A stretch of DNA of 64,000 bases from Centroberyx gerrardi. Its lineage: Eukaryota; Chordata; Actinopteri; Beryciformes; Berycidae. How positions within the stretch are numbered: position 1 is the stretch's first letter; each line of letters opens with the position of its first letter. The stretch covers positions 5,871,179-5,935,178 of the forward strand of contig NC_136006.1 in NCBI RefSeq assembly GCF_048128805.1. The letters run 5' to 3'. The notes under the pieces were generated by a model, which was not told the origin of the DNA, did no database searches, and worked only from the letters and a program-made list of their open reading frames with translations. The translations under genes and the position numbers were made by a program. This document shows positions 1 through 64,000 of the stretch, piece by piece.

Positions 1-2030
1 TCAGTTCAAATAAAGTTTTTCACATAATGTGTTAGGAAATTAGTAACGTGTGTGAATGTAGTAATGTGTAATGAGCAGAATTGTGTATGCTCACACTCAA
101 CATCAGTTTCTGATTCCAAAGTCATAAATACATACAGTAATAAATCCGTTTTATTGAGAAATTAGCTTTTATGAGTGAAAATGGTACACATTATTTTTAA
201 TGGTAATTCCCCTTTTTTACTCATTAAATCATGTTTTGGTTGATTCGTGAACGGAAAATAAGTGAGGGATAATGGTATGCTATTATACTGTGAAGAGCTC
301 ATCCCAAACCAAAAAAACACACAGTACAGTGTTGAGAAGATCCTTCTGATGTCCAGTAGTTCCTCCACCATTCACAAAATTCACCAAGTCTGTCCAGCTA
401 GACCGAGAACCGTTGGAAGTATAACGATAAAACAGCAGGCTGGGCTTATAATTTAGAGAGCACAACTGAAAGAACAATGTTACACGGGACAGATCAATCT
501 AACTTTATTCCCAGAGGATTGTGGGATGAACTGGTAAGTGAGTCCAGGCGTTTTGCCCCGGGTTCAGCAGGACCAACACCTCTTCCAACAGAGAGGTTTT
601 CAGCTGCCGGGACGCTGAGCCAAGCCTGCAAAATTGTAAACATCTGTTGATCGCACACACTATTTCTGTCCCATGAAACACAGCATGTCAGATATCCCTT
701 TACCCAGGGATAACAGAAAATTAAATGTACTTTTTAATGACAAATTAAGCAAGAGATCCATGTGGGACGGTATAAGATACTAAAAGAAAAAACAGGAAAA
801 TAGTTTCTATGAGAAAATCAGATGTGAATGTTTACACTCTCATTCTCCATATTCAAAGTATTGTTACGGTTGTATTTCTGTACCATTTGGGGAGCAAAAA
901 CATCCAATTTTCAACCATCTGACAAGGGGAAAAAATAAATACTGAATGTTTGCCAGCGTTCCTGAAGCTTAGGTGTTGCTCATTTGAATAAAGAGACACC
1001 AGATTGAGAGAGGACTCATCTTTCATTAGGACCAGAGATCCTCCAACATCTTCATGGCTTGTTTTGGTTGATGAATAATGCTAATTATCTGTCAGGAGCT
1101 CAAGCATGTTGGCTAAATATTGTCTCCATTACGTCAATAAGACTGTATTCGTAGAGCACACCAGGGAAAAGAGGAGTCTTTACCGCTCGTAAAAAGATTT
1201 AATTACACCTCACTCTTCCCATTAGCATAAACGTTAAAATTTGACAGTTTTGAACATAGAGAAATTAAGCTTTTTTTTTTTTCTCATCTAAGTGGTGGGA
1301 CAGTGAGTCATGTGCTGTATCTTCCAAATTTTAAGAATGGATTTAAAAAAGAAACGTAAAAAACACTGAAAATGCTCAAGACAGTTTGTGTGAATTTCAC
1401 AGATAAAAGTCCATAACACCAATAAACTCCTTATTTATTTACCTATCTACTTCCATATTTGTTAAGTAATAATCAATGTCAACTGAAAGCTGCTAATGTG
1501 AGCCAGTGGTCTGAGGTAGGTTTGATATTGGGCTTCCAGAGGGGGTTATCCTGGTAGGGGTGGAGTCCCAGTAACCGTAGATGGACGGAGCCGTTGTGAC
1601 GTGACGAATCCCTCGATCTGTCTCCATTAAATAGCTGTTCATGTATAAGGTTTGGTGGTAAATCTGATACAGACTCTGTTTTCCTTTATACGTCCTGGAA
1701 TTATTCAAGTTTTGTGTGACTCTGACCATTGGACGTTGAAGAAAAGAAGGTGTTTTCACAGACTGGGGTTATTTAGGGGCACAATGCGAGGAGCGGCATG
1801 CCAAGGTTGAATCCAGAAGAATCCAAATGGAAGACGTCTGGAATGAATTACGTCGCCTAATCTCAAAGCTATTCACCTTAAAAGGCAGCCATACTTCTTT
1901 TTTTTTTTTTTTTTTCACAACCAGAATATCACCGATGTAACAATTACAATTCAGGTTTCTCTTTCATGTCTCCTCTAAATTGAAAGCCAGGTTCCCTTGT
2001 CAGACATGTGTAGTGGAATCCCTGCTCCTC
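1..2030. other. Intergenic, no gene seen
   Basis: AT-rich sequence without an open reading frame that resembles a protein family and without recognisable splice-bounded exons. Two homopolymer T runs lie near 1270 and 1896. I see no clear transposon ends here. The short open frames present look like chance frames. Confidence 0.6.
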
Positions 2031-3600
2031 CTACACTCGCAGGTGGAGCGCGGGGCTTCGCCGAAGGCATCATGGCCGCCTCCTCTGGCGTTTTTTTTTT
2101 CGCGGGGGGCCCTCGCTCGGAGATGAAGTAGCACAGGCTGTCAGGCTGTACACCCTGTTCCTCCTCAGGTGCTCATGTAAACAACCTCTACTGCAGGCCC
2201 CGTAACAAGAGAGCTCACTTTCCACCTCACAGCACCACACGTTGTTCCTGTTAGAGATGCATTCTCTCCACGCAGGTTTCCCTTCTAATCGGGGGTGTCA
2301 AAGAAAGAAGAGAGGGAGGGCTGGGGGGGAGAGAGAGAGAGAGGGGGGGAGAGAGAGAGAGAGAGAGAGCATTTCACAGGAGACGCCTGTGTTCACGGCT
2401 TTAAACTCTATATACGAGCAGCCGAGTGTCGCAGAGACGAGCTAACTGTCAATCAAGAGGCACCCGCCTGTGCAGGCTCACATGGTAGGCTGGCGCAGGG
2501 AAAGACAATGTGCTCCCAGATCATTTACACACCCGAGTGGGAGAGAGTCGTACGTCTGCAACTGGAACAGATTGTTATATGTGTGTTTTGAAGGGTGGGA
2601 ATTATTCGCTGTACGAATATATATCTGTTATTTACGCAGCTGCGGGTGCCGCGCCGCGCCGTTATGGAGCAGCAGAGCTTCAGGCCATGAAGGCGCTGAA
2701 TCTTTCTGGGCCATAACACACATCCGCGCTTCTCCGGGAAAAAAAAAACGCGCTGGATCGCCGCGGCCGTGGTTTGCCGGTAGTGACCCTTTAAAGCCGG
2801 GCGCAGGCGAGGGCTCGGTTTAGTCTAGCAGTAGCCGTAATAATCCGGATCCAGAGAGTGTAAAGCCTGGCGAGAGGATAGAGAGGCAACAACCAGGCGG
2901 GATAATGAGGTTGTAGCTTGTGTTTTACAGCCGTTTGATGCACATTTTGCTTCGACGGTGAATGTGCAAAATATTAGGGACGCTTTGCTCTTTTCATGAA
3001 CTACGCTGACGAGGTGAATCCAAGTAAAAGCCATTGATTTCCTTTATTAAATCTATACCAATCACAAAGGAGGAGTTAGAGAAGGATTTTCAGACGATTG
3101 AGATGTGGATTATGCAACTCAGTATCAAGAAGAAGTCCCCCCATGTTTTGTACGTTCAGTGTAAATTAGACTATTCTAGAAATCGCTCCATCACCACGTG
3201 TCCAGAGGATCAGCCCGTGTGATTTTATATTCAGTGTCATCGAATTTCACTGGCAGTCTCTCAGCAGTTTGATCCTCCTCGGTTTAGAGACGCTCATTCG
3301 AGGAAGAGTCCTGACTACATTAAGCTACAGATCATGCTCTCCTAGATCTGCTCCGGGGCTCCATATCCGCACTTATCTCCGGCGGATGATTGACAGGTCG
3401 GGGTTTATTTCCCCTGAGACCGCCTCCTAACCCCCCTATTCTCCTCTCATTGGATGATCTCCCTCCTCGCTCTCATTAAACCCCTTATCTCTGTGCCCTG
3501 CTCATAAGGTTTATCTTTTTAATTATGTCGCCGCTAACCTGCTGAAGAGGCTTCATGAGTGCCTATCAGTGGCCAGGGTCTCCAGCGTTCCAGACCTTTC
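2030..3600. other. GC-richer stretch, candidate regulatory DNA
   Basis: This part is richer in G+C and CpG than its surroundings (for example 2640-2800) and holds no convincing coding exon. The segment 3230-3600 is non-repetitive and packed with short developmental transcription-factor-like words: several TTATCT (GATA-type) words and a TGATTGACAG PBX/MEIS-type composite site at 3388-3397. Such density, in a gene-poor stretch next to insig2, suggests a conserved enhancer, but conservation cannot be judged from one sequence. Confidence 0.35.
3388..3397 (+). promoter_or_regulatory. PBX/MEIS-type composite motif
   Basis: The ten bases TGATTGACAG match the well-known PBX-MEIS/PREP heterodimer site exactly. 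It lies in a non-repetitive stretch flanked by GATA-like words. Function is inferred from the motif only. Confidence 0.35.
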
Positions 3601-3613
3601 TGCTGTCTGGTCA

Positions 3614-3614
3614 T

Positions 3615-3664
<50 letters not shown>

Positions 3665-3686
3665 ACACACACACACACACACACAC
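3614..3686. repeat. (CA)n microsatellite
   Basis: About 73 bp of CA dinucleotides with a few interruptions (CTCG near 3627 and CAGA near 3660). Long repetitive frames on both strands arise from this repeat and are not genes. Confidence 0.95.
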
Positions 3687-3809
3687 TCTCCCCTCGGTCC
3701 CCCATGGCCAAGCCAGCCTCTGTTTCCTCACACACAAAGCCGAAACCTTTGTGTTTAGGGTCTATTGACGAGAGATAACCCGGCCATGCACAAGCTCAAT
3801 TATACATTC

Positions 3810-3812
<3 letters not shown>

Positions 3813-3860
<48 letters not shown>

Positions 3861-3878
3861 ATCTCTCTCTCTCTCTCC
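3813..3878. repeat. (TC)n microsatellite
   Basis: About 65 bp of TC dinucleotides with a few GT and AT interruptions. Confidence 0.93.
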
Positions 3879-4439
3879 CCGTCTCTGTCTTTCTCACCTG
3901 CTCCCCCTCTCTTCATTCCAATTGTTCATTCTACTCGGCCACATTTCCTGCCCCGGGAAGGTTCGAGGGGGGGCTTTGTTTTTTGGTGGCACAGTTCACA
4001 GTTCAATGTCAAAGAGCTCTCATGAGATTTTTTTTTTAAAACGTATGTTGACCGGTTACGGCCGACCTGCTGGTGCCTGGTCGGAGCGTCGGGGATCTAG
4101 ACCCGGCGCTGAAACGGCTCTGCGGGGGATTAGAGGTCTGACTCGGGATACAGCGAGCGGCAGACGTCGGGACGCTTCGTAACCACGCGGCTCAAATTAA
4201 ACGCATTCCTGGACGCTGGTATAGCTAGGTGGCTATTTTGACCCACCCACCGCGATCATTTCCCTTATGATTTGTGAGCGTCAAAGTGGGAGTTCAGGTG
4301 CGTAAAAAAGCTTAAATCCAGGTCCTCAGCCTCCTTGAAATACCCGCGGCACTCAAAAGGAGATGACATCAGCCGTGAACGAGGGCTTCAAGGGGGCAGC
4401 CGGGGTCAAGTGCCATGGCAGCAGGGGAACATTTAAACC

Positions 4440-4483
4440 CCTCACCCCCCCCCCCCCCCCCTCACCACCCCCGCCCCCCCCAG
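4440..4483. repeat. C-rich homopolymer tract
   Basis: Runs of C (over 15 in a row at 4446) interrupted by short A/G words. Length is likely uncertain in any assembly. Confidence 0.8.
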
Positions 4484-5079
4484 GCCAGGTCCGCCGGGGC
4501 TCCATGTCGGCCCGCAGGCTCCCCCAGGGTTTAACATCCAGCCTGTGAACACACAGCAGCAGCAGGGGGTTCCTGGCTAACACAAATCATTGTCTCATAA
4601 CCGTGGTGGTAACTACGGGGGTCAGAGGTCAAATCACTTTCAATTCAGGAAGCGGATTTTTTCATTCATGTGTTGTCTGTACAAGGGGGAAAATGGCAAA
4701 GCAACAATAACAGCATAAAAAAAAACCTTTTGATGTGAAGTAATTCTCATATTCAGGCAGTTGAAAAGATATTTACAATGAAAATTTTCATTTTCAATCA
4801 TCTGATTTTAGATTTTTCTATTCTAAATCAAATTTCAATTGACACCAAAACTTCCCTCCATCACCTGTTTAGACTTGAAGTGTGTATCTATATTTAAACT
4901 CTCGAAATGAATCAGAATGTGCAGGTAGAGTCGGGCACCTAAAGCTGGATATGAGCGAAACGATAGCGACGCACCGGAGAGAAACATTCCCATCCTGAAA
5001 GAGGGGTGAGCCACCTAGCGAAACCCACACATCGTAATCACAATCAAACCCTCTTTTCAAATATTCCTCTGCCTTCTCT

Positions 5080-5420
5080 TGCCATCTCTGCTTGTTGACA
5101 ATGAAGTGCGCAGCCTGTCTGGCACGATATCAGAGGTGAACGTGGAGGGAAAAAAATAATTGATTTGACTTTGGAGGCAGCGGATCCCCGCGAGGTTTGA
5201 GGGGCGAACAGAGGAGGAGCAGCCATGGAGTGTGTAATCACTGGGTATCCATGACACCACAGACAATAAGCCCTCTTAATAAGCCTAATCTCCATCATTG
5301 GGATAGGAGAACAGGCAGAGAGCTGGGAAGGCGAGGGAGAGGGAGAGGCGGCTCTTTTATGGCAGCTAAATTGGTTTTTCTGGGGACTTGTAGCGGGGAT
5401 TAAGCACTGTGTTAAACCCT
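5080..5420. other. Candidate conserved non-coding element
   Basis: Non-repetitive stretch with homeodomain-like TAAT/ATTA and AATAATTGATT words, bounded by ordinary AT-rich DNA. Open frames cross it on both strands, including one of 174 codons on minus, but none resembles a known protein. Enhancer identity is a guess from composition and context. Confidence 0.25.
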
Positions 5421-6067
5421 TTAAGTGTCCCTGAATACCTTGATATTCATGAAAGCTGGTCACATAGTACAGGCTGAGGATGTGAACACGCACATGTATG
5501 CTCACACTGTATGGGTGCCACCATGTCGGTTTTGGCATTGGGTCTTTTTTTGGCGGGGGATAAATCAACAGAGGAAAACGCGTTGTCGCTGAAATTTACA
5601 TGTCAATACGGATCAAGGGTAATTGCTGCTAATTTGCCTTCAGAGTAAAAATCTCAAACCATCCTCTTATGAATGTGTGTGGCTTCAATAATGTGGGGAT
5701 CACGTACCACAAGCTGCTCATTAACAAAACTCATTATTCCAGTGGTAAACCCAATGCAGAAGAATCAGAAAATAGTAGATGTGTCCCATTGTAGGCTAAT
5801 TAGCCGTTGCTCCAACTTTAACACTTTAAAAGCAACGAACCGGAAGTTTTTTGTGTCAATTTAATCATTATTTATCTTTATTATCAATTAATGTGATCAG
5901 ATGAATCAAAAAAGAAACATTCAAGAAGCAAAAGACCTCCAAATAATCATTTCGTAGCTTTAGCTTTAGCATATCTGGCCTCCGTTAGCCGCTAAATTAG
6001 CTCCCCTAGCTTCCCCATGACGCACAGCTTAAGAGCTGCTATGCTACAGTATGCTATGCTATGTCAG

Positions 6068-6096
6068 ACCACACACACAGCGTCTCTCTCTCTTTT

Positions 6097-6147
<51 letters not shown>
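6068..6147. repeat. Compound (TC)n(CA)n microsatellite
   Basis: A CA-rich start, a TC tract and then a (CA)n tract of about 36 bp. Confidence 0.92.
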
Positions 6148-6150
<3 letters not shown>

Positions 6151-6494
6151 AAGTGGATTACACACTGATGATTTGTGTTTGACCTAAAGCATTTAGTCAC
6201 GGAGCGCACAGCAATTCAAACCAGGGATTAGGACCCTAGCATGTCATCCGTTTGGTCAGCAAGCATAGCTAATGGCGTCAGTGATTTAGCATGTCATATG
6301 TGTCTGTCAGCATACAAGCTAACAGGATGGGATGGAGACCGTGTGGACCGTACCAGAGGAGAGCAACTGGAAAAACAGCAGCGAGAACTGAGAGAGAGTT
6401 GAGATTCCTACTTCTGGGTTTGGGGTCTCTAGTTCACATTGACACCAGATGTTACAAACTAGGCTTAGACTGACTTAGACTTAGACTTATTAGG

Positions 6495-6935
6495 CTAAAT
6501 ATTAAATATCGGCCAGTCATACGATACGACAGAGCTTCTCCCCTGACCACAGCTACTTACATATAAACAGTCTGGAAAACCTGCAATGACATTTTATCTT
6601 CTTTGCACGTTTTATTCATTCATTTAATTGATCAATAATGTTTTTCGTAAATTAAATCTTCTTTTAAAGGTAGTAATCTATGCCACTCAATAGGTATGTG
6701 GTGCCTCCGCCTTAAAGAGCTGCTAAGGTTTAGCGTCCCATGATGGTCTTCAGAGGCTTTTCCACCCTGACAGGAAGAAAATTCTGGGGGGGAAACCGTG
6801 AATACTCGTAATTTTTTGGCATGAAAATGAAAAAAATGTAAAGATGTTAAATGTCAGCACAAAATATCAGATATCAACAACTTCAGTATCGGTATCGGCC
6901 TGCAAAAACCCATGTCAGTCGAACCCTAGTTACAA
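6495..6935. mobile_element. Dispersed repeat, ATATCGG family, copy 1
   Basis: About 440 bp that recur with moderate divergence at 34540-35030 (same orientation) and 47078-47440 (inverted). Shared blocks include CCCTGACCACAGCTAC, a TCCCATGATGGTCT block, AGAGGCTTTTCCACCCTGAC, and an end with ATCGGTATCGGC followed by AACCC. The ends look like short inverted repeats built on ATCGG/CCGAT, which suggests a non-autonomous hAT-like DNA transposon; superfamily is inferred. Confidence 0.75.
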
Positions 6936-7318
6936 CAGTCAATGTCAGTTCTACCGTAGAAATACTAGACTATTAAATTGTATGAAATGAAGTAACCTAC
7001 CTATCAGAGTTATGGTGCAGCATCAGCAGTAGAGAATTGCTGACAAGAGGAGCGCTATAGCGATGAAATGAGTGTGTTTGAAGTTCAGAGCATTATTATT
7101 GCGATAAGGACACGTCTACCAAGGAGACGCCAAAACACGGAGGGAGAGGGAAAAGACTAAGAAGTAACTGTCTGCCGTAAAAATCAAAGTAGAATCGTAC
7201 TTCATGACGTTTTCGGCCCGCAAACTGCCTCTCAAACCGCCACTACACATGCTCCGCACACTCATCCCGGCGACGACGAGCCTCGTCTTCGTTTGAAATT
7301 TAGCTTTGTACCTTCCTG

Positions 7319-7338
7319 GGGGGGGGGGGGGGGGGGGA
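7319..7338. repeat. Poly-G tract
   Basis: About 19 consecutive G bases; length is uncertain in any assembly. Confidence 0.85.
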
Positions 7339-8150
7339 CAAGCCGAATCACACAGGGGACCGTGACAGTGCCTTTGAATCTTCAGACCCTCTCCGAGAAA
7401 ATTTGGTTTGACCTCCATGACCGAGTGGCTGTGGAGTTTGTGTCAGGGCAGGAAATCACTGTATGATGACAATGCCATATGTGATTAGACACAAACTCAC
7501 AGTCCGCCTTTGTGCGAGGACCAAGTCATGTTTTCATGGCTCCGCTGATGAGCCTCTTGATGAGAGACCTTCACTGCTCCCTTGACACGTTTTTTGGAAA
7601 TTGTTTAAAAAAAAAATGGATTTGCTCTGTCCTTCCAGGTGGTTGTGGTTGTCTCAGGAGTTTGTATTATGAATATTATGCTACAGTTGTTAGCGTACTG
7701 GGACCTATAATGTTTGGATTGCTGTTTCACATGGGAGAATTTCTCATGCGGTATGACCTTGTTATTTTGTGCAGCAGAAAACTGATAAATCTCGCATACA
7801 ATTAGCTGCTTTTTCATCAATTATTCTGGCAAAAATTAATCCAACATGTATTATCATCGGTCAGGTCGGCACCTATCATTTTGTGGGCTATAAAATGGCT
7901 ATTTATTGAGTATATTTTTACCTATGTTTTCCAGACAGGTTCCAAGTGAGCCTGGGTCTGGAAAGCCACTTTTTATCCGTCTGTTGACATTGGTCTTGAC
8001 CTATCTGTGCCTGTTAGCTTCCCCACTGGCTGGGTGTCTATGGAGATTCAGGGACTTGAACGTTCACCACAAAACGCAGCCCTTCATGTGTGACCGCACC
8101 ATTGTTCCCCCTCACACAAAGTCCTCACTTTGATGTGTGATTCTCTCAGC

Positions 8151-8154
8151 CCAG

Positions 8155-8207
<53 letters not shown>

Positions 8208-8209
8208 GC
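8151..8209. repeat. (TCTG)n tetranucleotide microsatellite
   Basis: About thirteen TCTG units in a row. The open frame on the minus strand made of repeated QTDR is produced by this repeat. Confidence 0.95.
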
Positions 8210-8756
8210 GGACACCCATCCTGACCAGAAGCCTGGAAAGTTGTTGATCTAAAAGAAACCCATTCCTTTTCGCTCAAGACATATAATAGCAGCGGCAGGT
8301 TTAAAATCCCTGTGACGCATTTGTGATGATTTACTAAAAAATACCCACAGATGTTTGCAAAATAATATACATGAATACTATGATCCATACCAACTAACTA
8401 AGTGATACAGCGATACACTTCAAGCGGCACAAAGTGGAAAAAGAAAATAAATGTGCTTTTTTTGCTCTGCATTGTCAATAGACGCATGTTCAGTTCTTGT
8501 GGTGGGAAGACACCTTTCGGCAGCCCCTGGTGTATTTGGGTTTTAGGGGTGTGTGTGGGTCGGGGCCCCCTGTCTGCCCACATTTGCTCGGATGCTACCA
8601 GGTTGCTATGGGAACGCGGTGCCACATGCAGAAAACCCTTTGATTGACATACATGTTCCCTGCAGACAGCTTGAAGACGAATAGACAATACGAGGCGGAA
8701 GTCAGCCATTAGTCTGGTTACAAGTCTTTAACCTCTACTTGATCCCTCTTGGGAAG

Positions 8757-8757
<1 letters not shown>

Positions 8758-8792
<35 letters not shown>
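8758..8792. repeat. (GT)n microsatellite
   Basis: About 34 bp of uninterrupted GT dinucleotides, followed at 8820-8840 by shorter GA/GT runs. Confidence 0.93.
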
Positions 8793-8793
<1 letters not shown>

Positions 8794-8879
8794 AAAGAGT
8801 GTGTCCTTGCATAAGCATGTGTGAGAGAGAGTGTGTGTGCACCATACTAACAGCTGGTCCCAAAGTCCTATTTTTCATT

Positions 8880-10580
8880 AGGAAAATAGATAACTTACAA
8901 TATTTGTAAAGTTTTTAAAAACTAAACTCACCATAATGTGATTATTTTTGCACTTACAAGAGAATTTACCCGCTTGACAAGGAGAGAAAAGTATATTTTA
9001 GTTGCAGAATAAACAAAAATATATATATATATATATAATCTCTGTCTTTTAGTCCAAAACACTGTGCCAAAAATAAGCCTCTCCAAATTTTTTTTTTTTT
9101 TCCCTTTTATTTTTCACCCTGGTCAAAATCACTTCATCCATTATAGTCAGGTTGTTGACAGTGTGTGAGAGGGGTTGACACACCAGAGGCAGGCGGAGGA
9201 GTCGTGTAGTGTTGTGCCCCCTTCTGGCCATTCACACTCTGTATGTTTCTGTATTCATGGATGTCAGCAGTACACTAGTTAGTCACCACACACTGCAAAG
9301 CCTCACTTAGCATCACAGTCAGCCTTTTATTTATGAAAGCAAAGCTGTTTTTACTCATTCGTACCGTAACACTAATCTCTCTGAACTTTATCATTAATCT
9401 CATGACCCTGATAGGTAATCTTTTCATATTCATAAAGACAAATTCTCAAAATCGTCCCCCTATATGAAGGTTTTTCTAATTGACTTTAACTTGTTTATTG
9501 AGTGGCTGAAGTTTGTGAGCTGAAAGTTCAACTACAATACAATATTATGAAAGCGCGTACCTATTTGTTTATTTAGTGCATTACTTATTTTATTATTATT
9601 ATGATTTTGTGTGTGATTTTGTGTGTGTGTTCTTTTTGTACTTTCTATCTCCCCCTCACTAGAAAATACTAATACTAATTTAATGCATAACTGGCACTGT
9701 TCATGTTGGTAAATTCTGATTCTGCTAATAAAGATAATAATAAAAAATACAGTAACACTACTCAAAACCACAACCCATATTCCCACCATTAATATTCAAT
9801 ACATTACCAATCAGTATTTCTATTGTAAGCTATGGTGTATATTGTCAGTCATGAAAACTCATTCATTGGTGTTATGGCAGAACTGAGTATGCTGTGAACC
9901 CACCAACCTTTATCAATATATAAAGGGTCTTCGGGTGACATAACTGGCGGCCATATTGGAGGTCCTCAGCTCTTGGGCAACATACAGTGGCAAACTGCTA
10001 ACTGCATTTCTAAACGTACTTCATCTTGACAAATTCATTAGAAAAAGTTCATTTCTGTGCTATTTTCGACCGGGAACTGATCATTTCGCCAATGATAAAT
10101 CTGATCAATTTTGTGTTTAGATAACGCCAGCTTGTTAGCTAGCTAAGCATAGTATCTTATCAGCTAACCGTCACTGTCTTGTAAATACATTAGCGTAGGC
10201 TACTAGCTAACGTGTGTAGTATAGCTAGCGGACTCATAGTCGCATGTTCACATTAACATCAGTGTGTTTGCTGGCTAGTTAGCTAGCTAACAGTTTTTTC
10301 AGGTTAACTGAGCTGACTCTTCTCAAGCTACAACTCAGAGTGTTTTGGAATAAAGACAAGACAGTTTACTGTGTCACAGTAACCTAGTATCTCTCCTTTT
10401 CTAGTCTGATTGTTATATATTTAGATATTATTCTCCAGCAGACCTCCACCATGGTGCCAGATGTGGTCGCTAAGGAATCTGACACAACTGCAAAGCCTCT
10501 ATTGAAATAATATACTTAAAATGGCCAGAAAGAAGGAAGTACAGACCTGTGTGTACCCTCGACTACACTTCATTTATTCG
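8880..10580. other. Intergenic, AT-rich, no gene seen
   Basis: AT-rich DNA with an (AT)n run near 9019-9036 and many GCTAGC/TTAGCTAG words near 10130-10290. No coding exon was recognised. Confidence 0.55.
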
Positions 10581-10589
10581 TTCATTCAT

Positions 10590-11600
10590 TCGTCCTTTGT
10601 CTGTAGCCTATGCTCAGTCGCTGTAACAGCAGACTGAACAGAGTGTAATGAAAAACCAATTAGCTGCTTTTGGCACCAAACACCCAGCACACACCCCACC
10701 TGAGACCGCCTCGCATTAATTCTCCTCTCCTTTAGCGGTCCAAGGCCTCGTACAGGCTTTAACTGCTGCTCATGGTCGTTTTGTGGCTCTCTTATTAAAA
10801 GACGTGCTGACATGGCAAAGCATCTATTGCTTTGGCTGAAAATATGACTCCGGGACGAGCCGCCGCTGCTGCTGCTAAGCCACAAAACTCCATTATTGCC
10901 TCTATTCCAGCTCCCTCTCACAGAGCTGAGGAGAGTGGAGACACTGGTGGAATAGGAGGCTGATTGTGATTGATGGCTTCCCATTAGCCAGTCTGTTATC
11001 GCTCCGGCTGGGGGGAACGACCACTGAGTTGTAACACAACACATTACCTGAGTCTCTCTCCCCAGCCCCGGCCGAGAGCCGCTTAAATAAAATATAGACC
11101 CTCTCTCCGAGATCCTCATTCCCTGCTCAAGGCACTCCGACTGTTATCCCGTCAGCTGTGATTTGCTGAGCATTCCCACTCAATAAACACATCGTTAGTA
11201 TTCATATTAACTGGAGCCAGCGTGTGAGATATCTGCACTCCTCTCTCTCTCTGCTTTGCGGGCCTGCGAGTCCTGATTGTGGATGTATCTGGTGTAGCTT
11301 CACCAGGTCGGATTTTTTTCCCCTTCCTTCTTCTTCCTTTTCTCTTTGGTCCCTGTCAAAATGATTGATTGGGACCAGGGCACAGAGTGTCCTGCATTAC
11401 CCCAACAAATGATCTGGCCCTCGCTGGCAGACCTTGGCCAGAGAGAAATCAATATTTCACCATTAAAATCTATCAGAGGAGAGTTAGGGCAGCGGCTGTC
11501 AGAGGCGACACTATCAAGCCGCTGCAACATTAAACCTGACACCTGCAGCACATGAGTAATCAATATCTAGTGGTTCACAGATCATTTGTGGTCACCTTTT
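10590..11600. other. Candidate conserved non-coding elements
   Basis: About 1 kb of non-repetitive, balanced-composition DNA with clustered homeodomain-type words: ATTAATTC, an ATGATTGATTG PBX/HOX-like word at 11361-11371, ATCAATATTTCACCATTAAA and GTAATCAATATC. A 177-codon minus frame at 10586-11119 crosses it but resembles no family and lacks splice context. This is the best enhancer-like stretch on the left side; conservation has not been tested. Confidence 0.4.
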
Positions 11601-12054
11601 AAGCGGTGATGGATGTCTCCTGGGGCAGTGATTCATGTTGTGACACCGTTTAACAGGGTTTTATTCCAGTTTAGATGGTCATCCCTCAGAGGGGCGCGGG
11701 AGACGGGGCGGCGTGGTTCCCGGCCGGGACCTATTTCATCGGACTCAGCCTGTCTTCGGCGATTACCGCGCGCCTTTTATAGGTTTTGTGCCCTGCTGTG
11801 TGTGAAAACACCCCGAGCGAGCGCAAGGTCAAACTTTAAGAGTTCCAGCGATCCGAGAGAAAACGTGGCAAAAAAAAAAAAATCGAGTAAGGTTAAAGGT
11901 CGGAAGCAGTTAGCGGCGGTGTCAGAAGCGGGATGTGCAGAGCGGTTGGGGTTGTGTGTCGTTTGTTGGGCAAAAACATCCGACTCAAAAGCACAAAAAT
12001 GAGCAGGAGTAGGTGTGCGAGGACGGCAGGGAGAAGCGATCGGCTACCTTTTAA

Positions 12055-12590
12055 TGTTTCCTCCTCAGCAAATATGTGAGAGCTCTCAACCTTGCCTCCT
12101 GACCCTCATTCTGCGAGAGGAGATAATTGCTTGTCAGGAATAAATAGAGAGATTAATGAATTCATTAGTGGTGGGGAGTTTAGCTCTTCGGAGCAGCACT
12201 TACTGCTATGACACATCACGCCTATTGTTTTACTAGCTAGTTAGCCTTGAACAATAACATTCGCACAGCAAATTGCCTCATACAGTCATGTAAACCAAAG
12301 AGAAACTGTGTCCTTATCCTGGAATTTAGCAATAATGCAAACAAAGGGTCTTTAAATCCCGATTATTCATCTTAATTACTTTTGTCTATAAGAGCCTGTG
12401 TCTGTGGGAGCCGGTACAAGACAGGACACATTAATCCACATTAGCAATGAACACTGTACCAGTTGATGTGAGCAATTTTGCAGTGGCACTGCAGTTTGTG
12501 AGCAGCATTTGTGCCAGATATACCTCCACTTAATCAGCTGGCTGTTTAAATAGGTTTCAGACTTTTAATTCAGCTCTGGAAACTAAGCTT
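12055..12590. other. Candidate conserved non-coding element
   Basis: Non-repetitive DNA rich in TAAT/ATTA sites, including a near-palindrome AATGAATTCATT at about 12156 and ATTAATCCACATTAG near 12430. No coding potential was seen. Regulatory role is inferred from composition and from the gene-poor neighbourhood. Confidence 0.35.
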
Positions 12591-13220
12591 ATCTTTTACC
12601 TGAGAACTGAGGGTCATTTCACCCAAATTTCAGTTTCCACTCTAAAGAAATATTATATTATATCGTCAAAACTCCAGAGATTATGCAATTCAATCAAGGG
12701 ATTTAAAGCCATTTAGTTGTTTGACCTTATTGACCTAATTGTAATTATTATAACTTGATACCTTCACATGTAAAAAGAAAAAAAGAGCTTACAGTTCTGA
12801 GCTTCATGAATAATTGTAAAAATATTAACTTAAATGATCAATTTGAATCAGCATGTATCCCAGCATACAGCATTGCATTGTAATTTCATTTCAAACATCA
12901 ATTTGCCCATGGGTTAGATCAACTCACAATTGCTGGAAAACCCTTTTGAATAAACTTTCATTTTTCACAATAAAAGCCTCCTAAATAAGCTTATTAACAG
13001 ATAAAAATATCATTTCTTCCTGTCAGAGTAACTGGAGTTTTGATAATTCAGCATGTTGCTTCAACTTCTTATTGACAATTATGACAAGTCAGTCAAACTC
13101 AACATTAGGAGTGTGCATTAAAGCAACTAGCACATAAGATGACTTGATTATTCAGTACATCTAAACTGAAATTAAAGATACTTAAGAAGCCCGGCATGTT
13201 ATCTTTTAGCTCTGCTACAT

Positions 13221-13364
13221 TTAAAGGATAATTCCAGTTATTTTCAACCTGGGCCTTATTTTCCTAGTTTGTACCATAATGACGATTGTGTTGAAAATTT
13301 CATCACTTAGCCTACTTCATTGTGGAGTGTTCATACCTCCAGGTCGCTGGGAGCACTGCTGTCC

Positions 13365-13398
<34 letters not shown>

Positions 13399-13580
13399 GC
13401 CAACGGTAATCAGCAGTTGAATGCAAAAAGCGATTGTTGAAAGGTGATTTTATTCGCTTTTTCGATCAACTTCTGGAGATTATCGGTGAAGTGATTAAAT
13501 TTTCAACATAATCAATCGTCATGATGGTAACAACTAAAAAAATAAGGCCCAGGTTGAAAATAACTGGAATTATCCTTTAA
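13221..13580. mobile_element. Foldback MITE with TTAA target duplication
   Basis: Terminal inverted repeats of about 80 bp: the left arm begins TTAAAGGATAATTCCAG (13221) and the right arm is its complement, ending at 13580. TTAA flanks both ends, the target duplication of piggyBac- or Kolobok-type transposons. The middle holds a (CA)n run at 13369-13397. There is no transposase frame, so the element is non-autonomous. It resembles teleost Angel-type foldback elements. Confidence 0.88.
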
Positions 13581-13794
13581 TAGAGGGAAAGATCCATATG
13601 ATAAAGCCACAGTGAGATGCTCTGAATTTCTTTGTCATTTTCGTGTTCATGAGCAGCACCTGATTCTTTTTTCTTACGTGTGATAGCTTATTAAAATATT
13701 AAGATCCAGGCTGCTGATTTCACTCTAACACCTGCTTTCATTAACTACACATTCATGACCTACGAAAAAACATTTCACTTTGTTTTAAATCAAC

Positions 13795-14040
13795 ATCTTC
13801 CAGCTCCACACTCATTCATACCAGACAGTCACACTGGGAGCCGCCCCAGTAGAACCACAGTCCTCTACTGTTTCCCACTGAGCAGCTGGGGGTTACCTGC
13901 CTTGCTCAAGAGCGTCTCGACAGTAGCTGCTGACAGAGGGAATCTAATCCAATCCACTTCCACCACCCTGGTTTTCCCTGCAGATATTCAACGCTACAAA
14001 CCCTAGGCTCAAGTTTGCCTCTCCAACCATCAGGCCACAG
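13795..14040. mobile_element. Dispersed repeat fragment (teleost, unclassified)
   Basis: Contains the recurring block CTTGCTCAAGAGCGTCTCGA with GCAGCTGGGGGTTACC and a downstream 'ACCATCAGGCCACAGC' tail. Related blocks (CTCA-GGACACTTCAGCAGG) recur at 35090, 43380 and 45125. A 83-codon frame crosses it but is a product of the repeat. Confidence 0.5.
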
Positions 14041-14099
14041 CTGCTATTTATTAGTTTAAGGAGGCATGAAGCAAGGTGTCGGTGTGGAGGAAGAAAGGG

Positions 14100-16859
14100 A
14101 AAAGTACCTACACTAAGCAACATTCCTATATGTCACCTTTGACCCATATTTACATATATTTAACACCTTAAATGCCTAAAACTCAAGAATACTGAATCTG
14201 CTTCACCATTATAAGATTCAACTCTAAAGTAACATCTTGTACTTTTTGACCAATAGCTTTATTAAAGTCTATCTGTATTAACATAATCATGAATATTCAA
14301 CACTATAAAACTCTGTGTAAACTCTGTATAAAACTCTCTCTCCAACCTGCAGATCAAACTCATCCTTAGTTTTCCTCCACAATGGGGAAGATGAGGAAAA
14401 AGAGAAATCCGAGGCGGTTAGTTACCAAAAGGCATGTTGTTTATTACACCAAAAGAGATTGCACGTGTTCAGGTTCCAGACGCTGCATTAGTGAGTGGAT
14501 TGATTAAGTTTCCGTTCAACCACCGCACAAGTTCAATCCTCCGGCTTCTGGAGGGATAAAAACAACCAGTCTATCGTATTTTAACAAAAAAAAAAATACA
14601 GCTGCTACAATGCTGATGTGAAACATGCTACCCAAAACTCTGTAATTGTGTTTCAGAAAAAAATGTTCCTCCACATTGCCTTACACAACATCATGCAACC
14701 TAAATCATACAGATTACAAAAACACTGTTTGGAAAGTTTCAATTGTTTAAACACCGTGTAATTCTTCTAATTAGACCCATTAGGTTTTATATCAAAGACA
14801 TTTTTAAAAAAGTTCCCTTAATGGTCCAATGGTCCTCTTCATTGATACAGTAAGTGCTCCTTGTTTTACCTCCTTGTGTTTTTGTTGTTGTTTTTAATGA
14901 AAGGACCAGCTGTAGTTTCTACCATCCAGCAGCCCAACAACACCGACTGCATATAGGACCTAAACAGCAGGATGGAGATCTTCACACTTATAAACACTGT
15001 ATCTGAATCTTGTCTTTGTGCCCAAGTCAACGCGAATGTACCTGCGTTAAAAAAATACAGAGTGGAAAAAGTCCCATAATGGGATCTGTGAATTATCCAG
15101 CGGACATACCGGAACAATGCTGCGACATTTAGGAATATCAACATTTGATGCTGCTGTGGATGTGAAAATGAGTCCAGACACAGAATCTCATTTGTTTTTC
15201 TGAATGATAACATCTTGCACTCATAACACCATAAGTATTCTTTATAAGCCACTGAAAACTTTGGGAAATTGTCTCATGAAACTGTAACAAACTATGCATG
15301 TACATAGTTATATGCTATTGTATGTATTACGTTTGTAAGTATTCGACTAACACAGTCGGGCAGGATCACACACACAATCTTGACGCTTGACTCGCACCAA
15401 AGATAAATATAAAACTTATTTCAAGCAACTTTCAGAAAAAGATGACGCTCTACCTCTCCATCTAAAGCCGAGGTCTCCGGTATTGTTAGTTGACTGATCA
15501 TCTATGGTTTATAAAGGATAACTATCAAGTGTTTTTCAAGTGCTATGAAGAAGCTTTTTCAAAGTTAGCTGGGCAATTTGGCATTCCTGCTGTTTGGGGA
15601 AAATAAAGGCTGCAATTATAGAGGGAACAGAAAATCAGATTTTTGACTCTATGTGACACAAATCTGATGTTTTTATCCATTTTAAACAGCACCTGAAGGG
15701 TTTCAGTCCAAAAGACTGTGTAACACATTTTGGGAAAACCTAAAACATTCCATGTCCTCAATTTTATAAGCAAATGTCTTAAGATGACTCCCAACTTCAA
15801 TACTAACTCATAATGTGCGTGACTTCCATGCCAGCAGTCAATATGGGAGAGTGGGTGTCACTTTTTTTTTTTTCACATTTTGGAACGAAACCCTTCAGTT
15901 TCAAAATAAGATCTGGTTTACATAAAGACAAACCAACCCAATTTTCTCTGCCCGTCTCAATTCAGCAAAACATACAATCCACCTCCAACCCAAAACCCTT
16001 GTAGCCTTCTACAATCAAAAATAAGAAATCACTCTTCATTCATTCATTGGATCCGATGATACTGTACATATCAGTGACTGGCAGGCAGGTGAGGCTGAAA
16101 CACCCACTGGATGTGACTGCTGAACACTGAACACCTCTGGTCCTCACAGCCGGGGCAGACATGCATACAGCACACACCGTCATTCCTTTACATATAAAAT
16201 AAAACACTACCGAATGCGTGTGGATGCATATAAGCTAATTTTACATTATAAAAGCATGGAATATAGATGCGTATCTTTCTAGATATAAGCGAGCTATGCT
16301 ATAGATTCTCTACAGATATGTGAGAGGATGTGTAGAGATTAGGGGATGTGAGCAGAGTTTTAAAACTGATCCCCTGCATGACTGTTTGGCACAATGGAGC
16401 CAAAGGTTTCAAACTGCTAGTGCTGAGTTGATCTGAACGGCGACAGATGCTTCGCCGCTAATCACGTTCCAGTTGAGTTGCGATCACAGACGGCGCAGTG
16501 GATAAACCGCACCAAAAGAAATATATTTTTAAAAAAAAAGAAAAGAAAGAAACCCTCCGCTGTCATTATTCACCTCAGCTCAGCAGCAAATGAAGGTTCA
16601 CGGTGAAGTCGGCGTCGGCTCTGAACGGGCTAATGAGAGCCAATCAGAAATACTGTGTTGTCCAGCGGAAAGCGCCAGGCAGCGAATCAGGAGCCCATTA
16701 TTCCTCGGCCGTGCTTGACTGCTCCGCCTCAGCCGGGGTCGGTCGGCCAATCCCCATCAACGCTGCGTACAGATGTCCTTTGGTGACCCGCTTTTGGCTT
16801 CGCGCTGGTGCAAAGAAACTGTCATTCTGAGCAGAGGTTTGATGGAGCTAACGGATCGC
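14100..16859. other. Downstream of insig2; possible 3' UTR, no other gene
   Basis: No second gene was seen. On the minus strand this region follows the insig2 stop codon, so part of it should be 3' UTR. I found no nearby AATAAA on the minus strand; a TTTATT (AATAAA on minus) occurs at 14440-14445, about 2.4 kb after the stop, and is only a weak candidate end. A short CpG-rich patch lies at 16600-16800. Confidence 0.35.
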
Positions 16860-16901
16860 TCACTCCTGATGGGTCTTCTCTTGAACAACTTTGTATTCAT
16901 A
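16860..16901 (-). CDS. insig2: insig2 last coding exon (13 codons plus stop)
   Basis: This tiny exon is too short for automatic frame finding. On minus it follows TTCTCTCAG and encodes [13 protein letters not shown] then TGA. It joins in phase 0 to the previous exon, which ends RQLAL before a GTAAGC donor. Human INSIG2 ends YECKVIAEKSHQE, so the match is clear and the one key difference is Cys to Tyr at residue 225. Confidence 0.92.
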   Translation of the reverse strand, partial: YEYKVVQEKTHQE

Positions 16902-19900
16902 CTGAGAGAAACGACACAAGGAGAGGAAAAACAAAAGTCAAGACACATGACAGTTGGATTAACTTTCATGGCCGGTTTGTTCTATTGAGAGTGTACAGTT
17001 TGGTAGGAGTAAGAAATTTATGCGTGGCCTTTTGGAGAAGGACATTCATGCAACTCTTTCACTTCACTTAAAATGTTTTTGCGTTACAGTCGAACCATAT
17101 AGGACCAGCGTGGATCTAATACTGATCCAGCAGAGTTTGGGCTTTGCAGGTGCTTACCAAGGCTAGCTGCCGTCCGATGTTTCCCATAGTTATCACACCC
17201 GCAAAGAAGATGCAAGGTAACCAGGAGCGAATGTAGAGGAAATCTGGAGAAGTATACCTGTGCAGAAAAGAAGCACAACATTACAGCAACTGTTTAGCGA
17301 TACGCTAAACGGAAGATTTAGCAATTAATTAAGTTTAACCTTTAGCTATTTAACAGAAGTGTTTGCAGGGTGTCTGCAAGTTTCAAGTTAAATTTAAGAC
17401 ATTTGAAGGCTTTTTAATGCCAGTTAGAATGAATACAAGACCAATTTTGCACATGACAAAAAGGGAAAAATATAACTATAGACATATCAGAATATAAGTC
17501 TACGTGAAACACACTGTATCAAGAAACTGCAGCATTTTTAAGACCTCTCAAACTGAATTTAAGGCTTTATTTAACTGCATTCAAACCCTTTTAAAGCCTT
17601 GAGTTTGGATGAAATAATTTATGGTATTTTAAGACATTTTCAGGGAAATGCAGTTTGATCCAGCAATCCTGACCAGAGTTGCCAAAGGGGTTTTACATGC
17701 CGATTGGGAATGCAGCTAAATGAACGTAAAGGAAAGAAAACATACTGCTGGAATTATTGGATACAAAAAAATGTTTCCATGTTCAGCTTTGCCTGCGCCT
17801 GTCATCTTGAATTTCATTTTTTTCCTCTTCTTTCGTGTATTTTTTCACGGTGTTTTTATCCGTTTGCATCACTGCACAAACAAACTACACTAAACTCTGT
17901 GTGTGTGTGTGTGTGTGTGAACTCACTGAAAGACTCCATTGTAGACCAGGAGCTGGGTTGCCAGCGTCGCCAGCAGAGCGATGCAGACTCCCAGGCCGAA
18001 GCCGCTGCGGGAGCGGTCGAACGTCCACCACAGGCCGATGGAGAGCGCCGCCAGCGTCAGAGACAGCTGGACGTTGTTGGCAAAGTCCACTTTCTGACAG
18101 CAGCAGGGTCAAGGGCCTGGCAGTCAGCGATACAGAGCTTTACAACTGGATCTACACAGAGGCCGTGTAGACGAGACAGAAACTGCAGCTATGTGGGACG
18201 TTCAGCTAGTTAGCCATCGTAGGGTTAATATGAGAGTGTACCAAGTGTTGAATCTTAATGCAGCTGATTTGAAACAACAAATTATGATTAAAAACTGATG
18301 TACTGAAGTGCATGCATAACGCGCTGTCAACATTCACAGTCTACATTATACATTATCAAACCGCTCGCTGCCAAATGAACAACTCAGGATAGACCACTGA
18401 CTAAAATATTGCCTGTGGCTTGGTGAAAACTTGCATCGCCAAATAGTCATTTTCTTAGAAATTTAGACAAACTGGTTGTTTTCCCACTGACATCCAAGTA
18501 TTTTAACCATTTACAATGTCTAACTAATGCCTCAGGCTCACAGAACAAGGGTTTCTATGTGTGCAATTCTAGTATAAAACACAAAAAACTGTAGATATAA
18601 GATTTTTGCAGTTCACCAACGACATAGCAATAAAACAACAATAAATCATTCTGCAATTTCTAACCCTTGAGCCCCATCATGTATTTTGGTGGTGTGATTG
18701 TCAGTGAACTGATCCAGTGGTAACAACAACAACAACAACGCCTTAAGGATACAGCGCTGGCATGGTTGATGCCCACGAACACGGCCACGCAGCGCATCAC
18801 ACTGGACCACTCCCGCTTGAACTTGTGCGGCTCGCCCAGCCGGCTGTCGATGCACGGGTACAACAGGCCGATCATGGCTGAGAAAGGGACAAAGGGAGAG
18901 ACAACACAACCGGCTTTTATTGCTGCAATAGCACAGTCCCAACATGCTTTGCACGGTATTGTTGTGAAGAGAAAAGGCCTTCGCGTGGCATCCATGCAAT
19001 TCTGATGACACACTCCCTAGGTCTGAAACTGTTTTTGAAAAAGCTTCCTTATGTGTCCAGTTAGCAGGGTCAGGAAATATAACCTGCCAAGCGCCAAATG
19101 CCGGTAAAATCTTTAGCTTTTTGAGACGATAACATTTAGTTACAGTTTTGGTCTTTGCCTATTCTCAAACTTTGTCCCCACTGGCCACCGTACCCTCCCT
19201 CTGACTGTGATCCAATCAAATCAAAGCAAAATAATGGTTCTGCATCAAACATGCTCCTGATTGGCTGCCTGTTACGCTGCTCTACACAAAGCGGAAGCAT
19301 CTAAACTTCCTGGATGGATTATTTGAATATTAAAGTAATTCTCATGTAGCGAGTTACTTCATGATGAATTACCAACTTGATCCACTGTGTGAGTGAGTGA
19401 GTTTTAAATTAAAACTCTAAATCTGCTCTTGTCTCTTTATTGAATATTTGACAGTACCTGATTCTATACATGAAAAAGCATGAAAACAGCTAGGGTGATA
19501 TTTCTATGAAAAAATACATTAATTATTTTGGCTGTTAAAGCTTGTTCCTGGCAGGTAAATTCATTTGTTAACTTCAGACACTGGCAGTTGGTATTTGACA
19601 AAATAACAATAAACTTCGCTGATTTGCATCGCAGCTCAAGCCCCGATCACCTTCGACTTAACTAATGTGCCGTCAAAACAAATTAATTTTGCACTGTCAA
19701 CAAAATGCGATAGCCCTCCCGCGGGGGATGAAAGCCTAGTGTGTGTTAGCAACAAGTGGAGATGACAGGCTCCTGCAGGAAGAGCGGCGGAGTCTCAGGA
19801 GGGAGAGAGCCTGGGGCTGCTGGGCTGCGAGCGGAGCCGCTCGGGACCAGCCAGCGCCGCGCCGCGCCGCACTCCCCCGCTTTACATCCGCCGCTCAGCA

Positions 19901-22728
19901 CCCAGGGGACGACATTTCAATAATGCCGGCTAGTCGAGCCCACTGGGCACTGTGTGCATTCAGATGGAGGGGGGTGTGTGTGGATGTGTGTGTGTGTGTT
20001 TATTCCCATGCAAATGTCCACATATGCTACTTCAAAATGCCAGGAGCTGTGGTTGCACAATCGTGTTTAATCTTATTTAACTGTATATGGCGATTTTAGT
20101 TTCTGCAATTAATATTTGTACGTCTCATTTCCCTTAGAACAGCTGAAAATAATCAAGGTGTTGCTATGAGAAAGAGAGAGTGTGATTAAAACAGCTTTGT
20201 TCCCCAAATCAATTAATAATCTAATAATTGTGATTAACGACTGTGGTTGCAATGTCTAGAAAAATAATCAAGATTCTAATTTTATCTATAACTGTGCGGC
20301 CTTATCATAAGCTGTGGTTACACTTGTTATTTGGAATAAGACTTTTGAGATCCAGTCATAAAAGACCAAATCTCTGAGTGTCCATACACACTAAACATCT
20401 GCCGAGTTTCGTCCCAAAATGAGAAAAAAAAAAGTGACACCTGCTCTTACAAAATTACAATAATGTCCATCTATTTACGTCACTCGTATGCAGATTGTGA
20501 CTGAATTGAATTGTTCAGGCTATATGGAATTCCAGTCCTAATGCCATGTGTGACTGGAGGCAAAAAAACAAAACTAAATAAAAATAACATTGAAACAACA
20601 AGTGCAACCAGAGCCACATGTAAAGCTGTCTAATCAGATCATTAAAGAGTGAATCAGCACTAAATCACATTTATGAGCTGTAAACATTATTGTATGGCTT
20701 CTACATAGTGACAGTGGCATTAATCCAGTACTTAATTTCAACATTTTTCAACTGAAGTCCTACATCCACTTCTAGGGGGCAGAAAATCATTGTTGCACTG
20801 CTCTCCAAGTGATGTGAAGACAGGTATTTCACCTTTGGCAGCATCAAATGCTTTGCCATCAGAAAATTGTTCCCACCCCCAAGAAGAGATGGGTGATCTG
20901 TTATGGACACACTCCCCTATTCACTCTCACCACACTTTTTCACATCTTTCAAAATTAGTGTACCAGGCAGAGACTGGCTGGAAAGTTTGTTTACACACTC
21001 TTTAAAGATCATTTGGCTTTCAATTCTGCCATTAGGGCCATTCAAATCAAGCTGTAATAAAGCAATTTGATTTGATTGTGTATTACTGCTGTGTGTGTCT
21101 ACAGCAGTGGTTCTAAACCCTCAGGACCCAGAACCCTGCTGGTTTTCATTCTAGCCATCTAATCAGAGACTGATTTACACCTAGTGATGCAGAGTGACTT
21201 TAACTGCCTGGTAGGATAGAAAACTAGCAGCACTGTGTGTCCCGAGGATCAGGATTGAGAAAGACTGGCCTACATGGACTTAGTATTTTGAAATGAGACA
21301 ATACGTTTTTTCAAACAGCCTGCAAACAGCCTTCATCAATCAATGTATCAAAACCCAAAATGGGGGTTGTTTCTGGTGAGACACAACATGGTGAATACAA
21401 ATCTGTATTTATACTAGAGCTTATAGCTCTACGAATCCTTGTCCTGTACAAATCAAACAGCCCCAATAAAATGGGAAGAAGATGGCACTCAATCCATGAA
21501 GAGAGACACTTCAAGAGACGTGTTTCAGTAATTAACAGAGCATTCATCAGAGCAATCCTTGTCCTGTAATCAGAGATGTCAAATGGTTACGCTGTATGAA
21601 AAACTTCTTGCCAGAAGTCGACACAGACTCTGGAGCTTCCTGGCCGAGGATCAAATGCCACCAGGACCTTCTCTCCTGCGTCTCCTCCACTCTGCGTCCC
21701 TCTCAGCTTCCTACTGTCTCGATGAAAAGACAAAAATAAACCTGACGGGACCGCGGACTGCTAGCTATCTTTAGGGTGTGTCCATCTTACCTGAGGCCGT
21801 GCCGCAGCAGGGCGGCACCCACCAGGCTGAGGAGAAGATACTGCTGATGACATCAGGAGGGAAGAGGGTGACGTTTCTCTGCACCTGAAGCAGGTTCAGC
21901 ACCAAGGCCAGGAACACACCCACTGAGAACAGCATGGCCCCACGGATCACCAGGTTGGTGGTCCTGTAATACAGAACACCAAGAAGTCATCAGAATCAAA
22001 ATCACCTTTAACACATACTGAGAAGTTGCAGTTTCTTGGTAAAATACTGACACAACATGTTACAAGGACAACAAGACCTCACATACAGTACAACATGACA
22101 GTGTAAGACACCATATATCCTCCTATATACTTGTTCTACATAAAAAATAGGCACATCCCTGCCTTTGGTAATGAAGAACAACAAAGGGCTCGTTATCCAG
22201 CCTGGCTATGAGCACCATGTGAATACAAAATTAACAGAGACAACCACCCTTAAACACTTTAAAAAAAAAAAACAGCTCATGCCCATGTACCTTACATTTC
22301 TACCATACATTGTTGTTTGGAGGTGTATCTTTCTTATTCCTGTGGGTAACTGGCCAAACAAGACACCAATTTCTCCACCGACAGTAGCCTCAATAGACCC
22401 GAATGCAAAGCAGCCACAAAATAGCCGATGTTGTGTTGTGAGTAAGGGGTGCGACTCTCACTTTTTCTTGACCTGAAAAACTCATTCCATTATCGCTATT
22501 GTTCTGTCTACCAAGACATAAAAACCACAGCTGAATGCAAAAAGCCTACCTACAAGTCGTGAGTTGACCACCCATGGTCCACTTCTATCTATAATTTGGG
22601 CCAAAGTTTAACAGCCTCAGAACTGACCTGTTGGTGATGACCGAGATGTAGGGCCCCTGGGGGGGCCGAGGCTTCTGGCCGGATCCCAACCGCTGCTGCT
22701 GGCCGCTGGTCACTGTGCTGTCGGTCAT
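16860..22728 (-). CDS. insig2: Insulin-induced gene 2 protein (Insig-2), 6 coding exons
   Basis: ER membrane protein that binds oxysterols, retains SCAP-SREBP in the ER and promotes sterol-dependent HMG-CoA reductase degradation. Coding exons (minus): 22728-22628, 21963-21791, 18877-18753, 18093-17927, 17257-17158, 16901-16860, with intact reading phases, giving 235 residues against 225 in human INSIG2. Six hydrophobic segments fit the family. Diagnostic motifs are [45 protein letters not shown] (Lys110 and Lys112) and [10 protein letters not shown], with Asp159 equivalent to the SCAP-binding Asp of human Insig-2 and Ser161 to its phosphorylated Ser151. The tail ends KTHQE like INSIG2, not INSIG1. 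The start is the first ATG after a good 3' splice site. Odd: the tail reads YEYK where human has YECK, and the third coding exon uses a weak donor (GTATCC). Divergent neighbour of ccdc93. Confidence 0.96.
17899..17919 (-). repeat. (CA)n tract just after an insig2 splice donor
   Basis: About 20 bp of GT on plus, so CA in the insig2 transcript. It begins about 7 nt after the GTGAGT donor of the exon ending at 17927. CA repeats near donors are known hnRNP L binding elements; a role here is inferred. Confidence 0.8.
21434..21568 (-). mobile_element. Short hammerhead-like retroelement with 15-bp target duplication
   Basis: AATCCTTGTCCTGTA occurs at 21434-21448 and again at 21554-21568, a perfect 15-bp target duplication around a 105-bp insert in an insig2 intron. 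Read on minus, the insert starts near GCTCTGATGAATGC and then carries GAAACACGTC, the CUGAUGA and GAAAC core words of hammerhead ribozymes, followed by TTGAGTGCCATC and a TTTTATTGGGG tail. Stem II pairs poorly, so the ribozyme is probably decayed. The hammerhead, the long target duplication and the small size suggest a non-autonomous Penelope-like element. Confidence 0.6.
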
Positions 22729-22757
22729 GGCTGTCAGTGTTAGGGACATTCGTAACC
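22729..22757 (-). other. insig2: insig2 5' UTR part of first coding exon
   Basis: On minus, the 3' splice site TTTCCCTCTCCTAG ends just before 22757, leaving 29 nt of 5' UTR before the start codon at 22728. Confidence 0.7.
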
Positions 22758-22859
22758 CTAGGAGAGGGAAATGTGTAACGCTGTCTGACGTCTCTATCCA
22801 CCAGTGAGTTCAACGTCCTCCACTGACATCCCAAACTGTGCTGGAAAACAAGGACAGGG

Positions 22860-23040
22860 AGATTGTCAGAAAAGTCTAGTGTAGTCTTGTTTATATAGGC
22901 TATAGTCAAGTCTCAAAGGGCTTTACATACCATCATATACATGTCATATACCATGCTACATCATATATACATATTACACATATATACATCCTATACTACG
23001 TCATATACATACATAATTTACTACAAAAAGGCTTTGACAG
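22860..23040 (-). mobile_element. LINE-type 3' end fragment
   Basis: Read on minus, it contains TGTAAAGCCCTTTGAGACT followed by a TATATAAACAAGAC-like end, the pattern of teleost L2/Rex-type LINE 3' ends. ATAC/TATAC-rich DNA precedes it. A similar piece sits at 62920-63110. It lies in the intron between the insig2 5' UTR exon and first coding exon. Confidence 0.5.
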
Positions 23041-23631
23041 CAGCAGTTTCAAACCTAGTTCAGGTATGCTGATCTTATGCTAGATTATATGTCAAATTGT
23101 TTGCAAGTGCCTGACAGTGTAGCTGCAGTGTAACATTTGCTGGTGATATTGATGCTAGCTAACTAAACAACAAACTGTTTGTTTACCGGTTAGCGTTAGG
23201 TAACAAACGACCTTTAGCTATAGCAGTTCGCCTCAGGTGAGTCTGTATGATCAGTGTCAACAGACCGTCATCTGTGGCATAACACAGATTTAAATAACCT
23301 TTTATCTCAGCTAGCCTGGCAAGCTGTTAACGTTACCTAGCTGATTAGATCGCTAATCGTCATGCAGTACAGCGTTAGCCAACCTGTTCATAAACATTAC
23401 CCAACTAGTTGCTGATAAATACGTTTAGAAGAAGCAATGTAAATTCGAAATTAACACTAATAAAAACTGCTACTTCAATAGCCAGAAGGCTGCCTGGCTA
23501 GTAGACGTTATGTCAGTAGTCGGGTGAGAGCTAAGTTAGCTTTGGAATAGCTAGCTTGATTACATAGCTTACATTTGTTATTATAAGCTATCCGTAGCAG
23601 CAGGCTGGCTGAGGTGAATGATAAATCTTAC

Positions 23632-23760
23632 CTTATGTTGAGAGAGACATTCCGCGAATTTAATTATACATTTCACACGACATTTAAACTGGCTCAGAGT
23701 GTGTATTCGTTGGCGAGATAACGGATGAAACGTTAATTAGCCTTCTCGCTAACTTAGAAC
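23632..23760 (-). other. insig2: insig2 non-coding first exon (right end uncertain)
   Basis: A strong 5' splice site on minus (CATAAG before GTAAGATTTA) at 23632/23631 pairs in logic with the 3' splice site at 22757. The transcription start was not located; the right limit is set by the promoter-like cluster beginning at 23760. Confidence 0.55.
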
Positions 23761-23870
23761 ACTTCCGGTTGGAACTGCGTCCCTGAGCTGAATGCACAGC
23801 CAATCAGCTTCTAAAGCCATGACGTAACCGCGTTACACAAAGCTTGCGTATCACGTGATTAAAGTAGTGC
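23750..23870 (-). promoter_or_regulatory. Putative insig2 promoter
   Basis: Clustered elements upstream of the non-coding exon: an ETS/GABP-type CACTTCCGG at 23760-23768, a CCAAT box at 23800-23804, a CRE-like TGACGTAA at 23820-23827 and a palindromic E-box ATCACGTGAT at 23850-23859. There is no TATA box. CACGTG sites with this flank fit USF, TFE3/TFEB or SREBP binding, sensible for a sterol-control gene; binding is inferred. Confidence 0.55.
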
Positions 23871-24011
23871 ACTCATGAAGTTTCATAAATGTGCCTTTTT
23901 AAGTGTTATTGCCAAATGCCATTCATTTAACTTGGGACTTAGCTCCTTCCTGGTCTTCTTTATTCTTAAAAGTACAAAACAATTAAAAGTCAATCTTTTG
24001 TAAACCATTAT

Positions 24012-24478
24012 TTAAAGGAATAGTTCACTCAAAAATTAAAATTCTGTCATCATCTACTCACCCTCATGCCAAATGAAACACAGGTGAAATTTATTAGTCC
24101 ATATAACACACAGGGAGGTTGCCAGCACAACTTCGTAGCAGTCTTCTCCAAAACAACTGAAGTCAATGGGGACCTGTTCTTTAGAGTTCCAAAACAAAAA
24201 CAGCCAAACAATCACACTGTGAATAGAAAGACCTATACACCATTATTTGTTGCAAATCAATCAGCTGTAGTTAAGATTTGCACTAAATTATGGTGTAAAT
24301 ATACTGTAGGTCTTTTTGGAACCGGTCCCCACTGACAGTTGTTTTGGAGAAGGCTGCTATGGAGTTGTGCTGCAACCTCTCTGTGTGTTATATGGACAAA
24401 CTTCACCTGTGTTTCAACTGGCATGAGGGTGAGTAGATGATGACAGAATTTTTATTTTTGAGTGAACTATTCCTTTAA
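24012..24478. mobile_element. Foldback MITE, Angel-like, TTAA target duplication
   Basis: The left arm begins TTAAAGGAATAGTTCACTC and the right arm ends GTGAACTATTCCTTTAA; arms of more than 60 bp include the CATCATCTACTCACCCTCATG block common in teleost Angel elements. TTAA flanks both ends (24012-24015 and 24475-24478). It has no transposase. It lies upstream of insig2. Confidence 0.9.
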
Positions 24479-24661
24479 GCTTCTTAAATCTTGAAGATCT
24501 TGTCAATTTTTGTGTATTTAATCCTGTTTTGTTTTGTTCAGCTTCTTTTGTCATGGTGTTTTTGTTTCTTATGTTTTTGAACAAGGTTTGTTTATTAATT
24601 TTCTGCAAACATGTCACAGTTTGTACAGTAGCAAGAATGAACACACAACACAAAGGAGGAT

Positions 24662-24708
<47 letters not shown>
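24662..24708. repeat. (GT)n microsatellite
   Basis: About 46 bp of uninterrupted GT. Confidence 0.95.
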
Positions 24709-24710
<2 letters not shown>

Positions 24711-25709
24711 AAAAAAAACTAAATGAAATTAATAACAAGTGTCAGACTACAGTAGTAGATGTTTTAGTAGGATTTTGGGTGAGTTAGTTTTGGTCAGAAA
24801 CAATGCAATGTACAATCCACTTTCATATGTATTTGATTAATTTTGTCTGTTACGGCTTATCAGACTAATGTTATTCTGCTTGATAGCACTGATAGCTTTT
24901 GCCTTTTACACCACACCAATCATCTTTTAGGTCGTTTAGTCTACATTGAAGAAAAATTGACTAAAATTTGTTGTTTTATTCTTTATTTCTTTGTTTCTTA
25001 CTTTCCCCAGAGTTGCCCCAGTATGCTTCATGATTCAGGGTGAAAAAACACATCTTGCCCAGCAGCAGCAGCAGCAGCAGCTTTTGTCTGACTGGGATTT
25101 TTAAATCCAGCGCACGAAGCACAAACTACAGCTAACGACGATAAAGTTGAGTCTGAACCGCAGTGGGATGAGAAAGCATGGATGGTCTGCTCTGTATATG
25201 TTCAAACTATTGTGTAGCCAGATATAATCCCTGCAACCCCATCATGAGCAGCAGGGCCAGTATGCTGAATACAAAATGGAGTGTAAATGGGACGAGGGAT
25301 TAAGTGTGATCCACTCCGCACTGTGACTTCCTCACCTCTGCATCTCTGTAAGCCTATTAGACCACAAGAGCAAATCAAATATGTTGCAGATGGAAAAAAA
25401 AAAAAACAACCTGAGAGAAGAGAGTTGGGGGGGGGGGGTCATGAATGAAAGATGACAGAAGAAAGATGATGTGTTGTGGAGAAAGCTGAAGTAGAGTAAC
25501 GGCCCGTCTGTCAGCAGCTACCTGCACAGTAAAACAAAGGATTTACATAACTGTCAGGCTATCTGTGAAGTCCAACAGTCACATTTCAGTTGATTCTGTG
25601 GTTGTTTCTCATGTATGACTCCGTAACATGTTGCTGCAACATGTTTTAATATGTTTCATCAATTTTCCTATCAAAAAATCCCAAGGTAATTTTAATTAGT
25701 AGGAAAAAG

Positions 25710-26184
25710 AGATCCAAGGCGCTCCAATATAGGTTAAAAAAACATTTATTTGTCTTTCTTTTTGGCTCTTCTTTACAAAAAGTAAACAATTGTGTCCAAC
25801 ACTTTTCAACAAAGAGGCGAGTTTTAATTACCTTTCACACAAAACCACAACAAACCACAACGAGACACAACTGTCTGGACATCATGACTCATTAGGGTAA
25901 TCCACAGATTAAGGACGACCAATATCAATGTTATCAATGTTACTATCACAAAATTCAAGGTTAATTTAATGATCTTTAAAAGAGATCCAAGGCACTCCAA
26001 AATAGCTTTAAAAAAGCATTTATTTGGCTTTCTTTTTGGCTCTTCGTTACGCAAACTTAAAAACCTCACAGCCTTCATCAGCACAAGGAAGCGAGTTTTA
26101 ATTACCTTTCACACAAAACCACAACAAACCACAACGAAACCCAACTGTCTGAACATCATGACTCACTAGGATAATCCACAGATT
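25710..26184 (-). mobile_element. Two tandem copies of a hammerhead-tail-like element
   Basis: A unit of about 210 bp occurs twice with a period of about 273 bp: GATCCAAGGC at 25711 and 25983, GCGAGTTTTAATTACC at 25817 and 26091, TCCACAGATTAAGGACGAC at 25901 and 26174. On minus, copy 2 carries CTGATGAAGGCTGTGAGG then AAATAAATGC and TTTTGGAGTGCCTTGG. The order of CTGATGA and GAGTGCC matches the elements at 21434 and 35365. Tandem arrangement is common in Penelope-like elements; family assignment is tentative. Confidence 0.6.
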
Positions 26185-26219
26185 AAGGACGACTAAAGTG
26201 ATTAATTTACAGTTCATTT

Positions 26220-26930
26220 AATAAGGTGACTCGGCAGATTCTGCATGCCGTACTATCCACAATCCCGCGGGAGACGTCCTTAACCCTAATAATTAGAGTG
26301 ATAAAGGAAGTCTGGTGGGTAAAAGGAGGGTATGGGGGCTTTCAATTAGTTGTCAAGGGCTATTTGGAGGCTCCCTGCCGCAGCCGGAGGAGAGCCAGGG
26401 ATACAATTCATCATCCTGCCTGTGCCAAACGTTAAGGGCCTTTTCATTATCAGACCAGTGAGTCCCACTGTCGGCTCCCTCGGTATAAATGTGAGTGATG
26501 GCGCGGGCGGGGCGGGGTGGGGTGGAGTGGGGAGGGGATGGAGGAGTTGGGGTTGGGGTGGGGTGGGGCCCTCGTCGTCGTAAATGTCATCCCCATTGGA
26601 CCGTTGCAGGTCTCAGCTCCGAAATAATAGGCCCCCTGACCTCTCTGTTGTCTATAATTAACCTCTAACCCCCCCCCACACCCCCTTCCCTTCCCTCCTC
26701 CCCCTCCTTCTGCCTCATCCGCCAATCCCCAGATAGCGGTGATAACGGGAGATTGCCGTGTTTGCCGAGCCTCCCAAAACCTCTGCTGCTGCTTCTTCCC
26801 CTCTCTCACTTTGAGTAAATGGGGAAAAAAGGAGCCAAAGCACAGGAGCGCACAAAAGAAAATGGCTGCTGCTTGAACGTTACAGTGACATTTGTCGCAT
26901 GTTTTTGGGGATGAGCGCAAGCAATTTGAG
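26220..26930. other. Candidate conserved non-coding DNA with G-rich patch
   Basis: Non-repetitive except for a GGGGTGG-rich patch at 26500-26570 that could form G-quadruplexes. TTCATTATCAGACC and CTTAACCCTAATAATTAGAG are enhancer-like words. No exon was recognised; the 156-codon minus frame matches nothing known to me. Confidence 0.3.
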
Positions 26931-27689
26931 TGAATGAGAAAAAATCTTTATTTATTCAGACAGGAGAATATGACAATGCCTTCATGACAGGACATTAGAG
27001 AGATCAGTGTCAGGATCACGCATGTGTAAGGTAAACTAAAACATGAAATTATTACTCCGTTTTTTTGGCTGGGAAAAGGCTCGTAGCAGAATATGCCAAG
27101 GCAAAAAAGACTTATTACAAATTCCTGCATACATTTTTTGCCAGAGAGAGACTTTTATTTCAGCTGTGTGCATGTTACAACAACCTACAGTACATCCTCA
27201 GGGCAAACGGCAAAGATCAGGAAATCCCTCATACAATGATTGCTTGACGTTCCCTTTCTGTCTCTCTGTGCGCTTGACATGCTATGAATCTGCATTAACA
27301 TCTGTAGCTCTGCCATGTTTCCCTCCAGCAGCAGCAGCAGCAGCAGCAGCAGGGGAATGGTCAGGTTGGACAGACAAGACAAAAACACAGGAAAATGAGT
27401 CAGAGCATGCAGGTAGCTGCTCTCTGTAGGCACACTGACATTTACCACAACAATGAAACAGCAAACAAGCAAATTGTGGCACGGTAGGCGGCGGCTTAAT
27501 GACCCAAAGTCATAATAGAAAGTCAAATGATCCCTAATGAGCAGATCAGACAGCTTTACACATGACATTTCGAAGACGCGCACGCAGACAATTGTGCGGG
27601 GGGAAACTCGTCACACAAGGAGAAAATGAGACATAGAGTGAGACAGAGAGAGCTTTTCTCTTTCTTTAACAGCAGTTAGGGAGAGAAAA

Positions 27690-28930
27690 CACATCTCTCC
27701 TCTCCGAGCGTTTGGAAACAGAGAGGAGTCATTTGTGGCTGCGCGAGTCCACCAGTTCATCATTGTCTTTGCAAATTCTTGGGACTATGAGGAAGAAATG
27801 CAAATGCCCCCATTGCTGGCAGCACCAAGGAAGCAGTACCAGCATGTGTGTGGCATATTGAATGATAATGACAAAGCAGGCTATATCCCCTGTGAGCAAG
27901 CCTGCGGAACAATGATTACAGATTGGCCGGTGTATCCTTACAGCCACAAGGGACTCCGATTCTAATGCTAATCAGAGCTGGCGCCCATTGAAATATATCT
28001 GTACTTGCAAGGCAGGAGAAAATAAGATGGAATATCCCAGTTAGGCCATAATTGTATAATAAAGCCCTGTTTATTTTTTATATTTTAGCCCACAGGAATG
28101 TGTACAGTGGCTCCTGCCAGGCTTAACCTATTGCACCACCTGCTGGCCTCAGCGAGGATGATACAAGCTTGTTTTTGTTAGGCACCAATCTACAATTATC
28201 TGCTGCGGGGCGTAAAATGCTGATGCATGAGCTTGATTGTGCTCTACGCTTTTCAGTTTGTTATTTGAGGTGGAGAGGCTGCCGAAGCGCCCTCAGACGG
28301 CTCATCTCCCTCTGTTATTCCGATCATACAGGCACCACTCCAGACTCAACACACGCCACATCAGCTGGGATTCATCCCTCGTTCAATTCTCAGCCCCCGG
28401 CTCCATCAGGCGGCATCAGTCAGCCCCCTTGAATGTACTTTATTTTCATTCCGGGGAGAGAAACAAGAAGGAGAGCCGAGGCGCGGCGATGCTCAGCTGC
28501 ACACTCAATGTAGGTTAATGGAAGGGAGGAGAGACTGAGCTCAGGCTGGCTCCCATTGGCTGGCCGGCGACGTGCAGCTTCTCCGCAGCACAACCTGTCA
28601 GTGTTAATCAGGGGCCATCTCTTAACAGCCAGCCAGGGCTATCGGAGAGGTGAGCCCATTGCTATTCAGGACGAAACAGATGATAAATCATTTGTACATA
28701 ATTAGTGCTCAGCAAGGTTACAACTGACACGTATTTTCATCTTAATTAGGAGGGAAATTTGTTCCATTAATTTAATTTGGTGCGCATGAGCGGCTTAGCA
28801 CCTAACTAAGTTAATCTTACACCTGTCAGGGTGGGAATGGAGTTGGGCCTTGGATTACAGGGGGAAATGGGAAAGAGTCCTCTATCAGATTGTTTTATGC
28901 ATAGGCCACCAAGGCAATTGGATTGTAGTG
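27690..28930. other. Candidate conserved non-coding elements
   Basis: Largely non-repetitive, balanced-composition DNA. Homeodomain/POU-type words occur (ATGCTAATCAG at about 27966, TAATTAG near 28745, ATTAATTTAATTTG near 28767). Coding exons of known type were not seen. Together with 28970-29780 it forms the densest enhancer-like block right of insig2; the target is unknown. Confidence 0.35.
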
Positions 28931-28969
28931 GAGCACCAGTGGCAAATAAAACTGGAGCTTTGAAAATAT

Positions 28970-29780
28970 ATTGCTCTGGATGGAAGAGAGCCAGAGTTAT
29001 GGATATTTAAGTCTACTCACTCTGAAAAGTAACACTTCTGTTCTCTTAAAAATGAACAGAAATGCTCGTCGTTCAATTTCTGATTATTTTTGGGAAGTGA
29101 TACCTACATTTATTCAAGACAACTTCTTATCTTCTGTTATTGTGGAATATCCACACAGCCGTAACATTACACTAACAATACAAAAAGCGACCAGGGAACA
29201 GAAAATAAGTGGGTATGGTATCTTCAACATCCTCTTTCAGCTCTAGCCAACCCAGAAGCTCGGCATAAATGCTCCTTCATCCTAGAGCAAATATTTGAGC
29301 GGATCTCACAAATGGGCATTATGGAGAAAAACATGTTCCATCATTGGGGCTGTTGGCCATTCATACCCCCGGCTCTCTGATTTACAGCCGGACTGGCCTT
29401 CATATATTTGAGTGAGAATCACTGTCTGTGGGCGTTGCAGTCCAGCGGGCAGGGGTAAGTCCAAGGACTAGGTCTCTTTTCATTGCTGAAAGGTGTATGA
29501 AGCTGTAGTAATTGCCCGAAAGAGAGTAGTTCGATAGAGAAAGAGAGAGGGAGAATGACTGATTTAGTAACTATAGGGTTTCTAATGGAATTCTCCACTG
29601 CCTCTTGGGCGCTCAAGCTGACAACCATTACCTGCACTGATGCATAGTCCATTACGGGATCCCCCCGCTTTAATAGAGTGTCTATCATGTGAAATACAGA
29701 GACGTCAGGTGCCAAAGCATGCACTCTCACCCATGTGTGAAGGTTTAACCCAACTGTAATGGCTTTTCTTTTAGACACTG
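28970..29780. other. Candidate conserved non-coding element
   Basis: Non-repetitive sequence with balanced composition and no recognisable protein. Open frames of 91 (plus) and 119 codons (minus) cross it; neither has splice or family support. A regulatory reading is inferred from context only. Confidence 0.3.
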
Positions 29781-30039
29781 CCGCATAGCCTTACAAATGT
29801 ATTGAAAATCAACACTCGCTCGAGAGAAAGAGAGGGGAAGGAATTCAAGCACAAACTTCTGAAATGGTGCTGTTAGATACTGTATGACTCACCGCTGTGA
29901 CCCTCTCTTCCTCGGGCGGTGTAGTAGAAACGCACGCGCTCAGTGGCGCTGAATGAGGTGTGACCTGCAGCTTGTCTGGGCGCTGTAGTACCTGCGGATC
30001 AGTCGGCCGTTTCGGCATACATCATCTAAAACCGTTTAG

Positions 30040-31209
30040 TAGGCAGATTTTTCTCCAGCGTACTGTAAGCACGCCAAAAAACACCAGGATGTTACACTGA
30101 ATTTCTGGTTTTGATTGAGCAGACACCAGAGAAATATGAACCATAAAGTGACAGGCTGAAAAAATACCCACAATGCAGTGTGACTAGACTGATGGTAAAA
30201 TAAAACAATCACTGAAAACAACTTGATACCATAACGATTGGGCCTCAATATGGTCTGAAGGGAGTTTGTTGAAATTATGTAATGTTTTTCCAAACACAGT
30301 ATACAATATAGTTAATGGGGATTCTAATGTTTCTTCTTAAATTTGATGCAATTTTTGTTTCAGTTCCATATCTCTTGTGATCTAATTTATGATTCTAGTG
30401 AAGATTGCAGTGCTCAAAACATTTTTTTCTTTCTAAAATTATAAACATTACGACTTCACGTCTGTGTTTTAGAGGTAATTTTGGCAAAATGACACTTTAA
30501 CATTGCATTTTCTCCAACAATGGTGGCAATTTCCTTGCTGTGGAGGTGCATGTGTGCTGAATAAACACACTGGGGAATAGTAGTTGCTGTTCAGATTGTG
30601 AACATCCCAAAACATTTTTAGACAACACACTGAGTTCTGTCAGATTAGATCTTAAAGAAAGACAGGATAGAGCAAATGAAAGTGGTATAAATGTGTTCAT
30701 GCTACCATATAGATGTCTAAAACTATACATTAAACTAGAAAACTACTACAAAACTGCATAACCCACATGAAGAAGTAGTAGTGTACACCTCCTAAAAAGC
30801 GAAAAACCACATAATAAAACTGACAAAGTACAATACACACACTGGCAACCGTAATATCTTTAACTCCAATGGTGGAATTTATTTCAACTATTGTTAACTG
30901 TTATACATTTCAATATCAAATATAATACAATATGAAAAGCTCTGGAAAAACAGAAAAAGTGAGCGTTTCAGTAAACACAGATCATTGGAAAACTCTGATA
31001 GCTGAAATATTCTTACAACAGACAGATGGATTCAAGTGAATTGATCAGAATAAAACAACATGATCCCACAGACCCACACAGAAATCAATAGCTACAAAGT
31101 TATTGATTGGACTTAGAGGTGGAGAAACACTGACATCCAGTGAAACATGTTGCAACACTTTTCTTTTCCATTCACTTTTTATCTGCAAGCATTTCAGAAA
31201 TATCTGTTT
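30040..31209. other. AT-rich region downstream of utp14; likely 3' UTR at right
   Basis: AT-rich, no exon seen. On minus, a consensus AATAAA (TTTATT on plus, 30878-30883) lies about 330 nt after the utp14 stop codon and is a reasonable polyadenylation signal, so about 30860-31209 is probably utp14 3' UTR. Confidence 0.5.
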
Positions 31210-33555
31210 CTAGCGTTTTGTTTTTTTCCTTGAGTCCACCCTGTTTTTATGAATTGTTTTCACAGCAAACGGCTGCTTCTTGTCCTTCATCAGCTTCTCC
31301 CGTGCGATTGGCTCAATGATGGCGCCCAGCTGGGTGACGACCTTCGGCTTGGTGATCTTCCTCACCGTCCGCTCCGTGTTCCAGGTCCGGCCCAGAGGAG
31401 AGCGGATGGTGCTCTCAAACTGCAAGGGGTTCTCGAAGGGGAAGGGCAGCGAGGTCACCTGGTGAGCGCCGACGCAGCCGCCTTTCGCCTCGGAGATGAT
31501 GACGCTGGGGAGGCCGCTGTCTTTCCTCGGAGGCGGCGCCACAGCTTTCATCCTGAACCTCTTGCGCTTGCCGCGGGACGGTTTGAGGCCCGTGCCGCCC
31601 CACTCGCCCCAGCCGGGCAGCGTCAGGTCCACGACCCGAGGCTTCCCCGCGTCCTCCTGCTTCCTCTTGTCCTTGAGGAAGTCGGAGATGACGTCGTCCC
31701 CGGCGAACGCCTCTTTGATGAGGCCCCTCTGCTCCTCCTTCTCCTCAAAGTCCTCGCCGTCCTCCACAGTCTGAGCCAAGGGGACCTGGATGACTTTGGC
31801 CTCCTTGGTGAGAACTTCTTTCAGATCGATCCCCCTCTTCCTTTTCCTGTTTGCCTTCTGAGGACCGGGCGGCGGGTTCTCTGCAGCTGGAGGATTCTGG
31901 GTCTGAACCGGCGCTGCCTCGGCGGGCGGCTCCTCCGGACCGAGCAGCTCCACGTCCTCCAGCGTCCGGATCCTCACAAGCCCCTCCTCCAGCGGAGCCG
32001 AAGCATCCATCTGTACGGCGTCCGCAGCCGCCTCGGTCTCTATCCCTCTGTAAAGGCTCGTGAATTGTGAAAGCTCCTCTTCCTCTTTGTCCGGATCCTC
32101 GGCTTCGGCGTTCTTCTCCTCCTCCTCCTCCTCCTCCTCCTCGTCATCGTCGTCACTCACACATATGACCAGTTCTTTGTCGGACTCTTGAGCCTGACGC
32201 AACTTCCGCTTGGCGTCGAACTCTCTGAGAAGCGCGTCCTCCTCGGTTTCCTCCACTTCCTGCTCATCCTCCTCTTCTTCTTCTGCTGTATTTCCCGCCG
32301 CCGCAGCAGCCGGCTCTGTGCAGTCCTTTGTCTCGTTCTCTGCGGGTTCTGCGGACAGTTTGCCTCTCATCCACGGGTTCGTCGGATCCGGCCCCATCTC
32401 AGCGTCGTTCACGAAATCAGGCAGCACCTCCGCATCTTCTTCTTCTTCCTCCTCCTCCTCCTCCTCCTCATTAAGCGAGGTGACGATCTTCTGCGTCAGC
32501 TCCTTGTTCACCTCCAGCTGCTGCTGCATGGCTTTCCGAGCCTCCTCGTCGTACTTCGCCATGATCGCCTTCGACTTGGCCCACTTGCCACTGTTCTGGT
32601 GTTTGAGCGACATCCTCTCCCGCATCCTCGTCAGCTCCATCTTGCTCAGCTCCTCCAAGGCGGCGGCCGGGTCCGTCTTCGCCATCTCGTCGAACTGCCG
32701 CAGGAACTCTTTGCGCTTGGCCTTGTTCTGCACCTTGTGGTACTTCTTGCTCTTGATCCTCCGCGCCCGTTTGGCTTTCGCCTCGTAGTACGACTGCAGG
32801 GCGCGGGCCTTCTGCAGCTCCGCGCGCCGGATCTTGGCCTCCTCCAGGCTCATCGCCCTCAGCGACGCCTCCTCCTTCGGGGTCAGGACGGGGTCGATGA
32901 TGGGCTGCTTGTTGACGGACAGCAGGCTGAAGATCTCCTGCTCCAGCGGGGTTCGCGCTTTCCACCCGCACACCACCTTCTCCAGGGGTTTGGGGCCCGA
33001 CGGCTCCCTGTTCAGGGGGAAAACCAGCTGCTCGGCCCTCTGGTTCTGCTTGATAATGCCCTTCCACTTTGAAACCTCTGCCGCCGTCTTCTGAAACGCC
33101 ACATCCCTCTGGATCCTCTGGGTCTCCTGCTTGCTCAGAGGACATTCAATGGTTTTCTGGCTCTGCTGCAGGTTCTTCAGCTGCTTCTTGGTCTTATTGG
33201 ACACCGCGGGGGTTTTGTCCATGGTGCCGATGAGGTCGGACAGGTCGATTTTGTCGCCCTCGCCCTCCGCATTGACCGTGAATTCAGACATTTGCACGGC
33301 CGCCTCGGATCTTTCACCCAGCTTCTTCTTCTTCTTACCTCCGAGGGAGCTGATGGCCTCCAGCAGCTTTTGGTGTTTTCTCTCATCTTCACCGCTCTCT
33401 TCTTCTCCTTCGTCGCTAGTGATGTTTTCATTAATCTTCTCTTCTTCGTCGTCATCGTCGTAGTCCACATCCGGCTTCACCGTTGTCATTTCATTTGCCG
33501 CATCTGCGGGTTTTCGACTCTTTTTGCCGACTTTCTTTTTGGAAGTCTTTGCCAT
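31210..33555 (-). CDS. utp14a: U3 snoRNA-associated protein 14 (UTP14), intronless
   Basis: Nucleolar component of the SSU processome needed for 18S rRNA maturation; in yeast Utp14 activates the helicase Dhr1 (DHX37 in animals), which displaces U3 snoRNA. The gene is one uninterrupted frame of 781 residues, close to human UTP14A in length. The start ATG at 33555 has a strong context (A at -3, G at +4); an upstream in-frame ATG would add 20 residues with no family likeness. Conserved blocks: DERKHQKLLEAISSL near the N terminus, WKARTPLEQEIF (about 208), MSLKHQNSGKWAKSKAIM (about 312-329), EAFAGDDVI..FLK (about 618) and DLTLPGWGEWGG (about 642). Two poly-Glu tracts at about 362-380 and 470-484 are encoded by GAG repeats. 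Human UTP14A has many introns, so this looks like a functional retrogene. It is head-to-head with ccdc93. Confidence 0.95.
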   Translation of the reverse strand: MAKTSKKKVGKKSRKPADAANEMTTVKPDVDYDDDDEEEKINENITSDEGEEESGEDERKHQKLLEAISSLGGKKKKKLGERSEAAVQMSEFTVNAEGEGDKIDLSDLIGTMDKTPAVSNKTKKQLKNLQQSQKTIECPLSKQETQRIQRDVAFQKTAAEVSKWKGIIKQNQRAEQLVFPLNREPSGPKPLEKVVCGWKARTPLEQEIFSLLSVNKQPIIDPVLTPKEEASLRAMSLEEAKIRRAELQKARALQSYYEAKAKRARRIKSKKYHKVQNKAKRKEFLRQFDEMAKTDPAAALEELSKMELTRMRERMSLKHQNSGKWAKSKAIMAKYDEEARKAMQQQLEVNKELTQKIVTSLNEEEEEEEEEEEDAEVLPDFVNDAEMGPDPTNPWMRGKLSAEPAENETKDCTEPAAAAAGNTAEEEEEDEQEVEETEEDALLREFDAKRKLRQAQESDKELVICVSDDDDEEEEEEEEEKNAEAEDPDKEEEELSQFTSLYRGIETEAAADAVQMDASAPLEEGLVRIRTLEDVELLGPEEPPAEAAPVQTQNPPAAENPPPGPQKANRKRKRGIDLKEVLTKEAKVIQVPLAQTVEDGEDFEEKEEQRGLIKEAFAGDDVISDFLKDKRKQEDAGKPRVVDLTLPGWGEWGGTGLKPSRGKRKRFRMKAVAPPPRKDSGLPSVIISEAKGGCVGAHQVTSLPFPFENPLQFESTIRSPLGRTWNTERTVRKITKPKVVTQLGAIIEPIAREKLMKDKKQPFAVKTIHKNRVDSRKKTKR

Positions 33556-33927
33556 GTTTGATTCAGCAGCAGCGGACTGTACACACGTGTGACGTGTTCC
33601 GATCCGTTGTCGCAAAGTAGTTGCCGCAGTGTGAGCTGCACTGTCGCAAACTGTCTTCTTCTTCTGTTGGTGGTTTGTGGCTGATTTTCAGTGGTGTTAT
33701 AGCTCTCTCTACTGGACAAAAGCGTAACTGTATGTTTTCTTTTTTTGTATTTTGCCGCTCTTGATGACATTTTCGTATGTTTAATGTGAAAATGAGAAGA
33801 TATGTCTTTGTGTGATGCGTTTGGGCTTCATATAAATGCAGTTTAAGCATAATTAATGAGTGTCATATGCCGGGATGCTGCCTGTCATATGCTTTGGTCA
33901 TGTGACTCACCTCCACATCAGTCCAAC
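33556..33927. promoter_or_regulatory. Bidirectional utp14-ccdc93 promoter
   Basis: Only 372 bp separate the two divergent start codons. The interval is TATA-less and holds a CACGTG E-box at 33584-33589, TGACGTG next to it, and a TCATGTGA M-box/CLEAR-like site at 33898-33905. A YY1-type word CAACATGGCGGC overlaps the ccdc93 start codon at 33925-33936. This layout fits a housekeeping bidirectional promoter; transcription starts are not known. Confidence 0.65.
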
Positions 33928-36900
33928 ATGGCGGCTACGTCTGTTTTCCAGAGGGTGAGAACAGGCTCCAAAATAGGCGCTCAGTATGACCAAGAAGGCA
34001 ACCTCATTCAGGTAAAGAGCTTTTGATTTGTTTTTTAACCTTGTGGCAAGGCAGTCGCTATAAAATGGCGCAGAAATATGTGCAAATAACACGTAACGTC
34101 GGTATGTAAACACTGCCGGGAGCTGGGTTAGCTCGAGCTCGAGACTGACAAACAAGCTAACGGTTCAGTGAGAGTTAACTGACATTTCAAACGTAAAACA
34201 TCTCAATATTAAGCTGAAGAGCATTTATTTGGGAAAAGATATGCGCTGACGAAGGTCTGATAGCAGGCTGGAATGTCTCCACTGCACCTTTTTGCACTTT
34301 AACGTTACTACATAATAAACATCAAACTAAGGATCATAATCTTGTGAAAACTTAGATTTTTCATCTCCCATTACATACTATAATCATAAAACACACAACA
34401 TGTCCATGGTTTCTTTTCTGTTCCTGTTTGCAAAATGTCAGCTTGACAAGTTGTTTGTTTCTTGTTGATTTATAGCTACTTTTTATTGTGATACTTTGTT
34501 GATCCCCCTTAGATAGATTCATATATCGGTTCGCTAATATACTAGGCCGATATTGGGCTTTTATTCAGTGTAGGATATCAGCCAGTCAATGTCATCCACT
34601 ATCATGATGGAGGTTCCTCCCTGACCACAGCTACAGACATGACATTTTATTTTCTTTGCATGATTTATGTATTCCTAATTGTTCAATGATGATCTTTCTT
34701 AATTCGTTTTTTATTTAAAGGTCTAACGTATCGCAGAGTTAGTTTCCTCTACTATTGAATAGGTGTGGTGTGTCTCCCTGCCTTAATAAGCTGCTAACCC
34801 TAACAAATGTCATTAGTTTTAGTGTCCCATGATGGTCTAAATGCTGTTTCAGAGGCTTTTCCACCCTGACGAGAATAAAATCTGGGTGATTTACAATTAC
34901 TTGGAATTTTTTTGTGCTGAAAATGGAAAAAATAATAAATATATTGAATATTGGCATAAAATATCAGCTATCGGCAGCTGCAGGATCGGTATCGGCGTTC
35001 AAAAACCCATATCAGTTGAACCCTGCTTGCCTCCCTCCTGAGAGGTCAGAGGTCAGCTACAGAGCAGCACCTCTGCAGCTGGTAGGGATTCAGTGTCTGG
35101 CTCAAGGACACTTCAGCAGGGCGGATGGGGATGGCAGCTGACGAGGCTTGAATTGAAGTTGTCTGGTAGAAGTACGATCCCTTCAACAACTTAGAGCGTG
35201 TTGGTTTCCTGAAGAGCTGCAGATTAAAGTGTGTGTGTTTTGTCTTGCAGGTGGAAACACGAGAAGATGAAGAGCAGAGCGTCAAGCTGGCCGAAATCTT
35301 GGAGCTTCTGCTGGCGGCCGGATACTTCAGAGCCAGAATCAAAGGGCTGTCTCCTTTTGACAAGGTACACACAGGCTTGGAAAAAAGGAAGGACGAAAAT
35401 ACTTAAAAAGCCTTTATTGTAGTTGCTAAATCATTAAAAAAGCCGACATGTTTCGACCACTGTAAGAAGACCTACAGTGGTCGAAACATGTTGGCTTTTT
35501 TAATGATTTAGCCACTACAATAAAGGCTTTTTAAGTATTTTCTTCCTTGTGGTTATATTTTTATATTTGGAGTGCCTGGACTGTCCTTTTGTTTGTACAC
35601 ACAGGCTTGTCTGCAAGGCTGGAAGAAACTAATTACATTCACTCACGTTACTGTAATTGAGTAGCTCTTTTGTGTACTTGTAGGCTACTTGTGTGAGTAT
35701 TTTAAAATCAGTAAGTGTGTTTAAGTGTGTTTTTACTGAGGCATTGCACTAAGCTACATTTTAAATCACATCCATTATAAAGTACAGTTTTTCTGGCTCT
35801 CCAGCTGCAACAGAAACTGGATAATCGTAAATTCAGTTGTGGAGCAATTCACAGTGAGAAAAGGAATCTGGCTTTACTTTGTTTGTGCACTTTATTTTTT
35901 TGGAATTTCCAAATTTTCCAGTTAAAAGAATCTAGTTTGACCTCTGTCCTCTCGTCCTTTTAGAATCACATGGCAAAGATCACAGCTAACAATGTTCTCT
36001 TTTCTAAAAAGTAACAGTAACTTTTACTCTGAGGACATTTTAAATGAGACACTTTTTAGGTTTACTTAAGTAGATTTTTACACCACAACTTTTACTTCTA
36101 CTTAAGTGAAATATCAGCAGGAGTGTTAGTACTTCTACTAGAGTTGGACACTCTAGTCCTCTGGCGTCACTCAGCTCGCTCCCTCTGCCTCTCCTCCTCA
36201 GGTGGTTGGTGGGATGACCTGGTGCATCACAACGTGTAACTTTGACATCGACGTGGATCTTCTGTTCCAGGAAAACTCCACTATCGGCCAGAAAATGTAA
36301 GCGGCTGTCAAGCAGTGTGACGGAGCTTCAGTTAATCTAGAGCTCAGATCTGATGTACGGCAACAACTGGGTGTTTAGAAAGCTGATTTGGTCAGATTTA
36401 CCTTTCAGGAGATTAGTGAATTTTAGAGCAGTTTCAGGTTGTGCCAGGTAGATGAAAATGGCCTGGACCATGCCACATATTTATCAAGCTTCTTAAAGCA
36501 GTAGTACTTTTTCTTTTTTCTTTTGTGCATTTGTTGCCGGTATTTTACAGTAGAGAGAGACAGTAAAGATTGGAAGAGAGAAGAGGGATGACATGTAGCA
36601 AAGGTCCTAAGCTGAATTTGTCTGAGCCACCAGGAACCCCAACACTAGTAAAACTTGTTGCTTATTCAACTACTACAGAAATTACATTCTTGAAAAAGAG
36701 TGGGCAGTCCTCCCACCTTTTTGTTTTTTTTTATTCTTTATTTAGACAGTTGGAAAGCAGAGAGGGAAACAGAGAAAAGAAATCTGTGGCAGGAGTCAGT
36801 CCTGGGCCAGTGGGACACAAATCTTCATCAGAAACTTAAACACTTGACAGGGTTTTTGTAAACTTCAACTGGTTAAGAAATGCCTGACATCTTTTCATGA

Positions 36901-39279
36901 AACATCAATAGTAAAATTGACCTACTGATTCCCAAAATGTGACCAAACCACATGCATCAAGAACAAAATGGCTGAATAATAACGCTGAATTTGTTACCTC
37001 AGGTTTCATTGGTTTTAACTTTTGACCTCACCTTGTACATACAGGTTGGTCATGTGATAAACTGACCAGTTAACGATTCACAAGAACCACCTGAACGCAG
37101 CTTAAATCCCCTGACTGCCTGATTCATATGGACTTAAAAGGCCAAAGTGATGCTCCATCTTAACTTTGAAAGGCTTGATCCGCTCAGTGACGAATCCTTC
37201 ATGTCTTCCTGCAGAGCTCTCACAGAGAAAATAGTTTCTGTTCTGCCGAAGATGAAGTGTCCTCATCGCCTGGAGCCCCATCAGATCCAAGGGCTGGACT
37301 TCATCCACATCTTTCCAGTCATACAGGTGACAATTTGTCAAAAACCAGCCAGCTAGTTTTTCACCACTTTATTTTTTCTTGTTTATGGGTGGTTGAGTCT
37401 TTAATCTTCTGCATTGTGTGGCCTTTTATGAATGTTTACTGCTATAAAAAAAAACACTTGCACATTTCATATACTTGGTGAATAAAAGTAATTAATCATA
37501 TGCATTCTGCTTCTGATTTATCTGTCACGTAATTTGTTACCTCTGCTAATGAAATTAGAGGGAGGGATTTTGTTTTCATCCCTGCTTTTATCTCAGAAAG
37601 TAACCAGAACAAGAACAGATTTGGGTGAAATCTGTTGGGCAGATTGTCTTTGGCCCAAGGATCAGCCGATTAGATTTTGGTTGTGATCCGGATCTGGGAT
37701 TTCCGCTATTAGACAATTTTCAATTTTAGCCGTAACTATTGCGCTTTGTTCATGTGCTGCTGGGAAAGTCTTACATCTAAGACTTCTTAAACTAAACTTC
37801 ACATGCTATTTTGTTGGGAAATCAAACCTGGAAGACAAACGATAAACAAATAATAAACAGACTGCAAGAATTGTTCAGCGTTGGCAGAGGTTTACGCTCC
37901 ACCGAGTAACTTCTAGTTTGTTCTTGTGTTTGATCCGTTGTGTGTTGTGTTTCCTGCCAGTGGCTGGTGAAGCGAGCCATAGAGACCAGAGAGGAGATGG
38001 GCGACTATGTGAGAGCCTACTCCGTATCTCAGTTCCAGAAGACACACAGCTTCCCAGAGGTAACATTCAGGCTCAACTTAGCTGTCATTTACAATTTAAA
38101 AAAAAAAAAAAAAAAGAAAATCAACACCAGGTTCCCTCAACCGGCTGGATCTTTGCCACAGGGCCTCCTTGGTATACTGTGATGATGCTGCCACCTAGAG
38201 GCATTTGCAGGAGATTTTCATAGCTCAATTTTGTAACCCAGAAAAATTTGAATTTGTCACTTGTGAAAGCACATTGAGAGCAGAGCAAGAAACATCACCT
38301 TTTCATCGACTGGCCACAGTAGGATTCCAGTGCACAAGCCACTTTCACTGTTCTTCCAGACAAATGTGATTTTCAGAAGGGAGAACAACGTCCAGATCAT
38401 GGACTTATAGAGAACTCACTTTGTTTTTCACTTCTTTGAGACTTCTATTTTTCTCAGATCATGTTCACACCAAGCATGTTCAGAGCGGTTTATTCAAACT
38501 CTGGAGTGTTTACTTTTTTAGCTTGGTTCATTTGGCAGGGGGGAACAATGACATTTGCAGTTATTTGCACCAAATAACGGCACAGTGATGCTCATATTCA
38601 TCTGTTTCTTCATGTGTTCTGAACTAGTTCAAGTTCATCATGCTTAACTAAAGTTACAGAGACTGGAATCAGATATGTAGAAATATCTCAATCCTTACAG
38701 TAATATACCAGTATTTGGGTAATGGCTGGTAGTAATGTGGCACCTTGGTTGTTTAACATATAAGACAAAGAGTTATTAGGCGTGTTCAGTCTTACTGTAA
38801 ACTGTCAAACTATATTTCAAATCAGAACTAGTCTTTACATCTGTTGTGAAACCCTCCGGTCTAGGATGAAGAGTTTCTCCAGAGGAAGGACAAGGCGGTC
38901 GGAGCGGTTCTGGATTTGTCGGTGAGTTGAAAAATCATCACAGGATCACACAAATTAAATGAATTACATCACCACTTAATTGGCAAAGCAAAATCTCAAT
39001 ATCAAATACTACTAATTAGAATACTTATGGAAATGTCTGCCTACTCACCAACAATAAGAACAAACAAAGTGTTTTCCCACTCTTTCGTGTTCCTGGTGTT
39101 TCAGACTGATCAGTCACTATAAATCCCACAGCCTGAGTAACTGCTTGACTGTGCATGTTAACAGGAAGTGTACAAACCCCAGAGGAAGTACAGGAGGCAG
39201 ACGGAGGCAGGAGAGCTGCTGGACGAGGAGTCCAGGGTTCACTCTACACTGCTGGAGTACGGCAGGTGAGATCTCACAT

Positions 39280-39376
<97 letters not shown>

Positions 39377-39548
39377 CAAAAGTCAGTCTCTCCCTCTCTC
39401 TACCTCTCTTTCCCTTTCTCTCTCTGTATATCTCTCTCTCTTTCACTATTGCTTTAGTTGTAGCTCTCTCTAGCTTCCACTCTCATGTTGTCTCACTCTT
39501 TTACTTGTACTCTTTCTTTACCTCTGCCTCACTCTCATGCTTTCCCCT

Positions 39549-39581
<33 letters not shown>

Positions 39582-42500
39582 TTCTCTCTCTACCTCTCTT
39601 TCCCCCTCTATTGCTCTCCTCTTCTCTCTTTCTCTCTCTCTACCAAAAGTCAGTCTCTCTCTCTCTCTACCTCTCTTTCCCTTTCTCTCTCTGTATATCT
39701 CTCTCTAGCTCTCTCTCTCTCTACCTCTCTTTCCCTCTCCCTAAGGCTGTCCCCTTCTCTCTCTCTCTCTCTCTCTACCTCTCTTTCCCTTTCTCTCTCT
39801 GTATATCTCTCTCTAGCTCTCTCTCTTATTTCTTGTCTCATTTCTTAATTTTCCCTCCATCTCATCTCTCTCTCTCCTGCCACCCAAAACCATTTTCCTT
39901 TTGTCTCTCACACAGAAATAACACAATTTAAAGGAAGGGTTGTTTTCCTTTCTTTTCGCTTTTCTTTTGGAAAGCTACACTTGTGAATCCTCACTTTCCC
40001 TACCTTCACCTGTAGTTTGTAGTTGTGTGATCTGATCCATGGAGTCGATCCATCTCACGTTCAGTTTCCCGTCTCTTTCTCGTCATTCTCTCATCCTCAT
40101 CATCCTTCTCCATCTGTGTAATAGAATGTCAGATTACCTCCTGTAAGTATCAACGTGTGAAGTGTTTTTCTCTGTAAGCGCTGCTGCTCACACCGGTGTG
40201 TTTTGTGGTTGAACATGCAGGGTGGAGAATGCAAACCGCTCACATGCTGTGTGCATGACAGCTGTAAACTACGGGGCTGCTTTGATTTCGCTTTTATTGT
40301 TTTTATTTTGGATGGAATTCCTCAGAACAGACTGCTGTGAAATCGTAGTCGGACAGTGAGATGATGATTTAAAAACTGTTTATCTTCATTTTGGGTTATT
40401 ATTTTATGTGCTGATATTCTCATGTGGCATGGTATAATTGAAATGTTTTTGTTATTTTTGGTGAAAGTTGATGCCGAGTTAGTTTCCACTGCCTTCGTTC
40501 TGTTTCAGGTGCTCATGAATGTTTTTTTCTTCTCATTTCTGTTCCCTCCAGGCGATATGGATTCAGCAAGCAGTCTAAACAAGACAAAGTAGGTGTTGCT
40601 GAAAGGTTGTTTTGCACTTTTCAGCTGTCAGAATTTACAGGGAATGATCTGGTTTCCTTGGATGAAAGAGTTTTCTATTACAATTAAGTAATTTGATGCT
40701 GCTATGTATCATTAAGAAAAGGATTGTCTGCATTATTAATGCCAGAAAATGCAGGATAAATGCCTGAAAGGAGACTTCCTCAAAGACTACCATACAGACA
40801 ACTAAATATTCTCCATGACAAATATTCTGTTTAATGGCATCGTAAAGTAATTAATAAATATATGGTATGGTAAGTTACAGGCTAATGATTTGATGTTTAT
40901 ATAGTAACAAACATCTTGTAAATTCGGCCTTAAATACAGAGAGTGGGTTAACAGAGAGCATTTGATTCTCTTTTATCAATTATTAGGCCTATAAGATGCT
41001 GTATGTTCATCTCAGTTTTATTCAAAGCTTTTGCGAGAATATAAAATTCATGATGAAAGGAACTTTTTCTGCTTTTGCCTTTGCTTCTTACTTAGTGTGT
41101 TTTAAAGGGAAAATGCACTCGAATTCAGGATGCAAGTGTGATTCTAATCATCTGCTTTATGTTTTCAGTTTAATATCCGAGTAGACTAAGAAGTCCAGAT
41201 TAATAGTTTGATTTGACCTTTTCTTTGTATCTGTTCTAGTATTTTCTGCTCCTCAAACTTCCTGCGTTCTCTTCCTCAGGCGGACGAGCGGAAAGCCTCA
41301 TTGGCTGGCGGCTCTCAGGCCACGCCCACCGGGATGACGGAGGTGTCGGAGGAAGAAGACCTGCAGGCAGCGGAGGAGGTGAGCGCTTTACTGAACCAAT
41401 ATGCCAAGTACCTTACACATGACAGAAGAAGAAAGAAATACAATAAAAATGTAGCCTAGCAGATATGAGAGCAGGAGAAGAGAGAAGAAAGAATATTAAA
41501 GGTAGATTTTTTTTTTTTTTAATATAAACAGCACCAACCAGACAGAACCAATACCTTTATTGTTGTTGCTGTTGTAAGAAAAATGTAAAAAAAGATAACA
41601 GTAATAACTTATCATGTAATGATGTACTAGCAATAGTACTTTACTTATGAATCAGATATAAAGTTTGAACGAATGTCATTGTTAATCATGTACTACTCAG
41701 TTACAACTATTTAAAGTATGACAAGTACCTCATTGTTATTTAATTAATCATTAACTCATATTTAGGTGGAGTAATCCATAAAAACTTCTTAGACTTTAAA
41801 TACTGTTATTATTTGATTTTTATCAAGCAAGTAGCAGTTTGTAGTTGAGTTTTAGTTGAAATAATGTTAATTAACGGTTGTTGTTTTTTCCCCTCAGATG
41901 CGCATTAAAACCCTGATGACCAACATGGCCGCCATGGCAACTGAGGAGGTAGAGAAGTCTCTCAGCTTTAGACTGTTTAGTACTGAATCGCCACATTACG
42001 CCCTGCTGGTCTGTCTGTCCGTCCTCTTTCTCTCACCTAAATTGCTGCACTAAAATGCTTTTGCCTCAAAGTTTGATGAGTTATTTTATTCACAGGGAGG
42101 TTTAATAATTGATTAAGGTGGACTGTTAGTTGTGTTTTGTTGAAAACGTCCCGGTTGTGACTGATTTGTCTTCCTGCAGGGGAAGCTGACAGCGAGTGCG
42201 GTGGGCCAGATAGTGGGTCTGCAGTCTGAGGAGATCAAGCAGATCGCCTCAGAGTACGCTGAGAAGGTGAGCAACATTAAGACATCAAGAAACATCAAGA
42301 AATTGTGATGTTATTGTGGAGGATGTGGGTAAAATACAGCCTATACATCTTGAGTCAAAAATAGTACTTATGAGAGATGCTCTTGTCATCCTTTATTTTT
42401 TAAAGGGTCACTGAATTATCTAATGAGTGTTTTTCAAATTATTTTTGCCATCCAATCAGACTGAATTTTGTCTTTAAGTTCTAATTAATTGTATACTTGT

Positions 42501-45500
42501 GCAGTATAAATAAATAAAAGTAACATTGTAATGCCTCCCATGTGTCTCCACAGCAGTCTGAGCTGTCAGCAGAGGACCGTCCGGAGCGCTACGGCCCGCT
42601 GCAGCAGCACCGCAGGACCGTCGCCTCGCTCAACAAACAGATCCAGCAGAAGACCAAACAGCTGGAGGAGGTCGGCACTGCAGTGAACTTCACTATAAAA
42701 CACTTTCACACGTGTCATTTTGTGTCCTCCACTGTATTAAACCCTTAATTAGAGTCAGAGTCACTTTGATCGCCAAGCACAATAAATTTACAGGAGTCTT
42801 TGTGTCATTGGTGCAGAGACCAATAGACAACTTGCAGAATAACACATACATACTGGCACACAGTATAGGGAGCACAGGACCTCACATACAGTACAAAACA
42901 TACAATAGACAGTACACAATACATACTACTCTACATATACAGTCAGCATTCAATAGCTTACTACATAGGACACAAAATGGCCCTCATAAAATGACTGCCA
43001 TGACGTCATGTGGAGGCCAGATCTCCAGTATACTGTAATATTAGAAATGGCATGTTACAACTGAGTTGCGTGAAATGGTGTAAAGTAGATGTTGCCACTA
43101 TAGAAATCCATCTTTGTACATGTACATCACTTTTGAATATGTTACAGTATAAGGCAAAAATATCAACCATGCTTCAAGTGACATCAGATATTGGAAACCA
43201 TTTAGAAATAAGTTTTAACCAGGTTTTGTACTCTGTATTATTCTTTCTTATAGCTAATGGAGTTGAAAAATTAATCAGAGGAAGCATATTCTGTAGAGGG
43301 AAAGGTTTTTTTTATTTAACCACCATAAAACTATGATTAAATGAGCTATTGTAGCTGGTAGGGATGCAGTGTTTTGCTCATGGACACTTCAGCAGGGCAG
43401 ATGCGGAGTTGCAGACATGGGGGGCTTGAACCTGGGTCTTCAGGTTGAAGGACAGTCTCCTAACTCACTCACTGGCTGTTATGAATCACAGAGGAAAAGT
43501 TGTCATACCAAAATGTCAGAAACAGTACACACAAGCACAAGAAACGACAGCAGCAGCGGTCATAGATGCGATTAACCGTCATTAAAGAACTGTGTTTCCC
43601 TCTGGGTTTACAGCTTCAAGCCAAACATACGGAGGTGAAGACGGGATGTGAGGAGGCCAAGAGGAAACTGACGGAGGTAAAACACTGCAGCACCTGGATC
43701 CAGCTGAGAGGCATTTTTACATTGCCAGACACTTTCAAAAGTAAACAACTTCATATGAAAGACTGGCATTGGGAGTTTATGTGAGCAGTTGAGAATTCAG
43801 GTGCCAGGACGGCTGTAGATGTGTTTGAGGCAATAAAATTAATTGAATCGTACATAGTTACATCATTTGTCATTTTGCTAGCTGATATTTGCCATGGATT
43901 TTGAGATTTCATACTTTTCTGTTAGATTTACTGTCAGGCTCCAAAATTAGGTATCACTATTTGAAAAAAACACAGTGAACATCAAGAAACATTTATTTTC
44001 GAAGATTGATATATAGCTTTTTGGAATAAATCCCTTTTATATATTGTTTCTTGAGGGACAATGGCAAAGTTTGTTTTCCTTCACCATGACTTTGAACATT
44101 TTGATTTGCGTAAGTTCTCTAACCAGAAGAATCTGGAGTGAGATCTTCACATGTGTTTATGCTTCCAGGCCACAGAGCGCTCAGAGAAAGTGGAGAAAGA
44201 GCTGCGGTCTCTGGAGGAAGTGGAGTCTCAAACTGACAGCAGGTGAATCCACTTTGACTTCTTCAAGTCCTTTAACAGAGTCTTTGTGGTAGCTGGTAGC
44301 TTTTGGTAATAACTGCCTAGTAACCAATTCTGCCGGAAGTTATGACCAACCTTATTCTTCTCATTTATTCCTTATATCCCACTAAATCTCCAGTGCAATG
44401 ATTTCAACCCAGAGAAAGTTTGATGTTGATTTCTAACACAATGAGCATCATTTTGTTCAGTTTTGGATGGTTAGATGGTACAAAGCCTGTAGGACTGAGA
44501 GAGCCGAACAGACAATATTTCTATTTTTGGGAACAAATATCCAGAGTTGGAACTTAGCTAGTTTGACAAGAAGCCGGCTGGGTATTGTCAGCCGATTAAC
44601 TATGCATACTGTCGACCAATCGGAGCATTCATTAAAACCTGGGTGTACCTGACATCATTTACACCAGGAAGTATAAATCTGTTTGATTCTGTCGACAACC
44701 AGAGGGAGCGTTTTTCAAATTTCCACAATGCTGACCGTGAGAAATGCAATTCTCATTGCACTGGACCTTTTTAAAGTTGGTTGGGAGTGTCTAGAGGAGT
44801 TTTTGTTCCAAAACAGAGTATGGGCTGTAAAGTGAGTTTTCACATGTCACATTCAGTCACTGGTATTGATCAAAAACCCTATCAAATCAGATGCAGGCAG
44901 ATGTATCATGGCCATTTTGTAGTAAAAAAACAGTAAAACCCTTACTTATTGCCCCTTTAGTTGTTTTAAAGGAATTTTAGAACACAGAATGGCCATTTTA
45001 CACACAGTGCAATTACAAATTTTACTTCAATATAACCTGAGACACATACAGTACATGTACACATTTCACCAGAGGGGTCAAAGTGCAGGGTCTTCTGCCC
45101 TTGGAGCATTTAGGAGTTCAGTGTCTTGCTCATGGACACTTCAGCAGGGGTTGGCTGTTGATAAAGGTGGACCTTTCAGTGATGGGACGGTCTCTCTAAC
45201 CGGTCTCTCTAATGTTTCTGTGTGTTGTTTGACAGCTTATTGGAGAAGCTGAGGGCGCTGGTAGGGATGAACGAGAACCTGAAGCACCAAGAGCAGGAGT
45301 TCCGTACACACTGTAGAGTGAGTAGATCTACCCACATGGTTTTATTTCACACCCTGTTTACTGAGTGTTTCCTTTATCGCAGTGTCTCTCAATCTATGGG
45401 TCGGGACCCAAAATGGGTGGTGGGCCTTCTGGTTGGTCCCTGTATGACAAGTGAACTAGTATGTTTCAGTGAGCCTGCATCCAAGAGTGAGGCTTAGTTT

Positions 45501-48500
45501 ACTCCAATTTGGGTCCCTAGTCTGAAAATGTATAAGGCTGCGATCACACCTACAGTTTGTTTTCTCTGGTCCGGACCAGAGTGGAAAAGTTTCGTTTGTT
45601 GCATTTTTGTATTTGTTTTTTTTTAGTTTCACACTGTCCAATTACAAGTGAACCAGGGCTTGTAAACAAAAGTCACATGACTTACAAGTAGCTTGTTTAT
45701 TGGACAAAGTTTTGGGACCTGTCCTCCTGCCAGGTTAGAGATTTTGGCAGTGGGAGGAATCAAAACAAATCAGATTCCAGTTCCTGTAACTTCAGCTAAC
45801 ATGATGGACTTGTCTGTCTCTTCTTCTCTGGTGTTCAAACCAGTTAAGAACACATGAAGAAATAGCTGAACGAGAGCATCAGTCCAGACTTCATTTTGAA
45901 TTGTCATTGTCAATCATTTTTGAAATGTGTTGCAACACTGGTCGCTGGTAGCACCGTCCTCCTTTGTCCAGCAGTTAAAAATGTGAGCAAGGCTCCACAG
46001 GCCAGAAAATTAGTTTTAAAGGCAGAAATCTCAGGACCTGGTGAAGAGATTGTTGTGCCATTAATATTGATCAACAGCTGTATCAACTCCAGCAGTTATA
46101 TTATGGTCATTTTGTGCTATGGGGCAGAAAAACCTTACTTATTGCCCCTTTAATGTGTGGTTGATGTGTGTAGGAGGAGATGGCCCGTCTGCAGCAGAAC
46201 ATTGAGGATTTGAAGATGGCATCAGGAGACAATACAGAGGAGGAGAAGGTACAAGTCCAGTTATAACTATATCCACTTATAACATCCTATATATATATAT
46301 ATATATGTAACCACTTGTCTAATCAAGACTTTAGTTTGATTTTATCTTTTAACATCAAGCCTCATGTCCTTAAAAATACAGTTAGCTTTTTTAATGGCAG
46401 CGTTGAGTTTTTTGTAAAGAAAAACTAAATTAAAGAAAAAAGAAATGCATGAAACTCAACTATACCTTCCTTGATCAAGTAGCATTTGTACATAATTCTT
46501 TTAGCTTGTTTTCCCTTGCTTGACATACAGGATGGGTGGGGTTTCACAAGTAGGAAAATTCAGTGAGTGCCAGAAGGTTAAACAATCACAGAAAAGTCTT
46601 TGAAAGTCAAATTAGTATAATTTTCTGTGATTGACAACCTAACTGACACTGTGTGAATTATCAGATATGTTAACCCCATCCTTCTGGTACTTGAAGGAGA
46701 CGAAAACAAATGCTCAGATTTATTTTTGAATGCTACTCCACCAAAGTCAGATCTGTTTGTACTCTTTCTATTCCTAATTTCTACCTCTGTTTGTTTTTTC
46801 TCAGGAGAGGAACCAGCTGATAGATAAACAGTACAACACAGACAGAGAGAAACTGCAGAAGATCCGTCTGCTCATGGTAATAATGACTTAACACAACAGT
46901 TAGATTAGATGAGATGAAACTCCAGTGATCTCTGTGGGGAAATGAGGTCGTCCCAGCAGCGGAAAATAGGCTGTAGATAAGAATGAGACAAATAGAGAGT
47001 ACTGAAAATAATACAACAAATCAGCAAGAAACCGCTTCTTCACTGACAGATTTACAGGCTAGCTAATCATATTATCAGGTTCGACCGATGGGGACAATAG
47101 TTTGTGCAGATATTCAATAATTTTGTAGATTTTACCATTTTCATACTAAACAATATTCAGTGTTTTCTTCTTGTCAGGGTGGAAAAGCCTCTGAAACAGC
47201 ATTTAGACCATCATGGGACACTAAAACTCTCCACTGAAACCCAGACTAATGAAATGTTGTTAGGTGGGTTAGCAGCTCTTTAAGTGGAAGGGAAACTCTG
47301 GGATACATTAGGCCTTCAATGAAGAAAAAACGAAAAAAACGAAACAGAATTGAACAGTTAAATTAATAAATAGAATGTGCAAAGAAGATCAAATTTCATT
47401 GCAGGTTTGACTGGATGATATTCGATATCAGTGTAACGCTAGTGCAGATGGACGAATATATATACAGAAATGTGTCCAGATGTATTGATCCAGATATGCA
47501 TTGTAAACTAGTGACATGATAAGATTTACAAATATATCTAAAACATGCAGATTTGCATTGTAAGCTAGCTATCATCTTGTAAAATGTATAGATCTAGGTA
47601 ACATATATACAGAAGTGAGTCTGGATGTGCATTGTTACATACAGAGATGTGTGCAGAAATATGTCCCAGCTCATATACATTCACCATCTGGTTGGCGCTT
47701 TATTAAAAGAGCCTTACAGTTCCATGACTGTAATACATTCTTAGTTTGAATGGTCCCAGTGGGAAACGAACCCCTAACCCTGCATTAATAGCAGCTTGTT
47801 TTACCCACTCAGCTACAGGATTTAGTCATGAAGCTGTACATTTACACTGAAAGCTCTAGACCAGTGTTTAGATACAGAGTAAAGGGGAATACCATTTAAT
47901 TGCAGCATTTACATTAGCTTATTATGTGATAATGTGTTCAGTATCTTGCGTTAAATTGCAGTGCTATTGTTATGAATGCAGCTTCAATCTAATAGTGACC
48001 GTATGCATTTGGGCAATGTGGACAGTGTAAATTTCTACCTGTGAACAACAGAGTGCTGCTGCTGACTTGACACTGTTTAACTATTTTGTCAAGGGCCGCA
48101 TTAGAAAACCTCATGTCTCCAATTTTGGTGATTTTCGTGTTTTAATTTCATTTGAAGGATTACATTGCCTTTTATGGGTGGAGACAATTCTACAACCTTT
48201 GGGCTTTTAAAACCCTTTTAAACCCCACTGGATTAACTCAAAAATCATGTTTCTGTTCATTCCTGAAAAGTTTTAGAGATGGAGATTTTTACCTGAAAGT
48301 GACAATATGTCATTTGATGGACATTTTTATCCAAAGCGCCTTACAGTATCATGGGTGTATACAATTTTAGCATTAGTTGCCCCAGGTGGGAAACAAACCC
48401 CTAACCCTGGCAGTGTGAGCGCCTTGTTCTACCAGCTGAGCTGCACAGGACTGTTTTGAGTTACACCAGATGTTCCTTGGTTTTCTCCCAGGCTCGGAGG

Positions 48501-51039
48501 AACCGAGAGATCGCCATCCTGCAGAGGAAGATCGACGAGGTGCCGAGTCGGGCCGAGCTCACCCAGTACCAGAAGAGATTCATCGAACTGTATGGCCAAG
48601 GTGGGCGCTCCTGCCTCAACACCTGGTCTAAATCAGGGTTGGGAACAAATAAAAGAAGGAAGAAGTCAATCTCCTATTAGAAATGAATGGCAATTGTATG
48701 TCTAAAAAAATGAATGGGTGTTATATATATTCACAAATTCTGAAAAAGCTGCTTATTGTGTATTTGTGTGTGTGTGTCCTTGTCTTGTGCCTCACAGTTT
48801 CTGCAACGCATAAAGAGACGAAGCAGTTCTTCACCCTGTACAACACGTTAGATGACAAGAAAGTGTATCTGGAGAAGGAGGCAAGTAATCACAGTGGTCA
48901 GATATCACCAGTATGGGAAATAAACACCAACTGAAAGCCATGAGTTTGAGTTCCAGTTTGAGTTTAAACATTTAGGTGGCTGGTAAAACAAAAACATGTT
49001 TCCTGCTCTAGATATCAATAAGGGGAAATCCACCCAAACTGACCATTAAGTTGCAAACTGAGACATTTTTTCTAACATTTTAGAAGTTTTGAGTCAAGAG
49101 CTTTGAAGCTGTAGGAAATTACAATCATACAGTGTCATCAAGTTGCATTTCTGATTGGAAGATTGTTTTAAGATCAGTCATGTTCCTGCAAATATACTAA
49201 TTCAATTACATTTTTTCATGATAGTATAATTTCAATAAAGGTTTGGAGAGACTATGTCCATAAAGTTTTCATTCTACCGGCTCTTACAGTGCAATTTATT
49301 GATGTCTTAGGATTGTGTTTTCCTTGAATATAAAATTGGAAATTTTAGAAAAAATATCTTCTTTTTCAGACTAACTACCCAAGTACCCTTTAAATAGACT
49401 TGGAAAAACATTATACTGAATCCAGAACAGTTCACTTGGACCAGTATTTAATTTGTGCTTTTGTCTCTGTAGGTGAATCTGCTGAATTCCATTCATGACA
49501 ACTTCCAACAGTGAGTATAAATCTACTTTTGTCTGTTAATATGTGATATGTAACATAAATGTATTTAGATATAGCAGTGTAACAAGTCTTTAAAAGCGTT
49601 GTATGTCAGCTGTATAATCTGCTGTGTTTCCCTGTTCTCTCTGTGTGTTTTATTTGTTTTATTTGTGGAAGTAAATAACCTCTGAACTCCTGAACTGTTT
49701 CCAGGGCGATGTCGTCTTCAGGAGCCAAAGAGCAGTTCCTGAGGCAGATGGAGCAGATAGTGGAGGGGATCAAACAGAGCCGCATCAAGGTTTGTTAGCA
49801 TCTTCTCTCACAACCAAAAGCTAATGCAGTTATTTTACTTTATTTTGTTTCAATATCAGCTGAAAACATTCCTGTAACGCCTGGTTCCTTCCTGTCTGCT
49901 CTCCCAGATGGAGAAGAAGAAGCAGGAGAACAAGATGAGGAGAGATCAGCTGAACGACGAATACCTGGAGCTGCTGGACAAACAGAGGCTCTACTTCAAA
50001 ACCGTCAAGGACTTTAAAGAGGTAAGAACACAGAGTTCACCTGCAGGGTTATGGATTCATTCAGCAATAAGCCACAAGTGGCCGGGCTTTAAACAGACTT
50101 TTAGAACAGCTAAGATGTGTGGTTAGGCATGACGACTTATACAAGTAGTGACACATTTATGAAATGGTGCTAAAACACTAAAAGTAAAAAACACACACAA
50201 CTGTTCAGTAAAACGTTTATTTTTAATCAGTAACAGTTAAAGACCCCATGAAACGGCATCTTTGCCTCCTTGATTTGATGTATTTCCTGTTGAAACAGGA
50301 TGTTGGGGCGGGACATAATACAGTGAGGGATCAATCAAAAGTCTAAACCAATGGAATATCTCCTGATGCAGCATGAGGTCACCGTTAAAGATACTCTGTT
50401 TTCCAGGAAGGAAAAGTAATGGGAGTTAATTTCATCGGGACTTTAAATAATATTTAATGGTATTCTCTCAACATTCCTGGGGCTGCACAAATAAAACAAG
50501 AAAGAGCTAAATTTTAATTATTTTATTTACTAGAAGTTCAGCGAATGAGAGAACAAAATATAAGAAAAACTGTTGATTCTGAGCCAGAGGTCTGACTCTC
50601 CCCACTGTTTTCTACCCAACAGCAGTTTACCTTCTGTACTAAATCTTATCCAACAGCAAAAATCCCTTCAGATGAGGGTTTTTGAGGAAAAAAATTGTAC
50701 CAGAAAGAGCTCTGTGGCTTAACACCCGTCTGTTTAGTAGTCTTTGATGTGAAAAAGTGTGCGAACCCCTGACAGACAACATCACCATTTAAAAAAAATT
50801 AAAAAATCATCATAGCATCACTTTAAAAGCTGCTTACCCATGTCGATCATGATGAGAATTTGTTGCTTGCTTGCGCGTAACACCCCACTCATGACTGACG
50901 ATGATGTGGAACGGTCGAGTCTTTTCCATCATGTGGTTTTATTCTGTTTATTCTGATTTTATTCTGTCTGTTCTGTCAACAGGAGTGTCGGAAGAATGAG
51001 ATGCTGCTGTCCAAGCTGAGAGCGAAGGGCGCCTCTTAG
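33928..51039 (+). CDS. ccdc93: Coiled-coil domain-containing protein 93, 23 coding exons
   Basis: Subunit of the CCC (COMMD-CCDC22-CCDC93) part of Commander, which recycles cargo from endosomes. Exons: 33928-34011, 35251-35364, 36202-36296, 37215-37326, 37961-38059, 38865-38921, 39165-39265, 40552-40588, 41280-41378, 41898-41948, 42180-42266, 42554-42670, 43614-43676, 44169-44242, 45236-45317, 46174-46248, 46805-46876, 48492-48600, 48798-48880, 49473-49510, 49705-49789, 49908-50021, 50983-51039. All phases agree and give 634 residues (human about 631). The N-terminal NN-CH part carries [20 protein letters not shown] and [18 protein letters not shown]-like blocks; the C-terminal half is coiled coil ([11 protein letters not shown] at the end). 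Exon 19 has a GC donor; exon 12 has a weak GTCGGC donor and a CAGCAG acceptor. The start ATG has a strong context. The N-terminal 28 residues come from exon 1 and are the least certain part. Confidence 0.96.
34540..35032. mobile_element. Dispersed repeat, ATATCGG family, copy 2
   Basis: Same family and orientation as 6495-6935: shares CCCTGACCACAGCTAC, TCCCATGATGGTCT, AGAGGCTTTTCCACCCTGAC and the ATCGGTATCGGC end followed by AACCC. It lies in ccdc93 intron 1. Confidence 0.75.
35035..35150. mobile_element. Dispersed repeat fragment (CACTTCAGCAGG type)
   Basis: Contains CAGCTGGTAGGGATTCAGTG and CTCAAGGACACTTCAGCAGG. Near-identical blocks occur at 43352-43465 and 45105-45190 in other ccdc93 introns, so this is an interspersed repeat. 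Confidence 0.6.
35365..35609 (+). mobile_element. Hammerhead-like hairpin retroelement with 15-bp target duplication
   Basis: The 15-mer GTACACACAGGCTTG is repeated perfectly at 35365-35379 and 35595-35609 around a 215-bp insert. Most of the insert is a near-perfect hairpin: arms 35389-35464 and 35473-35548, with about four mismatches in 76 and a loop of about 8 nt. The loop region reads AAGACCTACAGTGGTCGAAAC, matching stem II and the GAAAC core of a hammerhead ribozyme; the expected CTGATGA is degraded to CTGTAAGA. After the hairpin come ATTTGGAGTGCCTGG and a short tail. The first target copy is itself the splice donor of ccdc93 exon 2. Confidence 0.7.
38455..38680. mobile_element. Dispersed repeat, 62.8-kb family, partial copy
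   Basis: Shares GTTCACACCAAGCATG, GGTTTATTCAAACTCTGGAG and the AGACTGGAATCAGAT block with 62805-63625, so it is a shortened copy of the same family within ccdc93 intron 6... between exons ending 38059 and starting 38865. Confidence 0.65.
39281..39374. repeat. (CT)n microsatellite after ccdc93 exon 7
   Basis: About 93 bp of uninterrupted CT starting 16 nt after the exon 7 donor at 39266. In the transcript it is a long CU tract, a typical PTB-binding sequence. Confidence 0.96.
39375..39870. repeat. CT-rich minisatellite in ccdc93 intron 7
   Basis: Imperfect longer units with TACCAAAAGTCAGTCTCT, TACCTCTCTTTCCCTTTCTC and TGTATATCTCTCTCTAGC recur three times or so between 39375 and 39820, embedded in CT repeats. 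Open frames on both strands here are repeat artefacts. Confidence 0.85.
40125..40142 (+). other. ccdc93: Candidate 18-nt microexon of ccdc93
   Basis: Bases 40125-40142 are preceded by a long pyrimidine-rich stretch ending TGTAATAG and followed by a consensus donor GTAAGT. Exon 7 ends in a split codon (AG) and exon 8 begins with G; inserting these 18 nt keeps the frame and adds MSDYLL to the protein between two arginines. It lies 859 nt after exon 7. Without it the exon 7-8 join gives the RRYGF sequence known from human. Use is a prediction. Confidence 0.5.
43350..43470. mobile_element. Dispersed repeat fragment (CACTTCAGCAGG type)
   Basis: Contains GCTGGTAGGGATGCAGTG and CTCATGGACACTTCAGCAGG plus a GGGCTTGAACC word, matching 35035-35150 and 45105-45190. 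Confidence 0.6.
44815..44965. mobile_element. Dispersed repeat fragment, TTATTGCCCCTTTA end
   Basis: Shares TTATTGCCCCTTTA with its 'CTTACTTATTGCC' lead and an ATGGCCATTTTGT... block with 45995-46155 in another ccdc93 intron. It is probably a non-autonomous DNA transposon remnant. Confidence 0.5.
45535..45735. mobile_element. Dispersed repeat, 62.8-kb family, inverted partial copy
   Basis: Contains GATCACACCTACAGTTTGTTT, a GGAAAAGTTT word and AACCAGGGCTTGTAAACAAA with AGTCACATGACT, the complement of the right end of the element at 62805-63625. Confidence 0.65.
45995..46155. mobile_element. Dispersed repeat fragment, TTATTGCCCCTTTA end
   Basis: Second copy of the fragment at 44815-44965, ending CTTACTTATTGCCCCTTTA just before ccdc93 exon 16 (starts 46174). 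Confidence 0.5.
47078..47445. mobile_element. Dispersed repeat, ATATCGG family, copy 3 (inverted)
   Basis: Inverted relative to copies 1 and 2: begins CAGGTTCGACCGATGG and holds GTCAGGGTGGAAAAGCCTCT, AGACCATCATGGGACACTAA and a GTTAGCAGCTCTTTAAG block. It lies in ccdc93 intron 17. Confidence 0.75.
47690..47825 (-). mobile_element. SINE-like element, partial
   Basis: Read on minus it has a tRNA-like block (AGCTGAGTGGGTAAAACAAG, then GGGGTTCGTTTCCCAC resembling a B box) followed by a 'AAGGCTCTTTTAATAAAGCGCC' tail. It matches the copy at 48312-48452. Confidence 0.6.
48312..48452 (-). mobile_element. tRNA-derived SINE
   Basis: On minus it begins with an A-box-like CAGCTCAGCTGGTAGAACA and a B-box-like GGGGTTTGTTTCCCACC, then the common teleost SINE tail CTGTAAGGCGCTTTGGATAAA. 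It lies 40 nt upstream of ccdc93 exon 18 (starts 48492), in antisense to the gene. Confidence 0.7.
48881..49472 (+). other. ccdc93: GC-AG intron of ccdc93 (intron 19)
   Basis: Exon 19 must end at ...GAGAAGGAG (48880), because the next exon resumes VNLLNSIH in frame. The intron starts GCAAGT, the best non-canonical donor, and ends CTGTAG. No GT donor nearby preserves the protein. Confidence 0.85.
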
Positions 51040-52395
51040 CCCCGACCCCGCCGGCTGGTAAATAGTCTGAACTTTGACACACACCCTTTTCAACACTTGG
51101 AACATGTATTCTGTGAGCTCAGTTTAACAGAGATCCATTCCCCATGTATGGAGCTTTTTTTTTTTTTTTTTTTGACATTCCACACTCAGCTTCGTCATAC
51201 TTTATGGTTGGTACAGCTGTAAACAGACAATTTCTGCCATTTATGACTCTGATATCAAACCCTGTGAGAATGTACTGGACTTTAGATTTACTAACGTGCC
51301 GTTCACATGTGCCACATCCAGTTGAGAGAAGATCACAAATGTACTTGCTTGGGAAAAGGTATTCCTTTACTGATATTTAATGTGTGCAATTATTACTTTA
51401 ACAAGCTGTGTACTGTGATGTTCAACTTTGCACGGCCTTGACAAATACTAATATTTAGCGAAGTACAGGGTTCCTATACAGAATACATACAAAAACTGGA
51501 AATGTACAAAAAGACTGGAAAAGTCCAAGGAAACTGTTAAGTGTTTCATATATTTTGGTATTTGTTGCTGTGAAGAATAATCTTCAGCCATGGTGTGATT
51601 ATGACACTATCTGCATAAATTACCGACCAAAATCTTCACATCTAGTCGGCAAATTAAGTTCTTGAAAAAGTATTGAATTGCAAAATTGAAAATGTTTAGG
51701 AACCCTGTAACTATCCTCTGAATCATGAAATTATGTCTGATGATATTATCTGTCAGCGTTTGCACACTTTGTACAGATGTCAAATACCACTTTAATTCCA
51801 CCTGTACTCGCATTTTACCATCTTTAAAGCTGCACTAGGCAACATTTTTATATAAAAATACACCCATCTTATCAGCCTAAGTCACAAAATGGGGCTGCAA
51901 CAGAGAAGAGAGTCTCATCCCCACTAATTGAGACCCTTTAGATTCGCCCTATTTGCCAAATTCTGGTGTCAGTTTGGACTCTTCTGCCCACAGAAAGTGA
52001 CGAATCAAAACTTGAAACCAAACTGTCTCCTAAACAGCAGTGAGCGAGTTAGATCTTCTCCTCTCTCGTCTCTTTGGTTTCCTTTGGTATAAAGCATCAC
52101 AGACCGGCCGGTTGGTAAACATGAGCGAGCTGTGTGATGTTTACTGACCTCACCGCACAGGATTTCTGGGTATTGAAGTCCTTAAATTTTACGTCACACT
52201 GCCATTTGTAGTGTGAAGTTGCCTGTTGCAGCTTTAAATGTAGCACTTAATATTTACATTTCTTTGCCAATGACACTGCTTTCATGTACCGCAGAAGTTA
52301 AGCCCACGTGTCTTACATTTATTTGCCTTTGTCACCATCTTGACATCCAACGACCATGTAGGTATTTAATGAATAAAAGAATCTTTATATGAACA
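51040..52395 (+). other. ccdc93: ccdc93 3' UTR
   Basis: Follows the stop codon at 51037-51039. A consensus AATAAA at 52372-52377 is the likely polyadenylation signal, giving a 3' UTR of about 1.35 kb. The UTR contains a complete foldback transposon at 51823-52238 and a T run near 51151. Confidence 0.6.
51823..52238. mobile_element. Foldback MITE inside ccdc93 3' UTR
   Basis: The left end reads TTTAAAGCTGCACTAGGCAAC and the right end GTTGCCTGTTGCAGCTTTAAA, so the ends are inverted repeats of about 21 bp with one or two mismatches. There is no coding capacity. It resembles common teleost short inverted-repeat elements. Confidence 0.8.
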
Positions 52396-52659
52396 CGAGT
52401 TAAATGCCTTTGATTCGACTCGTGTCAGATATGATGCGTACTGTCAGACACTGTGTGCTGATTAAAGACAGCGTGCTGACAGACGTCACCGAGGCGTTTG
52501 TCAGAAGTCACATGATGGATCTGTGAAGGAAACATCCTGTCTATCACCAACGCACTTCAGATCTCCTGTCAGACACACGGGCCAAAAAAACTTCTGGGTT
52601 TTCAGCCCAACAGGAGCTGAAAAACAAAACTAACAAACTAGGACGACCTCCAGTCAGTG

Positions 52660-52765
52660 CTAATAATAATAATAATATTAATAATAATAATAATGATAAT
52701 AATAATGAGATTTATTTATATAGCACTCTTAAACTAAAATTAAGTTACAAGGTGCTTTACAACAA
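52660..52765 (-). mobile_element. LINE (L2-type) 3' end with ATA repeat
   Basis: On minus it reads TTGTAAAGCACCTTGTAAC, then GAGTGCTATATAAATAAATC and an ATT trinucleotide run (52662-52706 on plus), the usual 3' end of teleost L2/Rex LINEs. Confidence 0.65.
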
Positions 52766-52885
52766 GACAACAACCACCAATATAAACAAAAAGCAGTTAT
52801 ATTTTCAGAAAAGCATTACTTCATGTTTTTATTCCTTAAAAGGTCATATCTTCATTAGTTTGATACTACTTATCTACTTACCTCC

Positions 52886-53465
52886 ACATGACTTGGACTT
52901 GAGTCAGACTCAAGTCCAAGAAGAGAAGACTTGAGACTTGACTTGATGCATGAAGAAAAGACTTGACACTTGACTTGACTTGGGTTCTGGTGACTTGGGA
53001 CTCGACTCTGACTTGTACTTTGACGACTTGAAAAGGTTTCTAAAGTCTTGACTTGAGATCTTGTGTTTGTGTAAATGACTCAGATTGAAAGTGATGAGAT
53101 TTGTTCCAGCAGACGACTGAATTTAAATTCTGTTTTCTGAATTTGTATGGAATGATTGAATTTATTGAAGTTGAAACTGATTATAGAAATCAAACTCATG
53201 ATGCTCTTACCAAGTTTTTATCCTATTAAAACCATATTGCATTGAAAAGTCCTAGATATTTAGTTTTCTTTAAGATATTAAATTGATACTGGACTCTTGA
53301 TTTGTTCTGACTTGACTTGCTGTTCTACATTTAGACTTGAGACTTGGCATTTATGACATGGACTTGACTTGATAATCTACATTTAGACTTGGGACTTGAC
53401 TTGAGACTTGTGCCTCAAGACTTGAGACTGACTTGGGACTTGACCTCATAAAGATTTCAGGTTAG
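52886..53465. repeat. Degenerate GACTTG minisatellite
   Basis: GACTTGA/GACTTGG words recur dozens of times in two blocks (52886-53060 and 53300-53450) with unrelated DNA between. It has no coding role. Confidence 0.8.
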
Positions 53466-54023
53466 AAAACGGTAGGAATCTATTCAGCAAATAAAATTGA
53501 AGTTGAAGTTACCCTCCACTACATCTCTTAGCACATATTTGAGTGTGTGTTTATGTGTGTGTATTATGAGTGTGTGTTCCAGCTCTTATGCATCAGCATC
53601 AGAATTTGTTTCTTTTCATCCTATCAGCTCTCCCCGCTCTCCAATCTCAGTGATTGTGATACTGAACAGACAGTTTGCATGTCTCTCCCCCGTCAGAGGA
53701 TTGATTGGGTGACACGGTTAAAACACTCTCATACGCAGGCTATACCCAAACAACAAAGCCACTACGTTTATCTGACTGTACTTTTCTCTCAAACATTTCT
53801 CTCAAAATAATACCTGGATCAGTTAAAACGGGTTAAGTTGCGTGAGTGAGGGTGAAATAAACTGTTTTCTGAAGGAAGCACCAGGCTCCTAAACACAGAA
53901 TCGGGTGTATTAAGGCCATTACTGATACTTCATTGATAACACTCGTGTGCTTGTCTACACTCGTGTATCTTAATGTGTCACTGCGTCTGTCAGGGCTTCA
54001 GAGTAGAAAGAGGCGAGCAGGAG

Positions 54024-54030
54024 ATAAAAG
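54024..54030 (+). promoter_or_regulatory. TATA-like box upstream of fgf
   Basis: ATAAAAG in the context GGAGATAAAAGGAGG lies about 240 bp before the fgf start codon. If it is used, the 5' UTR would be about 220 nt. No other core element is clear. Confidence 0.3.
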
Positions 54031-54205
54031 GAGGAAGTGGGTATAGAGGGGATGAAGGGAGAAGGCGGACTGAGGCTGTGGAGCAACAGTGTTTTCTGTC
54101 AGCGGAGGACATCGTGTTCAGCCAGTGGAAGAAAAGGCCAGACCAGGACCGAGTGTGGATGTAGACGGACCGGACGGAGACACTCTGGACCCTCCAACAG
54201 CGGAT

Positions 54206-54259
54206 ATGACCGGTTGTAGGTGCCGGTGGTTTGGTTTCAGGCGGGTTTCAGGCGTCTGA
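54206..54259 (+). CDS. Upstream ORF of fgf (17 codons)
   Basis: ATG at 54206 opens 17 codons and stops with TGA at 54257-54259, 13 nt before the fgf ATG at 54273. A second, overlapping upstream frame starts at ATG 54052 and ends at 54219. If transcription starts upstream they would limit fgf translation, a usual feature of growth-factor mRNAs. Confidence 0.35.
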   Translation: MTGCRCRWFGFRRVSGV

Positions 54260-54272
54260 TTTTGTTTCCTCG

Positions 54273-55494
54273 ATGGAAGCTTCCACGCTGTTTCCCGGCT
54301 TGCTGCTGCTGCTGCTTCTGGTTACAAGTGTGTGTGAGCGCCCGGTGGCTGCAGAGAGACTGGAGCCTGCGGCGGCGGCGGCGCCGGAGGACCACGGCAG
54401 TCGCCTTCGCGGCCTCTGGAAGCTGCACATGAGGGACTCTGCATCGAAAGGAAAAGGTGAGAGAACAGAACAGCCAGGGGGGGAATTCATTTTTTCTTTT
54501 TGCTTTGCTCCAAGAATGCAAAACATCACTTCAAAAAGAGATGACTTGTGATGTTCGCTTGATTTTCCTGAAGGGTTTTGTAGCTTCTAAGATCACTAAC
54601 ATCTGCAGTTGCATCACATATGGCGCTCTTATGTGGTAGAAAACTGTCTTGATCTGCATTTCTGTGAGGTCAGGTTGTGTTGCATAAGCTATTATTAAAC
54701 ACTAGTCCTATTCTGTCACCTTGAGAGATAGAAACCCAGAGTAAATCTCCTAAACAGAGAACAACATGACTGTACTTCTGATGATAAAACACTCGCAGTT
54801 GACTGGAGTTCAGCTAGTGCTGTTTGTGCTTGGAAAGATAGTGCAGTGAGTGTAATGTCCTGTAACCCACATGTTAAAGAGGAAGGGAAAGTCATGTCAC
54901 CCTCTGGTGCTTGCACTCAAAACTCACTGAGAAAAGACTGAACTTCTCCATAGGGAACACTGTGTAGATTAGGCTATATTGCAGAGTATTTCCATTTCAT
55001 GTAAAAAACAAAACAAAACACAATGTTCCTTTTATTAATTGGAATTACTAACGAGCTGCAAAAGTCAAAACTGTAGTTAACCTGTTTTTGTGTTTAGTTA
55101 AAATGTGTTTTATAGCAAAATGTGTTTTAAAGGCTCTCGTTTATAACCTTATCAATTCAGGAAATTACTGTTCATGTAAAGTTCATGCCATTAATTGTTC
55201 ATGACATTTTTGTGTATTGTCAGTGGGGGGATGGGGATTTTCTCGCGTCTATTAGGGTAACTAGCTGTCAGCGTGGCTCTACCCCAAACAACCAATCGTC
55301 TCTCTGTCCGCTACAGGTTTTCCTCCTCATCCAATCAGAGGAGTGGTCAAACAGCAGCTGCTTTACTGCCGTGTTGGGATTGGCTACCATCTACAGATTC
55401 TACCCAGTGGCTCCGTGGGAGGCGTCCACAAACCCACCGAGAACTGTGAGTTCAGTGGATACACACTAATGATTTAAACACAGCATATTAAAGT

Positions 55495-55553
<59 letters not shown>

Positions 55554-56937
55554 TCTGCCAATCTGTCTCACCATTAACCTGGGGCAGATTGGAGTTTTAG
55601 TTACATAAACATTACTAGGAGACAGAGAAATGTTGCAGAAATAATCTCATTGGTTGAGTTAAACCTCAGTGGGCGGAGCCAAAAACAAAAAGGTTTTCTG
55701 GCTAAGTAACGTTAGACTGAAGTCCAGTGAAAAAGACAAGAGGTAAGACAGGAGGAGGTTAATATTATGAAGCCTAGCGCTCTGCTGCTGACTGAAAAAT
55801 ACAATCTTGCCAAACTAAGTTATCTAGGTTAGCTAGTTAGCTAGCTGACCTTCAAGTTCAAACTAGCCATACTAGCCTATAGCTGTCTAGGTAAGCTAGT
55901 TAGCTAGCTGCTGAGTTTCAACTTCATGAATGCCGTGGTCATGAATGAATGAATGAGTTCTTTCTTTGCCATTCAATTTGCCAACAAGCCAACTTGCACT
56001 CCGAAAAACTGTGGTTCTTTGGCTCCGCCCACTGAGGTTTAACTCAATGAGATCATTTCTGCCTCTAAAAGTGTTTGTGTAACTAAAACTCCGATCTGCT
56101 CAGCTGGGGTTCCCAGCTCTTCTATGCATCATATTTTCTACAATGCCAAACTTGCTCCGTCTCCTGCAGGCTGGCTGAAGGTGTTCGCCATGAAACACGG
56201 AGTGGTGGGAATCAGAGGAGTGAAGAGCGGCCTGTACCTCTGTATGAGAGGGGAGGGAATCGCATATGGAGCGGTACGTAGTAACACAGCATGGTTTAAA
56301 TGTGTGATGTGTGAGAAAATATGTGCGTTTTTATTAAACCTGGATCAAATAGTGTTGGAAGATGGACGGTAGACCTCTGCTATACTACATACTACCATCA
56401 GTACAAGATATGGAGTACAAGATAGGCGGCTTTTATGTTAACAGGACAGTTGAGATAGTGCCAAAAGTATGCTAAAATTACTTTTGAATACCAGTCTGTG
56501 ATTTCCTTAACTTTCTTGTACTCCTTGAATTATCCTATGTGGCAAAACCCCACCCACCTGGTAGTCGAAGGAGGTTAAAACAAACACAAAGACATAACCC
56601 TAACTGACCCTATATTACATGTGTAGATGTGTGTGTGTGTGTGTGTCCAAATGACTATATTCCATTATAACTGAGTAAATAATGCCATACTAGCTTTCTT
56701 GAGTATTACCGAACAACACCGTTTAATCGTCCCGTTTCCCGTCCCCCCTATTAGAAGCAGTTTTCTGACGACTGCCTGTTTAAGGAGAACCTGGAGGAGA
56801 ACCACTACACCACCTACTCCTCTCTGTCTCACCCAAGCATCTACCTGGCTCTGTCCCACAAGGGAGAGGTGAAGAGGGGCGCCAACGTGGGGCGCCACCA
56901 GGCCTGCACCCACTTCCTGCCTCGGAGGACGGCGTGA
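54273..56937 (+). CDS. Secreted fibroblast growth factor, FGF4/5/6-like, 4 exons
   Basis: Secreted ligand of FGF receptors with heparan sulfate as cofactor. Exons: 54273-54456, 55317-55445, 56170-56273, 56755-56937; phases agree and give 199 residues (FGF4 and FGF6 are about 206-208). Residues 1-27 form a signal peptide with a seven-Leu core. The beta-trefoil core begins near residue 74: LYCRVGIGYHLQILPSG, GVVGIRGVKSGLYLCM, FSDDCLFKENLEENHYTTY and THFLPRR at the C terminus. Conserved cysteines are Cys79 and Cys146. The third exon is 104 nt, the standard length of the FGF middle exon. LYCRVGIG.HLQI and the short spacing before THFLPR favour the FGF4/5/6 group, while parts of exon 4 recall FGF1 and FGF9, so orthology is open. 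Odd: an extra intron (54457-55316) splits what is a single first exon in FGF4 and FGF6. The ATG at 54273 follows an in-frame region without a better start. Confidence 0.88.
55495..55550. repeat. (GT)n microsatellite in fgf intron 2
   Basis: About 55 bp of uninterrupted GT, 50 nt after the exon 2 donor. Confidence 0.95.
55584..56099. mobile_element. Foldback element in fgf intron 2
   Basis: The left end GCAGATTGGAGTTTTAGTTAC pairs with the right end GTAACTAAAACTCCGATCTGC. The inner arms also pair: GTTAAACCTCAGTGGGCGGAG on the left with CTCCGCCCACTGAGGTTTAAC on the right. The middle carries GTTAGCTAGC words. A second copy lies at 59247-59763. Non-autonomous DNA transposon. Confidence 0.88.
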
Positions 56938-57972
56938 TCAGTCTCCGCCGACTGGGGGAATCACCGCCTGAGACTTTGAGGTTGACTTTTTAAACTCTTT
57001 CAGCGCTTGAACCCAAACTAGGAATACGGTTTCTCCTCAAGCTACTTTGGGTCCAGAATCACAGTTTAAGAGAAACGTGGAAACTACTTGAGAAACTTCA
57101 CTGCAACATTCAAATGATCAAACAAGATACTGCATTATTGTGAGAGACGATATCAAAGGGATTTTTTTATTTATCAAAGGACAGTTCACTGAGCTAAAAA
57201 TGCTCTTTTTCAACACTGTGCTACCTCACACTCATACAGCTGCAACCATTCACTCCTGGGAGCGTCACTTTCCCTCCCAGCGAGTCCAGGATTCAAACCG
57301 ACAACCTTCCAGTCACAAACCCTCTTCTCACTGTGTAGGAAGCAGTTAATCTGTCACCGGAGAAAACAGGTTTGCAGATATATCAGTCCAAGATTCGTAC
57401 TGACTTTACACAAACTTCTCAGAACTCTTCTTCTTGAAGGATTTTCCGATGAGCAGCAGCTGGCTGATGTGACTATAAATTGTTCAAATTACAAAGTACA
57501 GTATTGTTGTTCTGATAATCCCAAAATTGCACATGCACAGCAAATTTTCCAGTGTTGATTTTTCAGTGACAAATATTTTGAGTTGATTGCAGAGTTGTTT
57601 TTCCACTCCTAGAGCTGATATGGCACTGGGGCGACTGCTCAAAATTATCTTAAGTGTTAATTTAACCTTGATGGGTAGAAACACTGGCACAGTGTTGAGT
57701 TTTACACTCTGAGTTAAATTAACACGGACGGTTTTGCTGTGTAGAAACATGAAAAACATTTGTTTCTTCCTTATGTTATTCTTAGCATTTATTTTCTTTT
57801 TTGTCATATCTGCAATATAAACAGAGATGTGATGTTCCTTGTGCTTGTACATCACATTACATGACTAGATGAGCCTGAGCATGTTTTTACGTTAAATGTC
57901 ACACTGCTGACATCTAGTGTACAGACATGAAAGGCATAATGTACAGGTATGTCTCCCACATATCACTTTACC

Positions 57973-58042
<70 letters not shown>

Positions 58043-59220
58043 GAAATTTGCAATAATTTTTAACTTTTTAACCTGTACAGATGGGCAAGGCTTACCCCAC
58101 AGAAACAACTCAAATGGTTATTTTTTCAGTCACAAAAAGTATTGTGAACTGACTTTCTAGTACTTTCCTGTGATTGCTTAAACTTATTGGCACTTATTGG
58201 CGTCCTACTTAGCAAACCCAATTCCAAAAATTATATTCAAATTGCCACAATCATGTAAAAAATCTTGCAACTCCAATTTTTTTTTCTTTCATGTCTTTAC
58301 TTGAACTGATGGATTCAGTGGTTCTTGATGGGTAGAGCAGGTTTCATAACCCAAAGGCCCATGAAATTCATTTAAAGTGTTACAGTAATCTGCGAGATTC
58401 TCTTTTTTTTTATTTTGGTGACGTCTTTGTTGCTCAGCGCTCATTGCTGTGGTGTTTCTGCACTGCAATTCCCACAGATCACCTTCACCCTGTTTCTTTA
58501 AAACCCATGATAGATTTACATGTTAAGGCTAAATGTTATGCTTCATTCCTGAAAAGCTGTCAGTTGGAGGACACCAGGTCTTCATACGGTGTGACCCAGG
58601 TTTAGTGTGACTCTGTGGGTCCTTGTGCGTCCCACCCCACTGCTCTCTGAATAAGACATGAAAGGCAGAAGAAGAGTGTTGAGAGATGACAGGTCGCCCC
58701 CCCCCCTCGCCGTTCACCTGATGACTCTCACCATGTGAATCTGTCCAACCACTTGAAAAAAGTGTCACTCTCTTACAAAATGATTTGCTGTGCAAATTAT
58801 AATATATTATAAAGGACAGAAGGTATCTTCAGTCCTTGGTTGACTAAACAGCACTTTGACAGACTGGATCCTTCTTAGAAGTAATGAAAGACGAACTACA
58901 GGTCGTTTCTTTCCAAACTCTTTGTTTTGGAAATCAACTCTATCTGGGGTTTCGCCACATTAAAAAAGAAAATGCAAATAACATAAAAATGTGAAAAGCT
59001 TTTTTTCTGATAAATTTAATTTAATTGTTTTGTAGGGATTTTTTTTATTGCCATCATGTGATTTGTTGTTACTGTAGTTTTATTTATTTTTATTTTTATT
59101 TGGTTTCAAGTGCATACTTATTATTGTCCTTCTTTTTGTTATCCCCCTCAATGTATATTCCACCTTAAAACTGCTTTTATTAACTTAAGAGTGAGTGTGT
59201 AATAAAAACATTTATTTGTT
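56938..59220 (+). other. fgf downstream region / possible 3' UTR
   Basis: No further exon seen. The first clear AATAAA after the fgf stop is at 59201-59206, implying a long 3' UTR of about 2.25 kb or a non-consensus signal nearer. A repeat fragment with GGATTCAAACCGACAACCTTCC lies at 57220-57350. Confidence 0.35.
57974..58042. repeat. Compound (CT)n(CA)n microsatellite
   Basis: About 54 bp of CT followed by 14 bp of CA. Confidence 0.95.
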
Positions 59221-59246
59221 ATAATGTTGTGTTGAAGTAGCCTTTT

Positions 59247-59763
59247 GCAGATTGGATCAGAGTTTTAGATATACAAACATTTCTCAGGCAGAAATAATCT
59301 TATTGGTTGAGTTAAATCTCAGTGGGCGATACAGCAATGTAATACAAAAAGGTAAAGACAGACATACAATAAAAAAATAAAAATAATTGACATAAATAAA
59401 TAAATAATAAGGGGGGATACACAGATTTATTCAAATTACAAAAAGACCTTACATAAATGACAAATATCAAAAGTTCTAATGGCCTTTTTGTTATGAGAGA
59501 GAGAAACTAAATCAGTGTACAGACTCGTTTCCTTCAAGAACACAAACTTCAGGCTTTCTGTTGGTAAATTTACCTTTGTGGAACTAGGCGTCATAATATT
59601 AGCTTCCTCCTCTCTTACCTCTTGTCTCTTTCACTGAGAAAAACTGTGGTTCTTTGGCTCCGCCCACTGAGGTTTAATTCAACCAATCACATTATTTCTG
59701 CCTCCAGAGCAGCTCTGCCTGCGAGAAATGTTTGTTGAACTTTTATAAAACTCCTGTCTTCTG
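59247..59763. mobile_element. Second copy of the fgf-intron foldback element
   Basis: The left side reads GCAGATTGGATCAGAGTTTT with GGTTGAGTTAAATCTCAGTGGGCG; the right side has GGCTCCGCCCACTGAGGTTTAA. It is more diverged and its interior differs from 55584-56099 (it carries a CATAAATAAATAAATAAT run). Confidence 0.78.
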
Positions 59764-59829
59764 GATTTCAACCTAAATTCCTGGGTAATCTTTTCAGAAT
59801 TTAGGCTGAACAATAATTTCAGGTTCCTG

Positions 59830-60649
59830 TGTCTAAAATGAGGGAGTCAGACATCAAGGAGGTGAATTTAAAATCGTGTGAGGAGAGATATTATCTTAAT
59901 ATTCAATTTGTAGGGAACTACTGCAGAGAGCAGCTGGCCGATGAAGGCGCTGGACGGTGTCCAGGCAGTGACCAGCAGCCTCCCCCCCTCCCTCCCCATC
60001 CCCGTTTCCCTGGCCGCTATGGAGACACGCGAGTGTGTAATCCTACCCATGGAGGGGGAGGCGTAGGGTCACCTGATCCCCCCCCTCCGAGTGGCTGCAC
60101 TCACCTGCTCAGGTGTCCCTTTGTACCGCAGAGCAGGCACACCAGGAGGGCAGACATTAATCAGAGGCATCGAGAGAGAGAGAGAGAGAGAGAAAGAGGG
60201 AAGAAGGGGGGAAAGGGACAGACAGACGGGACGGGGAAAGAGGGAGGCGAAGCGAGACAGTCTTGGGACAAAGCGTAATTGACTACAGACAGTGGCACAA
60301 TGAAGAAAAGACTGGGCAGGATCAGTGCGTTGGACGTTCATTGGTCAAATCCAGGAATAGAGCTGATCCAGCACTCGTTTCGAGGATAATCTACAAGGAT
60401 CCCCGGTTATTTATCATCCATCATTTCCCATTTCCCACCTGGTTCCATCTTTTCTGTCTTTCCCCATCCCTGTCTGTCTTCCTCTTCTCTCCTCTTTCTC
60501 ACCTGTCCCACTCATCCCATTGTTTCTCCTCTCTCTTTTTCCCCTATCCTCGCGCTCTCCAAACTCAGTTTTCTGGGTGCTGCTGGGTGCTGCTGGGTGC
60601 TCTGCTCTGAGATGGGCAGAGGATACTGACCCGAGTGTGAGGGGGAGTC
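59830..60649 (+). other. Likely promoter/5' UTR region of the downstream gene
   Basis: GC-rich with a GA tract at 60171-60193. No protein family was recognised in the 149-codon frame that crosses it. Its position just before the ATG at 60650 suggests 5' UTR or promoter DNA, including pyrimidine-rich DNA at 60420-60560. Confidence 0.35.
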
Positions 60650-63600
60650 ATGGGTGAGACTGAAAACCAGGAGAAACCAGAACCGCCATCTGCAGACAAC
60701 ACCGCCGCCACCACCACCGCTGGTACCCCAAACCCCCTGACCGTGAGTAGACAGAGGGACACAGAGACAACAGATGGATAAATAGATGGATAGACTGAGG
60801 GGTAAAATGTGAAAAACAGGGGACTTGAACTTCTCCTTGTCATCATGAGCCTTGAAATCATGTTTTTAACCTCAAATACCTCTTTCAAATACAGTGCAAA
60901 CATCTTTTCTATCGAGGGGTTGAGCCCAAACATAATTTTCCCGTCCTACTGCCCCTTGGCTATCGGTCGCTTGTAATGTCGGTGATCTAGGAATTTGACC
61001 TAATTGTACCGTTGCACTCACTGCAAGGCGCCCAGGATACAATTTCTCTAGATAAGAGCGGCAGCTAAATGCCTAAGATGTAAATGCAAATCTAAATGCG
61101 TCTTTTAGCCAGAGGTGTGAAACCAAACATCTGTTTTAGCCAGAGGTTTGATCCCAAATAGGAATGGGACAATAACCGGTATTACTATATATCGCGGTAA
61201 AAAACAGTAACGGTTATGACACCGCCCATAATTTTTATTACTGTCACCGATATAACTGCATCTCTCGTCTGTCATCATGTTTCATTTTATATATATATAT
61301 ATATATATATAAAATGAAACCTGTATGTATGTATATATAATAAATTGTTATATTCTGACTGAGTTAAAGTGGATGCAGGCCAGTAGAACTTTATTTGAGA
61401 TGCATTTGACTTTATTTTAGATGCTGTTATTTGGATGTTTACTTGTGTTGTTTAAAACTCTCCTTACAATTTCTATAAGCTAAACCAGCATTTTATCATT
61501 TGTTTTTTAAGAAAAAAGTCAAATGTCTTGTGACTTGTGTCTTAATATGATAAATTAGCTTTTAAGTAATTGAAGCAAATTACAGTACTGCTTTTAAAGT
61601 TTTCATCTTTTTAATAATTATTGAGATAATATTGTATGTCGAGATAATTTTGGTCAAGATAATCGTACTATGAAATTTTCATATCAACACAGGTCTGATC
61701 CCAAACACCTTGAGTTCATCTCCTCCTCACATGAGCAGAGTGACCGAGTCTTAAGTTCTGCATGCTGCTGTGTGGACTGTGTGTGTTTTAGAGCTGCCAC
61801 TTGTTAAGAAAGGGAGAGAAAACCATCAGTTTAGCCTTTCAAACAGATCATCTGCTGTTCAGGAGTAGTAGGGACCATTTCCCTCCCTGCTCCCCTCCTC
61901 TAGGAGCCGGAGGCAGAGGCACCGGAGCCGGACCCGTCCAGGATCGAGGTGGTCTCTGTGACGGAGGAGGACCTCCCCCCCGTCGACACCCCCACCACCG
62001 TGAACGTCAGCCCCCTGAGCAGCTTCAGCCCCAACCAGCCGGAGAGCGATCCCGCCAAACCCCAAGAGCCCCAGACTCCCACCGCACCCAGCCCAACCAT
62101 GCCAATCACCAAGGTGCAGCCCTTCATGAACGGTGAGAAACTACACCTGATGACTTTCTTTTAAGTCACTGCTTAAAACGTTCTTCTATCCTATTACCCC
62201 TTTTCTGTTGTCTGTCTACAATACTGTTTTAATCTTTTTATGTCTTTTTATTTATGTTTTAGTTGGTTCTTGCCTAAGCTGTATTCCTCATCTTATATTG
62301 TAAAGCACTTTTTAACCTTGTTTTGAAAAGTGCTATACAATTAAAGTTTATTATTATTATTATTAAGGTGATGGCACAGCACCTTTTTGAAGCAATGGAT
62401 ATATGGAGAATGTTGCCCTAAACTTGGGTGTGGATCAGCTTATGTGATGAAATCAATTAATAACACACTACGGTAATAATAATGTCAAAATTATCCATCT
62501 ACATTGCCTCAAAATGTGTGCAATGGCTTTTAGCTCTTTTTTGACTTGAATTTTTTCAACTTTTGTGGGTTTTTAAACGTAAAGCTGCTCAGATTAGAGA
62601 TGCTAAAAGACCACTTGACCAGTAATCACAAGGTTTAGGATTAGCTTAGTTGTGCATCCAAATGATATAAACTGAAAAAAAAGAGAGCAAGAAAGCAAAC
62701 TGTGCATAAAGAAATCAACATGACCAACAGAGATACAGGTGAACTGGGCAAAGCAACCAAATCACACATCGCAATCTACAGACATGAAGTTTCACTGGAG
62801 AGGTTTGAGGTGCGTTCACAACAAGCATGTTTGGAACGGTTTATTCAAAATCTGGAGCGTTTACTCCTTTGGTTTGTTTGGTCGGTGAGAACAAAGCTAT
62901 CTAAACTGCCCATAGGTGTGTTTGTGTGTAGTATGGTATATGACATAGTATATAATGTACAGTATACTGTATGTAGTATGTACATGATGTAGTATGGTAT
63001 ATAGCGATGTAATATGGTATATGACATGTAAATAATGGCATGTAAAGCCCTTTGAGACTCGCTTGTGATAAATAAACATGACTAAACATGACTAGACTAG
63101 ACTAGACATCTGAACTCTGGTGGCACCGAGACGCCTGAAAACGAGACGCCTGAACCGCCCTGAACTACAGGAAATGACCCCAAGACGCAAGGGCTTATGG
63201 GTATAAAGAGACAGACGTAGACATCTGATAGCCAGCAGTTCCTCCTGCTTGGAAAGCCGAGCAGAACAAAATGAAGTCTGGACTGATGCTCATATTCAGC
63301 TACAGTATTTCTTCATGTGTTCTCACCTGTATGAACACCAGAGAAGAAGAGCGCAGACAAGTCCATCATGCTGAGCTTAAGACTGGAGACTGGAATCAGA
63401 TTTGTTTTGATCCCCGTCTGCCAAAATCTCTCACCTGGCAGGATGACAGGTCACCAAAACTCTGTCCAATAAACAAGCTGTTTGTGAGTCATGTGACTTT
63501 TGTTTACAAGCCCTGGTTCACTTCTGATTGGTCAGTGTGAACCTGAATGAACCAAATACAAAAATGGAACTAAGTAAACTTTTCCACTCCAAACAAACTG

Positions 63601-63975
63601 TAGGTGTGATCGCACCCTGAGTGGCTGCTGCTTCAGAGAAGACAAGAATACAATTCTGGGAGAAGCATTGAATACTGAATTGGAAATTTTTGGCATGAAA
63701 ATGGTCAAATTTGAAGATATTGAATTGTAATATTGGATTCTAGAGATCTGAACACAGAAGTTCTCCTCTCTGCCTGTTGGTGTTTGAGGTGTTGTGGAGT
63801 CATACAGTGAGAAAATGAATGAAATTCTGTATTTGTTGATGAGTTTGTTTTGTCTCAGCAGAGGATGACCTGGAGAAAAGCTGGAAGAGCAGACTGCTGG
63901 CCCACCGGATGGAGCTGCTGATTGGCTCCTGCCTCGTCGTGGCGATCACGCTCATCCTCGGCATCGGCCTCGGAG
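60650..63975 (+). CDS. Unidentified acidic/Pro-rich single-pass membrane protein, 5' part
   Basis: Three exons read in phase: 60650-60742 (31 codons, donor GTGAGT), 61904-62132 (donor GTGAGA) and 63859-63975 (donor GTGAGC); the gene runs off the window. The start ATG has G at -3 and +4. Residues 1-107 are acidic and rich in Pro, Ser and Thr, with no signal peptide. Then come a basic patch (KSWKSRLLAHR) and one hydrophobic helix (MELLIGSCLVVAITLILGIG), about residues 126-145. Basic residues before the helix predict a cytosolic N terminus (type II). I do not recognise the family. The third exon has a tandem CAGCAG acceptor that adds or removes one residue. Confidence 0.72.
60955..61100 (+). mobile_element. 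SINE fragment with common teleost tail
   Basis: Ends TCTAGATAAGAGCGGCAGCTAAATG followed by CCTAAGATGTAAATGCAAAT, in the pattern of teleost tRNA-SINE tails. The tRNA-like head is not clear. Confidence 0.5.
61158..61695. mobile_element. hAT-like repeat remnant
   Basis: Starts with GGAATGGGACAATAACCGGT and a ATCGCGGTAAAAA word and ends near AAATTTTCATATCAACACAGG, both typical of a common fish hAT-like non-autonomous element. There is no coding frame. Confidence 0.45.
61279..61320. repeat. Perfect palindrome around (AT)n
   Basis: GTTTCATTTTATATAT reads outward to ATATAAAATGAAAC so the whole 42 bp is its own reverse complement; it could extrude as a hairpin. Confidence 0.9.
62165..62372 (+). mobile_element. 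LINE (L2/Rex-type) 3' end fragment
   Basis: Contains TTGTAAAGCACTTTTTAACC, GAAAAGTGCTATACAATTAAAG and a final TTATTATTATTATTA run, the standard 3' end of teleost L2/Rex LINEs. It follows exon 2 of the membrane-protein gene by only 30 nt. Confidence 0.7.
62805..63625. mobile_element. Dispersed repeat with GTGCGTTCACA ends, long copy
   Basis: Begins GAGGTGCGTTCACAACAAGC and ends TGTAGGTGTGATCGCACCCTG, short imperfect inverted ends. Internal blocks recur at 38455-38680 and, inverted, at 45535-45735. A GTATGGTATATGACAT-rich stretch and an LINE-like AAGCCCTTTGAGAC piece (62920-63110) are nested inside. Probably a non-autonomous hAT-like element with an insertion. Confidence 0.65.
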
Positions 63976-64000
63976 GTGAGCGGCCCAGCGCTGCGTGAAC

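Follow-up and report, generated by a model that had tools for sequence, protein, structure and literature searches.

An intronless utp14 between insig2 and ccdc93 in Centroberyx gerrardi, a probable retrogene that replaced its multi-exon parent

The only utp14 gene that we found in the genome of the fish Centroberyx gerrardi is an intact, intronless member of the Utp14 family located between insig2 and ccdc93. It is very probably a retrogene that was inserted at this site and replaced a multi-exon parent that has since been lost, a reading that follows from its new place, the lack of any intron and the absence of a second copy from our searches. The window, that is, the whole stretch of 64,000 nucleotides analysed here, corresponds to C10:5871179-5935178 of an assembly of 778.9 Mb in 278 contigs, and the features on which the argument draws are collected in Table 1.

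Table 1. Features in the window and on contig C16 (positions without a contig name are those of the window)
Feature	Position	Strand	Details
utp14 CDS	31210..33555	-	single exon, 781 codons + stop; ATG at 33555, TAG at 31210-31212
AATAAA polyadenylation signal	30878..30883	-	~330 nt 3' of utp14 stop
insig2 coding exons	17143..21965	-	multi-exon; human query + Pfam INSIG match
ccdc93 first coding exon	33928..34011	+	inferred from ATG 33928, donor after 34011, phase 0
ccdc93 downstream coding exons	35248..51033	+	multi-exon; human query + Pfam CCDC93_N match
Divergent spacer, candidate shared promoter region	33556..33927		372 bp; start codon to start codon
CACGTG E-box	33584..33589		29 bp 5' of utp14 ATG; motif match only
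YY1-like motif AACATGGCGGC	33925..33935	+	overlaps ccdc93 ATG; motif match only
Donor-like site AG/GTGAGT	33905..33910	-	355 bp 5' of utp14 ATG, beside ccdc93 start
PUFD (bcor/bcorl1-type) gene	C16:18657934-18659337		PUFD family match
zdhhc9	C16:18710869-18729013		human ZDHHC9 query, 6 matches
SLY/SPIDER-domain (sash3-like) gene	C16:18738142-18739586		domain match

The identity and integrity of the gene are clear. Its protein matches the Utp14 profile PF04615 at positions 1-730 of 731 (E 4.2e-150, 502 bits), and residues 29-741 of human UTP14A (7mq8_SS) align with residues 47-759 of the fish protein, 713 residues on either side (653 bits), with identity at 362 of the 695 aligned residues (52%). 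These equal lengths leave no space for unspliced introns in the fish gene. The frame is free of stops across 31210..33615 on the minus strand, an upstream TTG included, whereas the longest stop-free stretch in 200 shuffles of the coding sequence reached 394 codons, and the longest stretch per shuffle averaged 200. The single intronless frame of 781 codons proposed in an earlier note on this DNA is therefore real. The span of 31210..33927 given there does hold the gene, but the coding sequence stops at 33555 and the remainder is intergenic. Mammalian UTP14A generally has 15 exons according to the available part of PMC5750009, in agreement with the many introns that the note mentions, so that one frame in the fish stands against a many-exon gene in mammals. 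GC content or codon bias of the gene was rejected as a retrogene signature, as its GC3 (0.78) is not distinctive when compared to that of 11 exon pieces of ccdc93 (0.72) and four of insig2 (0.79). As expected, no relatives were found in IMG/VR or in prokaryote genomes.

The frame also appears to be under constraint, with zero stops in 781 codons and the fish residue kept at 132 of the 173 columns in which human and yeast agree (changed at 41). Where human and yeast differ, the fish protein shares the human residue at 151 of 275 columns. Lineage-specific changes number 38 in the fish vs. 24 in human with yeast as the outgroup (chi-square 3.16) and 28 vs. 16 with Chaetomium (chi-square 3.27), neither of which is significant at 5%, and slightly faster evolution of fish Utp14 than of human UTP14A after retroposition may thus be seen as a trend only. 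Among the changed parts is the block RKDSGLPSVIISEAKG (residues 677-692; 31477-31527 for residues 677-693), in which the fish protein reads SGLPSVIISEA vs. KNL-NVIINEK common to human and yeast; this, too, would be a trend and is no proof of an altered function. Utp14 is described in the available part of PMC11994318 as activating the helicase Dhr1/DHX37 by way of a region at yeast residues ~710-779, beyond which lies a G-patch-like tract. EAFAGDDV and LPGWGEW are retained by the fish protein in these Dhr1-activating and G-patch-like parts, and its role in the SSU processome and in Dhx37 activation is a predicted one. If the only utp14 found is also the sole copy of this essential gene, it must act in all tissues; it would accordingly be expressed in all of them, and a testis-only role is unlikely. 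The male-germline roles of Utp14b and UTP14C that the note mentions are thus not indicated for the fish gene.

On either side of utp14 lie insig2 (minus strand) and ccdc93 (plus strand), which is the position that the note had assigned to it, and the 372 bp that it gave for the divergent interval to the ccdc93 start are likewise found between the two ATGs, that of ccdc93 being a predicted one. The exons of both neighbours were located with human query proteins, and the Pfam search adds one match each to INSIG and to CCDC93_N. Human INSIG2 and CCDC93 presumably have no UTP14 between them. Beyond ccdc93, an FGF-family exon (PF00167, E 1.5e-7) is found in 56043-56369 on the plus strand and marks an fgf gene as the next one along; a signal peptide may be encoded by an exon near 54270 (region 54210-56369). 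A long TC-rich microsatellite lies between ccdc93 exons at 39282-39826 (a 2-base unit repeated ~270 times, with 66% matches).

The spacer between utp14 and ccdc93 has features that would suit a promoter region shared by the two genes. Its CpG observed/expected ratio (33556-33926) is 0.77, compared to 0.51 for the window. The spacer contains a CACGTG E-box, a motif linked to Myc-type regulation, and, at the ccdc93 start, AACATGGCGGC, which we take to be a YY1-like motif. At the level of such motifs, the short divergent spacing is compatible with capture of the ccdc93 promoter by utp14. A GTGAGT at 33905-33910 could mark the start of an intron in the utp14 5' UTR. The scan that gave this one donor-like site returned no acceptor-like site, eight upstream ATGs lie in the 380 bases preceding the utp14 start, and a 5' UTR intron was rejected as a candidate feature.

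Direct marks of retroposition were sought on both sides of the gene. No A/T run of eight or more is present in 29001-31300, and no common word of 10 or more bases is shared between 33556-33926 and 29001-31209, so that neither a poly(A) remnant nor a target-site duplication is found at utp14 and signs of a recent retroposition are absent. Such marks are typical of young copies and need not be present in old ones; they decay, and their absence is as expected for an old event, which leaves the mark of retroposition an indirect one. Reverse transcription of a spliced mRNA would yield just such a copy, displaced and free of introns. A copy-number table for human Xq26 in the available part of PMC4657880 names XPNPEP2, SASH3, ZDHHC9, UTP14A, BCORL1, ELF4, AIFM1 (written AIPM1), and RAB33A. 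The list is presumably in map order. It gives these genes in the order known for Xq26.

Several of these neighbours are still together in the fish. Contig C16 carries zdhhc9, a bcorl1-type gene, and a sash3-like gene (Table 1), a linkage that must be older than the fish-tetrapod split, and the family-model search (E<=1, 53 of 266 first-look candidates scored) returned no utp14 match near them. The PUFD and SLY genes on C16 are named from linkage, not from trees, and other PUFD and SLY matches exist elsewhere in the genome. The PUFD places are C10 at 19.99 Mb (two pieces), C16 at 18.66 Mb (two pieces), and C21 at 1.04 Mb (one piece in an open frame of 489 codons). The relative orientation of the C16 PUFD gene is opposite to what we take to be that of human BCORL1. 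Directly upstream of zdhhc9, the 9.8 kb read of the ~51-kb C16 interval contain no utp14 remnant (best match E 3.7, chance level). A utp14 relic just 5' of zdhhc9 was rejected as a candidate, and a TRM5/TYW2-type gene occupies that stretch instead; exons of this methyltransferase are seen at L047:3525-4477 on the minus strand. The aifm1 gene is located on C11, where 200 kb around it gave matches to the AIFM1 query and none to RAB33A, SLC25A14, ELF4, ZDHHC9, or UTP14 (E<=0.1). This locus was therefore rejected as the former parental site, which makes C16 the better candidate. From the human arrangement, we infer that the parental utp14 of fishes once sat between zdhhc9 and bcorl1 on C16, a place unrelated to the present one between insig2 and ccdc93 on C10. 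Alternatively, with one fish genome examined, UTP14 could have moved to its place between ZDHHC9 and BCORL1 in the tetrapod line.

In one alternative reading, utp14 was already intronless and located between insig2 and ccdc93 in the ancestor of jawed vertebrates, or the retrocopy is a very old one, and the copy with introns seen in tetrapods is another one that they retained or acquired again. One genome cannot date the event, neither poly(A) nor target duplication is left at utp14, and the conserved neighbours on C16 do not prove that utp14 was once among them, all of which would fit this view. Yet a mammalian UTP14A of 15 exons (in the part of PMC5750009 at hand) is hard to derive from an intronless gene, and the linkage in the fish of the human UTP14A neighbours listed in the accessible part of PMC4657880 indicates a neighbourhood that predates the fish-tetrapod split. 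We consider an ancestral intronless gene improbable compared to replacement of the parent by a retrogene.

Replacement further implies that no multi-exon parent survives. The search of this genome for an intron-containing utp14a that the note had recommended was run and returned none by DNA, protein, or family model across the 778.9-Mb assembly, which is possibly incomplete, with 53 of 266 first-look candidates of the family search scored. Both the family-model search (PF04615) and the protein search with fish Utp14, each at E<=1 over the genome, led to a single locus, the utp14 of the window. The DNA search with the open reading frame returned the gene itself and 12 short matches of 33-72 bases, which correspond on the query side to 32074-32479, where the frame is rich in Glu codons and contains CTC repeats. 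Confined to this part, they seem to reflect shared coding sequence of a repeat-like kind. Split genes were recovered by the same kinds of searches, including CCDC93_CC in five exon pieces of 33-39 residues, PUFD at three places in pieces as short as 27-28 residues, AIF_C in three pieces, and zdhhc9 as six matches on C16 (human ZDHHC9 query). In addition, human UTP14A was divided into 14 pieces, each ~51 residues long, which were searched against the fish protein with the search space set to the size of this genome, as a model of a parent as diverged as human UTP14A; six pieces were recovered at E<=1.1e-7 and a seventh at ~0.001, and seven were missed. Going by the controls and the piecewise search, a parent with introns would probably have been detected if it were still present in the assembled part of the genome.

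These results bear on a second alternative, in which the gene is a young or lineage-specific retrocopy beside an intron-containing parent missed by the assembly or the searches, and is perhaps testis-biased like mouse Utp14b. Assemblies can miss genes, the family search scored 53 of its 266 candidates, and the mammalian UTP14 retrogenes do coexist with their X-linked parent, as stated in the available part of PMC5750009. In a trout array study, Utp14c is placed with rRNA-processing and meiosis genes in a cluster assigned to differentiated spermatogonia (accessible part of PMC2786911). This placement would suit ribosome production in general no less than a function in the germline, and the array gene is not tied to the locus studied here. 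Against a coexisting parent, no parental exon was found in 779 Mb with exon-level controls working, the DNA search gave no near-identical piece of more than 72 bases elsewhere, and fresh poly(A) or target-site duplications are absent, which together make this explanation quite unlikely. Loss of the introns in place by mRNA-mediated gene conversion, with a later move of the gene by segmental translocation, would yield the same intronless frame at a new place, but it requires two events and the loss of every intron, and UTP14A in human has neighbours other than insig2 and ccdc93; we give this explanation hardly any credence.

For the retrogene that replaced its parent, we propose the following course. 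In an ancestor of this fish, reverse transcription of a spliced utp14 mRNA would have given a retrocopy, inserted between the divergent insig2 and ccdc93 and close to where ccdc93 starts. There it may have come to be transcribed, the short divergent region adjoining ccdc93 being its most likely promoter, and may have taken over the housekeeping work of Utp14, which is to join the SSU processome and activate Dhx37/Dhr1 so that the U3 snoRNA is released. The multi-exon parent, located in human between ZDHHC9 and BCORL1, would then have been lost. The note had suggested a fish-lineage retrocopy with the ccdc93 promoter that had perhaps replaced its parent; replacement is the part of this suggestion favoured by the intact intronless copy, by searches of the assembly that returned no intron-containing utp14 and by C16 neighbours without utp14, and the promoter part remains a matter of motifs and spacing. 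Somewhat better than even are the chances that the replacement is ancient and common to a large share of ray-finned fishes, with the retrocopy serving as their sole utp14 via a bidirectional promoter with ccdc93.

Among the matches listed for the open-licence part of PMC, no paper describes a fish utp14 retrogene, and none in the same collection joins utp14 and ccdc93. The main text of PMC5750009 does not mention fish, zebrafish, chicken, or vertebrate, and utp14 is absent from the main text of two teleost retrogene surveys (PMC3136929, PMC8207432). The literature on zebrafish utp14a contains nothing on gene structure as far as titles and opening abstract lines tell, and the available part of a Xenopus study names utp14a only as lying close to an insertion on chromosome 8 and does not describe its structure (PMC3792888). 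For this genome, our results support the replacement of utp14 by a retrogene as a new case, in fish, of a known phenomenon. Zebrafish databases may already hold a single-exon gene named utp14c, and caution is advised with the names UTP14A and UTP14C in fish, to which the human A/C distinction does not necessarily extend.

UTP14 has been retroposed repeatedly in placental mammals, from a parent on the X chromosome with generally 15 exons, and retrocopies are absent from monotremes and marsupials (available part of PMC5750009). Such out-of-X copies are usually explained by X silencing in male meiosis (PMC8793726 and PMC3136929, both in part), and ovary expression has also been reported for a mammalian UTP14 retrogene (PMC2660244, in part). 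If the replacement in this fish is real, capture of UTP14 by a retrocopy is possible without the X-silencing pressure of male meiosis, and a housekeeping gene can serve after losing every intron and its old promoter. Should the event prove to be an ancient one in fishes, successful retroposition would be a recurrent event for UTP14, independent of X linkage and male meiosis. The same protein encoded by ~15 exons in one lineage and by one in another also offers a comparison of what introns contribute.

Like mouse Utp14b and primate UTP14C, the fish gene is an intronless copy of the same gene, and some of the mammalian copies likewise have intact frames (available part of PMC5750009). In mammals, however, the X-linked multi-exon parent persists and, according to the same source, its copies are limited to the testis, whereas no parent was found in the fish. 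In teleosts, the intron-containing parent of rhodopsin, exo-rhodopsin, also persists, whereas none was found for utp14 here. The intronless rhodopsin and other opsins of teleosts resemble utp14 as fish retrogenes with core functions (PMC6650399 and PMC10339062, as far as available). Replacement by a retrogene, or orphan retrogene, is a named phenomenon (available part of PMC5803294), and the fish gene would belong here, as no multi-exon parent was found within the limits of assembly completeness and of the 53 of 266 family candidates scored. As in amphioxus SYCP1, it is a single-exon copy at a new place whose parent would be lost, and SYCP1 has a bidirectional promoter region with its neighbour (same source, in part). 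The two cases differ in gene and lineage. Orphan retrogenes were reportedly treated by Ciomborowska in 2013, as cited in the amphioxus paper. Unlike SYCP1, fish utp14 encodes an essential ribosome-biogenesis factor, and the promoter that it would share with ccdc93 is a predicted one.
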